DNA from: Sclerodactyla briareus
Lineage: Eukaryota; Echinodermata; Holothuroidea; Dendrochirotida; Sclerodactylidae
Direction of reading: 5' to 3'
Assembly: GCA_026419785.1 (NCBI GenBank)
Contig: JAODTK010003331.1
Location: 62,001-126,000 of the forward strand
Length of the DNA: 64,000 nucleotides
Notes under the pieces: generated by a model
What the model was told of the DNA's origin: nothing
What the model saw: only the letters and a program-made list of their open reading frames with translations
Database searches by the model: none
Program-made: the position numbers and the translations under genes
Part shown: positions 1 to 64,000 of the stretch, in pieces
How positions within the stretch are numbered: the stretch's first letter is position 1
Layout: each line of letters begins with the position of its first letter

Positions 1-2330
1 AAGGCAAATTTTGCAACAGCTAATTGCGCCTCATAGGTAACACTGGGGTCGTCTGAATTTCGGTCTGGGTTAAAGGACATAGAGTATCATGAGTCAAGTC
101 CATATTTACATATGCCTTAATTGATTAGCATCAATGACTATTATCACCTTCCATCAACACAAAAAGCTAGGTGTAGCTAGGCTGACATTGTTATTCAACT
201 CGTGATGATAAAATTCTCATTATAATAGAGTCATCAGAACACTATGTAACCAGTTCCACTAGGAAGAATATATCTCTAAATTTCTTGAAATGGATTTGTA
301 AAGGCTCCAAGCATCAAAGAATTGGGGCATTGGGCATCCTATCTAATCCCTATATTGTTATCACAATCCGATCGTCTATTGAGGATCAGGGGAAAAAATT
401 CTAAACACCACGTGGGCTTCTCGACATGGTTCATGATGAGTTGTCCGATAGGGGTGCTAAACCGGGATCAAAGTGCCATGAACAATGGTCATGTTATTGA
501 CTACTTGACTTTTCGGTATTTCTTTATTATGGATCTCCAATCCCAGTGCGTCATATAAGGAACAACCAGCTTAAAATCTCTGCTTGTGATGTTTCAGAAG
601 GGGCGAGGAAACCTCGGTAATAACAAGGTCAAGGTACCTATGAAGATATTTGCAAAAACACAACAAAAAACAGCAAAAGAACTACAAGGTACATGCCAGA
701 ACCTCAGATGTTGGGGTGTTCGTTTCCAATATGTCCTTCTCCCCTTGCTAGTTTAAGGGAATACATCACATGACCAGTGGACTTCAAATTATTTGTGCTG
801 AATGTTGACCGATCACCACCGTGTTTGAGAGCTCTGGACTCACTATCTTGCCAAAAACACTTTGAGCTAATTGTCTGCATGCTAAAGCAAACAAATATCA
901 ATAGGTCTAGAGATTTGTGAGACGGAATCACACACGTTCTCCACTAGCAATTTTGTCAGGGTGGGCCACCCGGACAAAATTTGCAAAACATTTACCACGT
1001 CGGACAGAAAGTTGCCACCCAGACTAAAAGCTTGACCACCCGGACAAAAGGAAGCAAGAAACAAATAAAACTACTTAACTCGAGATATCTGGGGATATTT
1101 GTCCACATGAATTCAGCACCAAAATAGTACAGTAGGCCTTCTGCATCTATCCGATCTCACAAAAGCAAACATTTTTCAATGGGAGGAGAACATCCCATCC
1201 CTGTTACAGTCCCCCCAGCGGTGTACTTTAACCCCGGCTAAATCCAGGCAAACCACCCGGACAAAAAAAATTGGGGAGGCGCGCGAACACTGTCACACTT
1301 TTGCAAGGTCCAGCGAGGGTGCAGGCCTGAATAAATTAACTATCATCAGGATTGGGAACCTCGATGAGCATGAAAATTATTCAGATGCTCCAGAGCCCCC
1401 AACATCTCACCCCGTGTATGCACTGCGTTCTTATATCTACACACCAGAAGTCGTAAGGGATGTTATATGACACAAATAAAAGTAGGTATGATCAGGACAC
1501 GACAAAGTGACAGTTGTCCCCCCTTTAAGAATAATTGATGATATCTCGTTCTTATATAGCAGCTTTCCACGTCGAAGACATGCTACAAAGCCTTTACAGA
1601 TATTAACTCTGATCATTTTAGTACTTGTCACACCCGGACTATATAGCACGCACTCTTCTTGGTTTTTGTTTTTGTGTTCTCTCCGACGCACCATTCCATA
1701 TGTCAGTGTAATCGTGTCCCCGGGGAACTCCCCAATAGGGCTGCCACATACGACACTCGTACTCTTCACAAGTCACATCACAAGGTACCACTTGACGTGG
1801 GTGGTGTGGAACATCCGGGAGACATGCTGTAGAGCGAGCAATCAGGATTAGGTGATTAACCACGGGCACACTGTCACAGGACCGCACAATGGCGTATTGG
1901 GGCTGTCTGTTCAGTAGGAAAACTTAGGAAATTTAGTCCATGACATTTTTGCTCTATCCGCTAGAAGTGCTTAATTTCACAAAATGGCTTCCCAGAGGAG
2001 CCTAGAGCGTGTTGAGGACAACTCAGCACACCCCCCACCCTTTTCTTGAACCCTGGCTGGCTGCTAATGGACCTACCAGTAGATTGTATGCTTGGTGCTT
2101 TGCAATTGTAGGCTATAACGCGACAGGTTGGTTGTTTTCTAAGTACAAAACAATCACTGCTAACTGTCTTTCTTTGACTATCGCCACATCTCTTCACGGA
2201 CCTCTGCTCTTGACTCTGAAAAAGGAAAAGAAGTACGAATGGGAAGTGATTAGGGATACATTTTTCATGGAATGGATAACCATACTGAATGTCATGATCT
2301 GGGCAGTTGATAGATCAAAGTAAATGTAGG
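1..2330. other. No recognisable gene; short degenerate repeats
   Basis: I see no exon that I can support. A 14-bp motif, CCACCCGGACAAAA, occurs exactly at 966-979, 1036-1049 and 1253-1266. Degenerate copies lie near 994 and 1014, so 960-1050 is a small irregular tandem repeat. A minus-strand open frame of 110 codons at 1437-1769 contains several cysteines but matches no domain I know and has no convincing splice sites. A minus-strand frame at about 704-880 follows a pyrimidine-rich tract ending in AG, but it is also unrecognised. Confidence 0.4.
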
Positions 2331-2344
2331 AGATGGGAGATAAG

Positions 2345-2592
2345 GTTTGAAGGGTTTGTTGATAAATCAAGTTTATTACGTCTTTGAGATGACAGTCAGT
2401 CCATGCTGCTGTAATGCCACACACACACAAATGGCAACTACCCTCATATGTCCCTGACTCCAATTTTTTTGTGAGCGCCCATGAAAGGCGAACAGGTACC
2501 ATTTTCGAAGTCTCTGGGGTGACACGATCAGGATTTCAACCCTGATCTCCCAGATGGACAGGCTGATGTTCTACCAACTGTGCCAACCACTA
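2345..2592 (-). mobile_element. tRNA-derived SINE
   Basis: Read on the minus strand, the element starts with a tRNA-like head. An A-box-like segment (TGGCACAGTTGGTAGAACA) lies at about 2567-2585. A B-box-like segment (GGGTTGAAATCC) lies at 2531-2542, about 30 bp downstream, which is tRNA-like spacing. The head is followed by a non-tRNA body of about 170 bp and a 3' end near 2345 rich in AATAAACTT. Such internal boxes normally drive RNA polymerase III transcription, with retroposition by a partner LINE. The anticodon arm is not well preserved, so this is a SINE rather than a functional tRNA. The 3' boundary is approximate. Confidence 0.7.
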
Positions 2593-3067
2593 TAATAATC
2601 TCAGACAAACAGTGGTAATGATGTTGAATGTCCATAATATTAGCCGATTCTCCTCAATCTGTATCATGGTGTTGAATATTCATTCATATATCATTATGAT
2701 CGAATAGCCAATTCTCCATTGGGATCATTGTTATGTTCAGTCAATCAGATTTCTTCCCAAATTAGAGGTACACTTGTACCAGCTGGAGGATCAGGCATTC
2801 CTTTTTTAGGTCGTGTAGCGCAATCGAGGAGGGACTCAGTATGTTCGTCTACTTTATACATAGAATACAAGTGGGATCCATCTACGTATACGTTTCTGTA
2901 CTTCTGATTTAATCACTGAGGCATATCACATCACACACATCCTTATCTACTGTACTTCGCCTGCTCACTTGCTGCTGGCTCAAGGTGAACCCTGTCACAC
3001 TCAAGGTAGGGCGGGTTCAAATACAACACTCCCCCCCCAACCTCCTTTGTCAGCTGAGGCACCATGA

Positions 3068-3104
3068 CGCGGGGGGGGGTGGGGGGGGGGGTGGGGGGGG
3101 GTTG
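3068..3104 (+). repeat. Poly(G) tract interrupted by single T
   Basis: Three runs of nine or more G separated by single T residues. This is one of the densest of the many G or C homopolymers in the window and could form G-quadruplex structures. Confidence 0.8.
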
Positions 3105-3681
3105 GGCCCGTGCCATACACAATGGTAGCATTCACCTTTCAGGTTGGTTGTGACTGTGGGGACCAATCTAAACCCCTACTTCCCCCGTACTTGATGATGA
3201 CACAATATACCACACTGTATCATCAGATAGTTTGTTATGCACCGTACGTGCATCTCTTATAACTTATTAAGAAATCCCCATGGACCTATTGTATACCTCT
3301 ATCCTGTCTTCATAAAACTATTAACATGCTACTAATCTCAGGACAAATTTGATCTCAACTTCAAACTTTCCATTCCGTTTTAAACGAAATTGGGGCTTGA
3401 ATGAAAGAACAGATGAATCCGTACACGTTGTGCCTTCTCCACATAATAATGCAACTCTTCCAGTGGTCAATTCTATTCCGTAGAGATATTTGACCTTCAT
3501 TCTCAACCACTGCATGAACTTTACCCCCAATCATGCAGTATCATTTGGATAATACAATTGACTATTTATCAGCCCCTGAATCAATATGCCTACTAGCAAT
3601 TTGTTGTGGGTAATGTTAATGGTTTTGAGAACATTTATAGTGTGACGGATTGTTTAAACAAGGCTGCCTTCCATGAACAGC

Positions 3682-4225
3682 TAAGGCTGCATGGTTCTTT
3701 GGAGATACCGCACAGGTTATCAATTTGATTCCAGAGTCAAACCATTTTTTTCTGCTATTTCACATCCCACGTACTGTCGTCAAATAAATCCCTGGTAGGC
3801 CCATACGGTGCAAGAAAGGCATGAGACAATCTAAAATTATCCATAAAGCCACCGAATCATTATGTATAATTGTTTTATGTATCACCGTTTTTATTCATGT
3901 TTGTAAGGTTTGCGGATAGAGCTGGCGGATGTATTCGACGGGGGCTGGGATCGTGAATACATGCCTCGCACCGATAACTGATAATATTTTCAAGTCCTTT
4001 CAGTGCTCTGTGCTGTCCGTTGCAGTGCGTGCCTGCGCATACATTTCCTTTCTCAAGACCCGGTGTCTGCGTTTATTAATGGATGACTCCTTTGATGATC
4101 AGTAACACGTTTTTTTTTTGCGGTGTGATTCGGTTATCTGTAGATTACGTAACCGAGTCTAACCGAGACGCGTTTTCACGAAACTGTTTTCACGGTTGAA
4201 GCCACTCATAAACCATGCAGCCTTA
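3682..4225. mobile_element. MITE-like element with perfect 15-bp terminal inverted repeats
   Basis: The 15-mer TAAGGCTGCATGGTT at 3682-3696 is repeated in exact inverted orientation at 4211-4225, delimiting 544 bp. The interior has no open frame of note, which fits a non-autonomous DNA transposon. The flanks share an imperfect AACAGC / GACAGC. This may be a target-site duplication but is too short and inexact to assign a superfamily. The inverted ends are seen directly; mobility is inferred. Confidence 0.55.
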
Positions 4226-5739
4226 GTGACAGCCCAGTCTATCATCAGTTACCCCAACAAGAGTCTGCATGGCCCATGAGCAACAATCCTTAGTTGGCTT
4301 GCTTGCCCACATGCAGGCAGAAGGGTATTCCGCCAAATGCACAAATCTTCCCCGGCCGATGCATAGAGAAGAACGAAGAACATACCTCTTTCTGTGCCCC
4401 ATGATTTCATTCTAACTCAGCAGAGAGCACCATGTCTGAGTGTGTAGCCTGGAGAAGGAGAAAAAAAAGTGGTTTTTCTTCCCAATAAATCTGAAGCATC
4501 TAAATGCGCTTACTTTTCACAGTGGTACGGCTGAAATGGGGGTCTGGGGGTTATAAAACGGAATCCAATGGAAATGGTAGTACTACAAGCCATTATATAT
4601 ATTTCAATTATTCCTGCCATAGTAGTTTCCGGTGCTGTCCAAATAAATTGAATTCTCAAGTTTATTAGACATGTTATGATCATGCCTTGTTACGTATGAA
4701 CACCCACACCCTGTTTGAGAATCAGAAAGGAAAAACCTCAACCTAATATTACAATTGTACAGATACTGTTAATACCTTTTTTATTTCCTCTATTTTTTTT
4801 TTATTACATAATACAGAATTTCTTCCTCAATAATTTGCATTCAAATTGCACTTAGAATGATAGCAACAAGTGCTTTGGAGATGGGTCTGTTCATCTCATT
4901 CGAACAACTACTCAATCACTCCTCAAAAAAGAGTCCACTTCAACCATTTTCCAGTTGAAGTGGACCTTATCCGAAACAAAACAAAGACTAACGAGAACAT
5001 CGCAATCGCGCTACTGTCTCGCCTGGATGCGCGATCAGTGGTTTCATTCATCCTCACTATGCAAGTCAAACTATGACATCATCTTCCATAGTGTGCTGCT
5101 TTCAAGATTCTGTTATGAGCATTTAACAGAAACATCTAACTAATCAGTGACCATTTCAAATTGACTGTTATTGACCTGTCTAACCGAAGGAGATTTTTTG
5201 GTCCCGTATGAAAAATGTGACTAAAATTCCTAAATTATTATGCAAATTCGACACGATACTAACTTCCCAATGACTAAAATTTCAGGATCATGGTGGCTCA
5301 CCTTGAATACGTTTTCATGGGAATCCCCACACTTGAACATTTGCATGATGAAGCATTATACACACTGAATTACCCTAGTGACTTGAGTCACTGTTCAAAC
5401 TTGGGGGGACTAGAAACTAAACCATACCAATCAAACTTCATAGAAATCCACAAACTTTGAAATTCGAAATAAACCATGCAAAGTATCACACTGACTGACC
5501 TCCATTCTATATTAAAAATGTTGCAAGCCATACCCACAGATTTCAAGACTTCAGATTCCACATCTTTATGCAAGTCCATGTACATTGAATGACCTCCAGT
5601 TGACCCAATCTTTGTTGAAAGTTTTGTACTGTCTGAGGTAGACCCATAGTCACCAATTTTTGAAAAAACAAAATGAAATTTCGCATTTTATGTGAATTAG
5701 ACAACTAATTAGCATATTTTATGCTGAAATCCTGTTTTG
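4226..5739. other. No gene seen; one strong hairpin
   Basis: AT-rich sequence with no supported exon. It contains one perfect 12-bp stem, GTCCACTTCAAC at 4933-4944 pairing with 4954-4965 across a 9-nt loop. Confidence 0.5.
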
Positions 5740-6790
5740 GGCCCTCTCTTTGTTTTCTCTTTCTGGTCCTTGTTATTCTAGGTTCTCTGGTAACTCCTCT
5801 TCTGTACCCTCTTTCTCACTACTCGTCTAAAACCCTAGCTGTTTTTGAAGACCCTTCTTTTTTTTATCTTGTCCTTTTTTCTTTTGTCCTTTGGTACTAG
5901 CCCCCCCCCCGAAAGGAACCCCGAAAAAAAAAAAAAAGAGACCCCCCCTCTTTCGGTTACCCTCTTCTCACTACCCTGTCTAAACCCTACCTGTTTTGAG
6001 CCCTTTCTTTGTTTTCTCTTTCTTGTCCTTTTTTCTTTGTTCCTTTGTACTACCTCTTTCTGTTACCCTCTTTCTCCTACTCTGTCTAAACCCTCCTGTT
6101 TTGAGCCTTTCTTTGCTTTCTCTTCTTGTCCTTTTTTCTTTTGTTCCTTTGGTAACTATCCCCTCTTTCTGTTACCTCTTTTCTCACTACTCTGTCTAAC
6201 CCTCCTGTTTTTGACCCTTTGTTGTTTTCTTTCTTGTCCTTTTTGTTTTTCTTGGGTTTCCTTGGTACCTACCTCTTTCGGTTCCCTCTTTCTCACTACT
6301 CTGTCTAAACCCTAACCTGTTTGAGCCCTTTCTTTGTTTTCTTTCGTGGTCCTTTTTCTGTGTCATTTGGGAACTACCTCTTCTGTGACCCTCTTTTCAC
6401 TACTTGTCTAAACCCTACCTGTTTTGAGCCCTTCTTTTCTTCTCTTTTTGTCCTTTCTGTTGTTTCCTTTGGTAACTACTCTTTCTGTTTACCCTTTTCT
6501 CACTACTCTGTCTAAAACCGAACTGTTTTGAGCCCTTTGTTTGTTTTCTTTTCTGTCCTTTTTTTTCTTGGGTTTCTTGGTACCTACCTCTTCGTTACCC
6601 TCTTATCACTACTTCTGTTAACCTTACCGTTGAGCCCTTCTCCTGTTTCCTCTTTCTTGTCCTTTGTGTTTTTATTGGGTACTTGGTACCTACATCTTCA
6701 TGTTACCCTCTTTCTCACGACCCTGTCTAAACCCTACCTGTTTTAGGCCCTTTATTTGTTTTCCTTTCTTGTCCTCTTGTTTTGTCTTTT
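5740..6790 (+). repeat. Pyrimidine-rich minisatellite, about 107-bp unit, about 9-10 copies
   Basis: The landmark TAAACCCTACCTGTTTTGAG, or a close variant, recurs at roughly 5980, 6087, 6197, 6306, 6409, 6513, 6618 and 6728. This gives units of 103-110 bp. The plus strand is almost entirely C and T, with a purine-only complement. Open frames of up to 156 codons run through it, but the unit is not a multiple of three and the peptides are simply F/L/S/P-rich, so I do not call genes. Such mirror-type polypyrimidine tracts can adopt triplex DNA. Confidence 0.9.
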
Positions 6791-6899
6791 GGTTCTTTGT
6801 ATCTGTTCTGTTTGTTGCAGTGCCGTGTCTCCTCCCATCCTCCGCCTGGAACTTACGAGCCAGTTCATCGTCATCTATGATCTGTTCAATCAAATTTAA

Positions 6900-8970
6900 A
6901 TGAAAAATTATTACCTAGTGTTACCTGACAAGGGTAGAAATCAGCATTTATTGATATATAATTAGAAAGTTATGACGTACGTCGGATTCATGGTGAGATG
7001 TAACTGTTGTCCTATTATGATGAAGTGCCCTGTAATCCCTCAGCCAAAATAGCAGTGTGGGACAAATAGGCATTCGCATCTTGAAATTCATGGATTAATT
7101 GAAAATGTCTCCCCTATTATGTATTGGACTTTATCATACATAAAGTGTCACATCTTGAATATTCAGTGATAGCCCAGGAAACTCTAAATCATTTGTATTT
7201 GCTTTATTTAACGAAACGCATAGCGAAACAACAAGGACTATTGATGGTGCTGCAGCTCACATATCAATTCCTATTATTCAAGTTTTATATAAAGGTTACT
7301 GACATTATTCAAAGATATACATTAGGTTTTTTGACATTTCAGCAACTTACAACGTCAGCCTGAGTTATGCGAAATCAGGCAATTTTAAGGACTACCGAGA
7401 TTGACCCCTGGATAAACTTTGACCTCTAATTCCTGAGCACCCATATTCACTGCCCAAACTTCATGGTAATCCTGTCAATTCTGTATGAGTGCTTGACATC
7501 CAAACAGAAATGGGCCTATACTGGCGCTAGATGAAATGTGCCTCAATTCATGAAGAGCCCCAAGTGTGTGTATCAAAAGAAAATGATAATACTGTGACCA
7601 AAATATCATAATCCATCTGTTCAATTCAATTCTGTAAGAGTAGAATTTGCTTGACCGTTCCAACAAATAGCGAAATTCATCACTAGATGACCTTTGATCC
7701 CAACTTTTTACCACCTCAGATGACCCTTCACTGGATCATCAGTGTGCCCAAGTATCAACATATCCTTACCAGGAGGATGTAGATTGAGTAACAAATGAAC
7801 TAGACATCCCCTGGCAGGTATACCGCCAATGTGTATATCCCCACTTTGTCATCAGGAGCCAAACGTAAAAACCAGTCCTATACACAGAATGATACAATAC
7901 CAAGTCAGGAATAGAATCAGAAGGAGACCAAGCCTAACAATTTGAATGAGGGCTGTCAATTAAGGTTTAGTTTGCTAAACATTTGGATAGTAGTTTGTTA
8001 ACAGTTTAAACAACCAAAAAGTCAGCATGGCGTCGGTAAACTTCCATACTCAGATTATAGACTGACAACAGTGTACTTGTTACACCTCTCTGTCATATAT
8101 AAAATATAAACCTAGGAATTGACATTTGTTAATTTCAAGGAATGGGAAAATACGGCCATCAGCATGATCTTTGCATTAGCACAAATTCTCCTCAAATCCT
8201 GAATTCTCCTTGAAAATGCGGACAGTGAGGGAGCATACACCGAGAAAGGAGCTGGAGAGAGGTAGCAGGACAAGAAAGGCCGAGCCGAAAAAAGAATTGA
8301 GACAGGAAACAAGTACCGGGATGCCACATGGAGAGCCGCCCTTTTAAACCAGACGGGCCCAACACAACAAATAAAATAAAATGATGAAAACACACCAGAC
8401 AATGTCAAAAACAAAAAGGAGATTGGCTCAGGAATAAATGACAAAAACAAAGTACAGTACATGGTATTGAAGCAATAGCAATCAATGTTAGACAGAAAGA
8501 AAAACTGTTCAAAGGACACTGCAGACTTTGATACAACAGAGGTTTTATTGTGGAGAATGGGAACTGATCTATGTAGTCCAAACACCATTTCAATACGCTG
8601 TTCCGCGGTGGAGTTATTCGCCTTAAAAATTTGAGCAATTGAGCAGAGAAAATGCTATGCAGCTTGCCTGTTTCTCAAGGTACATGTCTCTCGACACCCA
8701 CAAGCAAAGATGTATTGTACAGTGTCCTAAATTTGTAAGGAACAGTTCTAGCAGAGGTTTCAATTCACATATGTCATTCATTATCCTATTATAACTGACA
8801 CCTTGGAAGAAGTGTGTTTGTCTGAAACTTAAAATTTATATTGCTTGTATCACCCATTCATCACCAACCAAGGAAGCTGGGGGTACTACACTGGCGACTG
8901 TTGTCCAATAACATCTGAGAAATAACAGGAAATGACCCAAGTAATTACAAGCCAAGAGGACAAACAAGGA
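6900..8970. other. No recognisable gene
   Basis: I see no supported exon or RNA gene. A 158-codon minus-strand open frame at 8112-8588 has hydrophobic, low-information content and no recognised domain. A 27-bp sequence at 8534-8560 recurs with two mismatches at 62618-62644. A sequence near 7820-7850 resembles one near 26120-26150. These suggest dispersed repeats. Confidence 0.4.
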
Positions 8971-9027
8971 TTTTGTCGGTGTCACTCGTTGACATCAATT
9001 TCAGCACTGCAATGATACAGAGTTATA

Positions 9028-9415
9028 AGACTGTTGTGAGTACTCAGTACGTTGTGAGTATCAGTACTGTTGTGAGTATCAGTACGTTGGGAGTACTCGG
9101 TGCTGTGGGGGACTTGGGCTGTGGAGTACTCAGTACTGTTGTGAGTACTCAGTACTGTTGTGAGTATCAGTTACTGTTGTGAGTACGCAGTACTGTGTTA
9201 GTTACTCGGGCTGTTGTGAGTACCAGTACGTTGTGAGTACCAGTTCTGTTGTGAGTAAATTTTGTCTGTTTGTGAGTACTCAGTGCTGTGTGAGTACTCA
9301 GTACTGTTGTGAGTACTTGGTGCTGTCGTGAGTACTCAGTACTGTTGTGAGTATCGGGGGCTGCGGTGCTGTGTGAGTACTCCGTGTCTGTTTGTGAGTA
9401 CTCAGTCTGGCTGTA
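9028..9415 (+). repeat. Minisatellite with a 19-bp unit containing AGTACT palindromes
   Basis: About 18-20 copies of a unit close to GTTGTGAGTACTCAGTACT, with many single-base indels and variants such as GAGTATCAG and GAGTACTTGG. Each unit carries the palindromes GAGTACTC and AGTACT. The reverse-strand open frame through it is a translation of the repeat and is not a gene. Confidence 0.92.
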
Positions 9416-9419
9416 TGAG

Positions 9420-9954
9420 CCATCCCTAATGGACAGACATTCCATCATTTGTTGGGGGAGGGGTGTTCCTATGACAACGTATGGCACCTCCGGAACAATT
9501 AGAATTACTGTCTTGTTTGGCTGGCCCAAAGTATAGCACACTGTCACAGTCACTGATATCAACTCTTAAACAAAGCCAACACCTATTGGAGTTCCAGCAC
9601 TCCTCACATTCTCTCGGTATGCAATTCAATAATTAATGAGGAGGATTAACAGTAACAGAAAAGTTCTTCACATATTCAGGACTGATACAACACTTTCGGA
9701 AGTCAATAACAGTCAGTTTGTACAAAACTGTACTATAGATGGCATACTGATGTTCTAAAAATAACACTTCAGGAATTGTGTAGGACAAGTTTTCGGCCAT
9801 ATTAGGTTGACAATGACACACCATGAAATGTCCATTGCAAGGTAGACACAGTATATGTATGTACTAAACGGTACATTATACCTCAGTGCTATCAAATTTA
9901 CTCCAAGCATTTTTTTTTTTCCGTCCTTCAAAATTTCTAAGAGGCCTACTTTAC
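9420..9954. other. No gene seen
   Basis: Unique-looking sequence with a 10-11 nt T run near 9911. No exon, RNA or transposon ends were recognised. Confidence 0.4.
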
Positions 9955-10011
9955 CTCTTGTTTCAAATTCAACAGTTTTTCTGTTTTGTCTCTTCGACCG
10001 GTGGGCGCCAT
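9955..10011 (-). CDS. Candidate short coding exon with splice donor
   Basis: The minus strand holds an ATG in a fair start context (GACATGG). Nineteen open codons follow (MAPTGRRDKTEKLLNLKQE), directly followed by GTAAAG, a good splice donor. The peptide is basic and helix-prone. The frame is also open for one codon upstream, after a possible acceptor at CTTTGAG, so it could be either a first exon or an internal exon. It lies on the same strand as, and downstream of, the DEK_C-like exons at 11.6-18.9 kb, so it could belong to that gene. I cannot identify the product. Short ATG-plus-donor combinations arise by chance, so confidence is low. Confidence 0.28.
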
Positions 10012-11577
10012 GTCCTCAAAGCGAATGAAACTGGTGCAACATTGATAATAGGTTAAACCATCGAGTGACAACACCAAGTTAAACAGGATTTTCAGGACTC
10101 ACTGGCCAAGCTGGTGGACGAACCCGAAGAGACCTTCGACATTACCCCAACGCCCATAGAAATCATGTATCACTAACATGAAACACATCCAAACATGAAC
10201 CTAAATTTGGGCCTCCTCTAACCAAGCCTACACAAGTTACAATGTTCACAAAACCAGGATTCTCTCTTACCCACACCAACACACACCAGCACACATCACA
10301 TACACACACCTGCCTCTTAAGACCGAGAAACTGTGGTCTGGTGACAAGAATGAGCCCTGGGTTAAACAGACCAACAAAATTCAAGATATCTATTTCAATC
10401 TTGAGGGAAGAACGTTACTGTACGTTTTTTTTTTTTTTCCATTGTACAAAATGTGCCCGAGCTGTTATTGGAATCATCAAGTACTACCAAACCATTGCAT
10501 CACATACTACGCACAACCATTACTGCCATGATGATTCTCGTGACCAGTCGAGGAAGAGAACAATATTGTCAGGGAAGATAATATTATTTGAGCCTTGTCT
10601 TGGTTCCACACAGCAACCTACTGATGCAAAGACTTGTTCATGACTGTAGACACATGAACCTTCCGCTTTCAATACTCCACACAATCCATATGATGAGAAT
10701 ATGGTGGTATTCTAGGGACCACAAGTTTTTTTGTTGCACAGATGATGCCTTGGCTTCTATCACCCAATCAGCTTCCAGCATTTTTGAATCTCAAAGGTTG
10801 TCCACTATCGATGCAGACACAAATTGATTCGGGGGTGTGTGTACTAAGTTTAACATAGAGCTTCAGTCTTAGTCACTGGGGTGTAACCATACCCCAAACT
10901 TGGTATGTACGAAATACATACAGATAGGTGATACTCATTACCTCTGAGGCAATACAAGTCCTCACCTGAAGGAAGGCAGGTGATACACCAACCCAAATGC
11001 CATTCTAGCAGGAGGGGTTGGGTGGGGGGTGCGACCCCCTCACTATTACTTTTTATTCCCACACAAAAAAATTGCTCATTACTGCACCGGACAGCCCCAA
11101 TTTGTTAGGACCCCCCACCCAACTGTCAACATGTGGGGTGCCCCCTAATACATTCTAGCCTTTTCCATCAATTCTTTAAAATCATTTCAATGCAGGATTT
11201 AATGCAGGAATGTTTCGGTTTTCAATTAACTTGGAGGTTTTTTTTTTTTTTGGGAAACCCACAATATGCTTTTTGATAATTGCCCGCCGGCAGTGCGAGA
11301 GCGATTAGTAGCACAGCAACGCTTGCAACGTGGTGAACAATTTATAATAAATGAGAATTTTTATGAAACCAATATTACACCGTAATTTCCACTTTGTGTG
11401 TGGGATTACACTTCTCTGAGTAGTAACTGCTCCGCAGGGCTAAACTAGCTGCTCCTTCAGCAATCCATGGACCCCACACCACACTGAGCCTCTTATATTT
11501 ATTTAGAAACCCCACTCTGAATGATTGCTTCAGAAGTATCCGTTTCCCATCATGAAGAACTTTGCTGACAATGATAC
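10012..11577. other. No gene seen
   Basis: Intergenic or intronic sequence with T-rich and C-rich homopolymers (for example near 10427 and 11240). A short stretch at 10260-10310 is rich in CACA and ACACC. No recognisable exon. Confidence 0.4.
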
Positions 11578-11754
11578 CGTTTCAAAGGAGTAGCTCCATC
11601 AGCTGCTCCATTTTCATCCCTGTCCTCCTCCTTGACGATTCTCTCATCATCATTGATGTCCTCACTCCCAGTTTCCTCTTTGACCTCATCTCACCCTGCT
11701 CTTTCTGCTCCTCTGGCCCATTCTGACATTCAGGAACTATCTATCTCTTTCTTC
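11578..11754 (-). CDS. Putative exon following the DEK_C-like exon; acidic linker, frame disturbed
   Basis: On the minus strand a T-rich tract ends in CATCAG, a plausible acceptor. The next bases complete the arginine codon left open by the exon at 13132-13222 and then read KKEIDSS, exactly the kind of continuation (RKKEID) expected at the end of a DEK_C helix bundle. A TGA follows at once. The same frame reopens after a second TGA and encodes an acidic stretch including EETGSEDINDDERIVKEED. Either the protein ends early, or two single-base errors (decay or assembly) break the frame. The 3' limit near 11578, where GTATCA follows, is a weak donor and uncertain. The link to the other exons is inferred from strand, phase and peptide continuity. 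Confidence 0.5.
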
Positions 11755-11764
11755 CTGATGGTTG

Positions 11765-13131
11765 AAACAATTTGAACGAAAAAAAAAATTCCCTGAGTGT
11801 CCAAAACTTTGGAATGTTACTGTGCAGACCAACCCAGATATGGCACTCCTTGAAATTGATTGCACTATTGCAGTTCTATGATCATTTTTCGAAATATTAT
11901 TCCCCAGGCTATTCAGTAAGATTCAAAAACATTACGTACTAGTCCAGTGAACAAATTAGGCAAGTTCTTCTGTAGTCCGCATCCGAAAGAAATCCCTCCA
12001 ATCAGGTTTACTGTACCTGCACACTATATTTGTAAAGTTCTGGTTGTCCGATGGTATTTTGGGGTGTCTCAGTTACCTGACTACGCTAAAATTTGGTCAC
12101 TGACACCCCCCCCCCCCCCTCTCCGCAAAAGAAAACCCAGAAAGAGAGAGACATTGTCAAAGGTGGAGTCATTTCCAGCTTGACTTTACTCTAAAATGCT
12201 AGTCCATCTTGTGTTCCGTCGCAACACTACTAACGAGGGTACTAATAGATACCCTTTAGAGTTATTACTGGAATGAAAAAAGTTTATGGTTATGGCAGAG
12301 GGTGATCGAATTAATTACATCTCTCAGCCATGCAATTTATCTAATGTGAGTAATCAATGTTTTCATTGTGCAAAATGACCCGTCCGCACACCAGAAAATA
12401 CTGTGGAAATGCCCCTATATACTTCGAGTAAGTCACCTCCTAGTCACTCAGGTGACCCACAATTTCTTGGAAATTAACCACTAGTAGGCCAGCTTTCCCT
12501 ATTATTCTCTACATAATACAACCTAACTAAATGACACAACCAGAGCCTGCTCTGTGACTGACTATTTCAATAAGGAAAGTGATCACATGTGAGTCACTCA
12601 TGGGTCGAAATAAGGGATCAGACCATCAGAGACAGAAAGGGGTTACTTTTCAAACAGAAGAGCCCCTAGGTCCGTGGATTCTGGCTGTAGGGAATGAGAT
12701 CCGTGGTCACTTCGATAGAGCCAGGGGCATAGATCACTTTGTTATCTCCTGCACTGAGGCCAAGGGCTCCAAATGAGTAAGTAAAACCGCAGAGCCTGTT
12801 AAACCTGGCTCAATCATGATCACATACTGTACCCACTAAGTTAGTCTGCTCTCAAAACATTGGAAGAGTGCATGTGATCCATTCCTTCGCTGATCAAAGT
12901 TCTGATGGACTCTGGGCTATTTGCCCCCCAAAAAATTGCCCTGGTCCATAAAATCTCATTGGGACTAGGGGCTATGAGGGAGCTAATAGCCCTTGGGCCC
13001 CGCTTATCGTGAACCCTGAACCGATCCCATCGTGAACTCATATTGCACTGATCAAGCCTAGGGTCCCGGGTATTGGGGAAGCATCATGTAATGATCTGAG
13101 TGAAAGAACACAGGTCTGGGGCCCTACTAAC
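11765..13131. other. Putative intron; no other feature recognised
   Basis: This lies between two minus-strand exon candidates. It contains a C run near 12107-12119, flanked by a plus-strand open frame (11947-12183) with no domain signal. Another plus-strand frame lies at 12579-12776, also unrecognised. Confidence 0.4.
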
Positions 13132-13222
13132 CTGCTAGTAAGGTCTGTGCTGAAGGTCTCCTCCAGTAGTCGTCGGACCTTCTTTGAGGAAAGTGTTGAT
13201 AGATCTGCGCCATCTAAAATAT
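13132..13222 (-). CDS. Exon encoding a DEK_C-like domain
   Basis: This 91-bp minus-strand exon has strong boundaries. A pyrimidine-rich tract ending TTTTCCTTGACAG precedes it, and AG followed by GTTAGTAG closes it. Reading from the third base gives ILDGADLSTLSSKKVRRLLE and then ETFSTDLTS, ending two bases into an arginine codon. The pattern (I-L--ADL-TLTSKKVR--LE--F--DLT-RKKEID) is that of the DEK C-terminal domain, a small three-helix DNA-binding fold. It is found in DEK and at the N-terminus of SWIB-domain, UAF30-like chromatin proteins. The next exon candidate at 11754 supplies the expected RKKEID. The gene's identity (SWIB family, DEK or another chromatin protein) cannot be fixed because no SWIB or SAP domain is visible here. 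Domain recognition is from memory of the family. Confidence 0.68.
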
Positions 13223-13789
13223 CTGTCAAGGAAAACATAAACATAAAGCAGAATTGTCAAAGAAAGAGTATTAATACAAACCACGATACACATAGTTGAA
13301 ACATATTGTATGGAACATTTCACAACAAGTTATTGAGAAAATTATTCATGTGAACACAGCCTAAGTCAGAAATTTTAACTAGACCACTAATAGTGCTGCA
13401 GCTGAAACTACACAAATGTACCAAATATTCCGATACGAAATTCTAGTTTGTCGCAAATTTTGGAACAAAGGTTTAGGTTTACCCATAATATACCCTATTT
13501 TTCAAGAGAAGATACATCTCACAACTTCACACATACAGTGTAGACTTTATATTATGTTCCTTTATGCGACGATGCCCAAGCAATCAATGAAAGTTTCGTT
13601 AAAATCAGTCAAAAAAATTGCTTCCAAGTAACAGAGTTAGGGTCATATTTTTAGGATCATTTAAATTCTTCTTTGTTCACTTCAAACTGCACTTCAAGTC
13701 AAGTTTGTGCACAGTGGGGAACAAGTCATATCTCTTGTTGTTGTACCTGATGTTATGAGTCACTGTTCTCTGATTAATGGACAAACACA
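13223..13789. other. Putative intron; no feature recognised
   Basis: AT-rich sequence upstream (on the minus strand) of the DEK_C-like exon. A short plus-strand frame at 13416-13631 has no recognisable content. Confidence 0.35.
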
Positions 13790-15520
13790 TCTCTTCACAG
13801 ATGAATAAAACCTACCAAAGTAACCCTTGGATAACTGACAGTCTCTTAACAGGAAAGCAAGGAAGATGTAGAGATCATACAACAAGGTCAAGCCCTCTTG
13901 AACACCCTGAAGCTTGGTCGCCTTCATCAGTCATACCAGAAGGATCTGCAGGAAGAGGCTTAAGCATAACTATTGGGAGTATCCAAAAGGAATCTGCTGT
14001 GAAGACAACAATAACAAGTCTTTCTGGGGAATTATCCACTCCAGTCGTCAAGATAATTCTTATATTTCATAGCTGAAGGTTGGATTGCGAACCATTTCCA
14101 TTCACTGCCTTCAATGACCAGTTCCAGTTAGTGTTCACCAATGAAGATACCAGTAACATTCCTGTATCAGAAGCCGTAATGTCCCGTCCATAGCGGTAAT
14201 TAATGGTGGTGTTCTGAAGCTCCTCCAACTCTCAAAATAGGTAAGGCAACAGGCCCTGATATGCTACCAGCGGAAAGAATTTGCTTCAGTTTTGACAGTC
14301 ACCTTTCAGCAGTCTCTTGACACCGGACCAGTTGCCATCTGATTGATTGGTTGAAGGTGTGCATTGTGCACGAAGAGAGACAAAGGCACCCCAAGCAACT
14401 ATAGAACAGTGTAACCAATAACTTGAATGATCATGAACAAGAATATTCAGCAGAAAGGGCAGAACAACACACAAAATCTAGGGGACGCTCCCCATTTCAG
14501 AGCAGGTCAGTCATGCGAAACTCAACTTACCATTACCATTCATTATCTTGGTCAGCTCTCTCTATGATCGCCAACAAGTGGAGGCAGTTATTTTAGACTT
14601 CAGTATGAAGGACACTTGATCATGTTCCCCATATGCGCCTCCTCAAGAAATTAGATATTTCTAACCAACCATTCACAACAAGTACAGTAGCTGGAGAGTC
14701 CTTTGAGTCAGTGCTGGTGACATCAAGTGTGCCACAGGGTTCAGTATTGGGGCCACTGCTGTTCCTGTCATTCATGAATGATAACTCTTCACTCTTCAGG
14801 CATAACATCGAGCCTACATCTTTTTGCTGATGACTGTCTTATGTTAGATCATCTCGGGTGCCATTGACAATCCAGCCGGATGTCAATAAACTATATCAGT
14901 GGTCAGTTACCTAGCAGATTGAATTCAACACCGAAAAATGTCATGTGATGCACTTCTTCCCTGCTCCGTAATAATATCATCAAGGAGTACAATCTTGGGG
15001 GAAGCAGCTTTCCACCATACACCCATACCTCAGCCCCATGCTGTCATCCATGACAAACCAACATTGCCAATGTTACCAAAAAAGGCAACAAAACTCTTGG
15101 ACGTATTCGTCGCAATCTCAGAGGATGTCCTCAGAAATTCTGACGACAGGCATACTTTCCACTTGGGCATCCTCATGGAGTATAGCAACATCATTTGAAA
15201 TCCATACACTAAAAAGATGTGAACAGACTGGAGACAGTACAACGTCCTGTTGCTTGTTTTGTATTGGGCAGGTACAACTACCATGATAGTGTAATACCCA
15301 GGTTAAAAGAGTGAGCTCCCTTGGGAAGCGCCGTCAAACAGTCCGCCTTCAAGATTCATACTGACATGGTTGCAATCAATCAAGCTCACTAATTGATACC
15401 CATGCAGCAGTCCATAACAAGACAGTAAAAACCATCCCAACAGATAACAGCTTACACTCCTGTATTCAGCTCGCATCCAACTTTACCAAAACTCATTCTT
15501 GCCATGGACTGTGAATTGGT
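13790..15520 (+). mobile_element. Degenerate CR1/L2-type LINE, reverse transcriptase region
   Basis: Conserved reverse transcriptase motifs occur in order on the plus strand but in shifting frames. They are IGKATGPDMLPA at 14237-14272, AVILDFS at 14584-14604, SSVPQGSVLGPLLFL at 14722-14766 and the catalytic FADDC at 14823-14837. Past the catalytic core, frames resemble the usual EFNTEKCHVMHF and line-of-descent thumb region up to about 15520. The spacing fits the CR1/L2 group of non-LTR elements. No endonuclease domain is evident upstream, so the copy is 5'-truncated, and stops and indels make it inactive. It lies in antisense orientation inside the putative intron between the exons at 13.2 and 18.8 kb. 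The 3' limit is approximate. Confidence 0.85.
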
Positions 15521-17721
15521 GAAACTCACACCCTCCATCAGCCATAGAGACATTATCTGTGGTGGTGTTCCAGGGGGCTGCAGCATCTGTTCACAGGTCT
15601 GCTTCACTTACACGCTGCCGGCACTATTATTCACATCAATTTTGCGGCACCTTGCACTCTGACTGCAATATTTCACTTTTCATGACTCTGATCCAAATAA
15701 TAACACAACCATTGGAATCCTGGGCTCCGCTCACGCTCTTCAAAATTATTACTAAACAGGCCATATCCGATGAAAATTCAGGGAACTATGTGAAGAACAA
15801 CAAAATTGGGAATTTTATTTGAACCCACCTCAATTTGCGCATTTGGAACTGGGTCGAACCGGCCACTAAATCAGACGTTATCTCAGGGAAAATGGTAAAA
15901 CCACCTAACTCCGCGTGTACCTCCGCGGGTCACACAACTATTCAAATTGTTCCATCCCCAGATCATCAAAATAGCCACAACTTCATAGCAGGATGCCAGA
16001 AAGTTCATCAGGCAGTTAAAATGAACAATAGTGAGCAGCATACCTATATTATCAAATGTTGAAAAACACTGTGTCTGAAAATTTTTGGCAAAATACGAAA
16101 CGCTGATAATTTGTGCACAAAGTCAATGCAATTCACTGTTAGCAAAATAAGCGAATCTTGTCATCACGCCAGCCCATAGACCATTGTGCCAAGATGTGTG
16201 GATGCTACACACACTCCTTGTTTACATGGACCCAATGGATCATCTGAATGCAGTCATGAATAGCGTTGCATGTATATTGCACATCTGTACCGTACATACT
16301 TTTTTCTGTCCATCGAGTACGCCGTGACAAAGCATGTGATGTTAGGAAGTTTTGCGAGATCTCCGTCATATTGACAAGATTGTTCGATCCTTTCTCACAC
16401 ATCGAGGCAAGAAATATGTGATGTTCAGACTGATTGTGTAGTTAACAGACTGAAGTTGTACAATTTGCAAAGGAATTCTGGAATAGTACAAAATCTTCGA
16501 TGGAGGGAGTGACATGTGATAAAGCATGCAAAATTTGGTACTCACATCAGCATCGATTTTTAATTGTTTCTGTTGTCCGGCGGACAACCAGGTGCATTTT
16601 GGTCTCCGAAGAGAAAAGGTTGTCCGAATTCGTATCTGTGCTTCAACTATTCTGTAATACCTTTCAAATTTGTCACTCAGGAGATCGTATGTCCGCCATT
16701 TTTACCTCCCCGTTCACGAATGGGAATACGAGATATGTGCAAATCACTCTTTACGCCAAGTTTCGAATGTGGAGGGGGGGGGGGGTTCTCAGAAATAGAT
16801 CAGCGAACTTTGCGGTACCATGCATACAGCCGAACTTTGCCAGTTTTTAACAATAGGAAAGATGTGTTGCTAAAGGGTTACACTTAAAGCCTCCAAGTTG
16901 TTGGCTCAAGTTGGTCTCCTGACTCCCTTTCTCCAATCGATGCATTGCAAACTATATTGCTACAGTACAAGTAGTTACATGTATAGGCAGTGGGTTCATG
17001 GAGATGATGGCCCCCCCCCCCAGGCCCAATCGTTCTGCTTCCAGCCCATAGCCACATGACTTTCGCGGAAAGGGCAAATCCTTCAACGGCAACCTTTCTC
17101 TGCCCCATAGTGAATGTTCTCTCCAGGCAAAAAATGGTTAGTTTGTGTGACTAAATAAGGAAACAAAAAATTATAATTTTCATGGCATTACTTAATTCCC
17201 ACAAGGTAGTCAGCAGTAGGCCTAAGCTAAGGAACTTGCTATGACTTTTGTGACAGGGACCACACTTAGCCTAGATCAGAAAAGTGACTACCTGAAAGTG
17301 AAACCTGCAAATAACATGATTCAATTTTTGTGAAATGTGTTTGTATCACCCATCTACATGCCTGTTTCATTATTTGATGATTTTTCAATGTTTTCAGACA
17401 ACAGTTTTGACGTTATTTTGCAGTGATTTGGTCCATTACACATCGTAAACATGGCTGTTTGCATGAACCGTTTACAAAAATCCACGAGAAGGGTTATCGA
17501 TGTGCGATAAAAATAGGGTTTTCTCGATCTCTCATCATTGTACTGCAGTAGTGGTACTGAATTACGATGTCTGAAAAACAATGATATTAGCATGCAAACC
17601 ATTGTGCATGGAGTACCGAGATCGTGACTGGTTAAAAAACAGTTGCAAAATTTGGCTATTCCTGTTGTGGAAACCAGGTGGGGACTTCTCAGGCAGATCG
17701 CGCAGTCCCGCGACCTTAGCA
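15521..17721. other. No gene recognised; palindromic motif
   Basis: No supported exon. Contains an 8-bp perfect inverted pair GTTGTCCG / CGGACAAC at 16572-16588 with a 1-nt centre. G and C runs lie near 16772 and 17011. Open frames near 16500-16887 and 17354-17722 show no known domain. Confidence 0.4.
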
Positions 17722-17913
17722 ATGGAAGGCAACTTTACCAGTCGTGATATTACGGTTAGCACCGATAACGGAACGCAGGAAATACAGTGTAGTCTGGCTG
17801 ATCTGCCGGCCCGCGATATGGTGACTGGTTGCGTGACATTGAGGGTGAGGCCCGTGATAGTGATCAGAGTTTCAGGGGTGTACAGTATTTGGTGGGAAAA
17901 TGAAGCAAAATAA
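17722..17913 (+). CDS. Possible N-terminal alpha-arrestin-like exon
   Basis: An ATG in good context (GCAATGG) opens 63 codons that are more GC-rich than the surroundings. The peptide begins MEGNFTSRDITVSTDNG and later reads RDMVTGCVTLRVRP, then IRVSGVYSIWWE. This resembles the first strands of the arrestin N-terminal domain of ARRDC/alpha-arrestin proteins. The usual pattern there is a DNG-type start, a GD-V-G-V-L strand and a final strand ending W-E. Alpha-arrestins are cytosolic adaptors that link membrane cargo to ubiquitin ligases. The frame stops shortly after WENEAK; a GT inside (after TATTTG) could be a donor. No second exon is visible in the window. The match is by eye and could be coincidence. 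Confidence 0.3.
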   Translation: MEGNFTSRDITVSTDNGTQEIQCSLADLPARDMVTGCVTLRVRPVIVIRVSGVYSIWWENEAK

Positions 17914-18008
17914 AATTGAAATATCGTGGCACTGATATTTTTTTTTTACAAACGATGAGAACAAAATTGCCTTGTAGGCTAAATGTAAAATAAAAAGTGG
18001 TAGGTCAA

Positions 18009-18043
18009 GCGGACAACCGTCTTGTCAAAAACTGGTTGTCCGC
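18009..18043. repeat. Perfect 10-bp hairpin GCGGACAACC
   Basis: GCGGACAACC at 18009-18018 pairs exactly with 18034-18043 over a 15-nt loop. The same GGACAAC motif forms the palindrome at 16572-16588, so the two sites may belong to one dispersed element. Confidence 0.75.
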
Positions 18044-18831
18044 TCTGAATTTTAGTCGTCTCGAACGATCGGACGACCGTAAAAATCGAGCCTGTCCATC
18101 ATATATAACAGGCACAAGAAGATACTCAAGAACGATGGAAACAGTTACAAAAATGAAAACAATTTTCCATACGATTTTGGGCAAAACGCCCACGTCACAA
18201 TAGCGAAATACCACTACCTGACTTCACAAGGTGTAAACAAGAGCTGAATATGTACAAAATCAATGGAAAAGTTTTTCTTGACATCGCATATCAAACTTTT
18301 CAGATAGGTTCAGGTTCCATTTTTCCAGTCAGCACAACTCGAAGAGGTGAAATAATTCCATAAATTTTGCACCAGTGCAAAAACATTGCCGCACGCACGC
18401 TGAAAAAACTGGAATATTATGACTTTGAAAGCGTAGGATAAACCCTTCAGCGTGTAACAAAAAGCAGTAGGCCGCTGTGCGACGTGTGCGTTCACGCAAC
18501 GACGTAACGGCGAATCCGTGAGGGTGCGCAAATTGAGGGTGGTTGACGATAGTATGAGTCTCAGGTCAGCGCTACGAGCCTCAGTGTCCCCAACAATGGT
18601 TTTCAAGTTTGCCCTAATGTTAGGCTAGCCTACATGCTGATTCAGTGACTGCCTGACTTCAGTTCCGGCTGGGGTATGCCTAGTTAAACCACAGGGGGGC
18701 CCAAGTTAGGCAGGCTTTCAATCACAAAACAAGTGATGTAGGCTAGTCTAGGCCTGGGCCTAGGCCTAAGTCACTGCCTAACTAACGTTAGTGTCGTGAG
18801 ACTGAAACAACGAGATCACGGAAAAACTTAC

Positions 18832-18873
18832 TTCTGATCTCTTCCCCGATCTCGACGGACTTGGATCAGCCAT
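18832..18873 (-). CDS. Candidate first coding exon of a host gene
   Basis: On the minus strand ATGGCT opens 14 codons (MADPSPSRSGKRSE) and is followed immediately by GTAAGTTTTT, an excellent splice donor. The sequence just downstream in the presumed intron (18480-18560) is CpG-rich, as often seen near promoters. The peptide is a polar, basic-rich N-terminus typical of nuclear proteins but is not diagnostic. It is the nearest same-strand start candidate upstream of the DEK_C-like exon at 13132-13222. The phases do not join directly (this exon ends on a codon boundary, the other needs one base), so at least one undetected exon would lie between. Its assignment to that gene is inference. Confidence 0.5.
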
Positions 18874-18899
18874 TTCGGTATCTGTTCACAGGGCATAAC

Positions 18900-19639
18900 A
18901 AACCTCAATTGATGGGGCCGAAAATACCGGCTATTCGAGGTCAAACCAGGAAAGGATCTCGACCGCCAGCAGGCACAACAAATTCACGTACCACGGCATT
19001 CCATCCATTCGTAAAGTAAATAAACAAAACGTGGGGTTGCCACTCACTTCGTCAAATTTGGGATTAGGCCTCTGCCCACGGAGCTATAGTTTAGGTCATG
19101 AATTAGAGCTCATTTTGCAGGCATTCGCATATTTTCATCACTTCTATTCTTTGATCAAATACAAAAGGGTATGCAGGCAAATAGTATGTGTAAATTCAAA
19201 TGTGTGTGTGACGCTTGTGAGAACAATATATGGAAAAACACCAAAAAGGGCTTAGTTAGTGAGAAGGGTCAGTAAGGACAAAATCTCGGTAAGGACCCTA
19301 AAGCGCACAACATCCCTAGTCTTGTGTTAAGACGATGATACTTGATATTGCCCGATACCGATGCGTTATTACACACCGCGGAAATTTCTGCAGTGGCCAT
19401 CATATGTCTGTATCTGTATCATCGTCTGCCAAATGCAATCTCATTCCAACTATGGAGGGAGCCATAAACACTGATAGGGAACACACCCGCTCCGGAGTTC
19501 AAATATGTCCGTGAATGGTTGGACTGTATTAGCTCTTACCACAAGGTACAGCGGATTGATGTTCAGCAGTTTGACAATTCATACATGATTCTTCTCACCA
19601 TTGACACGCCCACTTTTTGTAATTTGGACGAGACGATTA
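18900..19639. promoter_or_regulatory. Putative promoter-proximal region of the minus-strand gene; no motif assigned
   Basis: This lies immediately upstream, on the minus strand, of the candidate start exon. I see no TATA box or clear initiator. AGGCCTA-type motifs occur on the intronic side (18740-18780). The role is inferred from position only. Confidence 0.2.
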
Positions 19640-20150
19640 TTTCAGCCAGTCGGCAGCATATTTTTGTGCATAAAGATAATAAAAATCAGCGTTCAGATGC
19701 GCCTAAAACCATAATGTCTAACGCAAGACTACCACATCCCGAGAAAGAAACCCGATACCTAAAGAATACGCCCACAATTCTTGAAAATAAATCGAAGCTG
19801 TTCTTGAACGCATTAACCCTCTTAGACAGAACACATCTTCAGGCACGCTATTCCACGCATTAATACTCTCTGGCGTACTTACTAACTGTCCAATCTACAG
19901 CGTTAACCACGAAGTGTGAGCAATGACCCCTATTGTGTTAACTTTTTGAATAACTCACAAGAAATAGCGAAAGGAAAGCCCTGGAATCTTGAACCATTTT
20001 TAAAAACCGGTGAATCAAATCACCTCGAATTCGGCTCAGCTGCTCCATCGGAGTTGAGACTGAGACGCCCTACTCTTTCCTAGTGACAGTGAATTAATCT
20101 ATTTCCCTCCGAAGGCTTCCGCTGAACGTTCTCAATTACCGTGCCTCATC
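19640..20150 (-). mobile_element. CR1-type LINE, 3' end of ORF2
   Basis: Minus-strand frames read STPMEQLSRIRGDLI near 20030, VQDSRAF, and then INAWNSVPEDV near 19850. This is the conserved C-terminal signature of CR1-group ORF2 proteins. The same landmarks in the same order occur in the plus-strand LINE at 59640-59870, so both belong to one family. Indels break the frame. The matching middle part of ORF2 is absent; tandem-duplicated sequence follows instead. Confidence 0.72.
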
Positions 20151-20309
20151 TTTCGAGAAATGCGGATTACTACTTCTATAAAATATACTCCAAGTAGGTC
20201 TCACAAGCTGCTTAAACAGCCGGACACTCTTTTTATCCTGGGAACTGGAGCAGGGGCGGCGATCACTGGGAGTTTCCCCAATATTTCTCGGGAGGGGGGG
20301 GGGAGGAAC

Positions 20310-21085
20310 ACAATATCAATGCCCCCCCCCCCCTCCAATATTCGTGACCCTAGTGAGAGAGAGAAATCCTCCTGATCAAAGGTACGTACGGTCCATACCC
20401 CTAGGCCCAACACATATTTCTATTCAATGCCTAAATTTTATATTTAGAAGGCCAAAATGCAAAAGAATCCACGATGCGCGCGTTGTATTGTTTCCGTAAC
20501 TTGTATAATACAGTAGTCACTCTGCACGATAACTTCGACAGATTCTGGCAAATATGTTCTTTCTCCCCTACGTGTATCTGCAAGTGCAGTAACTTGGGAA
20601 AGGCCACAAGGAGAACTTGACTAGAGTTTAGTCTACCTCTAATTTTTAATCCTTATTGTCATAACGACTGGCTTTGCCAACCTGATGTTATATTCCTCGA
20701 TAAAAGATGATCTATACAACAAAAAACAGGGGAGACATTCCCCTCCGCCCCAAGTCCCCCCTCCCCCAAATTTTGCGGACTGTGAAGAAATCCTACGATC
20801 ACTTAAGGGTACGTACAGCCCTACTACCAAGGCTGGCAAGCATATTTCTAATCACATTGCTTAAATCGTTTGTTCAGAAGGCCAAAATGCCAAAAAAAAT
20901 GCCAATTGTTTTTTCTTCGTTACTTGTACAACACAATATGACTAGCCAATAACTTCGTCAGATTCTGGCAGATGATTTTTCTTCATACGTGTCATTTACA
21001 ACTAGTGCGGTGAACATAAGGCCACAAGGAGAATTCGATTTGGGACCGACTAATTCAGTGCCTCCCCCCCCCTCCCACATCGTTG
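20310..21085. repeat. Two diverged tandem copies of a unit of about 425 bp
   Basis: Landmarks recur at a constant offset of 421-428 bp: GGTACGTAC at 20381 and 20808, AGAAGGCCAAAATGC near 20446 and 20875, TTCTGGCA near 20543 and 20965, and GGCCACAAGGAGAA at 20601 and 21022. Each copy is preceded by a C run, and another C run follows the second copy at 21064. The function is unknown. The unit sits between two fragments of the same CR1 LINE. Confidence 0.85.
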
Positions 21086-21689
21086 CTTGAATCCCAACTG
21101 TCATTTTCTACCTCTGCACATACCAATGGCCAAGTTTAGTCGACTTGCTAATCTTATTGTATATCAGATTGAAAGATATATGCAAAAAAAAAAAAAAAAA
21201 AAATAGTGCCATCAATATGGAGGGTACGTATTGACGTATTACACTATATGGCGCAGAGACTGGGCAAAACAATTCTGAGACAGAAATTTGGAAAACATCT
21301 AAAAACTGGCTGACTGGGCTCTTTTCTTCCAATCGAATACCGATAAATGCGCACATTCCCCCAAAAAACGGTCTGTAAGCGTCAATTTCTGTACGCTACG
21401 CGTCAACTGATAGTGGCGCGATGATATTGAAATGAGAATACATCATTTCCCTCATGAGTGTTCCTTGAAAACAAACCTCTGAATAGCATTCTTAAGTTTA
21501 GGGATGTTGTTACTGCCTACAACCCGGGAATTGCCGTTTTCCTTCCTCTGGAGGGTCTGTGAAACATTTGTACACTACGCCCACCGCTGTTGGGCTCCGC
21601 TTAGATGGTGCTAACCTCGGTATCCCCCCCTCCCGATATTAAACACAGATCGCCCCCTCTGCGCCCAATGATGCACTCGTTGTTCCCTA

Positions 21690-22330
21690 TTGAGAAGCCA
21701 CTGCACTGACGAATCCCACTCAAGGACATTCCCCTTCATGCTAAAACTTTTCAATTTGAGCAGAGACGCTCAAGGAACGACGTCCAAACTCAAAAGCTCT
21801 TGTGGCATCCAAGAAAATAGATCAGAACAGAAAAACACAAGGATTATCCTGAAAGGAAAAGAGAAAAAATATCGAGAGTCAATCTGCCTCTCGAAATCGT
21901 GCTGAACACCATAACTAGTAGAACGATGAGTCGCAAAGATGTCTCTTACGTTTAACGGTCAAAAACCCCTTTTCATCCAAAAAGGCCTTTCGTTCTCAGT
22001 GCGACGCTTCTTCGCAGGAACGTTAACTTTTATTATCTCGTTGACTAAGTTTCAATTTCATTCCAAGCAACAGCATCCAAACTCCCTAACAAATTCAGTT
22101 GAACAATCTACATTACTCAAAACCCCAGAAATGCCATCCAATTCGACCCTCGAGAAACAATAGGAACGAGCTCAACCTCTAGGGAAATACTGACCACAAG
22201 GCGCTCGAGCTATGATATCGTATCACTGCACAAGCTCACGCTAAATCTTCACCTTATCCACAAACCTGGATACTACTCCGAACTAAATCTAAAATATGCG
22301 TTCTGGTAGGAAAATGAACTGCTGCTAAGG
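21690..22330 (-). mobile_element. CR1-type LINE, endonuclease end and linker
   Basis: On the minus strand this segment is similar base by base to 57685-58260 of the plus-strand CR1 element. Shared landmarks include CATTTTCCTACCAG, GTTGAGCTCGTTCCT, TTGGATGGCATTTC and GATTTCGAGAGGCAGATTG. The order matches an endonuclease C-terminus followed by the linker to reverse transcriptase. Together with 19640-20150 it looks like one copy whose central reverse transcriptase has been replaced or lost. Confidence 0.72.
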
Positions 22331-22599
22331 AATTTTCCGGCCTCGGGAGATTAGCTACAGTCGCTACTGAGTAACCCCTTTGAAACTTCAAATCAATAAA
22401 ATACAAACAATACTGGGTGTCATTGAAAACCAGGAAGCCAAAAGCTCAGTGATTCCTTGACTCTTTCTGACAACTATGCCAGACAAAGGACAAATGGTAG
22501 ATTGCACCAGCGATAATGGCAACATAACATCTGAAATCCCCTTTTTCCCAACAAACCATAATGGTTCCTATACTCTTGAGTAGAAGCTACACCTAAATC

Positions 22600-23345
22600 C
22601 GAATTTTTCAGACCTGACCTCAGATAACCTCCTACCTGACCCCAAAACAATAGGGTTCATGTAGCCATCATGGGAACACACTACCAAGTATGAGCTTCAT
22701 GAATCCAGGTGGGGGTTCGAGTTATATCGTGGTTTCAAGCCCAAAATTGGCCAAAATATCGTCCCTTTTACCATTTTCATTTTTGGACCAAAATTTACCC
22801 CGACCTGAACAAAAACAATAGGGTTTCCTGTACTCCCCTAGAAAGCTATACACCAAATTTCAACTGAATCGACCAACATTCTGCACTTATCTTGTTTACA
22901 AGGTTTTTCTCATCTTGCCGCTCTGGTGACCCAATACCTCTGACCCGACCCAAACAATCAGGGTTAATGTACACCTCATGGGAAACCACATAACAAGTAT
23001 GAGCTCGATCCATCCAGGTAGGGCGATTTATTGTGTTCACAAGCCAAAAATTGGCTAAATATACACTTTTCACAATTTTCCATTTTTTTTTCCCAGAAAT
23101 GGACCCCGATCTACATTAAACAACAATAGGTTCTTATACACCCATAAGAAAGCTGCTCATCAAATTTCAACTGATCAACTAAGCATTCACGACTTATCGT
23201 GTTCACAAGTTTTTTTCAACTTTGACCTCCATGACTTCCCATTAATTTTTTACCCGTCCCCAAAACACAAGGATCATGTACACCTTTATGGACCGAACCC
23301 ACATACCAATTAGAGTTGATTCCATTCAAGTGGGTCGGTTATGTG
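22600..23345 (-). repeat. Array of a repeat of about 310 bp, inverted relative to the 28.6-29.6 kb array
   Basis: Landmarks such as CAAGTATGAGCT...ATCCAGGTGGG recur about every 307 bp (near 22690, 22996 and 23300). AACAATAGGG and AGAAAGCT elements lie between them. The reverse complement matches the array at 28590-29633. About two and a half diverged copies. Confidence 0.8.
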
Positions 23346-23929
23346 TTCAGAAGCCGGGCGTCACTGTCGTCAAGGAAATAGAAGAAAAAATATAAAAAAA
23401 TTACCTACCACTATACTACCACCATACCAGGAAATAGCTGGATTCTTGAAGTCACCATACTAATTGTACGATTACCGGAAACTTCAAATACATGTCGAAA
23501 AGAGCGAGTTGTTGATTCCAGAGCTGTTGGGCGAACGATATGCAACCCCGACTACCAAGGATCTGGAATTACACGAAGCGTTGGACGGAATTTAAAACCA
23601 AACACTTGACGACTAACAACCTGATAATATCTATCTATCTCATCTGTCTTCTCAATGCTCAAGTCAGACCTCACAAAACCCAAACTCCCGCCCCCATGCC
23701 ACGAGAAGTATCTGTCCGATCTTGCCATAATTCTTATAAGCAACATACCTGGAAACGTAACTTCGGCTGAGGAAATGTTACTGTTTTCATCAAGACCGTC
23801 GTAATTCCACTACGTCATAGGCCTTGCGTTCCTGTACCCTCTTGATTTGCAACGGGATCACCTTGTTCCTGATACTTTGAACATTAACGCATAAAAAACC
23901 TCTCGCTATTTTGTCTTAGCGCTAAAAGC

Positions 23930-25920
23930 CTCCTATGTCACACTCAAGTCTAATCTGATCTGATCATGGATCAAACAAGTATCTGTAGAGTATGATGACC
24001 TAAATCCAGACTGAATCTCATCAACGACTATCTTCTGACCAATTGCTCATAGATAATCCTCTCAAAATTTTTAGAAACAATACTGAGGATAGACACTGGT
24101 CTGTAATTACCCAATCGATTTACTATTCTTCTGTGCAATGGCAGCAACTCAGCCATCTTAAGGTCATCATGAAAAATTCTGCGCTTATTGATAACTTCAA
24201 TATAGAAGTACCGAGGCTCTGCAATAACAGATGCCCTGTCTTTGAGGAATCTGGCTGGCAGTGCGTCTAATTCCAGTTGCCTTGCTGGTACTTATATTTT
24301 CCAACATGATTGATCCTCAATGACAGATGTCTCTCAGATAAACCAAACACGCCTTCTACAATACCTCTAGAGTGGTAATACCGATGAAGGTGTGCAGATC
24401 CAAAGCGCTCTGAAGCTGGCGGGAGCCTAGCACAAGAGATTCTCACTGGGTGAAAAATATATTGAAGCGATTGGCAATCGTCGATTTGTCAACAATGGTA
24501 TCATCAATATTCAATCAAACCAATCATCGAGATCTGAAGTGGTTTCAACATTCACTTTTTTTTCCTAGTGGACTCAGGATTCGCCACAATTTCTTAGGTT
24601 TGGTTCCGTAGTCTCTATTGCATCACTTCAATGAAATAGGAGGCTTTTGCCTTATCTATGGCATTTTTAACTTTATTCCGAAGATAAGTCTGCTTGATAG
24701 CGGCATCCATTCTTGGTTCCAGTGTTTAAAATCTGGATAAATGTATATCCCGCTTTCTTATCAGTTCCATATTTCGGAGGTCATCAGGACTTGACCTTTG
24801 CTTTATCCTGACCTCTTTAATTCGTGCACACGATCTAAAATCGAGAGAAAATCATCCCTAAAAATACCCAAACCTCAGATGGATCACTATTGTTCAGTAC
24901 ACCAGCCCAATCTAACTGACCCCATGATGAACAAAAATTACTGTCATATTTTTAGTAGATCTCACCATGACTGATTTATGACTATTAAATTTAGGCCTAC
25001 CCACCTTTCTAGTACAGAAAACAAGCATATGATCACTAAGCCAATATTTATTACTAACTCCTGATTGACTTATTTAATCAGATCAATTACAACAATCAGT
25101 CAGGACAGAGTTACATCCATAACACAACATTCTTGTAGGTTCGAAATTATCTGACACAGCCCAAACATACGTTTGAAAATTCTGCAATTTGGACATAAGA
25201 GGATTCCTTGATGCAGCAATGTTAGTATTAAAGTCCCCAAGCATGATGACCCCTCAAACTCTGCGAAGCCGTCACCTTCAGGACAGGACTGCTCCAAAGA
25301 TCGTAAAAGTCACTCTGTCCTGGAGGACATATAACCACACACACCGGTTAGCAGGTTAGTATCGGACGAGTTTTGGGAAGTAAAATTTCCACCCAAAGTG
25401 ACTCCAGATCTTCATGGGCACGGTCCTAACGCAGGTTGAACTGCCATTCATTTCCGGATAGAGATGCCTACGCCCGGCGCCATGTCTGTTTCGATCCCTG
25501 CGTTGGATGGTATCATGAGCCAGAGATCCAACTTCACATCTGTGACGGATGCATCCAGCCATGTTTCAGTTACTCTCCCAATACGGCTTTCTTTTTGTAC
25601 GGTATTGTCAATCAAAAAAGCAATTCATCACGTTTTTCGGAAGTTGCTACGAGCATTATATAATAAAATTGCGAACCCTTCTTTCGAAAGGTTTTAAATT
25701 AATCCAAGTCACCCAGATGATATTTTCACAAGTTTCCAAAAAATCTGGGTTGCTGAAAATCACGGTCAACCTGAGGCTGATAGCCAATGCAACATCTTCT
25801 ATCTGCAGGACCCTCCAACCTGCCCACCAATGGCAAGGGGCTACGTTCCCTGTCCGGCGTCACGGTCACCTTTAGAGGTGCATTGCATCTTTGCTCTCCT
25901 TCTTCATATTGTTCCATAAA
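23930..25920 (-). mobile_element. Jockey-superfamily-type LINE, endonuclease and reverse transcriptase remnant
   Basis: Minus-strand motifs occur in order. Endonuclease motifs are TETWLDASVTD near 25570, HEDLESLWVEILLP near 25400 and LGDFNTN near 25230. The end-of-endonuclease SDHMLVF lies near 25025. A linker with LIRKRDIHLSRF and LRNKVKNAIDKAKASYF follows at 24640-24760. Reverse transcriptase begins with PARFLKD near 24250, SSGIFPDDLKMA, and NYRPVSILSIVSK at 24071-24109, then SGFR near 24015. The catalytic FADD block is not visible, so the copy is 3'-truncated or decayed. This family differs from the CR1 copies in the window. Upstream sequence to 25920 has an open frame of unknown content and may be its 5' part. 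Confidence 0.82.
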
Positions 25921-26259
25921 CGGACAGACACCTGCATGGTAATGCGGAATATGTTTGATTTAGTCATCTAGAATACACCAATTTTTATTGTCTGACTTCC
26001 GGACTTTGCCTCATGCGCCACAGGGAAAACATTATTACTGTCCCTGTTACCCCTGACAGAGCGGCGTTCGAGCAATAGTGCACGGATTCCTCTCTCAATT
26101 ATTAACTAACCTCCCCGCGGGTAACCACCAACCTGTATATCCCCACTTTTGAACATGGAAGGCTATGATGGGTTACTATAAGGATTTATATATCGAAAGG
26201 ACGAAACCATTCAATGGGTCCACAATAAGGGGCAGGCTTACTTCACTGAACTACCAAGT

Positions 26260-26740
26260 TCCAATGCAGTGCACAAATCGCAACATTTTGCGAAAACTTG
26301 ACCCCTCTTGGCGACCTTGAATCATCGCCCTATTTTTCGTGACAAATAACCCACACCCCTAAGTTCCGTTTAAATCCGACAAAGTAGGAAATCGTAATAT
26401 TCGCAAATTTGCCTCCGGTTACCTTGAAATCATTAGATCTCATTGCTATGCCTTTCGGGACCAGCTAAAGTCCACACCCACCAGGTCTCGTGTGAATCGG
26501 ACAAAGTCAGAAAATCGTGAATAATTCGCAAATTTGACCGTCGGGACCGCAAAATCATTGCCATGTTTTTTAACCCTCTTAAGTCCCACCCACCAATTTT
26601 CGTTTGAATCAGACAAACCTATTTTCATCGCATTTGACTCCGTTGACCTTGAATCATTGTCATTTGTTCGGACAATCCAAAGAAGGCTCCAACCAAGTTT
26701 CGTGTAATCGGACAACCTTCAATTTTTCGCGTAAAACTGC
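26260..26740 (+). repeat. Diverged tandem repeat, unit about 115 bp, four copies
   Basis: The motif ...GTTTGAATCGGACAAA... followed by ...CGCAAATTTGACC... and ...CCTTGAATCATTG... recurs near 26378, 26498, 26613 and 26712, so the spacing is about 100-120 bp. Short open frames through the array are repeat translations. Confidence 0.8.
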
Positions 26741-27439
26741 AAATAGAGGCATCAGTCCATTGCGCGAGGCCCACTTTTTTAACTCATTCGAAATTCAACT
26801 AGGACGAACATGTGTGCCAATTTCAGATCAATCGCATAAAACCATATAATATCGCCCGAAGTAGGGATATTATTTATAAAATTGTCGCCCTTTGAGAGTT
26901 GTTTGAAGTCGCAGACTTATTTTTTTTTTTGTAGGCTACTGGTGAAGAAGAGTATCGTGGTGTTACCTTCTCTCTCAGTAGTATAGGCATATTCTCACCA
27001 TGCAATTACATTGAGATACTGAAAAGTCAACCATACCTCCTCATATATCCTATGACACCAATGCCCTATACCTCTGTTAGATTGCCTTTATACTTGTTCA
27101 ACAGCAAACAACCTTCAGCTTTCTTCCTGCCCAAACAACCATCATCGTTGGTCAGACTGATCACTTGTGTAAACACTACCTATGACTTGATGATTTGGCC
27201 CCATCTACAGGCCACCAGTCAACACGACTAATGTTTTGTGACGCATTTTCCGAACAATTAAGTATTCAAAGGCACGCCCCATTGCTGCAAGTGTATCTTC
27301 TTAAAGCTCTATTTACAGCATACGTCCCAGATTTCACAAGAAAACCATGTCATGTAGTAGGCTATAGTCTGGTATTCCATTAACGTTAGTCAGATATTAA
27401 CGTGGAGCTCCGGGTAACTTTGAATTGGCCATCGTTTTG
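26741..27439. other. No gene seen
   Basis: AT-rich sequence with a T run near 26921. I recognise no exon, RNA gene or transposon terminus. Confidence 0.4.
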
Positions 27440-27910
27440 AGAACTTTTACACTTTATGATTTTGCTTTCAATCCGCCACTCCTGAATCTATTCAGATCGT
27501 CGCAAAAACAAAACAATAGGGATCATTTACTCATTATGGAGTGTCCTCCGCCGCACGTGTGGAGTCAATATTTCTTTTTGTCTCCTACTTACACTTGTTC
27601 ACGAGACTTTTGGGCCCGCCCCTCAATGTATAGTAATTGGACCAATTATACAATACCATAGTGGCGGTTGGTACTCTGCACTGATGTCACCAAACAAGTA
27701 CCGTTGTAAAACTAGAAAAAACTAAACTTAGGCTTGTTGAAATATTACATTAAGTGATTTTGCTTCTATACGCCTCGCCCACTCAGGAATATCAATAGGT
27801 CGGAACTAGAAACAATAGGAACCATATACTCACTAGACGTCCACCACACAAGATCACGAGCGATATATTTTCTCTCCTCACCCTGACCGTGTTAACGAGA
27901 ACAAAATCAT
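27440..27910 (+). repeat. Two diverged copies of a unit of about 300 bp
   Basis: A first copy near 27445-27605 and a second near 27745-27900 share GATTTTGCTT, AACAATAGG-ACCAT, TACTCA, TTTTTCTC and GTT-ACGAGA landmarks, offset by about 298 bp. The AACAATAGGG element suggests a relation to the 310-bp family, but divergence is high. Confidence 0.6.
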
Positions 27911-28485
27911 ACGACTTGTAGCTATGTCACTCATAGTTTAGAGCAACTTATTAATGAAACTACAATACATACCTGGTTGTATGTATTTCTCACGACATCA
28001 CGAAAACAAATTCGAACCTGGTTGCATAGATATTGACGTCCATGGCCTTACAGAAAATAATGGAGGGGCTTTACTCGCGGAGCTGAACGAATGGTGGTGC
28101 CAGTCTCCCCGCCCCCCCCCCCCCTTCTTCCAAGTGTGCACACCACGTTCCGATGGGGCCCTCCACATGACACGATGGCCTTTAAACGTTATTGAGAGCA
28201 AATTTTTTCGAACATTTTTCGGATTTCTGGACCGAAAAATATTTTTGTTGGTCGGGTATCCATGAGCCATACCCTTAGATGATGGTATATTTGATATCAC
28301 GTTTATGAATGATTCCCAGTAGGATTCCTAGCTACTCTTCTCCAGGTATCTAAAATCATGCTGGACAATAAGTCAGTATAGCTTTCACTCTCCTAGAAGA
28401 CCGCCATCTTTGAAAATAGCTGCTGTTCTCATTTTTGCTCCTTTACTTCAATCAGGGAATCTATGCGTCATACCGTATGTATGAT

Positions 28486-28566
28486 GTAATGTCTGTATGT
28501 AATAGTATGTATGTATGTTGTATGTAACGTATGTATGTATGTATGTATGTATGTATTATGTTGTAT
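28486..28566 (+). repeat. (GTAT)n microsatellite
   Basis: An irregular run of GTAT tetranucleotides, with the longest uninterrupted part near 28530-28555. It directly precedes the 310-bp array. Confidence 0.92.
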
Positions 28567-28589
28567 GTGTGACCCTTGCTTGTGCAGAG

Positions 28590-29633
28590 CATAACTCGGC
28601 CCCACCTGGATGGATGAATCTCAATACTTGGTATGTGGGTTCCCCATAATTAGTACCGGATACCTATTGTTTTTGTCAGGTCAAAGGTCATCAGAGGTCA
28701 AAGTCTGAAATCCTTGTGAAGAGGAATACGTCCAGACGCTGTGTTCCAATCAAGTTGAATTGGGTGTGAGCTTTCATATGGGAGTACAAACCCCCTATTG
28801 TTCTTGGTGCAGAACCAGGGGTCATTTGGGGGGAATGTAAAAAAATTGTGAAAAGTTTGATTTTTGGGGAATTTCAGCTTGTGAAGAGATAACTGACCCC
28901 ACTTGGATGCATCAAGTTCATATTTGGTCTGTGGGTTCCCCATATTATGAGTACATGATTCCTATTGTTTTGGGGTCAGGTACAAAGTCATCTGAGGTCC
29001 ATTAAAAGTAAAAGTCCTGAAAATCTTGTAAGAGGATGAGTCCAGAGTGATCAGTTCCAAGCCAAGTTGCATTAGGTGTGGTAGCTTTCTTGTGGGGTAT
29101 ACAAGTGCCCTATTGTTTTTGGCAACCAGGGTTCATATTTTTGAAGAAAATTGAAAAATTGTGAAAAATTGAATATTTTATTCAATTCCAGCTTGTGAAA
29201 GAGGCATAACTCAAACGCCCACCTGGAATGGATGACGCTCATACTTGGTATGTGGGTTCCCCATAATGAGTACAAATGAATCCCTATTTGTTTTAGAGTT
29301 AGGTCCAAAGTCACTGAAGGGTCATTAGAGGTCAAAGGGATGAAAATCTTGTGAAGAGGATAAGTCGAGATCGCTTGGTCCAATCTAAGTGAAATTTGTG
29401 TGTAGCTTTCTTGTGGGGAGTACAAGTGCCCTTTTTGGTGGCAGTAGACGCAGGGGTTCAGTCCGGGAAGAAAATTGAACAATTGTGAAAAATTGATATT
29501 TTTGGGCATTCAGCTTGTGAAGAGCATAACTAGACCCCACCTGGATGAATGAAGCTCATACTGGTATATGGGTTCCCAATAACGAGTACCTGATCCATAT
29601 GGGTTTTGGGGTCAGGTCAAAGTTTATCTGAGG
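28590..29633 (+). repeat. Array of a repeat of about 310 bp, interrupted by a large transposon
   Basis: The landmark TGGTATGTGGGTTCCCCAT recurs at about 28630, 28925, 29250 and 29563. CTTGTGAAGAG, CCTATTGTTTT and AGGTCA-rich segments lie in each unit. The array stops at 29633 and resumes at 40005, after a 10.4-kb foldback element, with a matching part of the unit (GTCAAAGTTTGGAAC, CTTGTGAAGAGTATAAGTCCAG). It is a satellite-like or dispersed repeat family, and it is present in the opposite orientation at 22.6-23.3 kb. Reverse-strand open frames in it (for example 29072-29509) are repeat translations. Confidence 0.9.
28678..28700 (+). promoter_or_regulatory. Three AGGTCA half-sites (DR1 plus DR4 spacing) in the 310-bp repeat
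   Basis: AGGTCA occurs at 28678-28683, 28685-28690 and 28695-28700. The first pair is separated by 1 bp and the second by 4 bp. DR1 and DR4 are known binding arrangements for nuclear receptor dimers (RXR, HNF4 and related). Other units have degenerate versions (near 29315). Binding is not shown; only the pattern is seen. Confidence 0.4.
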
Positions 29634-31862
29634 AGTAGTGATATGCATGCATGTGGATGGGGGGGGGGTCGCGCCCTAACCACATTTTTCATGTAACCAC
29701 TCCCTGTGGCCCCAACACAATACGTGCAATGTGCCCCTCGTGATGGAATTCTAGTCAACTTGTTGGATCAGTGTAGCTCCACACCCGATAACGGGTTATA
29801 GCTGCGGTTACTTCCCGAGAAGTGTTTGTGCCCTAACCCTTGAGAATTGTGCCCTCCTCGAACGTGGAGGAAGTCCCCTCTACTGAATTTTTGTGAGTGT
29901 ACCCCTCCCCGAACATGAAATGCAGTTCCACTCAATACAGCCTGCTCGGTGTAATGGTAATAGCATCGTCAACTCGAGTGAGTCAAACGGTACATACTCT
30001 TAGGGGCGTGGTAAGGAGATGGTCATTCACAGCGGGTACAAGTGTAAGGTGACCGGGCACAGCAGTACAAGGACGCCTATTTGAATCAATCTTAGTGAAA
30101 GGTTTTGAGCTATAGTGATTGGGGTTGAACGCGGCGGGGCTCCTCTATTGTAACGGTGCCATCCTAGTTTATGTACATGTAATTTAATTACTACCCGGTC
30201 ACCGTTCGCTTAGGAACCATGAAATTGCCGTTCCGTGTCTCCTGTTGAGAGGTGCTGGCAATTCGAAAAGAAGATATATCTTATAGATACGAGTCATTTT
30301 CATGATGAAAATTTGGCACTCTGCCACCCGTTTAATTAAAGTGATACATATAGGGTCGCCCAATATCCCTAATATTGCGACTACCTAAAGTAATTTATCA
30401 AGTGATTCAGAAATGATTGAATCGCAATAAAATAAACAACTGAATAAAAAAAAAATGCAACTTTGGTTTTTTTTGCGCATGATATTTTGGAATTGGTTTA
30501 ACAAGTTACTCCTTGTCATTATGGCTATGCCTGGAGAACTGTATAAGTAAGTCAAACCGACGAAATATCTGATCGAGGATATAAAAGAATATTCTTGAAT
30601 CTAGCAATATTTAGATTTGGTATTCCCCCAGAAACCAGCGGGATGAAGTCGTGAAAAAATAAACCATTTATTATGCAAGCAAAGAGTGGATTTGAGTTCG
30701 TTATTAGATATTGGTTGGCCTACTTCGGGAGACGTACAAAGCTTATTTTGGGCCAATTGGAAATAAACGTTTAAAACACCGTAATTTTCACTTGAGTGTA
30801 CTTATTTTCCACTAACTTTCAAAAATCACTTATAAATTCAGGAGTACACCTGGCCCAATCACAACAACACCCTGGCAAGTGTCATAGTCACGTACGTGTC
30901 AATCAAAGCCCCGGCACAATGGTGCCAGAATCTGATAGGTTACATGTTTATAAACCATTAACGTAATTGGGCGGTTCGGTATGCACTCGAGGGTTTCCCA
31001 GAAACATGCAGCGGATCACATTGCCGCCCATCTGCCTCTTTACCCGGAGGCTACGGTACTACTGTCATCGCCTCATTTTATTCAGAGCACACAGCTCATT
31101 TTTATTTTTGTTTTTTTGTTGTTGAGCAGCACGCTGCCTCCTTCGCTCATTTAATGTCAGGCTACCTCTCATTCCTCTCATTTTGTTCTGAGCACCCTGC
31201 TTCCGCGCTCATTTATTCATAGCATATTGGCCTTGATTGCTCATTGACCATTTGATTTTGAACGCACTTCTCGTTTTACACTCATTTTACAAGTGACATA
31301 CTGCTCATTTCCGCACTCCATCCGGAACCGACACCATTTTCAAACGCTGTTGGCGGGGGACTTGAGGGAGGGAGAAGGTTCTTGTAAAACATTACAAAAA
31401 CACAGCACCCATTGGACTGTGGACAACAAAATCGATACATCAAAAAAAACCCCCCCCTCTGAAAATTGATGCATGTTTGGGCAAACAAACATTATTAAGG
31501 TGCATCGACGCAAACGAACGGAACTAATCGAAAAAAAATAATGTTCTGCGGAATAAAAGTATGAGATTGAAAATTTAATTGAAGGATGGTTGTGTCCGTC
31601 TAACCAACGTAAAATCACATTTTTAGTATCGTGTTTTTCTTTCCTGTGCCACCATCACGTCTGCCCTCTTTTTCACGTCTCGGTATTGCGACGAATCTTT
31701 GTGTCAACTCGTCGCTCCATAGACACGCATCGTTTTGTGTAAACCGCACCATGGCGGACCATCATCGTCGTGTCCTGCGTTATATCATCAATTTGCCCAT
31801 CTTTACTATGATACGCTGCTCATTTTCTCGGTGCACATTGCCTATATTCTCATTTTTACTAG
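29634..31862 (+). repeat. Left terminal inverted repeat of the foldback element
   Basis: Reading inward: a G run, then a segment pairing with 39300-40004 (shared TCAACTCGAGTGAGTCAAACG and GGTTTTGAGC). Next comes a segment pairing with 34880-35437 (shared CAGAAACCAGCGGGATGAAG-like and CCTACTTCGGGAGACG), then CTCATTT-rich repeats at 31058-31320. The innermost part, with GACGACGCATC-type repeats, ends at ATTCTCATTTTTACTAG near 31862. The arm is not interrupted by the insertion present in the right arm. Confidence 0.85.
31058..31320 (+). repeat. Subterminal CTCATTT-rich repeats, left arm
   Basis: At least eight CTCATTT or CTCATTG cores alternate with GAGCA segments at irregular spacing of roughly 20-45 bp. 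The mirrored array is at 34610-34880 in the right arm. Clustered short subterminal motifs are typical transposase-binding sites in some DNA transposons; that role is inferred. Confidence 0.6.
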
Positions 31863-32680
31863 GACGAGAACGCAAATCGTCGTGTCATAACAGACCGTCA
31901 TCATCGTGTCATAGGACGACGCATCATCGTGTCCATAGACGGACGCAACATCGTGTCCTAGACGACGCATCATCGTCATCGTGTCATAGACGACGCATCG
32001 TCGTCATTGTTCGTTTTGCTCGGATACCGTGCTCACCGCTCAATTTTGTTTAAGATTTTGACTGAATAGTACAATATGACAAGTGTCCTTTTTCTGGATT
32101 TCGTATTCTTACCGGAGTTATAGGGAAAAGGTCTTAAAAAAACTTACACAACCACATACACCATTGGACTGTGGCACACAAAATCGATACATCAAACCCC
32201 CCCCCCCCCCCCCCCTGACAATTTACAATGTTTTGGGGCAACCCAACCTTATTAGGTGCATACACAATCGAACGGAACTTGATAAAAAAAATATGTTACT
32301 ACTGCGGAAATAAATTGTAGAGATTGGAAAGGGTAATTGAAGGATGGTTGGTTCCGTCTAAATACCGTAAAATACATGTTTTTTGGCGGGTATCGTGTCT
32401 TCTGTCCAAAATCAACGTCCGGCCGCCCATCTTTTCATGTCTCGGTATTGCGACGCATCCTTTGTGTCAACTCGCGTCATAGACGACGCATCGTTGTGTC
32501 ATAAACGAACGCAAATCATCGTGTCATAGACACGCATCATCTCATTGTTTCGTTTTGCTCGGAGTACACTCTGCTCACCCACCCCTGCTCAATTTGGTTT
32601 TAGAGTTGACTGAATCAGTACAAATAGGACAAGGTGGTCTTTTTCTGGATTTCGTATTCTTATCGTAGTTATTCAGGACT
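31385..32680 (+). repeat. Direct duplication inside the left part of the foldback element
   Basis: A segment at about 31385-32125 is repeated at about 32148-32680. Shared landmarks are CCATTGGACTGTGG, AAAATCGATACATCAA plus a C run, TTGAAGGATGGTTG, CACGTCTCGGTATTGCGACG-like and TTTTTCTGGATTTCGTATTC. The first copy is longer because it has extra GACGACGCATCATCGTGTCA repeats at 31880-32000. A 140-codon open frame through the first copy is a product of the repeats. Confidence 0.82.
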
Positions 32681-33385
32681 AGCGTCTTTGTGTCAAAACG
32701 ACGGAATTCATTCCGAACTGCTTGGGTGTATGCTCAGTGTAAAGTCCTCTGCATATCAGTCCAATTAAAGGCTGTCGTCCCGGCTTCAATATCTATGAAC
32801 GACTAAAGTTATTCCGCATTAGTGACCTCACTGTCAGCGGCCCCGTACCCTCTATATAATAACCCACGCTACGCTATATTGCTCGAATAACCAGAACAGC
32901 CACATATCGCATAAACACGAATGCCGGATTCCATAGATGCGTATGGTTCCATGCTCGATAAAAAATATTATAATCTTCGGGGGGAACGATGTTTTGTTTC
33001 AGAAGAGAAAACATCTATAAGTGTATGCGAAAAGACGATAACAGGCAGCAGTCTTCATGCATATTGTCTTTGCGTGTTTTTTGAGACGATATTCCATAGA
33101 ATTCATCGCGTGATACGCATTCCGCATACGCATTGGCACATGTGCTAATTTCGCTCATTCGCGATTGTTTGGCCTTCATTTATGACTTTTGGCTTCTGTG
33201 GAATCATTTCTATCTTTGCAAACTAATAAAACATTTCCACACACTAGCCCCCGCTCAGTTTCACGTAAATGGCGTTGTTCACATACGCATACGCATCTAT
33301 GTAACCCCAGCCTTACACCGACTCATCATTTTCCATCTAGAAATAAACATTTGTGTGTCCGCACAGACTCGTGGAAGCCTTTAAA

Positions 33386-33586
33386 TTAGTTCGAGGCGGG
33401 TAGCTGGGTGGAGACCGGGCTGGCGATATATCGCGATGTTGGGGGGGATTTGGCGTTGTAGGTTGTTTCTTTCTTCTTCTGTTTTTCTTTCAAACCACGA
33501 GGCTTCGCATCAGTTGCGCGCGCTTGGTTCGCCAGCTGTTTGCGCATCAATGCGCGAAGTATAAGGATAGTTGCAAGAGGTGACAA
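33386..33586 (-). CDS. Basic open frame in the centre of the foldback element
   Basis: A minus-strand frame of 66 codons is rich in K, R and Q, including KPRGLKEKQKKKETTYNAK. A pyrimidine tract followed by GCGCAAACAG (about 33535-33600) could be an acceptor that makes this a downstream exon of the ORF starting at 34079. No domain is recognised. It lies in non-repeated interior sequence, where a coding gene would be expected if the element is or was autonomous. Low confidence as a gene. Confidence 0.25.
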   Translation of the reverse strand: MSPLATILILRALMRKQLANQARATDAKPRGLKEKQKKKETTYNAKSPPTSRYIASPVSTQLPASN

Positions 33587-33968
33587 AGGGAAAGATGAAC
33601 TTAATATTTCTCGTTAGACTAACAACTCGGAATAGACAGAAAATTACATTCTTCGTATCCATATTAATTTACCTCTCACTATTACAATGTATAAACTCGA
33701 TAGGCACCAAGATACAGTCAAATATTGATGGGGAATAAAACAGTGAAATTGATAATACTGGCGACACATGCAACGTCAATCACATACTATAGAGAATAAT
33801 AGGGAGACGACATGACATTTAGAACTGTTCCTAGCGGGTGTCTTTATCAGTTAATATACGGGAAGTATTAAAACCTATTCAAAGTCAGTGTTAACATGGG
33901 ATTATTCAATATGGCGTGAACCATGCGTTTCAGCGTCATCGTCAGCATCACCCTCATCATCAGTTAAT

Positions 33969-34079
33969 TTACAAGTCGATTAAGTAATCATCCATTTCGT
34001 CTGCATCTTCCCTTTTGCGCTTCACACTCCGGCGGAGTAGCTTGTGAAATTCCGATGGATTTTCACTAAAGAGCTCCAT
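33969..34079 (-). CDS. 36-codon ORF starting about 10 bp inside the right inverted repeat
   Basis: The minus strand reads ATGGAGCTC and encodes 36 residues: an N-terminal MELFSENPSEFHKLLRR helix-like segment, then a nuclear-localisation-type KRKRED, then an acidic end before TAA. A GTAAAT at the stop could alternatively be a splice donor, making this the first exon of a longer gene. The start lies about 10 bp past the end of the arm homology near 34090, so the arm would serve as promoter and leader. The left arm ends in the same sequence but has no equivalent ORF. I do not recognise the protein. Confidence 0.4.
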   Translation of the reverse strand: MELFSENPSEFHKLLRRSVKRKREDADEMDDYLIDL

Positions 34080-34089
34080 AGTTCTTCTC

Positions 34090-35437
34090 TAGTAAATTGA
34101 GAATATAGGCATTGTGCTCCGAGAAAATAAGCAGCGTACTCATAGTAAGATGGGCAAATTGAGACTATAACGCAAGGACACGACGATGATGCGTCGTCCA
34201 TGGTGCGAGGTTACACAACGATGCGTCGTCTATGACGCGAGTTGACACAAAGATGCTCGCATACCGAGACGTGAAAAGAGGGCAGACGTGATTTGGCAGC
34301 CGAAAAACCCGAACTGTATTTTACGGTAGACGGAACCAACCATCCTTCAATTAACTTTTTCAATCGCTACACTTTTATTCCGCAGTAACATATTTTTTTT
34401 TAATTAAGTTCCGTTCGATTGCGTCATGCACCGTATAATTGTTTGTTGCCCCAAAACATGCATCAAGTTGTCAGAGGGGGGTTTGATGTATCGATTTTGT
34501 GTTCCACCGTCCCAATGTGTGGTTTTGTATGTTCAAAGACCTTTTCCCTCCCTCAATTCCCACGCGTTGAAAATGTGTCGGATCCGAGAAGTGAGAGATG
34601 GCAGTATGTATGTCACTTGTAAACTGAGTGTAAAACGAGCAGGGTGCGTTCGAAATATCAAAATGAGTCAATGAGGCAATCAGGCAATAGGCTAAATAAA
34701 TTGAGCGCAGGAGCAGTGTGCCCAGAACAAAATGAAGGAAATGAGATGTTTATGCTCGGAATAAATGAGAGAGCGAAGGAGCAGCGTGATCAAACACAAA
34801 AACAAACAAAACTGAGCAGTGTGATCTGTAATAAAATGAGCGAATGAGCAGTACCGTATGACTCCGGGTAAAATGGGCAGATGGGCAATGTGATCCGCTG
34901 CAAGTTTCTGTGAACCCTCGAGTGCATAGACCCCCAATTACGTTCAATGGTTCGCACATGTCACATTTCAATTCCGGCCACATTGTCCGGTTGTGTGTGA
35001 TTGACCGTACGTATATGCACTTCCCAGAGTGTTCTTATGATGAGGCCAGGGATTACTCCTGATTTATAAAGTGATTAAAGTTAGTGGAAAATAAGTACAC
35101 ACATAGTGAAAACTAACGGGTGTTGTTAACGTTATTTCCAATTGACCCAAAATTTAAGCTTTGTACGTCTCCCGAAGTAGGCCAACCAATATCTAATATG
35201 AACTCACTCCATCTTGCTTTCGCAGTAATAAATTGTTATTTTCACGACTTCATTCCCGCTGGTTTCTGGGGGAATACCAAATCTAAATATTGCTAGATTC
35301 AAGAATATTCTTTAATATCCTCGATCCTGATATCTTCGTCGGTTGGATCACTATACAGTTTTTCCAAGGCATCGTAATGACAAAGAGTAAAAGGTTTTAA
35401 AACCATTCCAAATATCATGCGCAAAAACACACAAGTT
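34090..35437 (-). repeat. Right terminal inverted repeat, inner part
   Basis: This is the reverse complement of about 30470-31862 with scattered indels. It contains the CTCATTT-type array at 34610-34880. Similarity breaks near 35437 and resumes at 39205, marking an insertion. Confidence 0.85.
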
Positions 35438-35439
35438 TC

Positions 35440-38400
35440 ATTTTTGTGATTCCTTGGCGAAGCCATAAGGAATCTAGCAAGTAACGCGTGTGCGTGTGTG
35501 GTTGTGTGTGTGTGTGTGTATGGGGTGGATGTGTGTGTGTGTGTGTGTGTTGTAACACTTCGTTTCTCACGAGATATCTAACAAACGCAAAGCAAAGAGT
35601 ATTATGTCATATCGGTAGGTAGGGTCACCCATGAAAGGGATTGACCCTATTATTTTTTTTTTTTTGGTTACCAATCGATGGTCGTTCAAGGTCATGAGAG
35701 GTCAAATTTTGAAAAAGTGTTTCCGCACGATCTTAATGATCGCAAGCAGGTATGAAATTAATATTTGGTAGGTAGGTGTAATGTAAATCATTGGCGGGGG
35801 AGACCTATTGTGTTTGGTGTGAGGTCAAGGTCATTGTAGGGTTCATAATATGGCAAGCTTAGATATATGGGCAACGAAACATTTTAGAGTGAGGTATATG
35901 GAAAGTTTTGGTCGTCTGGTTGAAATCCATCTGGTGCCGTACTTTGACCTTCATTTGACTTTGGCCTTCTGACCTTCATTGACCTCTGACTAGTGATTTT
36001 GCCGGCTTTTTTGTATTGGCGGGAGGCATCTTGTTAAGACAAACAAAAAAGTCAATGACACTACATACTACGATACTTCTGATCACAAGCTATCTCAATG
36101 ATGTGGAAGTCAAGACAGCAAAACATGGAATGTGGATAAATTGGCATTTGACATCTGCTACTCAGAATGATATCTAATGAATGCAAGATATATCAAAGGT
36201 CAAAGAAGTGTGGGATTGGACACACGATGAAAGAATAACCCTATTGTTTGTGGTATAGTCAAGGTCATTCCAGGTAACCATAGGACAATCTTATATCTAT
36301 GCAACGATTCATTGTACAATGTGAGAACAAGCATATAGCCAACCAAGACAAAATATTATCACCAGTGTGAAGACAGTACAAAATTCTTGAAATTGTATTG
36401 TTATCATTATTACTGATATGTTTGAGTATTGGACTAGCCACCAACAATTTCCTAGACACAGAAAGTACAATTCTGAATTGTCATTTTATTATTAGTGACA
36501 GTGTGGGACCAGCATATATGTACCTCTGACAGTAGTGGTTGTTGCTACGGGTGGGGGTTGGCATTTTGGTCTTGCACGACATCCGCACCACCCCCCCCCC
36601 CCCCGGTTTCTAGGCAGCTTATGTGAAATTTAAAAAAATGTAGCCCTGTTTGAAGCCTGCATCACTGCATTCTTTTTCTTTTTTTTTTCTGACAAATTCC
36701 TAATTGCAAAGCCAGGAGAAAACGCCTCCTTCTTGCGTATACCTCCTTCCATTTAGTGTTACATTTTCGAACCACAAAAGTGTTGTGGTGCCCTATTCAT
36801 AAAATCGGGGTTGCTTCATTACCCCTCCCCTCTCCCCTTCCCCAATATACAAGTATTCCCCCAGTGAAGACAGTACAAATCTGCAATTGTCATTGTATTT
36901 ATTATTCCGGATATGTCTGAAATATTGGACTAGCACAGTGACCAGCCTATGAGTTGTAGTGATGTATGTAACTTCTGGATTCAGTAGTGGGTCACGTGTT
37001 GCTATGGGTGGCGTGGAATTGCAAGGCAGATTACGCCTCTCTCTGCTTTCTTACATGCACCACCCCCCCCTCCCCCAGGTTTCATAGGGCAGTCTATGAA
37101 AATTGAAAAATGTAGCCCAATTTGAAGCCTGCATCACTAATTCATTGCAAATTCCTTATTTGCCAGGAACAGAATACGTTTCTTCCTTGCGATACTTTCT
37201 ATACAACTGGATATCGCTGGGAGGGGTAGACAAACTGGCAATTTCTTCCAAAGGCGTATATGATATTTACTTGAGGGGAGAATGGCCAAGTTGTTGCGTA
37301 CATTATTGGAAAAAGGTGAGATGATCTTGTCAAAGTCCCATGTAATAGTTATGACAGCAGAATGCACACCAGGAAATGTCCTGCTGAATTCATTAGAGCA
37401 CCTTCTGGTAGCCCAGCCATGATCCTCTTCAAACACTGTCTGCATTGTGTGGTATATAATAATCCTTAAGTTGACTGGTCAAGATTTCCCATACTCAAAA
37501 AGCAGTTAATCTTCAAACATAATAAATTTAGGAACTGCCTGGCAGACATTCAGTGTGGAAATGGTACCAGGCACTGGCAATGCTCGAGGATTGAGAGGGG
37601 TATCAAGTTTATTCGCTGTGGGCACTCGGTCTACTGATCATCTGATTGTTTCACTTCCCTATTGGGAATGCGGAAAAAAAGCACGCTTCCAGGTTGTGAA
37701 TTACTTGACAGGTGGGACTGACCATTGGGTATTATTAACGGTGATTCATAGACAAGCCCTAATGAGGGGATTAAACTGTGGTGTGTGTAGACACAGTGAG
37801 TTGGGAGGGAAGGAAGAAGAAAGCAAGGGGCAAGTAAGCTTCTGAAAGTAGGAAGGGCACAACATTTGTGGCATTTTTGCTATTGAGCAAAAGTGAGGGC
37901 ATTACCCGTACCCCAGGCAGAAATGGGCCAGGTGGGTAAGTCTTAGAAAAGTATCTCTGTCTTTCCAGTGACTCTCTATCTGGTGTTGACTGTCACCTGA
38001 TGTGGACTATTTGGAATTTTAAGTGATTGCCAGGATAATTAACATGTTAAAACAATTGGCCGAAGTCATACGATCAACATTAACTGAGCCCACAAAATTC
38101 AGAAACGTCTCAAACAGGGCTATCTATACTAGAAAAATTACAAAGATCTTGTCTGTATTATTATTGTATATTATTGCAGCCAGTATATTGTTATGGAGGT
38201 GCTCTTGCTGCATGGGGGGGGCATATCGCAGAGCCCTTCCTCAACCCCCACCAATGTAGGAGAGAAAATGTGATTTAAAAGCCTTGTGAAAAGTTTGACA
38301 CAAAAAATAGCAATAAGACATTTGATGGACGGGTAAAATGGCTATTGATACAAGTATCTGAGGAACGTATGCACTTGTCAATGCATGACTCACCCCTTGT

Positions 38401-39204
38401 ATCCCAGAAAAGGTGAGTCAGTGCACTTCAACAAAATGATGACCCCTCAGTCACTTGTGCCTGAAAAATAATGAAAATTGATTACACCCACAGTCACTTC
38501 TAAGAGACCAACTACCGGCTGTACAAATTTAAAACGAGTGACTGGCAGACTACCCCTCAGTAACATTATTGATTAACGGCATATGGTACAATGACAACAT
38601 GTGAGACACCATTCTATTCGACACTGACTGTTACTCTACAATGACTGGCCTTGTCCAGGGTAGTGGGAGGGATGCAATTGATAAGATATAGCCTGTTATG
38701 CACTTCTCTGTCCACACACATCTACCCCTTTAAAAGATATTTTTCACATTTGTTATGATGTTTTGTCGTCCATGTCAAGAACTGCAACTTCATTCAATCT
38801 ATCTGCTTGACCACCCATTTACTTATGACTATTAATTGTGCTAAAGTGATCCCATCATTTAGCCTTGCCTCAGTCCTGGCTGAACGTAGTTTTACGGTCG
38901 CGGGACTTCCCATCCTGATGAAAAACATTGGACCTTCGCCGTTATGACTCGTGACTTACCTTCACTCTTCAGAATATATTACTTACCAGGTTTATTTTTC
39001 AGTATTTCATTGTCATTGCCACTCATGACTTTTTGACCTTGGGCAAAAGCAACAAGTATCTCATCCCTGCGCTTAGTAAATATGCAGTGATCGTTTGGGT
39101 GTCAGTGGTGTTTAGCTGGCAACACACATCCTGCAGAGTTTGATAGAAAGCTGAGACGGGGAACATGTCATAAAACGGCAAGGTCATCATACGCATAGTG
39201 TTTT
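35440..39204. mobile_element. 3.8-kb insertion in the right inverted repeat
   Basis: The sequence has no counterpart in the left arm, where the flanking positions (about 30440-30470) are contiguous. It holds a (GT)n tract (35492-35550), AGGTCA-containing segments at 35640-36290, a duplicated segment and otherwise no recognised gene. Plus-strand frames at 37555-37845 and 38023-38259 and a minus-strand frame at 37137-37445 carry no domain signal. I could not identify its termini or a target-site duplication, so its class is unknown. Confidence 0.65.
36365..37200 (+). repeat. Two tandem copies of a unit of about 490 bp inside the insertion
   Basis: GTGAAGACAGTACAAA, GATATGT-TGA-TATTGGACTAGC, GTTGCTA-GGGTGG, a C run, and GTAGCCC-GTTTGAAGCCTGCATCACT occur at 36365-36740 and again at 36860-37200 in the same order. 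Confidence 0.85.
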
Positions 39205-40004
39205 GTTTTATTTATTCATTGTTTATTTTTTGTATTAATCATTTCTGATTCCTTGAGAAATTACTTGTGTTTTCGCAATATTATGGATATTGGCGACCCT
39301 ATAATTTATCCACTTTAATAACGTTTGCAGAGTGCAAAGTTCAGCATGAAAAGATCGTATCTATACGTATATTCTTCTTTCGAATGCACCCTCTCAACAG
39401 AAGCCACGGCAACCGCTAATTTCATGGTTCTAATCGAACGGTTACCGGGTAGTAATTAAATTAACCGTACATAAACTAGAATAGCCCCATTCACACACAT
39501 AGAGACCCCGCCGCGTTTAAAACCCCAATCACTATGCTCAAAACCTTTCACCTCAGTTGATTCACCAAAGGTCCTTGTACCTGCTGTTGCCCTGTCACCT
39601 TACACTTGTACCCGCTGTGCCTGACCATCCTACACTACCTAAGAGTATGTACCGTTTGACTCACTCGAGTTGACGATGCTATGCCCTTACACCGAGCCGG
39701 CTATATTTATTGGAACTCATTTTCATGTTTCGGGAGGGCCGTACACTCACAATTAGGTAGAGGGCACATTACTCACGTCGAGGAGGGCACATCTCATGTA
39801 GGCCCACACTTCTCGGGAAGGTAACCCGAAGCTATAACCGTATCGGTGGAGTGTTTACAGAAGATCATAACAATTGACTAAAGCTCCATCACTGAGGGCA
39901 CTCCCGTATTGTGTTGGGCACGGGAGTGTACAATGAACAATGTGGTTTAGGGCGCGACCCCCCCCCCCTCCCCCCCCCATCCACATGCAATGCATAGAAC
40001 TACT
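39205..40004 (-). repeat. Right terminal inverted repeat, outer part
   Basis: This is the reverse complement of 29634-30440. It includes the terminal C-rich block at 39959-39980 and the conserved ends. The 310-bp array resumes immediately after 40004. Confidence 0.85.
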
Positions 40005-40420
40005 CTAGTCAGAGGAGTCAAAGTTTGGAACTCTTGTGAAGAGTATAAGTCCAGAATGAGTTGGTCCAATCAAGCTGAAATCTGGTGTGTACTTCTTATT
40101 GCGAGTACAATAACCCCATTAATGTTGTTGTTTGATTTTGGGGGGGATTGTAAAATTGGGACAATTTGATTTCTCATACACTGTACCATCTAGACTAACT
40201 CTCTTGGTCTGTGGTTCATCTTGAAGAGGTAAATGGTCCCCTATGGTTTGGGGTCAGTCGCGGGTCATCTGGCCTCAGAGAGGTCAAAGTCTGATGCTAG
40301 CTATTCGTTGCCTGGAAGTATCTATAAGTAATTCCACAATGTTATCAGTCTGTAATCCCCAATTTTCTTGGAGTAAGGTCAAAAGTAATCTATTTTACCA
40401 AACTTTAATGAAGTTCATAA
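40005..40420 (+). repeat. Continuation of the array of about 310-bp repeats
   Basis: It begins with GTCAAAGTTTGGAACTCTTGTGAAGAGTA-type sequence. It carries the AGTCCAG, TTGGTCCAATCAAG and GGGGTCAG landmarks of the array that ends at 29633, in the same orientation. Confidence 0.8.
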
Positions 40421-41409
40421 TTCATAAAGGCATCAAGAATCATTAAGTCTCTTGCTTTCTGTTTTACTAATCTTCTCCTGTATTTGTTAACAATTTACAT
40501 TCATTCTACTTGGACCTTGTGGTTATGCAATCAGTCCCCGGCCCTTCCCCATTCAGGGACCTGTCTTACCCGGAATGATGCCGAATTTCCATAAAACTTT
40601 TGAGAGCACCGTTGATTCTCCATATCGTAAATTCCATGCTTTTAAATGGTGCTAGAGGATTTACTATTGTCGGTCGGCGGGTTTTATAATCGTGTAATGC
40701 GGAGTACTAATAGGGTAAATCAATGTTAAGTACCAGAAATGTCATGTATGAAATTCAGAATAATTTGTTGATAATGATCCTCCGGGGTATTGCAATAGAT
40801 TGTCCTTCCTGCCAGGGCGGGTTGCGTCTGTCTCTTGCCCCCTGAGGCAGATAGCGCTACTTGCCACTTGAACATGCAGTCTGGTAGTATAATGGTGCAG
40901 GCATTTAGGTATGTATCCAAAGATATGCATGCGGCGTTGGATATGTAAGGAAATATATAATTGTTAATGAAACATTGATAAAAGGATTAATATAAAATAT
41001 ACATTCGAAGAGAAACTGACCAATTTGTCAAAATGTGGTTATCATTCAGAAGGAAAATCCAGTATGCAGACACGGGGGGCACAGTGATGTTGCAGGGGGG
41101 TCTCCGGGAAACTTGTAAACCGCCCGTCCCGTGGAGGATGGAGAGGTGTAAGGGAAGGGGTTTCCTCTTGAAATTCCCCTTAATAATTGGAGAGTTTTCA
41201 GATGCAATCTAGTTCTATATCGTTTGCATTATAAAAGTCAGGGTCAGGAATACCCATTTTTCGGAAAAAAAGCATGTTGTCTCGGATGCATCTGGCGGAA
41301 ACATTTGGTTGGACAAGGAACATACACTTGGCGACGCTGCTAGTCATCCAAGACGAATATTGGAGCCCCAACAATATCCGATCAAGGGTTCTCGAAGGTG
41401 AAGGAAGCT
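40421..41409. other. No gene recognised
   Basis: A minus-strand frame at 40726-40920 (64 codons) has a balanced composition but no domain that I know and no good splice sites. G runs lie near 41080-41100. Confidence 0.35.
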
Positions 41410-41669
41410 CAGTAGCGTACGCAGAGATTGTCAGGGGGGGGGGGGGTGTGAGGCCGGAACACATGGTAAGTGCGCCCTTAAAATAGCGCTCCAACGGTCC
41501 CATGGCAAATGAGCCATTTAGGGGTCCTAGACACATGCTGTTGCAATATTTGCGAAAATAAAAAGAAACTGCGAAAACTAAGTTTTGGTGTTGAAAAATC
41601 GATAATCACTTGGTTCATGGAGGGTTCTGCCCCCCCCCTCTTCACCACCAACCCGTGTGTACGCCACTG
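41410..41669. mobile_element. hAT-like MITE, 260 bp
   Basis: The left end is CAGTAGCGTACGCA followed by a G run. The right end, reverse-complemented, is CAGTGGCGTACACA and also leads to a G run. CAGTGGCGTA-type ends are common in non-autonomous hAT elements. The 8-bp flanks are AGGAAGCT and TTGAAGCT (six of eight identical), compatible with an old 8-bp target-site duplication. There is no coding capacity. A related copy lies at 61158-61446. Confidence 0.6.
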
Positions 41670-41849
41670 TTGAAGCTCCATCCCACTTGAAGCGTACCAC
41701 GAGGCGTAATGTTTCCAAATGAGAGTCTGTGTCAATCGTAACTTTAACACGAAGCTTAAACGCCATCGTACCAGGACATTTTGGCCGTCACTATTTGCTG
41801 CAGTTGCGCAACATTTTCTGCCCCACTCAGAATGAGCCATCATCTATAG

Positions 41850-42152
41850 CACGGTAAACTTGTATCCAGTGCGTTTTTGCAATTACTTGAGCAAACTTAA
41901 AAGCAATTTTACTAAATGTTCTTGTTGTAATATTTTTATGTTATGAATTTGTCTTGTATTCAACTAGACTCAATTTTTTAGGTTTGTTTTTTCTATATTT
42001 AGAACTTGTATGTGTTCTGTATACGTCTTATTGTCTGTGTTTATCATGTGTGTATTGTAATTCATTCGTCAGAGGCCCCAGTAGATTAGCTTATAGCTAC
42101 TTAGTTTACCCTTGAGGGTTTAAATAAATGAAAAAAAAACAAAAAAAAATTA
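41850..42152 (+). mobile_element. Probable LINE 3' UTR and tail
   Basis: T-rich sequence leads to GAGGCCCCAGTAGATTAGC, then CCCTTGAGGGTTTAAATAAATG and an A-rich tail at 42130-42150. This arrangement resembles the 3' ends of Jockey- and L2-type LINEs. No reverse transcriptase motif is visible upstream, so this would be a strongly 5'-truncated copy. Confidence 0.4.
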
Positions 42153-42639
42153 CTGCAACGATAGCGCTGAATTAGCGGTACGAAGTGTGCGAGATGACGG
42201 TTAGCAATTGCTTTAGGCAAATATTTAGTCGAACAGATAGTGAATACTTGCAGGTAATTCTGGGTTCGCAGGAAAATGTGTGCGTGGGAAAGAAATCATG
42301 CCTTATACAGCAGTTCGACTCATGCAGGGCCATTGCAACCAGGGTCCGGTAAATGCCTCACTATTTGCCCCCACCTTAGTCTTGCACTCGGGTAAAAATC
42401 CGGACACATGCAAGTAGCTCAATATTTTGAAATGCTGTCCGGTGAATTCAGACAAGCTACGCCTCCCAAGGGCGGCGATTGGTTTTGGCGATGAGTTTTT
42501 TAGATTACGGGACCCTATTTTATCTCTTGGGATCACAGGCCGCATGGGGGAAACAGGTGGTAAAATGAGTAGAACACAGAAGTAAACACAAACACGCGCG
42601 CCCAAGAGCGCGCGAAAATCTGCACTTTTCGGACCTTCC

Positions 42640-43022
42640 ATCGAAAAGTCAGGCAATCTTTGGATGTCAATCTTCACCTGAATTTTGAATCATTTCTCTG
42701 CACTAATTTGGCGTTCCCTGGACGAATCGTCGATTGCTATTCTGAGGGGTTTCCACCCGCACCGTATGCCTGAACCCTTAGTAAGTATACCGCGCCCGCA
42801 CCCAACTTTCGACAGGTGGTCGCACCCATAAAATGATTGCTGAATACTGCAAATAGACCATACATGCTACACAATTCACAGGTCCCCCCCAGGTGGAGAC
42901 TACCGCGTCGCAGCAATCCCTCCCCTTCTAGAACAACGAGTTCAATTTGGGCTGCCATCGACTTTTTTCAGGCAATATTTGGACTTCGCCTTTTCTTAAC
43001 TTGGATTTTGAATCATGTCTTT
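42640..43022 (+). repeat. Two diverged direct repeats offset by about 315 bp
   Basis: TCAGGCAATCTTTGGA...ATTTTGAATCATTTCT at 42648-42700 is matched by TCAGGCAATATTTGGA...ATTTTGAATCATGTCT at 42969-43020. The sequence between is not obviously repetitive. A perfect CGCGCGC hairpin lies just upstream at 42595-42614. Confidence 0.6.
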
Positions 43023-43117
43023 CCAGCTTTCCAGTGATCTGGGGTATCAAACACAAAATGTTATCGTGGGCTCCGCTCATATGGGGAAAACCCAGTTGGG
43101 ATTTGGAACTTTGATAC

Positions 43118-43118
<1 letters not shown>

Positions 43119-43163
<45 letters not shown>
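43119..43163 (+). repeat. Poly(C) run of 45
   Basis: Forty-five consecutive C residues, the longest homopolymer in the window. The proline- or glycine-rich open frames crossing it are artefacts. Confidence 0.95.
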
Positions 43164-43164
<1 letters not shown>

Positions 43165-44662
43165 CCTCCGTCACGCACTCAACCGAAATTCCCATGTCAT
43201 TCACTTTCGCCAAAATGACATGTTTAGCAGGAGGGAAATTGAAGCCCCGCAACTATTTCTTTTGACGCGGACTAGACAGGACCGGACGTGCACGAGGTCA
43301 GCTGATAATGTAACCAACAGACATACCAAGTTCATCAATGGGTCTTACTCAAGTCGTCAATGCCCAGAAAGCTGACATGAAGGCTATGAAAGACAAGTTT
43401 ATCAAAACGTGTATCGACTGTAACGGCTTTCATGGGTCAAATCATGACCTACACCATTCAGGAATTCAGAGTATAGACTATCTACTCCCGGGCACTCAGC
43501 TCTTAGTCATAAGACGTACTCAAGTCATGTCTACCAATGACTCAGTGGAAGACAATCAAGATCTGAGTATGCATCCCACTGACTTAATACCATCGACAAT
43601 CAATTTGGTCCAGTGGAGCATATCCTGTGCCAAGTGGGGAGAGGGGGGTGATGGACCTTTGAACTAGAAATTACTGTGTGCAAAATGTTGAAGTCAATGG
43701 AAACATCGCCAAAAAAGGGGGGGGGGGGTGTATATCCTCCCCATTTTTCTCGCGGATGTCGTTATTTTTCAAACAATGAGTGATGCACACAGGACTTCAG
43801 TTACCGCATTTAATCAATCTACCAAATCTGCCGTTACTCGTTAGACGCTAGCAAGGCCCCAAGGCATGGCGTTCGGATATAATGCACAACCTAATCCTCA
43901 TTGGTATATCATTGACCGTAGTTAATACCACTACGCCACGAAACACTTTTTTTCTGGGGGCCTACAAATCCAGTCCACAAATTCTAAGAATGGAATTTTA
44001 CTCTGATTGCCTACCTCGCGCGGCATACAGGGACCGCGGGGAGAGAATTTGAGTGTGGAGGGGGGGGGGGGGGCTAATCATTGTGGCGGCCCCCATCTAT
44101 GCGAAGCGCCACCATCGGTTGGCGCGGAGCGGCGCCGAAGCCGAAAATTTTCGTATGACAGACAACCAGTCGCAGGAGAAGTACCTTTGGTGCGTTTGCA
44201 GGCAGTACACGACATCCAAAAAAATTGGATCATGTCCAATTTTTCTTATTTAGCGACAAACGAATTACTTCTTACCCAAGGTAAATCAAGTAAACCTGAA
44301 TCTAATAGATAATACGGAAAATGTCATTAGTCAGGCCCTACAAAAAGAATGCCACATACGTATAGTAGGCCCGACATAGACCAATGGGGAATCTGCGGGA
44401 AATATGTAATGAGAAAAAAAAAATCAGTGAAACATACACAATGAAGTGGGGGAGATGTGTGCCCGCCAGTAAAGGACGAAGGTTGTTGGCTAAAAACCAT
44501 AATCATGGTATCAACTCTAGCTACCAAATCCCGCAAGAGGAAAGTTGCTAAACGGGAATCTCAATTGCCAGTAGACTGGAGCATTAGGCGTCTCGTCCCG
44601 TCGAATTAACATTTGACCTTACCAGTTACCGCTATTGTCGAACCAACAGACGAGTAGTAGTA
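43164..44662. other. No gene recognised
   Basis: A plus-strand frame of 109 codons at 43338-43667 has normal composition but no domain or splice evidence that I can support. G runs lie near 43718 and 44060. Confidence 0.35.
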
Positions 44663-44700
44663 CGGCCGTATGGCAAGCCGTTTCACTTTTATTCGGCATT

Positions 44701-45460
44701 TAGAGAATCTACAAGTTTGAGGAATCTTCAAATAAATGTAGATATCTCCAAATAATGCAGATATCAGCAAATCAATTGAAGATATCTTTAATTAATTAGA
44801 GACTTCTTCAAAATATTTACTGATATCCCCAATTAATTGAAAGATATCAACTAAACAAATGTGGGGGAACAAAGATATTTTTAAATAATTAGAGGTATCA
44901 ACACTTCATTTGAGGATATCTCTCAATATTTGAAGATATCAATAATAGATTTACAGATATCTTCAAATGAGTGTAGATATCCCAAGTTATTTGAGGATAT
45001 CTGCAAATGTTTGCGGACAGATATACAACAAAGAAATAGTTGGTATCAGCAACAGGTTTAATGATTATCCCAAATCATTTTGAAGAGATCCACAATCTCT
45101 TTGTTGATATCTACAAATGAATTGTGGATATGCTCATTGAATTGATATCTGCAACTTACTTATTGATATCTACAATTCTACTATTTTAGATATTCCAATT
45201 CATTTGTAGTTTTACTAATCGCAATATAGATTCAAACTATTGAATAGTTGATATCTTCAAATAAATGATTCGAAGATATCTTCAATTCATTGGCAATATC
45301 TACAATTTCATTTGCAGATATCTTAAAATACTGAATAAAAGGCCAAAACGGTTGCGTTCTGATGATCTATGGTCTATCTTGAAATTCTGAATTTGCATTT
45401 GAAAATATCATCAAATGAATGGAGAATATTCAAATAATGGTAGATATCTCCAAATGCTGG
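44701..45460. repeat. Left GATATC palindromic satellite array
   Basis: About 30 degenerate units around AGATATCTNCAAATNATTTG. The central GATATC is itself palindromic, and the CAAAT/ATTTG pair makes the whole unit self-complementary. Units vary by indels. Confidence 0.88.
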
Positions 45461-46024
45461 ATAAAAGAAAAACGGCGCGTTGTGCTTGTCGTACACGTCG
45501 TGAAACCACGCGCAGTGCACTGTGTATTTCTCAGTTCACGTGAACGGTAGGACGGCATCGCTAGTGTGCTACACAACACGTACTAGACCTCGGCAATACT
45601 GTTAGATCGTCATATCGCCAGTATCGCGATTGCAGATATTGGCGGCTTTGTATATGAGTTCGGCCGCAAACATGGCGGGGTAATACAAATGTGCAGGTGT
45701 TCTCACTTCGATTTCGGGTTTTACGTCACGTTGAAGCATGTAGAGGCAAAAACCCCAACCTTGACGAAGTTAAGCTGAGTCGCAACAACGCCCCAAACAA
45801 ATACAAAGGATCTCGAATTCCATTAGAGAGGCACAAATCAACGATCTCTCACTTGTTGCTTCCGGCTTAAATGCCGTCCAACAGGCAGCCTGGACGACAG
45901 GAAGATGAAGTAGTTAGTAAACAACGGAAGCCACAGCGATAGTTTGAATTCGTTTCCCACGTTGTTTACATTTCGATTAAAATTAGATCTTCTAGTACTA
46001 CTACAAGCCTAGAAGGCCAGCGTG

Positions 46025-46105
46025 ATGAAACTAGGCAAAAACAAGCTGCGGTTTGACGTGTTTGAGTTGGTTCATCGGGGCTTGGGTCTACGCTGGAGAG
46101 AGTGA
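46025..46105 (+). CDS. Short ORF between the GATATC arrays
   Basis: ATG opens 26 codons, ending ELVHRGLGLRWRE before TGA. The surrounding 45480-46300 is unique and relatively CpG-rich. Such a short ORF may be chance. No splice site or homolog is recognised. Confidence 0.15.
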   Translation: MKLGKNKLRFDVFELVHRGLGLRWRE

Positions 46106-46909
46106 CAGACTTCTTCATTTTCCGTATGTAGGGCGCGGACTCGCGAGGTCCGAAATGGAAGTTTGTGTTACGGTTTTAGTAGAGTAGAGTGATGGACAAG
46201 AAGAACTCCCGATATTTATTGATTTGAGTCCGTCGGAATAGCGAAAAGGACGGGAATGCAGACTGTCATGTGGGGCATAGAGAAATGAAGAAAGTACAAT
46301 ACAATGTTATATTTCCACGATATTGTATTCATGGTTGATACGAATGAGAAGAATAAAGGTAATCTTCAAACATTACTGTTACAAAAAAAAAAAATGTTAT
46401 GAATGTTCTCAAGTTTTCCATAATGTGGACCGCTCGGAATGATGTGGGTCCTAACCAATGATTTACCTCACAATGGGCGGCCCGGGATGGGTACGGGTAC
46501 GGGACGGTACGGCAGTACGGTTCAGTAGCGCGGTCACGACGTACGTATAGCTACGTATGTGGTGTTAACACGTTAGCTCCATGGCTGAGCCCGGGCCATG
46601 GTTGTTTGCATATTATATTAACGCGGGGCCCAGGCAGTACGTATTGTAATTATTTTTCCCATGAGGTTGTGGGCCTGAACGAATCCGAATTGTGATATTC
46701 CTAGGTCCATCGGTGCGATAATCTAAAATACTCTTTTAGGACCAATTTCGCTTTTAATTTGCAGCCAGAATAATAACGGTACATAACTTCTGATAAATAA
46801 CAATGGAAGATTAATTTCTTCCCAAAAATTTAACCATTCTTATTTAAAGGAAGTCCCTAACCATGAGGCTTCCCCACAATACCAGGCATGCTTTGGTCGG
46901 CAAGCCATG

Positions 46910-47755
46910 ATTTGAAGATATCTTCAAATCATTTGTAGATATCTCCAATTGCTTCTAGTGAAACGGCTGCCAGTATTTGTAGATATCCACAATTATTTGC
47001 AGATATCTACATTGATTGCTTGCATATCTCCCAATTTTTGAACAGGCTCAATTGATTTGCTGATATCTTCAAATATTTGGAGATATCCACATCATTTGGA
47101 GATATCTTCAAACTATTTGAGATATCGCAAATCATTTGAAAGATATCTTAATTATTTGAAGAATTTCCAAATGCTGAAATACAAACTAAAAAACGGCTGC
47201 GAAATGTATATATATATCAATTTCCAATTGCATTGTAGAATCCTCAACACATTTGAGGATATCTCCAATTAATAGTTAGAGTAGATATTCAAAACTGTAA
47301 TTTATTGATATCAATTAATTCAACATATCACGGTATTAATTGTAGATATCTATGGTCGAATTGCTGATATCAACAAATGAATTGTAGATATCTGTAATAG
47401 AATTTGTAGATATCCACGATTAAATTTTAGATATCACCCAGTAAAGCACTTATTGATATCTACAATTCAAATGTCGATATCAGCAAATGGCTTGCGGATA
47501 TCCTCAATTCCTCTGTGGATATCTCCAAATATTGAAGATATCAATACTTGGATCTACAGATTCGTTCAAATTAGTTAGGTTTTTTTTATTATTATTAATA
47601 TCTTCAATTATTCGAAGATATCAACAAAGAAATTAAGGATATTCTCAAATATTTGAAGATATCTTCAATAATTGGGGATTATCTTCAAATGATTTGCAGA
47701 TATCTTCAAATATTGAAGATATCTGCAAATAATTGTGGATATCTCCAAATACCGA
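46910..47755. repeat. Right GATATC palindromic satellite array
   Basis: Same repeat type as 44701-45460, with about 35 units. Because the unit is self-complementary, orientation cannot be assigned. Short open frames within it are repeat translations. Confidence 0.88.
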
Positions 47756-47785
47756 ATAAAGTAAAACGTCTTGCCATAACGGCCG

Positions 47786-49162
47786 CGTCCGGCCAGTCTT
47801 CGAAATTGGAGACGGGCGTGCCATTCCCCGGGTGATTAATCACTGAGCATGTCGGACTGCCGAGCTCAACCTACTACTACTACACATTCTCAAGGTGCTT
47901 TTAACTGGGCCCGCGAATGTGCGAATACGCGCAAAGACTATTTTTCTGTCCCTGTGTTATTTCTTGGGTCGATTCATTATGACCGCGAATAGGCCGAATG
48001 TGCGATTTTTTTGGTCGCAGGGTCGCGACCAAAACCGAATTGTCCGGTGACATTCAAATCGTGTGTCGCGCGCCCGGACACCTCGCAGATTGTAGAAGAC
48101 CGATATGGGCACGCCGAATGGGACCCCGTATACTGAGAATTTCAATATTTTGCGCAAAATAGTGCATATCGTGTCACATCCATCGGGCAATTGCCCTGAT
48201 TTCGCCTGTTAAATAGGCCTAACATAGTCTATTCTAACTGTGGTGGCCCTATGTTCGAATAGCCGGCATGATGGATTGTTGAATCGTTTTATAATCTGAT
48301 CGGTGGGAATTTTCCACAAGGTATCGGGAATCTTCCGCAATCGGGTTGATAGATCTACTCGGGAATCGACCAGCCCAGGGAATGTATATTTTCAGCCTCT
48401 CCTGACCCGCCCCTGGCTGACTAATCAAACTACTGACAAAAAAACGTCATCCCGGAAATGTCATGCCTGTCTATTCTAACCCATGTCACTCAATGCTTCT
48501 CCTAAAGCCTAATCGAGTGACATTCACTCTAATAAGTATGGTCCACTCAGAAACCCTACCTCGAATGTAGAGTGGAAATTCACTCTAATAGAGTTGAAGA
48601 AATCACGTTCCTCATAATGGAACAGCGAAGAGCGTACTCTTGCTCTCACGGAACATTGGCAGTGGTCAGTCAGCAGCACTTCGAATTCCACTCGAGAAGA
48701 GTGATGTATGCTCCATATGGGCGCACAAACCAAAAAAAGATTTTCTACTAGAGTGAATCTGAGTGAAATGACGTGATGATCCACAGCGCCACCTCATTGA
48801 ATTGTACATCACTCTTTCGTTTTAGAGTGTGTCGCCCATTTCGTTGGAAGTTCTCGAAGGGACATACGGCCCATACCCTATAGCCTACAGGCCCAAGCCA
48901 CAGTCTTTGTCGCAATTGGGTGAACTGCTTCTCCCTGTAATTTTCTTCAATAATGAGTATAGTCCTGTTGCAATAATGACTCTTTGACACGGCTACCCGC
49001 GATTTCTTTCTGGAATCGCCTGTCGTTTCTGCCTATTCGCCTATTCGCGGATTCGTGTGCCTATTAACGCATCTCAGGTGGTACGTAACATATCGAACGC
49101 AGCGTGACTGGCGCGCTACTTGCAGGCACAACAAAACCGTTGTACCCGTTCCTGTACCCTAT
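47786..49162. other. No gene seen; hairpin and possible small inverted-repeat element
   Basis: A perfect 10-bp stem TTTTGGTCGC lies at 48009-48018 with its partner at 48025-48034. At about 48510-48765 a segment is bounded by ATTCACTCTAATA and, inverted, ATTCACTCTAGTA. It has internal GAGTG/CACTC motifs and is a possible MITE of low confidence. Nothing else is recognised. Confidence 0.4.
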
Positions 49163-49227
49163 AGGCCTACTCGACCCGGCAGCCCACAATGCTACTACCA
49201 TTGTGGGCTGCCGAATCGAGTAGGTCT
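49163..49227. repeat. Long hairpin: 29-bp arms, 7-nt loop
   Basis: Arms 49163-49191 and 49199-49227 match at 26 of 29 positions. The innermost 15 bp (CGGCAGCCCACAATG and its complement) are perfect. The loop is CTACTAC. No T run follows, so it is not a typical bacterial-type terminator. It may be a snapback repeat, a transposon end pair or a small RNA precursor. Confidence 0.85.
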
Positions 49228-49445
49228 ACCGTACATAGGCAGTGCTGCATTCGGGAGTGTATTGTAGCAGAATCCTACTATTGATTGTTCTTCAATTTTG
49301 CAGAGCTGTGTTGATCGACAATCCAGACAATTGCTCATTGTCATATTATTTTTGTAATACCTGAAAATTGGAGGCTAAACATTATTTCACCAGGTCACAG
49401 GGCGGCCCACATTTAGGCGCCCTCAAATGCCATGGCAGAAAACGG

Positions 49446-49465
49446 GCGGGGGCTGAAGCCCCCGC
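49446..49465. repeat. GC-rich 8-bp hairpin with tetraloop
   Basis: GCGGGGGC and GCCCCCGC flank a TGAA loop, followed by a C run. This is probably part of a dispersed repeat with G/C runs. Confidence 0.7.
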
Positions 49466-49599
49466 ATCCCCCCCCCCCTCCCGTCTCCGCGGTCCCTGCA
49501 TAACAATCAACTATGCTCATTGCTCAATGCAACCTAGAGGGTAACCCCGTGTCACCTTTATTATTACGACCTGGGGAAATTTTGAAACATTTTGCCGGC

Positions 49600-50070
49600 G
49601 GAAAATCGATTCGATGACGGCAAAGACGCGTGTCCCGGGGCGTGATGGGGGCGTCCGCCTCCCCGGTAAGAAAATGGGAGGGGAAGGAACAAAATATGAC
49701 AAGGCAGGAAAAAGCAAGAAAAGGAGGAAAATGAAGGAAGGAGAGGGAAAGAGAAAGAAGGTGTGGAAGGAAAAGGAGAGGGAAAAGCGAAGAAAACTTA
49801 GGACGAATAAAGAAGCAGGGCGTAAATATGGGGGCAAGGGGAGGGGAGGTGGGTTTGTGACACCTCCCTGAGATATGTGAAAAGTCGTCCCGTAGCGACA
49901 AAAGTCGGTCTCTGAGTTGCCAAAGCCGATTTTGAGGACCTTGAGTAGACCCCCGAAGATTGGTCCGTGACGAAGAATGCCATAAAACTGCCAGTAACAA
50001 ATGGATCATTGTACGGAAGCCACCTACGGAAAGATTGCCCACCCCCCCTCCTCTCGTGAACGTCACCGAC
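49600..50070. other. Purine-rich plus strand; open frames without identity
   Basis: At 49670-49830 the plus strand is mostly A and G, which leaves long open frames on both strands. The plus-strand frame is lysine/arginine-rich and the minus-strand one, up to 180 codons, is S/F/L/P-rich. Composition alone explains them. AAAAGTCG-type segments at 49878-50130 recur and suggest an underlying dispersed repeat. Confidence 0.45.
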
Positions 50071-53053
50071 GGTCCCGCCGTGAAAACAACCTGGGCAAAT
50101 TTACGATATAGTCACTCCAAAAAAGTCGTTCTCAGACAGAACACTTGTCGGTCCCAAAAGTCACACCTCCCTTGGAAAATGTGTAATTACGCCACTGAAA
50201 AAGCCGGAGCGTCGGGGAGGATGGGGGAAACGGGCATTGATTGCTGCATTAGCGTGATGGGATTAAACAGCGTTTTCCCGATTCACCAGCATGACTACGA
50301 CATCTTTCGTCATATTCCGTCGAATTAGACAGTTTGGGTACCACTAGTACTCCGATGTATTCGTATGTTTGCCCTTACCATGCGTCGTCGGGAAGAGTCC
50401 GAAGAGAGAAGTACGTAAAGAAGGAGGCTAGAACAAAGACTAAAGGAAAAAGCGACAAGAAGGGAACAGAAGAAATATTTGCAAGTGGGCTATATACGTG
50501 TACAGTGGAACGATTGTGAGTTGTTGACCAATTGCCGCTTTCTCTGGAGCTCAGAGCTTTGGTATTCCCGTGACGTTGTTCGCCAAAGTTCCATGAGCTC
50601 AATATGTGGCTACGTCCTTTTACCAAGTTTCACATTGAGTTGCCATGTTTATCATGTATATCCTAGAACCCTGATTTGGAGGTCTTTAGGACACGGCTGT
50701 AAGGTTACATACCACTAACTTGACCTTCCTAAAAAACAAACAAGCAAAGTAATTAGTGATTCAGTATTCGATAATGTGTCCCTACTCATTAAGACCATAA
50801 AAAGCACTGACTTGGATCCTTAATTGTTTAGATAAACTATGAAGTAACCCTATATCTGGGTCATTTTCGGTGATGCAAGCCCCGCAACCCCATTAAAGTC
50901 AGGCACTGCATTCAGACCTAAAGGAGCATCCCGATCATAGAATTACTGCCTTGACTATGATTCACTCTGGCTCAGATCCGGGGGGTGGGGCTTTTCCGCG
51001 TCAGCCTCCCTCTTCAGCCGATCTGCCTTTTTACGTTTTTAACCCCCCCCCGCCCCCCGGTGAATGAATCCGGTGAATATCGTCGACTTGGCTTTACTTC
51101 ATACTTTGCACATTTTTAGATTATTCATTTAGATTCGTCGCAATACGAGGCCGTGTTACGTCGAAAGGGCTCCGCATATGGATTGGTCTTTCTCAGTGTA
51201 CTCGATTCACAGCACAATATCAGCCCTGCTTTTCAGGGGGGGGGGGGTCTGGTTCATCCGGTCGGCCATGCTCAAGAAAAGTTTTTGTTAGATTCACAGT
51301 AAGACTTGTTCAGTGACAAGGGTGGAATAGGGCCAGGGGAAGTGTCCGGAATTCCTACGGACCTCACTCTAGTGCCTCCTTGCCGCCAACCTTTAGTGAA
51401 AAAAACAATAGTGACCTTGGAAAGTCAAAGTAGCCTATAGCCTAGGTGTTGTGCCCGACAAATTTTCCTCTACAAAAAAAAATATTTCTGTGGTATCAGC
51501 ATGCAGAGCGCGCTACTAGTCCCCGCCGTCGGTAAATACTGCAAACCACCAATCCCAAGGGCCCAACCACTGGCTGAAAGTAGGGTGGGGTCGGGCCGAG
51601 CAGTCGGAGAAATTTTGTGTGGTGTAAAAAGAAAAAAACATTATGGAGGAGTTCATGGAGTCACGACCTCGTATCGCCTGTGGCCCCGTCCCCCTCATGC
51701 CAAAGTCCACTAGAATTTAATATTTTTCATTCAGGATTCCCTCATTTCACGAAAGATTCTCAATCTGTTTCACAGTCGTAAGGGGACGAACATCGAGGTC
51801 AGATGGAATGACACCCTCCTGCGATTTCATAATCCCACCGCGTCACCGCCCGCCGCCGCTGCTCTCGGGAATTTCCCTAATATCGCCTGCCCGTTGTCAT
51901 CCCTGTCAATATACCGCCAAGTACGAGGACTCGTCTGGACATGTAACGAATGACTTGAGGCCAGGTGACAGACACCTAATATTTTGTTCAATGGTGACGT
52001 GGGATCCCAAACTTTTTAAGACCCACTGGCAACACTGAATGTTAAATGTTGAAGTTGAACCAACCAGCAGTTCCGCGAATAGCCAGGATCAAAGAGTCGT
52101 CTCCGGTTACAATTCTGCAATAATAGGGATAAAATTAACCAAATTTCTTTTATAATAACCTAACTACCAGATTGTGTCTTTATATTACCTATTAATTTGG
52201 AATATGTGACTCTTTTGCACGTGTTTATTTTGTTGGTACCCGGACGTCACGCCAAAACTTAGCACTCAATATGGAGTGTACTGTTCCATTGACAGTAATT
52301 AAGCAAAGGTTAACATCAGCGCATATCTAAGCACTGACGCATTACATTTTGCCTCAGCCTACATTCAGCGTATTTTCTTCACGCAGCTGAATTGGGTCCT
52401 CCAACGAATTAATCATACACATTAAAGTACAGACCAATCCATAAATATTGGTAGCTAATTAGGGTACCTGGACAAAATTGTCTGACATAGCCATGGAGAA
52501 GTCCCGATTGCCAAATTTGACTCGATACCACCTTTTCAGCTGAAAAACCACGTTTGATCAGTGAGTTTTGAAGTTCAAACCATCCTTTTCCTATAATTTT
52601 AGCTATTGATTTCTTTTCATTCATATGTTTCTTTTCTTCCCTGATCAATTACAAAGTAGGCTTTCACTAACTTTCATATAGCCTATGTAGATGTACATGT
52701 CTAGAGAGAGGAAGTTACTTGGAAAAGTAACTAAAATAGGCTTATCAGAGTAAACGCACTTCCTTAAGATAGTTTAGAAAAAATACCATAAATTTATTTT
52801 AATAATAACTCCCGCCCCTCATTACTGCAATATCCTAACCTATTCCCTAAGTAAAACGACCCGAACCCACACCCTTCTCTCACAAGAATGATCATCCCAC
52901 TAAAACAATTATTGATCAATACAATCTCTGTATTTGGTAATCCACGTACCATTTCTGAATCTGAAATGAGTAGTGTTATCGCACGATTTCAGATTATCGG
53001 CAAAGTTGTTCCATTCCATCCATGTTATGATGACGATTTGGGTTTCGATCTTG
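50071..53053. other. No gene recognised
   Basis: Unique-looking sequence with G or C runs near 51045 and 51238. A plus-strand frame near 52888-53040 has a faint resemblance to a retroelement integrase (VFGNPRTIS) but is too short and isolated to call. Confidence 0.35.
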
Positions 53054-53073
53054 TATATATATATATATATATA
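53054..53073 (+). repeat. (TA)n microsatellite
   Basis: About ten TA dinucleotides in a row. Confidence 0.9.
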
Positions 53074-53169
53074 GGTCAACGCCTCATCACTCGACTTGTA
53101 GCGGCCGAGAAACAACTCACGACAGTAGACGATACTGCACACTGACGGTCTCCTGTGTATTGCCCCTAA

Positions 53170-53210
53170 GCCAAATAGGTAGGGCAAACACATACAGCAA
53201 TAAAACATAA
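53170..53210. repeat. Short dispersed repeat shared with 60279-60305
   Basis: The phrase AAATAGGTAGGGC followed by ACACATAC-GCAATA occurs here and at 60277-60305 in the same orientation. It lies next to the gag/protease remnant here and next to a SINE-like head there. Confidence 0.55.
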
Positions 53211-53929
53211 TAATATAACAATTAAACAGGCATCACCACATCACTCTCCCCCGTGAACAGCTGTTCACAACCACCGTAGTAGGCCACATCAAAGGGAACA
53301 TACATGAGGGCTCCTTTGCTCTAAAACAAATGAAGTTTTTTGTTATGATCCTCGGCTGCACACCCTGCCAAATCCCCGACTTAAAAGTCTATTGTAGAAA
53401 GACCTTCGAGTCACCCTGAATCGAGTACTGAATCATAGTTGGTATAGGATAATTTACGGGTTTTGTTCTAGTATTCGGCCTCTATATCAATACAACCTCA
53501 TAAGTACCATCACAACATGACTGCACCATCTAAGTGGAAGGGGTAATGACACCCCAATCCACATTGTGCAATTTGCACCTTCAGAGACTCCCTCTTTTGT
53601 GGGGACATCCTATACGGACCCTTGTGAACAGTGGCTCATCCCCAGGTTTCATACAATGATTTAACATTTCACATACCAGGTTGATCCTAAACTCTGCATC
53701 ATACCCCACTATACGACCAGAACAAATTTCCATTGTTCCTCATATCATCAGCAATATGTCCATTGTCCATCATATCACCAGCACTGTCCCTACCCTCTCC
53801 ACTGAACATACCTGATCCTTTTCTACAGTCTTCTAGCGCAGCCCCTGGTTGTCGATCCCTCATATTACCATAGGAATGTCCTTCCCCTCGCTGTCCACCC
53901 ACGTCAGAGGACTCCACCGTGTTTGACCC

Positions 53930-55570
53930 CACTCCCCATCAAGCACTCCAAGATCGAACACCATTGTGAAGAAACAGTGCACTCTCGTCCCAGCAGCAAA
54001 GGACCGGGGAGTTCGGACACAAGGAACTCGACGACTCCCTTCTCACCGCTACTTTGAAGGAACAGGTAGTCTTACCCTCCACCAAGAGCGGCGTTACATC
54101 CAAGAGTGAAATCACCGAAAGGGGACCATCCAGTTGTTCAACACTGGGCTTGACCCAGCCAAGGACCAAGACACGGAAAACAACCGGATCCCTGTTCCAC
54201 CTATACCCCAGCAACTGCTTCTTCACCCACGACGGTATACACATAGACACCATCTAGTCGACACACCCGCTGCCCCTGTTGTCCCCACCTAGGCCTTTCC
54301 CTGGAGCGGAATGAGCACCTCCTTATGAAGATTGTCTGACACCCTCATGCAGTTAATTGTCTGATTCTGGACCACAAGTTCTGACAGTCGTAACTCAAGT
54401 TTCCCCGTTGACCCCACCTATTACACCTCATAACAGTAACGTCCTGCCTTTCTCACCTGTCCCAGCGGTGGTCGCACTGGCCCCTCAGCTGATGGATTGC
54501 TAGCGCCATCATTAGGGCTTCAACTAGTTATAGACCTAATGGTTGGACTAGGACTCATCAAATTACCGGCCTGTGCACTCTACTACCTATAGGTGCTCCC
54601 AATTTAATCTGTTCCGAACAAGACGGACCTGGCTTACACCATAAAATTGTCCAATTTCCCGAGCTGATTAATAGTGTCCCAACTCTGTTCCAAAAACCAG
54701 TTCTCATTCCCTAAGCTATTGTCTCTCAAGGAATGAATCATTTGGTCACCTACAAGCTTGTCGGGTTGATTTGTACGACTCTGATGAAGACAGTCAGACT
54801 TTGTTGGATTAACCCATCATCTGAAATAAAAATTCAAGTGGCCCACACACTGTCCAAAAGACTCTGACGGTATCTTCCCTGCAAACTGGTAATAATCCTG
54901 GAGTCAACCTATACGCAGCTAGCACCTGGTCTTTCACTACCCGTAAATCAGCTTTCTGTGTTTCTGTAAGCACATAGTATTAACCTGCGATCCTTGCCGG
55001 GGGGGGGGGGGGTTTTTAAAAATGGCTCTAACAAAATAGTCCCACTGTCATACGGGAATTGACTGACTCCTACAATCTCTCAAATGTCACCAATAGCACC
55101 TAAGGTTGTCATCTGCTGACAGTACATGAAACCCTTAAGCTTAAAGTTTACTCCAGCTACAACCTGAATTGGTTGATTTATAATGACGTTGTGTTCCTAA
55201 TCCCAATCCTAAATCTCCTTTACTACTCGAGCAGGTCTTAACTGCCATCTTGCATCCTTTGTCTTCAACAGCGGGTGTCGATGTGATTTTGTGCACACAA
55301 TTCTTTAACTAGTCAGCTAACATTACTTTAAATAGAAACCTTTCACTCTCGGCTCCTTGCCATCTTTGTTCTTTGTCCCATCACCACTCCCCCCACACCA
55401 ACGCCAAGACTCGTCGAATTTTCTCCTTCATCCGTTTCATAAGTAAATTTTGCTCTTCCATTTTCGTCATTATTTCCTAATTTTGCCTCGTGATGGTGTG
55501 TTCTGGTGTTCTTATTTCTGTTTTGAGCTGTTTCTGGAGCTCTTCACAAGCGTGAGTTGTTCCTTTTGGT
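53930..55570 (-). pseudogene. Degenerate LTR-retrotransposon gag/protease region
   Basis: Minus-strand order is as follows. A lysine/glutamate-rich coiled-coil-like segment lies at about 55430-55560. A CCHC zinc-knuckle-like block follows near 54395-54440, where the 1-4-9-14 spacing is kept but positions 2 and 3 of the metal set are W and N instead of C and H. A segment near 53960-54030 resembles the end of a retropepsin (EFLVSELPGPLLLGRE). That order is typical of gag followed by protease in Ty3/Gypsy-like elements. The catalytic DTG/DSG is not visible, frames shift and stops are frequent. No reverse transcriptase or LTRs are recognised nearby. Family assignment is inference. Confidence 0.42.
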
Positions 55571-56519
55571 GGCTATTTTTTGCTCTGGCCACTCGTTTCC
55601 CTCCCTAGCAAAGGCCTAGCTTTTCTGACTTCCGTACCTGTGTGTAATTTGCTGTCATAGCGTATGCAATTACCTGTGTGTATGTCCGCTGTGGTGAAGT
55701 GTTGAGTGTGCTATTGTACTTGCGTAAGCCTATTGTCCAGCTTTGTCTCTTTGTTGCCTCTGGCCTTCTTTTTCACAGTATTGATTTTTTTCTTCTTTCT
55801 TCTCCGTCAGTGATTTAGTGCGCTTGCTACTGAGTGTGGTCTATTTTCTATCTTATTTCGTGTTCATAGTGTAGGCCAATATTAGTTTTCTCGTATCATT
55901 TTAACCTATTAATTGTATTCTTGTTCGTAAGTGCGACCGTGGTCAAATAAATCGTGAGTTCAACTAGTGTTTGTGAGTGTTTTCCTTTTACCACTCTTTT
56001 TTTTTTCTCTTCTGCATCAGTATGTTCACTTGGAGGGGCCCCCTACTTTTTTCATTTTCTGTACTTTTTGTCTTCTATTTATTTTGCTGTTATGGGAGGG
56101 AGAATAGGCTTCTAAGCCTTTCATGTTGTGATATGTGGATCGATTATCTAGATAGAAACAAGGGGGAAGCAAAAAGTCGGGGCTGAGTTTTAAGGGGTGA
56201 GCTTTGGAGACCTAAGGCAAGGTTATAGTTATATATGTCAGAAGTGTCCATAGACTAGCGGCCTTTGAAGCGATGGCTTTGGGGCACCGTGAGTTCCTGG
56301 TGAAGATGTTAGGAGGGGGCGCTGCCGATCCAAGGAAGTAGTTGGTTGATCCTGCTTGACACTAGGAATAGTTTAAGTGTGTCCTGGAGTTGAGGAGGCG
56401 GTGCAGGGGGTCGTTGGATGGAGTTTGGGCGTGGAGAGTACAGAGGGGGGCGACAGTCAGAGCCGGGTGGTTCCAGTCGGCGGTGGATGGAAGGGAAGGT
56501 GGACTGTGGGGAGGGATAA

Positions 56520-57000
56520 GGTAAAGGGACGTGTTTGCTGGTGGGGATTTCCGATGGTCCGGTATGTGACAGGGAATTTATCGCGTGGATACGCTTGAAG
56601 CGTACGCGCGTTTGGTCGTTCCGTGAGCTAGTTGGAGGACTATTAGTGCTAGTTATACAGGATCGTGGGGATAGTAGGTGGTGTTGTCGAGATAGGCATA
56701 ATATCTCCCTCCTGGGTGACAGTCGGACATCCTAAGATCCCGAGTCCGATCCGAACTGTTGTGCAGGCCTGAATCCCACTAGTGGTCGAAAGTCGCGATT
56801 TGTGACATTCTACCTAGGTTTGACGGTCGCGTTGTGGTAGAACGATAGCGAGTCCTCATGTGGTTAAATTTAGAGTGTGTTGGGGAGGGGCGTTCAGTTT
56901 TGTTGATGTTTCTGTTTCTGGGGAAGGCGGGGATCTTTTCGCTAGGATGGGTCCTTCACCTTATGGTGCGGGGGCTTCACTGTTAGGCAAGTTGGTCATT
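56520..57000 (+). pseudogene. CR1 LINE ORF1, esterase-like domain remnant
   Basis: Shifting plus-strand frames contain a GDS/VRYV-D-like segment near 56555 and LKRTRVWSF near 56600. A later block has DLFAR (56932-56946) and GAGASLLGK (56965-56991). This matches the beginning and end of the SGNH-hydrolase (esterase) domain known in ORF1 of some CR1 elements, whose last block usually reads FARDG-HL---GA-LLG. The catalytic D-x-x-H region is disturbed here (frame reads GPSPYG). It lies directly upstream of the ORF2 endonuclease at 57.15 kb, in the expected order. Recognition is from family knowledge and is moderately sure. Confidence 0.55.
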
Positions 57001-57149
57001 CCTGCGTGGAAGGGTTGTTCAAACTAAATTTGGGGGCGAGGGTTTCAGGTTCCGTAGGCTTACTGGCAGGGTTGTAAATAGTAAAGATCGCATGGGAGGT
57101 CTGGGCGGAGGCAACAGTAGCATCTAGATATTGAGCCACTTGTCTTTTT

Positions 57150-60045
57150 CTGTGCTAATGTTCAAATATCAGGAACAAGTTTGATGAGTTTGTCATATTG
57201 TTCCAGGAACACAAGCCTGACGTCAATGGTATTACAGAGTCGTGGGTGAACAGTGATATTTCACACAGCCGAATTCCACCTTCCTGGTTTTTGTTGTTTA
57301 TAGGCAGAATAGGATAGATACTAACTCTCCGTGGCATTGTTGTGGGAGTTTTGTTGTATGTGCAGTTCTGACTTTGACTATTTTGAGAAGGCCGTATGGT
57401 GTAGTTTTGTCAACTCAACTTCCGGGTTGTTGTGTGAAAGTCCCGTCTACTCAATCTGGTATTCCCCCAGTTCTTATTATTTGCGTTTGTTACGTGTCTC
57501 CAAATAGCTCTGAAGACAACATCTCTTTTCTTTCCGACTGCTTTTCGAAGTTTCCTGGAAATACAATTGATCATGGGTGATTTTCAATATCCAATATTTC
57601 CTTGGTCTAATGGTACTAGTGGCGGTCATGGATCTGGCTTTTTCTGTCACGCAGGATTTTGTTTCCTTTCTCAGCATGTACATTTCCTACCAGAAAACAT
57701 ATATTTGGATTTAGTTTGAGCAGTGATCCAGAGTCTGTAGATAATGTAGAGGAGCTTTGGTAAGCTTCGTGTCAAGTGATCACGATATTTTAGCTTTCAA
57801 TGTGTCTTGTTCTGTCAATATCCAAAGAGTGTAGAGCTTGTTCCTTGTTTCGCGAAGGCCGCTTTGGATGGCATTTCCAGGTTTGTTAGCAAAGTAGATT
57901 GGCATAACTTGTTCAGATACAAGCTGTTTGACCTCTGGAATGGTTCCAATTCTTTAAACGGTTCATGGGTTATAAAGTTTTCTGTCCTTGGAAGAAATGT
58001 TCGCAGTAAGAACAAGAGGCCCTTCTTTGAGGAAAAGGGAGTTTTTCTGGCCATCAACTAAGCGACACTTAGGCGACTTTATCGTTCCTCTTGGTGTCCG
58101 TGTCTGATCGTGAGCATTTCAAAGTTCACAAGCAAAATCTTGTCCAGCTTTAGTTTCTGGTGCTAACCGTGATTTCGAGAGGCAGATTGCCTCTAATATC
58201 AAGGAGAATCCTATCCTCGTCATTTTTCCTCTTATGTGGAGGGGAAGCAGAAAGGTCAAGGACAGCATTGTTCCTTTGATAGATTCCAACTCTGGGGTAA
58301 GTTAACAATCAGCGATAGCCAGGAGATGGCTTAGGTTCTTAATAATTTCTTCTCGTCTGTTTTTACTCTCAGAGAACTTGGATATTTGGGTGACCTAGTT
58401 GTCGGGTTTCTTTCTCGCAGAGTATTGGTAATATGGTTGTGTTCGTCTGGTTTTAGTAAAGGAGAAAACTGCAGAGCTCCAAAATGATAAAGCTCCTGGC
58501 CCTGACGAGTTTATCCTTTCCTTACTAAAATCCGCTTGCCGACGATTGTCCGTTCCCCTAGCTATTATTTTCAATAATACTCTACAAGAAGGTATTGTTC
58601 CGGATGATTGGAGGAGAGCAAATGTGTTTCTCCTATTTTCAAGAAGGTTAAATACTGGTCTCTTCTTGTAATTACAGGCAGCCAGTTCGGACTAGTGTTT
58701 CGCAACGGATGGAATCAATCATTCGGATCATATGGTTGATTATTTCAAGAGTCTTAGTCCTGATTAGAGATTCTCAGCATGGGTTCAGGAAGAATTCGTT
58801 CGTGTTTGACTAATCTCTTGGAATTTAATGGAAATGTCATGTTCTGTTGACACTGCAATTGCTTTTATTTAATTTTCCTGGACTTTCAGAAAGCTTTTGA
58901 CAGGTTCCTCATGAGTTCTCTTGCTCAAGTTGGAGAAGCCTTGGGATTGAGGGCGAATGTGCCTCAAGTGATGTGAGTGCTTCATAAGAGGGAACATGAG
59001 TTTTCTTAATGGCGGTCCTTCTTCGTCAAAAGTCACTAGTGGTGTTCCCCAGGGATCGGTTCTTGCCGCTCCTGTTTCTTCTGGCGTATATTTACGATCT
59101 TGAAGGTTCTGGTGATTCAAGGGTTAAGAAGTTCGCAGCCGATACTAAGTTGTATCGGGAGGGTCGGTTTCGAATGATAAGCTGCTTATTGTTCAAAGGG
59201 ACTCTGGATTAATTTCCAAATGTCTTTTCCGACTGGCAAAATGTTTTTTCATGTCGACAAGTGGCAAGTTATGCATGTTGGTTTTTCACAATCGCAACGC
59301 TTCCTCCAAGTTAAATGGCCAAATTCCGGCGTGCTTTCAGAAAAGATCTTGGGGGTTTGTTTTGATTCTTTTTGAAACCTTCCCAGCAGTGTGCCGAAGC
59401 TGCTAAAGAGGTAAGGTGGATTCTGGCTTGATAGACATCAAACTTCAGTTTCCTTATAATGATATTGTTTGTCAGGCTGTTTAAGCACCTGGTGAGACCG
59501 CACCTAGATTATTTGTACAAGTGTGGAATACATACTTTGCAAAGCCAGCTGGTAATTGATAACGTTCAGCGTAGGGCAACTAGAATGATCACGGTCTGAT
59601 AAATTTATCTTACGAGGAACGATCAATAGGCGTCTCGGTCTAACTACCTGGAGCTGATGCGAATTCGAGGTCGTATGATTCAGGTTTCAAAATTGTCCAG
59701 GACTCTGATGGCCTGTCCTTCCACTACTCTTTGAATTTTCCAATGTTCCTGCAAATAAGAGCCACTGTCTCAGAGCTTCGTGGCAAGCGCTGCAGATGGC
59801 CATTCTTAAATATTTCTTCTCGCAGAGAGTGATCAGTGCGTGGAATTGTCTTCCTGAAAATGTTGTTGCTCTAAGAGTGTGAATGGCAAGAACAGTCCTT
59901 TGATTTATTTTTTCAGGAATCAAGGGCGTATTATTAGTTCGAGTTTTTGGTTCATTTTTCTTTCCTGGGTGTTGTGCTTAGGGTCGTTTATGAGGATTAT
60001 CCTTCTGACCCTTATTCACTAAACTAAACTAACCAAACTATGCGT
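57150..60045 (+). mobile_element. CR1-type LINE ORF2 (endonuclease plus reverse transcriptase), near full length, broken
   Basis: Motifs occur in order. The endonuclease has GITESWVNSD (57214-57243), VGVLLYV-type text near 57340, MGDF near 57573 and SDHDIL (57775-57792). The linker has RSKNKRPFFEE near 57995. Reverse transcriptase has NDKAPGPDEF (from 58483), SQHGFRKN (58772-58795), FLDFQKAFD (58875-58901), SGVPQGSVL (59038-59064) and FAADTK (59132-59149). The thumb has VRPHLDY (59491-59511) and ISAWNCLPENVV (59832-59867). A short AACTAAACTAACC tail closes it near 60035. At least ten frame breaks and stops make it inactive. The catalytic FADD reads FAAD, so the first aspartate is lost. The same family is present in minus orientation at 19.6-22.3 kb. 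Confidence 0.9.
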
Positions 60046-60269
60046 AACGTTGGTATAGTTCCACGATCCCGACTCCATATGCAGCAAGCGTGTAATACAG
60101 CTTTCCACTATCTACTCCATAATGCCAGCACGTTATACAGTCAATGAAGATGCGTCCCAAACAGCGGATAAACTTGAGCTAAAACTTCTAAAAACACCAA
60201 ACTAACTAAAAAACAGGACACATCCGGCCGACAACACCACTGTATCAGCCTAGAAACAACACATCACCC

Positions 60270-60605
60270 CATCAAATAGGTAGGGCACACATACGGCAAT
60301 AGTCAAATACCAAAATAATATAAAAATGGCAATCACTACAAACTAATAATCCCTGGTCATTGTACCCCTGATGAGACTTTGCCTGCCCACCCCAGGATGC
60401 ACGCTCACAACCTGGCAGCCAACGCAGAGGCACCTTCTTGCTTACCTTGCAGGTACCCACTTTACATGTGGGTATGGTGAGTTTCGAGGAGACTGCCTTG
60501 TTCTAGCCGAACTGCAGAAAAAGCCCTAAGGCTGCAATGGGATTTCAACTGGCATTCTATTGATCTAACGTCTGAGCTCTACCTACTTAGGTAATCTTGC
60601 CTCTG
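60270..60605 (-). mobile_element. Second tRNA-derived SINE-like element
   Basis: On the minus strand an A-box-like TAAGTAGGTAGAGCTCAGACG (with short interruptions) lies at 60569-60590. A B-box-like AGTTGAAATCCC lies at 60539-60550, with tRNA-like spacing. Downstream sequence to about 60270 ends in the short repeat shared with 53170-53210. It is not identical to the SINE at 2345-2592, and the body differs. The 3' limit is a guess. Confidence 0.5.
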
Positions 60606-60609
60606 GTGC

Positions 60610-61157
60610 GGTTAGTTCGAGTCCAGCCATATCCAAAGTCCCAACAGGTACATTTTAGTGTGCATAAACTTCCATGCAAAATGTTAATTTGTTTCCACGG
60701 TCAACACGTCCTGTTTTTACAGTTGATTCATCATTAAGGAAGTTCATAACAGCATGTATTGCTAAAACGATTCAAATGAATGCAACTGATACACCACACC
60801 ATTGCCCTTGCCATTTGCAGACAACACCATTACCGTCAGTCAAGCCGCAGCATGTTAGCACTCTTGGAATGCCACTTTCTGCTGACACTGGTCCATGCAG
60901 AGTCAATGCACTATTGGCTAACTCAGTGATTATGAGTATCAATGTAGATTCAGATTTCTGTACAGTGTAATAACTCCTCCTATTATAAAGTTCCATGATT
61001 TTTTGTGCGGTCTTTGACCCTGGTCTCGTCTCCGAAGTCCGAGACCGAGTCTTCAAAAATTGGTTGGGGACATGATCGCCCTGAGTCCCCTCCAATACGT
61101 GGGTTGATCCGTCTGAGGCTACATGTATTTTTGTAGTGTGAAGGATATACATTGGAG
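60610..61157. other. No gene recognised
   Basis: Open frames on both strands near 60674-61212 (98 and 146 codons) overlap and show no domain. A sequence at 61020-61045 is a partial palindrome (GTCTCGTCTCC/GAAGTCCGAGACC). Confidence 0.35.
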
Positions 61158-61446
61158 CAGTAGTGTACCAGAAATTTGTCATGGGTGTGGGGGTTGGGGA
61201 GGGGGTTGTCATTCGGGACCCCAGGTAAGTGCGCCCTCATTTATCTCCTCACTTTCCCTATTGGCAAGTAAATGCAATTTTTTTGGCCCTCTTATATACA
61301 TACTGCTGCAAAATTGATAAACAGCAGAGCTCTGTAAAATGTCTACTGACATTAAAGTGTTTTTTTGGTGTTTAGAGGTTCTTGTTCACATGATCAAGGA
61401 GGGTTTCTACCGGAATCTGACCTGCCTCCCCCCTGCGTATACCTTG
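61158..61446. mobile_element. Second, diverged copy of the hAT-like MITE
   Basis: It starts CAGTAGTGTACCAG and continues to G-rich sequence and CAGGTAAGTGCGCCCT, matching the copy at 41410-41669. The right end, read inverted, is CAAGGTATACGCAGGGGGG. No clear target-site duplication. Confidence 0.45.
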
Positions 61447-64000
61447 TAGCCATGTTTTCTAGGATTCCATGATCTTGCCAGTAAAAAAATAACTGGTGTC
61501 ATCACACGAAGCACAAGAAACATTATTCGGAGATACATACATGAAGAATAGAAGAGGCCAATGTCAGGGGTAGAAACCTTCGGTTTCTTTCTTTTATGTG
61601 GTACACCTTAATAATTCCTTATGCTTTGTTTTCAAGTCTAATGAAAAAAATCTCTGACAGCAATGTTTGCCAAATAAAAGATGAGATGATAAAACTAGAA
61701 AACCGCTGCACAGTACCTACAGAATGAACATAACTCATTATTCTGAGTCTCTGAAAACCTGCCAGTTTGCATGCAATGGCAAGCCTGCTGTTCGAAGAGC
61801 AGTTTGTGTAATGCCCCTCCGGCCCACCCAAGCTCTGACAACGATTGCGCACTGATCTTACCACTAAGTCTGTATTTCATACATCAGCGACAATTTTTTT
61901 GCAGTAGATTTGTGAGTGTACATAGGCACGTCAGATAAAAAGTCTTTTGCTTGTCGAGCATTTTGGCTATAAAAAAAACTCATTTCAATTTTAACAGTGG
62001 CCGGACGCTCCGCCTAACCGGTCAAAATGAGAAGGAATAGACCCCCCCCCCTTCAGTCAGGGGATTTTTAGCAAAAGTTATGACTCATTTCAGGTGATGC
62101 TTTGGGTCTAGTTTATTATAATTCAGTATCTGGAACTGCTGATCACCAATGCATTAAATTGACAAAAATTATCAAACGGCCAAAAAAAAAACATTTTTTG
62201 ATAACACACCTTTGCATTTACTCGCACACATTCACGGACCTAAAACCAAAAACTGTTACCTGTTTCTTTTGAGCAAACTTTGAGTGAATTGTTGGTTTTT
62301 TACCACACTTCACTATAATTTGGTGCGGGGTCGATAGGGTAAGTATTCGTTGTGTCACAGATTAACAAAACTTTAGTTTTGTGCATTCAGTTCTAAGCCA
62401 TATGAATAATGCTAAAGTAGATTATTATATAGCGACATTAGTCAGGGTAAGTAGTTATATTCTAGTTTAATTTGATGAAGACCAGTTTTGTTTCAGGGAT
62501 GAGACCAGCAAAAATCTTGCCCTGTCTCTTATCGAATGGGCCAGGAGTTTTTAACCAAGGCGGGGCTGATGATTCATGGATCAGACACTAAAAGGATACC
62601 ATGTAACTGCAGTATTCCAACAGAGGTGATATTGTGGAGAATGGAAAAACGTATATTACTGTAGGTTTTAAACCCCATTTAAGACAATGTTCATATGTGG
62701 ATGTTATTAGCAATCAAAGTTTGGTCCATTATGCAGAGAAATGGGGAGGGAATACCAATGCACAATAAAACGCATGACGTCACACGACAACCCAGGAAGT
62801 TATGTCATGTATGTCATTGTTTCATTTTGGTGAATAGGTCGAGGATTTAGCACAAAGTTCTGCTGTCTCTCTCTCATCAAAGTAACTATCAACACCACCT
62901 CACAAAAACCTCAAAAATTCTTCTTGCGATACCTAAGCCAGCCTCCTCAAAATATTCATACATTTTCCTAGTATAAAAGTAGGCCAAAAATAGATTAGAC
63001 CCATCTAGGAAATGTTTAATTTTTGCAATTTGAGGGTTATAATGGCCGAAAGTTCCTTCCAATCGCACTCCACAAACTCATGAGCTTTTAACATTGATTT
63101 TGCTGCGACCCACACTCAAATGGAACTAGTACATTTGGTCACATCTAGTGGCTTCCTCCACCTTCCTTTTCACCACCCCACTGATGACTTGAATATTATT
63201 TATGTCATCTTTGTACCGACATTGAGCTCTGAAGGCGAGGGTACACCTCCCAAACCCCTAAATTGCAGTTTGGTCCCATATAGCCACAGCTGAAACTCAG
63301 AAATGATCTCTTAAATTTTACCTTAGTTTTTTTCTTTGGGGCAAAAAAAAATAAAAAAATCGTAGATGTTATTATATGAACAACCGTAGGTCTGATTTTC
63401 TTCGAACTTTTCTGTGAATATCTTAACAACGGTGAATTTGAATGGTTGCGGTGACATTTATGAGGAGGTGCTAGCCTAGACTTACCATAGCTATAAAGCT
63501 AACACCAATTTGAAATTCGGCAAGAAGTCAACCAAAGCCAGCACAATTTTTTTTACATCAATTTGTCCAGGTACATAGTAAGTCTTGTCTTCTTTGTAGT
63601 ATATAGTATGTAGTATATAATAACCTTGTAAATTTACCTTTGTTATGGAGCCCCACCTTGAGGTGAATTGGTGGCATCTTATGTTTTGATTGGTCTTACC
63701 CTAGGGCTAATGCCCCCTTCTAGAGACTGGACTAGCCGACATAAACAGGACTTGATTAATGCTACTGTCATTCTAACATGCCAATGTTTGCAGTATTTCC
63801 AGCGAAAAAAATGCAAAATAAAAGAATTCAGGAAAGCAGAGGCATAGTTCTGATGATATCACTATCGTTATTAATTTCTGGGACAATATTCTCATGTGAC
63901 AATCAGGCGAACTCTGCCCGCTTGTTTTCTCCCAGTTCAGTTATTCGCGTATACAGGGATATTTGTGCTGGAAAATTTGAATTCAGTAAGCCAGTAATTT
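61447..64000. other. No gene recognised
   Basis: AT-rich sequence. A C run lies at 62041-62051. The 27-bp repeat shared with 8534-8560 lies at 62618-62644. A short TAGTATA-type microsatellite near 63596-63625 is followed by GGAGCCCCACCTTGAGGTG, which may be another LINE 3' UTR. No exon is supported. Confidence 0.35.

Follow-up and report, generated by a model that had tools for sequence, protein, structure and literature searches.

The foldback insertion analysed here belongs to a family in the genome of Sclerodactyla briareus that is probably a non-autonomous element of the Polinton/Maverick class, its body turned into a giant palindrome and its tips recognised in trans by a Polinton integrase. 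The copy in the window (the whole 64,000-nucleotide stretch of DNA that was analysed) is a damaged member of this family, with its right arm split by a 3.76-kb insertion and its centre deleted. Long modular inverted arms make up most of the element, which places it structurally among the foldbacks.

The whole insertion (29634..40004, no strand assigned) was delimited by self-BLAST of the window, by its tips and by related ends on 10 contigs, and consists of a centre-deleted copy with a nested insert. The left tip (29634..29670, + strand) begins with AGTAGT followed by TATGCATGCATGTGGATGGGGG-like sequence, and AGTAGT begins the reverse complement of the right tip (39971..40004, - strand); the ends at 29634 and 40004 are thus matched, as an earlier note made from the sequence had claimed. 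The left arm (29634..32128, + strand) corresponds over 29659-32128 to arm positions 38-2509 of the fullest family copy (C2937), with the tip added by eye, and contains a tandem array at 31876..32007 (+ strand; 22-28-bp unit, ATCATCGTGTCATAGACGACGC). A local duplication follows at 32122..32889 (+ strand), where arm positions 1738-2079, then 2322-2693, occur a second time in part and show as direct repeats in self-BLAST. The inner left arm (33314..34091, + strand; C2937 arm positions 2707-3456) has no counterpart in the right arm of the window copy. Arm positions 3456 and 2200 are joined by the centre deletion at a junction near 34090, after which come the inner piece of the right arm (34089..35445, - strand; arm positions 2200-862), the nested insertion (35446..39201, no strand assigned) and the outer piece of the right arm (39202..40004, - strand; arm positions about 867-1). 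The nested insertion is a separate high-copy repeat of ~3.76 kb, outside the foldback family, and interrupts the right arm within a T-rich tract. Self-BLAST paired 29655-30455 with 39971-39202 (81.7%, 830 columns), 30451-31862 with 35445-34089 (81.6%, 1470 columns) and 32208-32499 with 34481-34213. The earlier note had described a 10.4-kb element with arms collinear over about 2.2 kb. The foldback insertion within a satellite array stands, and so does collinearity for the left arm; the right arm lies in two pieces 3.76 kb apart, 2.2 kb is not the full arm length (4.1 kb in C2937), and 10.4 kb is not a natural size, as it includes the nested insertion and lacks the palindrome centre. No tRNA was found in the window by ARAGORN, and no Rfam match at the gathering threshold.

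Other copies with the same ends, to which the earlier note had looked for confirmation, were found in the same genome: the outer 822 bp of the element gave 17 matches on 10 contigs. Six loci carried both ends; at one of them, C2317, the right arm is just ~0.15 kb long. C2937, the most complete copy, has two 4.1-kb arms (748-4853 and 9276-5159 of L010) around a 305-bp loop and forms a palindrome of 8.5 kb. C2219 has the same centre as C2937, on a contig that starts inside an arm. Different copies occupy different insertion sites, and their centre deletions fall at different points. In C125, a difference of about 384 bp and a short linker are identical in both arms, and both are common to C1833.

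It is very improbable that missed hairpin adapters or a mis-join, the latter raised in the earlier note, made the inverted arms. The assembly does look error-rich, and error-rich assemblies are the setting in which false palindromes occur. A false palindrome would bear its flank on both sides, whereas the same end sequence was found on 10 contigs, several independent loci share tips at or near which the inverted match ends, and their outer flanks differ. At the window site, the host satellite to the left (28578..29633, + strand; unit about 310-323 bp) resumes in phase to the right (40005..40330, + strand, the stretch tested, where the right flank alone aligns over its bases 5-168). The joined left and right flanks align as a single stretch to the unit of the array (joined 2-313, 78%, E 7e-55), so the resumption in the same orientation reported earlier was borne out, and in phase.

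Assignment to the Polinton/Maverick class was based on the tips and the target sites, and gives a tentative placement to an element that the earlier note could match to no described family. The element reads 5'-AGTAGT...ACTACT-3'. AGTAGT was exact at 10 of 16 ends and one base off at 3, and right tips were eroded at the other 3; a 17th end, on the right side of C125, was excluded from this count, its arm stopping at arm position 394. Published Maverick ends are (AGT)2//(ACT)2, the commonest end motif of the class, or related short tandem tips, together with a 6-bp target-site duplication (PMC8097293). Among the six two-ended copies, identities between flanks at length 6 were 6/6 (C155), 5/6 (C2937), 4/6 (C2785), 3/6 (C3141), 2/6 (window) and 2/6 (C2317), summing to 22/36, and identity peaked at 6 bp with no peak at 8-10 bp. 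The target-site duplication, which the earlier note had proposed to look for, was therefore at 6 bp clear in two copies, weaker in two and not seen as such in two, the window copy among the latter. The alignment scores summed to 24, where permutations averaged 16.7; counting the true arrangement, 6 of 720 permutations scored at least as high. The duplication exceeds chance across the six copies together but not in the window copy by itself, whose left flank scored 4 against the right flank of another copy and 3 against its own. The bases next to the window copy are CTGAGG on the left (29628..29633, + strand) and CTAGTC on the right (40005..40010, + strand), with no clean duplication of CTGAGG. 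We read CTAGTC as possibly CTGAGG minus two bases; in the best BLAST alignment, the joined flanks fit without any duplication.

AGTAGT with 6 bp is a short signature. A 21-base tip pattern, with as many as 3 mismatches allowed, gave 40 matches and its reversed control gave 25, so most of these matches are chance. A second Polinton family was considered at six loci with AGTAGTACACATGCATGAATG-type sites and rejected: the shared stretch lies mainly upstream of the tip and the bodies differ. Judged by their sequence, these sites appear to mark the end of a different short repeat.

An ordinary cut-and-paste foldback (Mutator, P/Galileo-like or IS3EU/GingerRoot), with Polinton-like tips by chance and arms that had lengthened as their ends recombined or underwent conversion, a route proposed for Galileo, is a rather unlikely source of the family. 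The family resembles the Drosophila foldbacks Tetris and Galileo in its long modular inverted arms, tandem motifs within them, rearranged copies and transposase-less copies consisting of arms; classified foldbacks are mostly thought to be Mutator elements, and Galileo is a P element (PMC4079207, PMC3573991). Nor does 6 bp alone exclude Mutator, because a range of 4-10 bp is given for the duplications of MuDR-type elements (PMC10045372), and no Polinton gene was found in 18 frames from inside the family. Tetris, however, is assigned to Mutator with duplications of 8-10 bp (PMC4079207), in contrast to the peak at 6 and the AGTAGT tips seen here, and the 6-bp duplications of IS3EU and GingerRoot accompany termini of TA..TA or TG..CA (PMC10045372) rather than AGTAGT..ACTACT.

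The 18 fragments, taken from arms and centre, comprised 16 of the 47 open frames listed for C2219, C2937 and C155 and two from the window arms. No PolB, integrase, ATPase, protease or capsid was recognised in them with Pfam; the frames are likely broken by indel errors, and matches below the cut-off were to unrelated families only (DUF6478, SlpA, Speriolin_C). That no transposase is recognisable, as noted earlier, holds and carries little weight at an assembly noise of roughly 7-16% per arm, rich in indels. Searches of the genome for COX1 and for ubiquitin were both empty; the ubiquitin result fits, without proving, frames broken by errors. Non-autonomous copies would lack Polinton genes in any case.

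Near the centre of C2219, the outward-reading strand holds open frames of 144, 113 and 93 aa, which are notable given the assembly noise, and the searched stretch of the palindrome centre matched only family copies and, over 105 bp, a site on C2154 around which the 7 kb fetched held no more family sequence. Both observations would suit an autonomous element of an undescribed class, in which a central gene for a novel transposition protein would be read outwards along the two arms. We consider this improbable: none of the three frames had a Pfam family above the cut-off, no noteworthy relative of the 144-aa frame was found in PDB, nor any relative in viral contigs, and a comparison of stop codons across copies failed to separate the centre frames from control frames. 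C939 was also tried as an autonomous element with short repeats and was rejected; its arm match ends after about 264 bp, the following 1.25 kb was found nowhere else, and its listed open frames showed no evident gene by inspection.

For the preferred Polinton/Maverick reading, candidate helpers were sought elsewhere in the genome. Fragments of Polinton/organellar-type PolB (PF03175, a family described as spanning organellar and viral polymerases generally) were found on C1756, C2897 and C127, two of the three scoring under Pfam's cut-off. These contigs were absent among the 15 matches listed for the first 167 bp of the family, and in the 40 kb fetched around the C1756 fragment neither an inverted pair nor homology to the arms passed the cut-offs. 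Among the matches listed, a search that gives a lower bound, there was no autonomous partner with the family's ends.

Arms are closer within a copy than between copies. The true pairing was equalled or beaten by 4 of 945 pairings for outer arms and by 1 of 105 for inner arms, itself included in each case; this likeness of sister arms could be partly an assembly effect. The C2937 arms differed with an indel/substitution ratio of 1.65 and a Ti/Tv of 0.29. A shuffled-arm control was also indel-rich (189 indels to 99 substitutions, Ti/Tv 0.46), and a simulation with the same aligner was run on that account. Neutral-like divergence gave ratios of 0.22-0.35 with Ti/Tv near 2, and error-like divergence gave 2.12 with Ti/Tv 0.47. 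The apparent arm divergence looks like mostly long-read error, and because of this the family looks young.

Under the proposed mechanism, the integrase would insert the DNA with a 6-bp stagger. The arms would be alike since one served as template for the other. The simplest route would be fold-back synthesis in a protein-primed replication intermediate, on its displaced single strand. The long palindrome would be unstable after insertion and lose its centre, and the window copy would be a centre-deleted derivative that also holds the unrelated 3.76-kb repeat. Palindromic defective genomes of protein-primed viruses and self-complementary forms of parvoviruses arise through fold-back copying of linear DNA with a terminal priming site; the comparison is an analogy, as the present family is known from integrated copies alone. 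A more specific version, which we hold tentatively and think somewhat doubtful, is that Polintons have in this family a palindromic satellite, its DNA self-complementary and of snap-back form, comparable to a defective-interfering virus genome. One Polinton end would have been doubled when a displaced strand folded onto itself and was copied, and a Polinton integrase would integrate the hairpin in trans.

The sea-urchin TU elements (Strongylocentrotus purpuratus, in a 1983 study) reportedly have long inverted repeats divided into outer and inner domains, a modular middle, variable centres and insertions; their duplications are said to be 8 bp, against 6 bp here, and this comparison is by description. 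With Polintons/Mavericks the family shares (AGT)2//(ACT)2 tips, 6-bp duplications and terminal inverted repeats, but intact vertebrate elements are 12.7-24.6 kb long with arms of 46-1,447 bp (PMC8097293), and the family is 8.5 kb long with arms of 4.1 kb. It is almost without a unique interior, with none of the five Polinton genes named above recognised.

Titles and abstract openings among the literature matches listed described no Polinton-class foldback. To our knowledge, no foldback transposon has been assigned to that class. If the Polinton reading holds, the family is a link between two groups of mobile DNA, and fold-back copying in protein-primed replication offers a testable route to very long palindromes with like arms. 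The family also supplies, in its concerted arms and recurrent centre deletions, a natural set of palindrome-instability events. Should the palindromic-satellite version be true, foldback elements would be an expected by-product of protein-primed replication. The end signature of the family suggests that virus-like transposons of the Polinton/Maverick kind may mobilise hairpin-shaped passengers, inside which no machinery for their own movement was found.

The window was compared with itself, and two inverted pairs were recovered within the foldback element (window 29634..40004): 29655-30455 matches 39971-39202, and 30451-31862 matches 35445-34089, at about 82% identity in each pair. These correspond to the inverted arms claimed by the earlier note; the collinearity it had also described held for the left arm, which is unbroken, and failed for the right arm, which lies in two pieces with 3756 bases between them. 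The element interrupts a satellite, and once the left and right flanks were joined the satellite ran on in phase, as had been stated for the far side. Diverged kin of this satellite lie inverted at 22606-23354 (71-81% identity in pieces). Other repeats in the window were a pyrimidine-rich tandem array at 5947-6793 (unit ~106-109 bp, ~8 copies), a run of 45 consecutive C at 43119-43163, and a palindromic AT-rich array (ATATCTTCAAATATTTGAAG) of ~20-bp units at 47047-47751, which has relatives in inverted orientation near 44663-44854.

The source assembly (319 Mb, 3171 contigs) was checked for further copies with these ends, and the candidate element of the earlier note proved to be one of several: the outer 822 bp had at least 17 matches (a lower bound) on 10 contigs, two each on C2235 (which carries the window at 62001-126000), C2317, C3141, C2937, C155, C2785 and C125, and one each on C2219, C1833 and C939. 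Copies were compared in ten fetched stretches, taking in all nine contigs besides C2235. The fullest, on C2937, has arms at 748-4853 and 9276-5159 of its stretch (L010) around a 305 bp loop, and its arm, counted from the tip towards the palindrome centre, served as ruler for all others. Aligned to this ruler, the other copies are derivatives that have lost the centre at differing points. The last left and first right positions were 4061 and 3077 in C155, 4372 and 3577 in C2785, 2620 and 141 in C2317, and 3456 and 2200 in the window copy; in C3141 they were 1698 (plus a scrap at 2501-2535) and 2505. Long palindromes are unstable, and the differing deletion points fit such instability. C2219 keeps the centre, its contig beginning within an arm, and C939 matches the family for ~264 bp only. 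An isolated match to the palindrome centre (~77%, 105 bp) was seen on C2154 near 115.7 kb (L040 4655-4784), with family sequence otherwise absent from the 7 kb around it.

The 3756 bases that split the right arm (window 35446-39201) had near end-to-end matches at many loci, mostly as two overlapping pieces (38 of 1645 candidates were scored, giving at least 106 matches). Because so many loci match nearly full length, this insert is a high-copy repeat in its own right, inserted into a T-rich stretch of the right arm. Its ends are sharp at many loci, a short hairpin (GATTCCTT..AAGGAATC) is present at one of them, and parts of the repeat occur in tandem on C2251; it is possibly Helitron/Helentron-like. 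Sites with AGTAGTACACATGCATG recur at six loci (L041-L046) with common sequence on the outer side, and probably form one terminus of a different short repeat.

Sister arms (the two arms of one copy) differed by 1.65 to 2.36 times as many indels as substitutions, with Ti/Tv of 0.19-0.42 (six comparisons). As a shuffled control was likewise rich in indels, the aligner was checked on simulated arms: the ratio of indels to substitutions was 0.22-0.35 under neutral-like change, with Ti/Tv near 2, and 2.12 under error-like change, with Ti/Tv 0.47; the C2937 arms under the same aligner gave 1.65 and 0.29. The arm differences thus fit uncorrected long reads, and given this error-like profile true arm divergence is probably small. 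Noise per arm was ~7-16% (additive fit). With that noise taken out, sister residuals were negative in 8/9 comparisons (exception, C155 outer); the true pairing was equalled or bettered by 4 of 945 pairings of outer arms (n=10, true one counted) and by 1 of 105, that is by itself, for inner arms (n=8). C125 and C1833 represent a second form without ~384 bp of arm (positions 559-943); in C125 the loss and a short replacement linker are present in both arms, and this linker recurs in C1833. The likeness of sister arms, together with the change common to both C125 arms, suggests that one arm served as template for the other, whether before insertion or after it. Part of the likeness could come from assembly, if one arm's reads were used for both, but this leaves the linker shared with C1833 unexplained.

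The tips were examined at 16 ends by alignment with a tip probe, the 17th (C125, right) being left out because that arm ends at position 394. AGTAGT was exact at 10, departed by one base at three (C155 left, C2317 left, C2219) and was eroded at three, all right (C3141, C2785, C2317). Left and right flanks of the six two-ended copies agreed at length 6 in 6/6 positions for C155, 5/6 for C2937, 4/6 for C2785, 3/6 for C3141, and 2/6 for both the window copy and C2317, the values for eroded right tips hinging on placement because these were positioned by alignment. Summed identity was 22/36 at length 6, 14/30 at length 5, 9/42 at length 7 and 8/48 at length 8. Local alignment scores summed to 24, where permutations averaged 16.7; this sum was attained in 6/720 permutations (true arrangement counted). 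In the window copy, pairing the left flank with the right flank of the same copy scored 3, and pairing it with the right flank of C155 scored 4, so this copy alone lends a duplication no support. CTGAGG minus two bases may be made out in the right flank, but when the two flanks were joined, their best BLAST alignment to the satellite required no duplication.

In PMC8097293, the commonest ends of vertebrate Mavericks are 5'-(AGT)2//(ACT)2-3', with 6-bp duplications in intact elements, and PMC10045372 lists Polinton with 6 bp. The family ends (AGTAGT..ACTACT) and a 6-bp duplication fit these, unlike IS3EU and GingerRoot, which also have 6 bp but end in TA..TA or TG..CA (PMC10045372), and unlike Tetris, a foldback assigned to Mutator with 8-10-bp duplications (PMC4079207); the MuDR group, however, is quoted with 4-10 bp (PMC10045372). 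Polinton/Maverick therefore appears the best class, resting on a short signature.

Counting against this class, the element has no recognised Polinton gene and no helper with family ends was found. Eighteen open-frame fragments (16 of 47 listed, from C2219, C2937 and C155, plus two from the window arms) gave no Polinton gene in Pfam; their matches, to DUF6478, SlpA and Speriolin_C, all fell below cut-off, Speriolin_C reaching 19 bits (E 0.0014) where the cut-off is 27. For two frames within the nested insert, Pfam returned no match. From the C2219 centre, three frames (144, 113 and 93 aa) run outward; they had no Pfam family above cut-off and were not separable from control frames in a stop-codon test, and the 144-aa frame, the one searched there, had no relatives in PDB or viral contigs. 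Given the per-arm noise and error-like profile, missing open frames are weak evidence. Fragments resembling Polinton/organellar-type family B DNA polymerase (PF03175, cut-off 25.8 bits) were found on C1756 near 139.5 kb (L021, 30.5 bits, the one of three above cut-off), C2897 near 112.8 kb (L048, 23.7 bits) and C127 near 1.4 kb (L049, 16.9 bits). None of these contigs was among the 15 matches listed for the family's first 167 bp, and piecewise comparison of 40 kb around the C1756 fragment found neither arm homology nor an inverted pair.

The passages available from PMC3573991, PMC6431247 and PMC8504770 describe no Polinton-type foldback. Those of the Galileo paper (PMC3573991) note inverted-repeat expansion and mention Polintons, so long Polinton repeats per se would have precedent, and those of PMC6431247 have Polintons replicating by a self-encoded protein-primed polymerase. 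By analogy with linear protein-primed genomes, displaced strands may fold back, and fold-back copying would then yield palindromic DNA. Most likely, the family consists of palindromic DNA of this origin, inserted by a Polinton-type integrase acting in trans.
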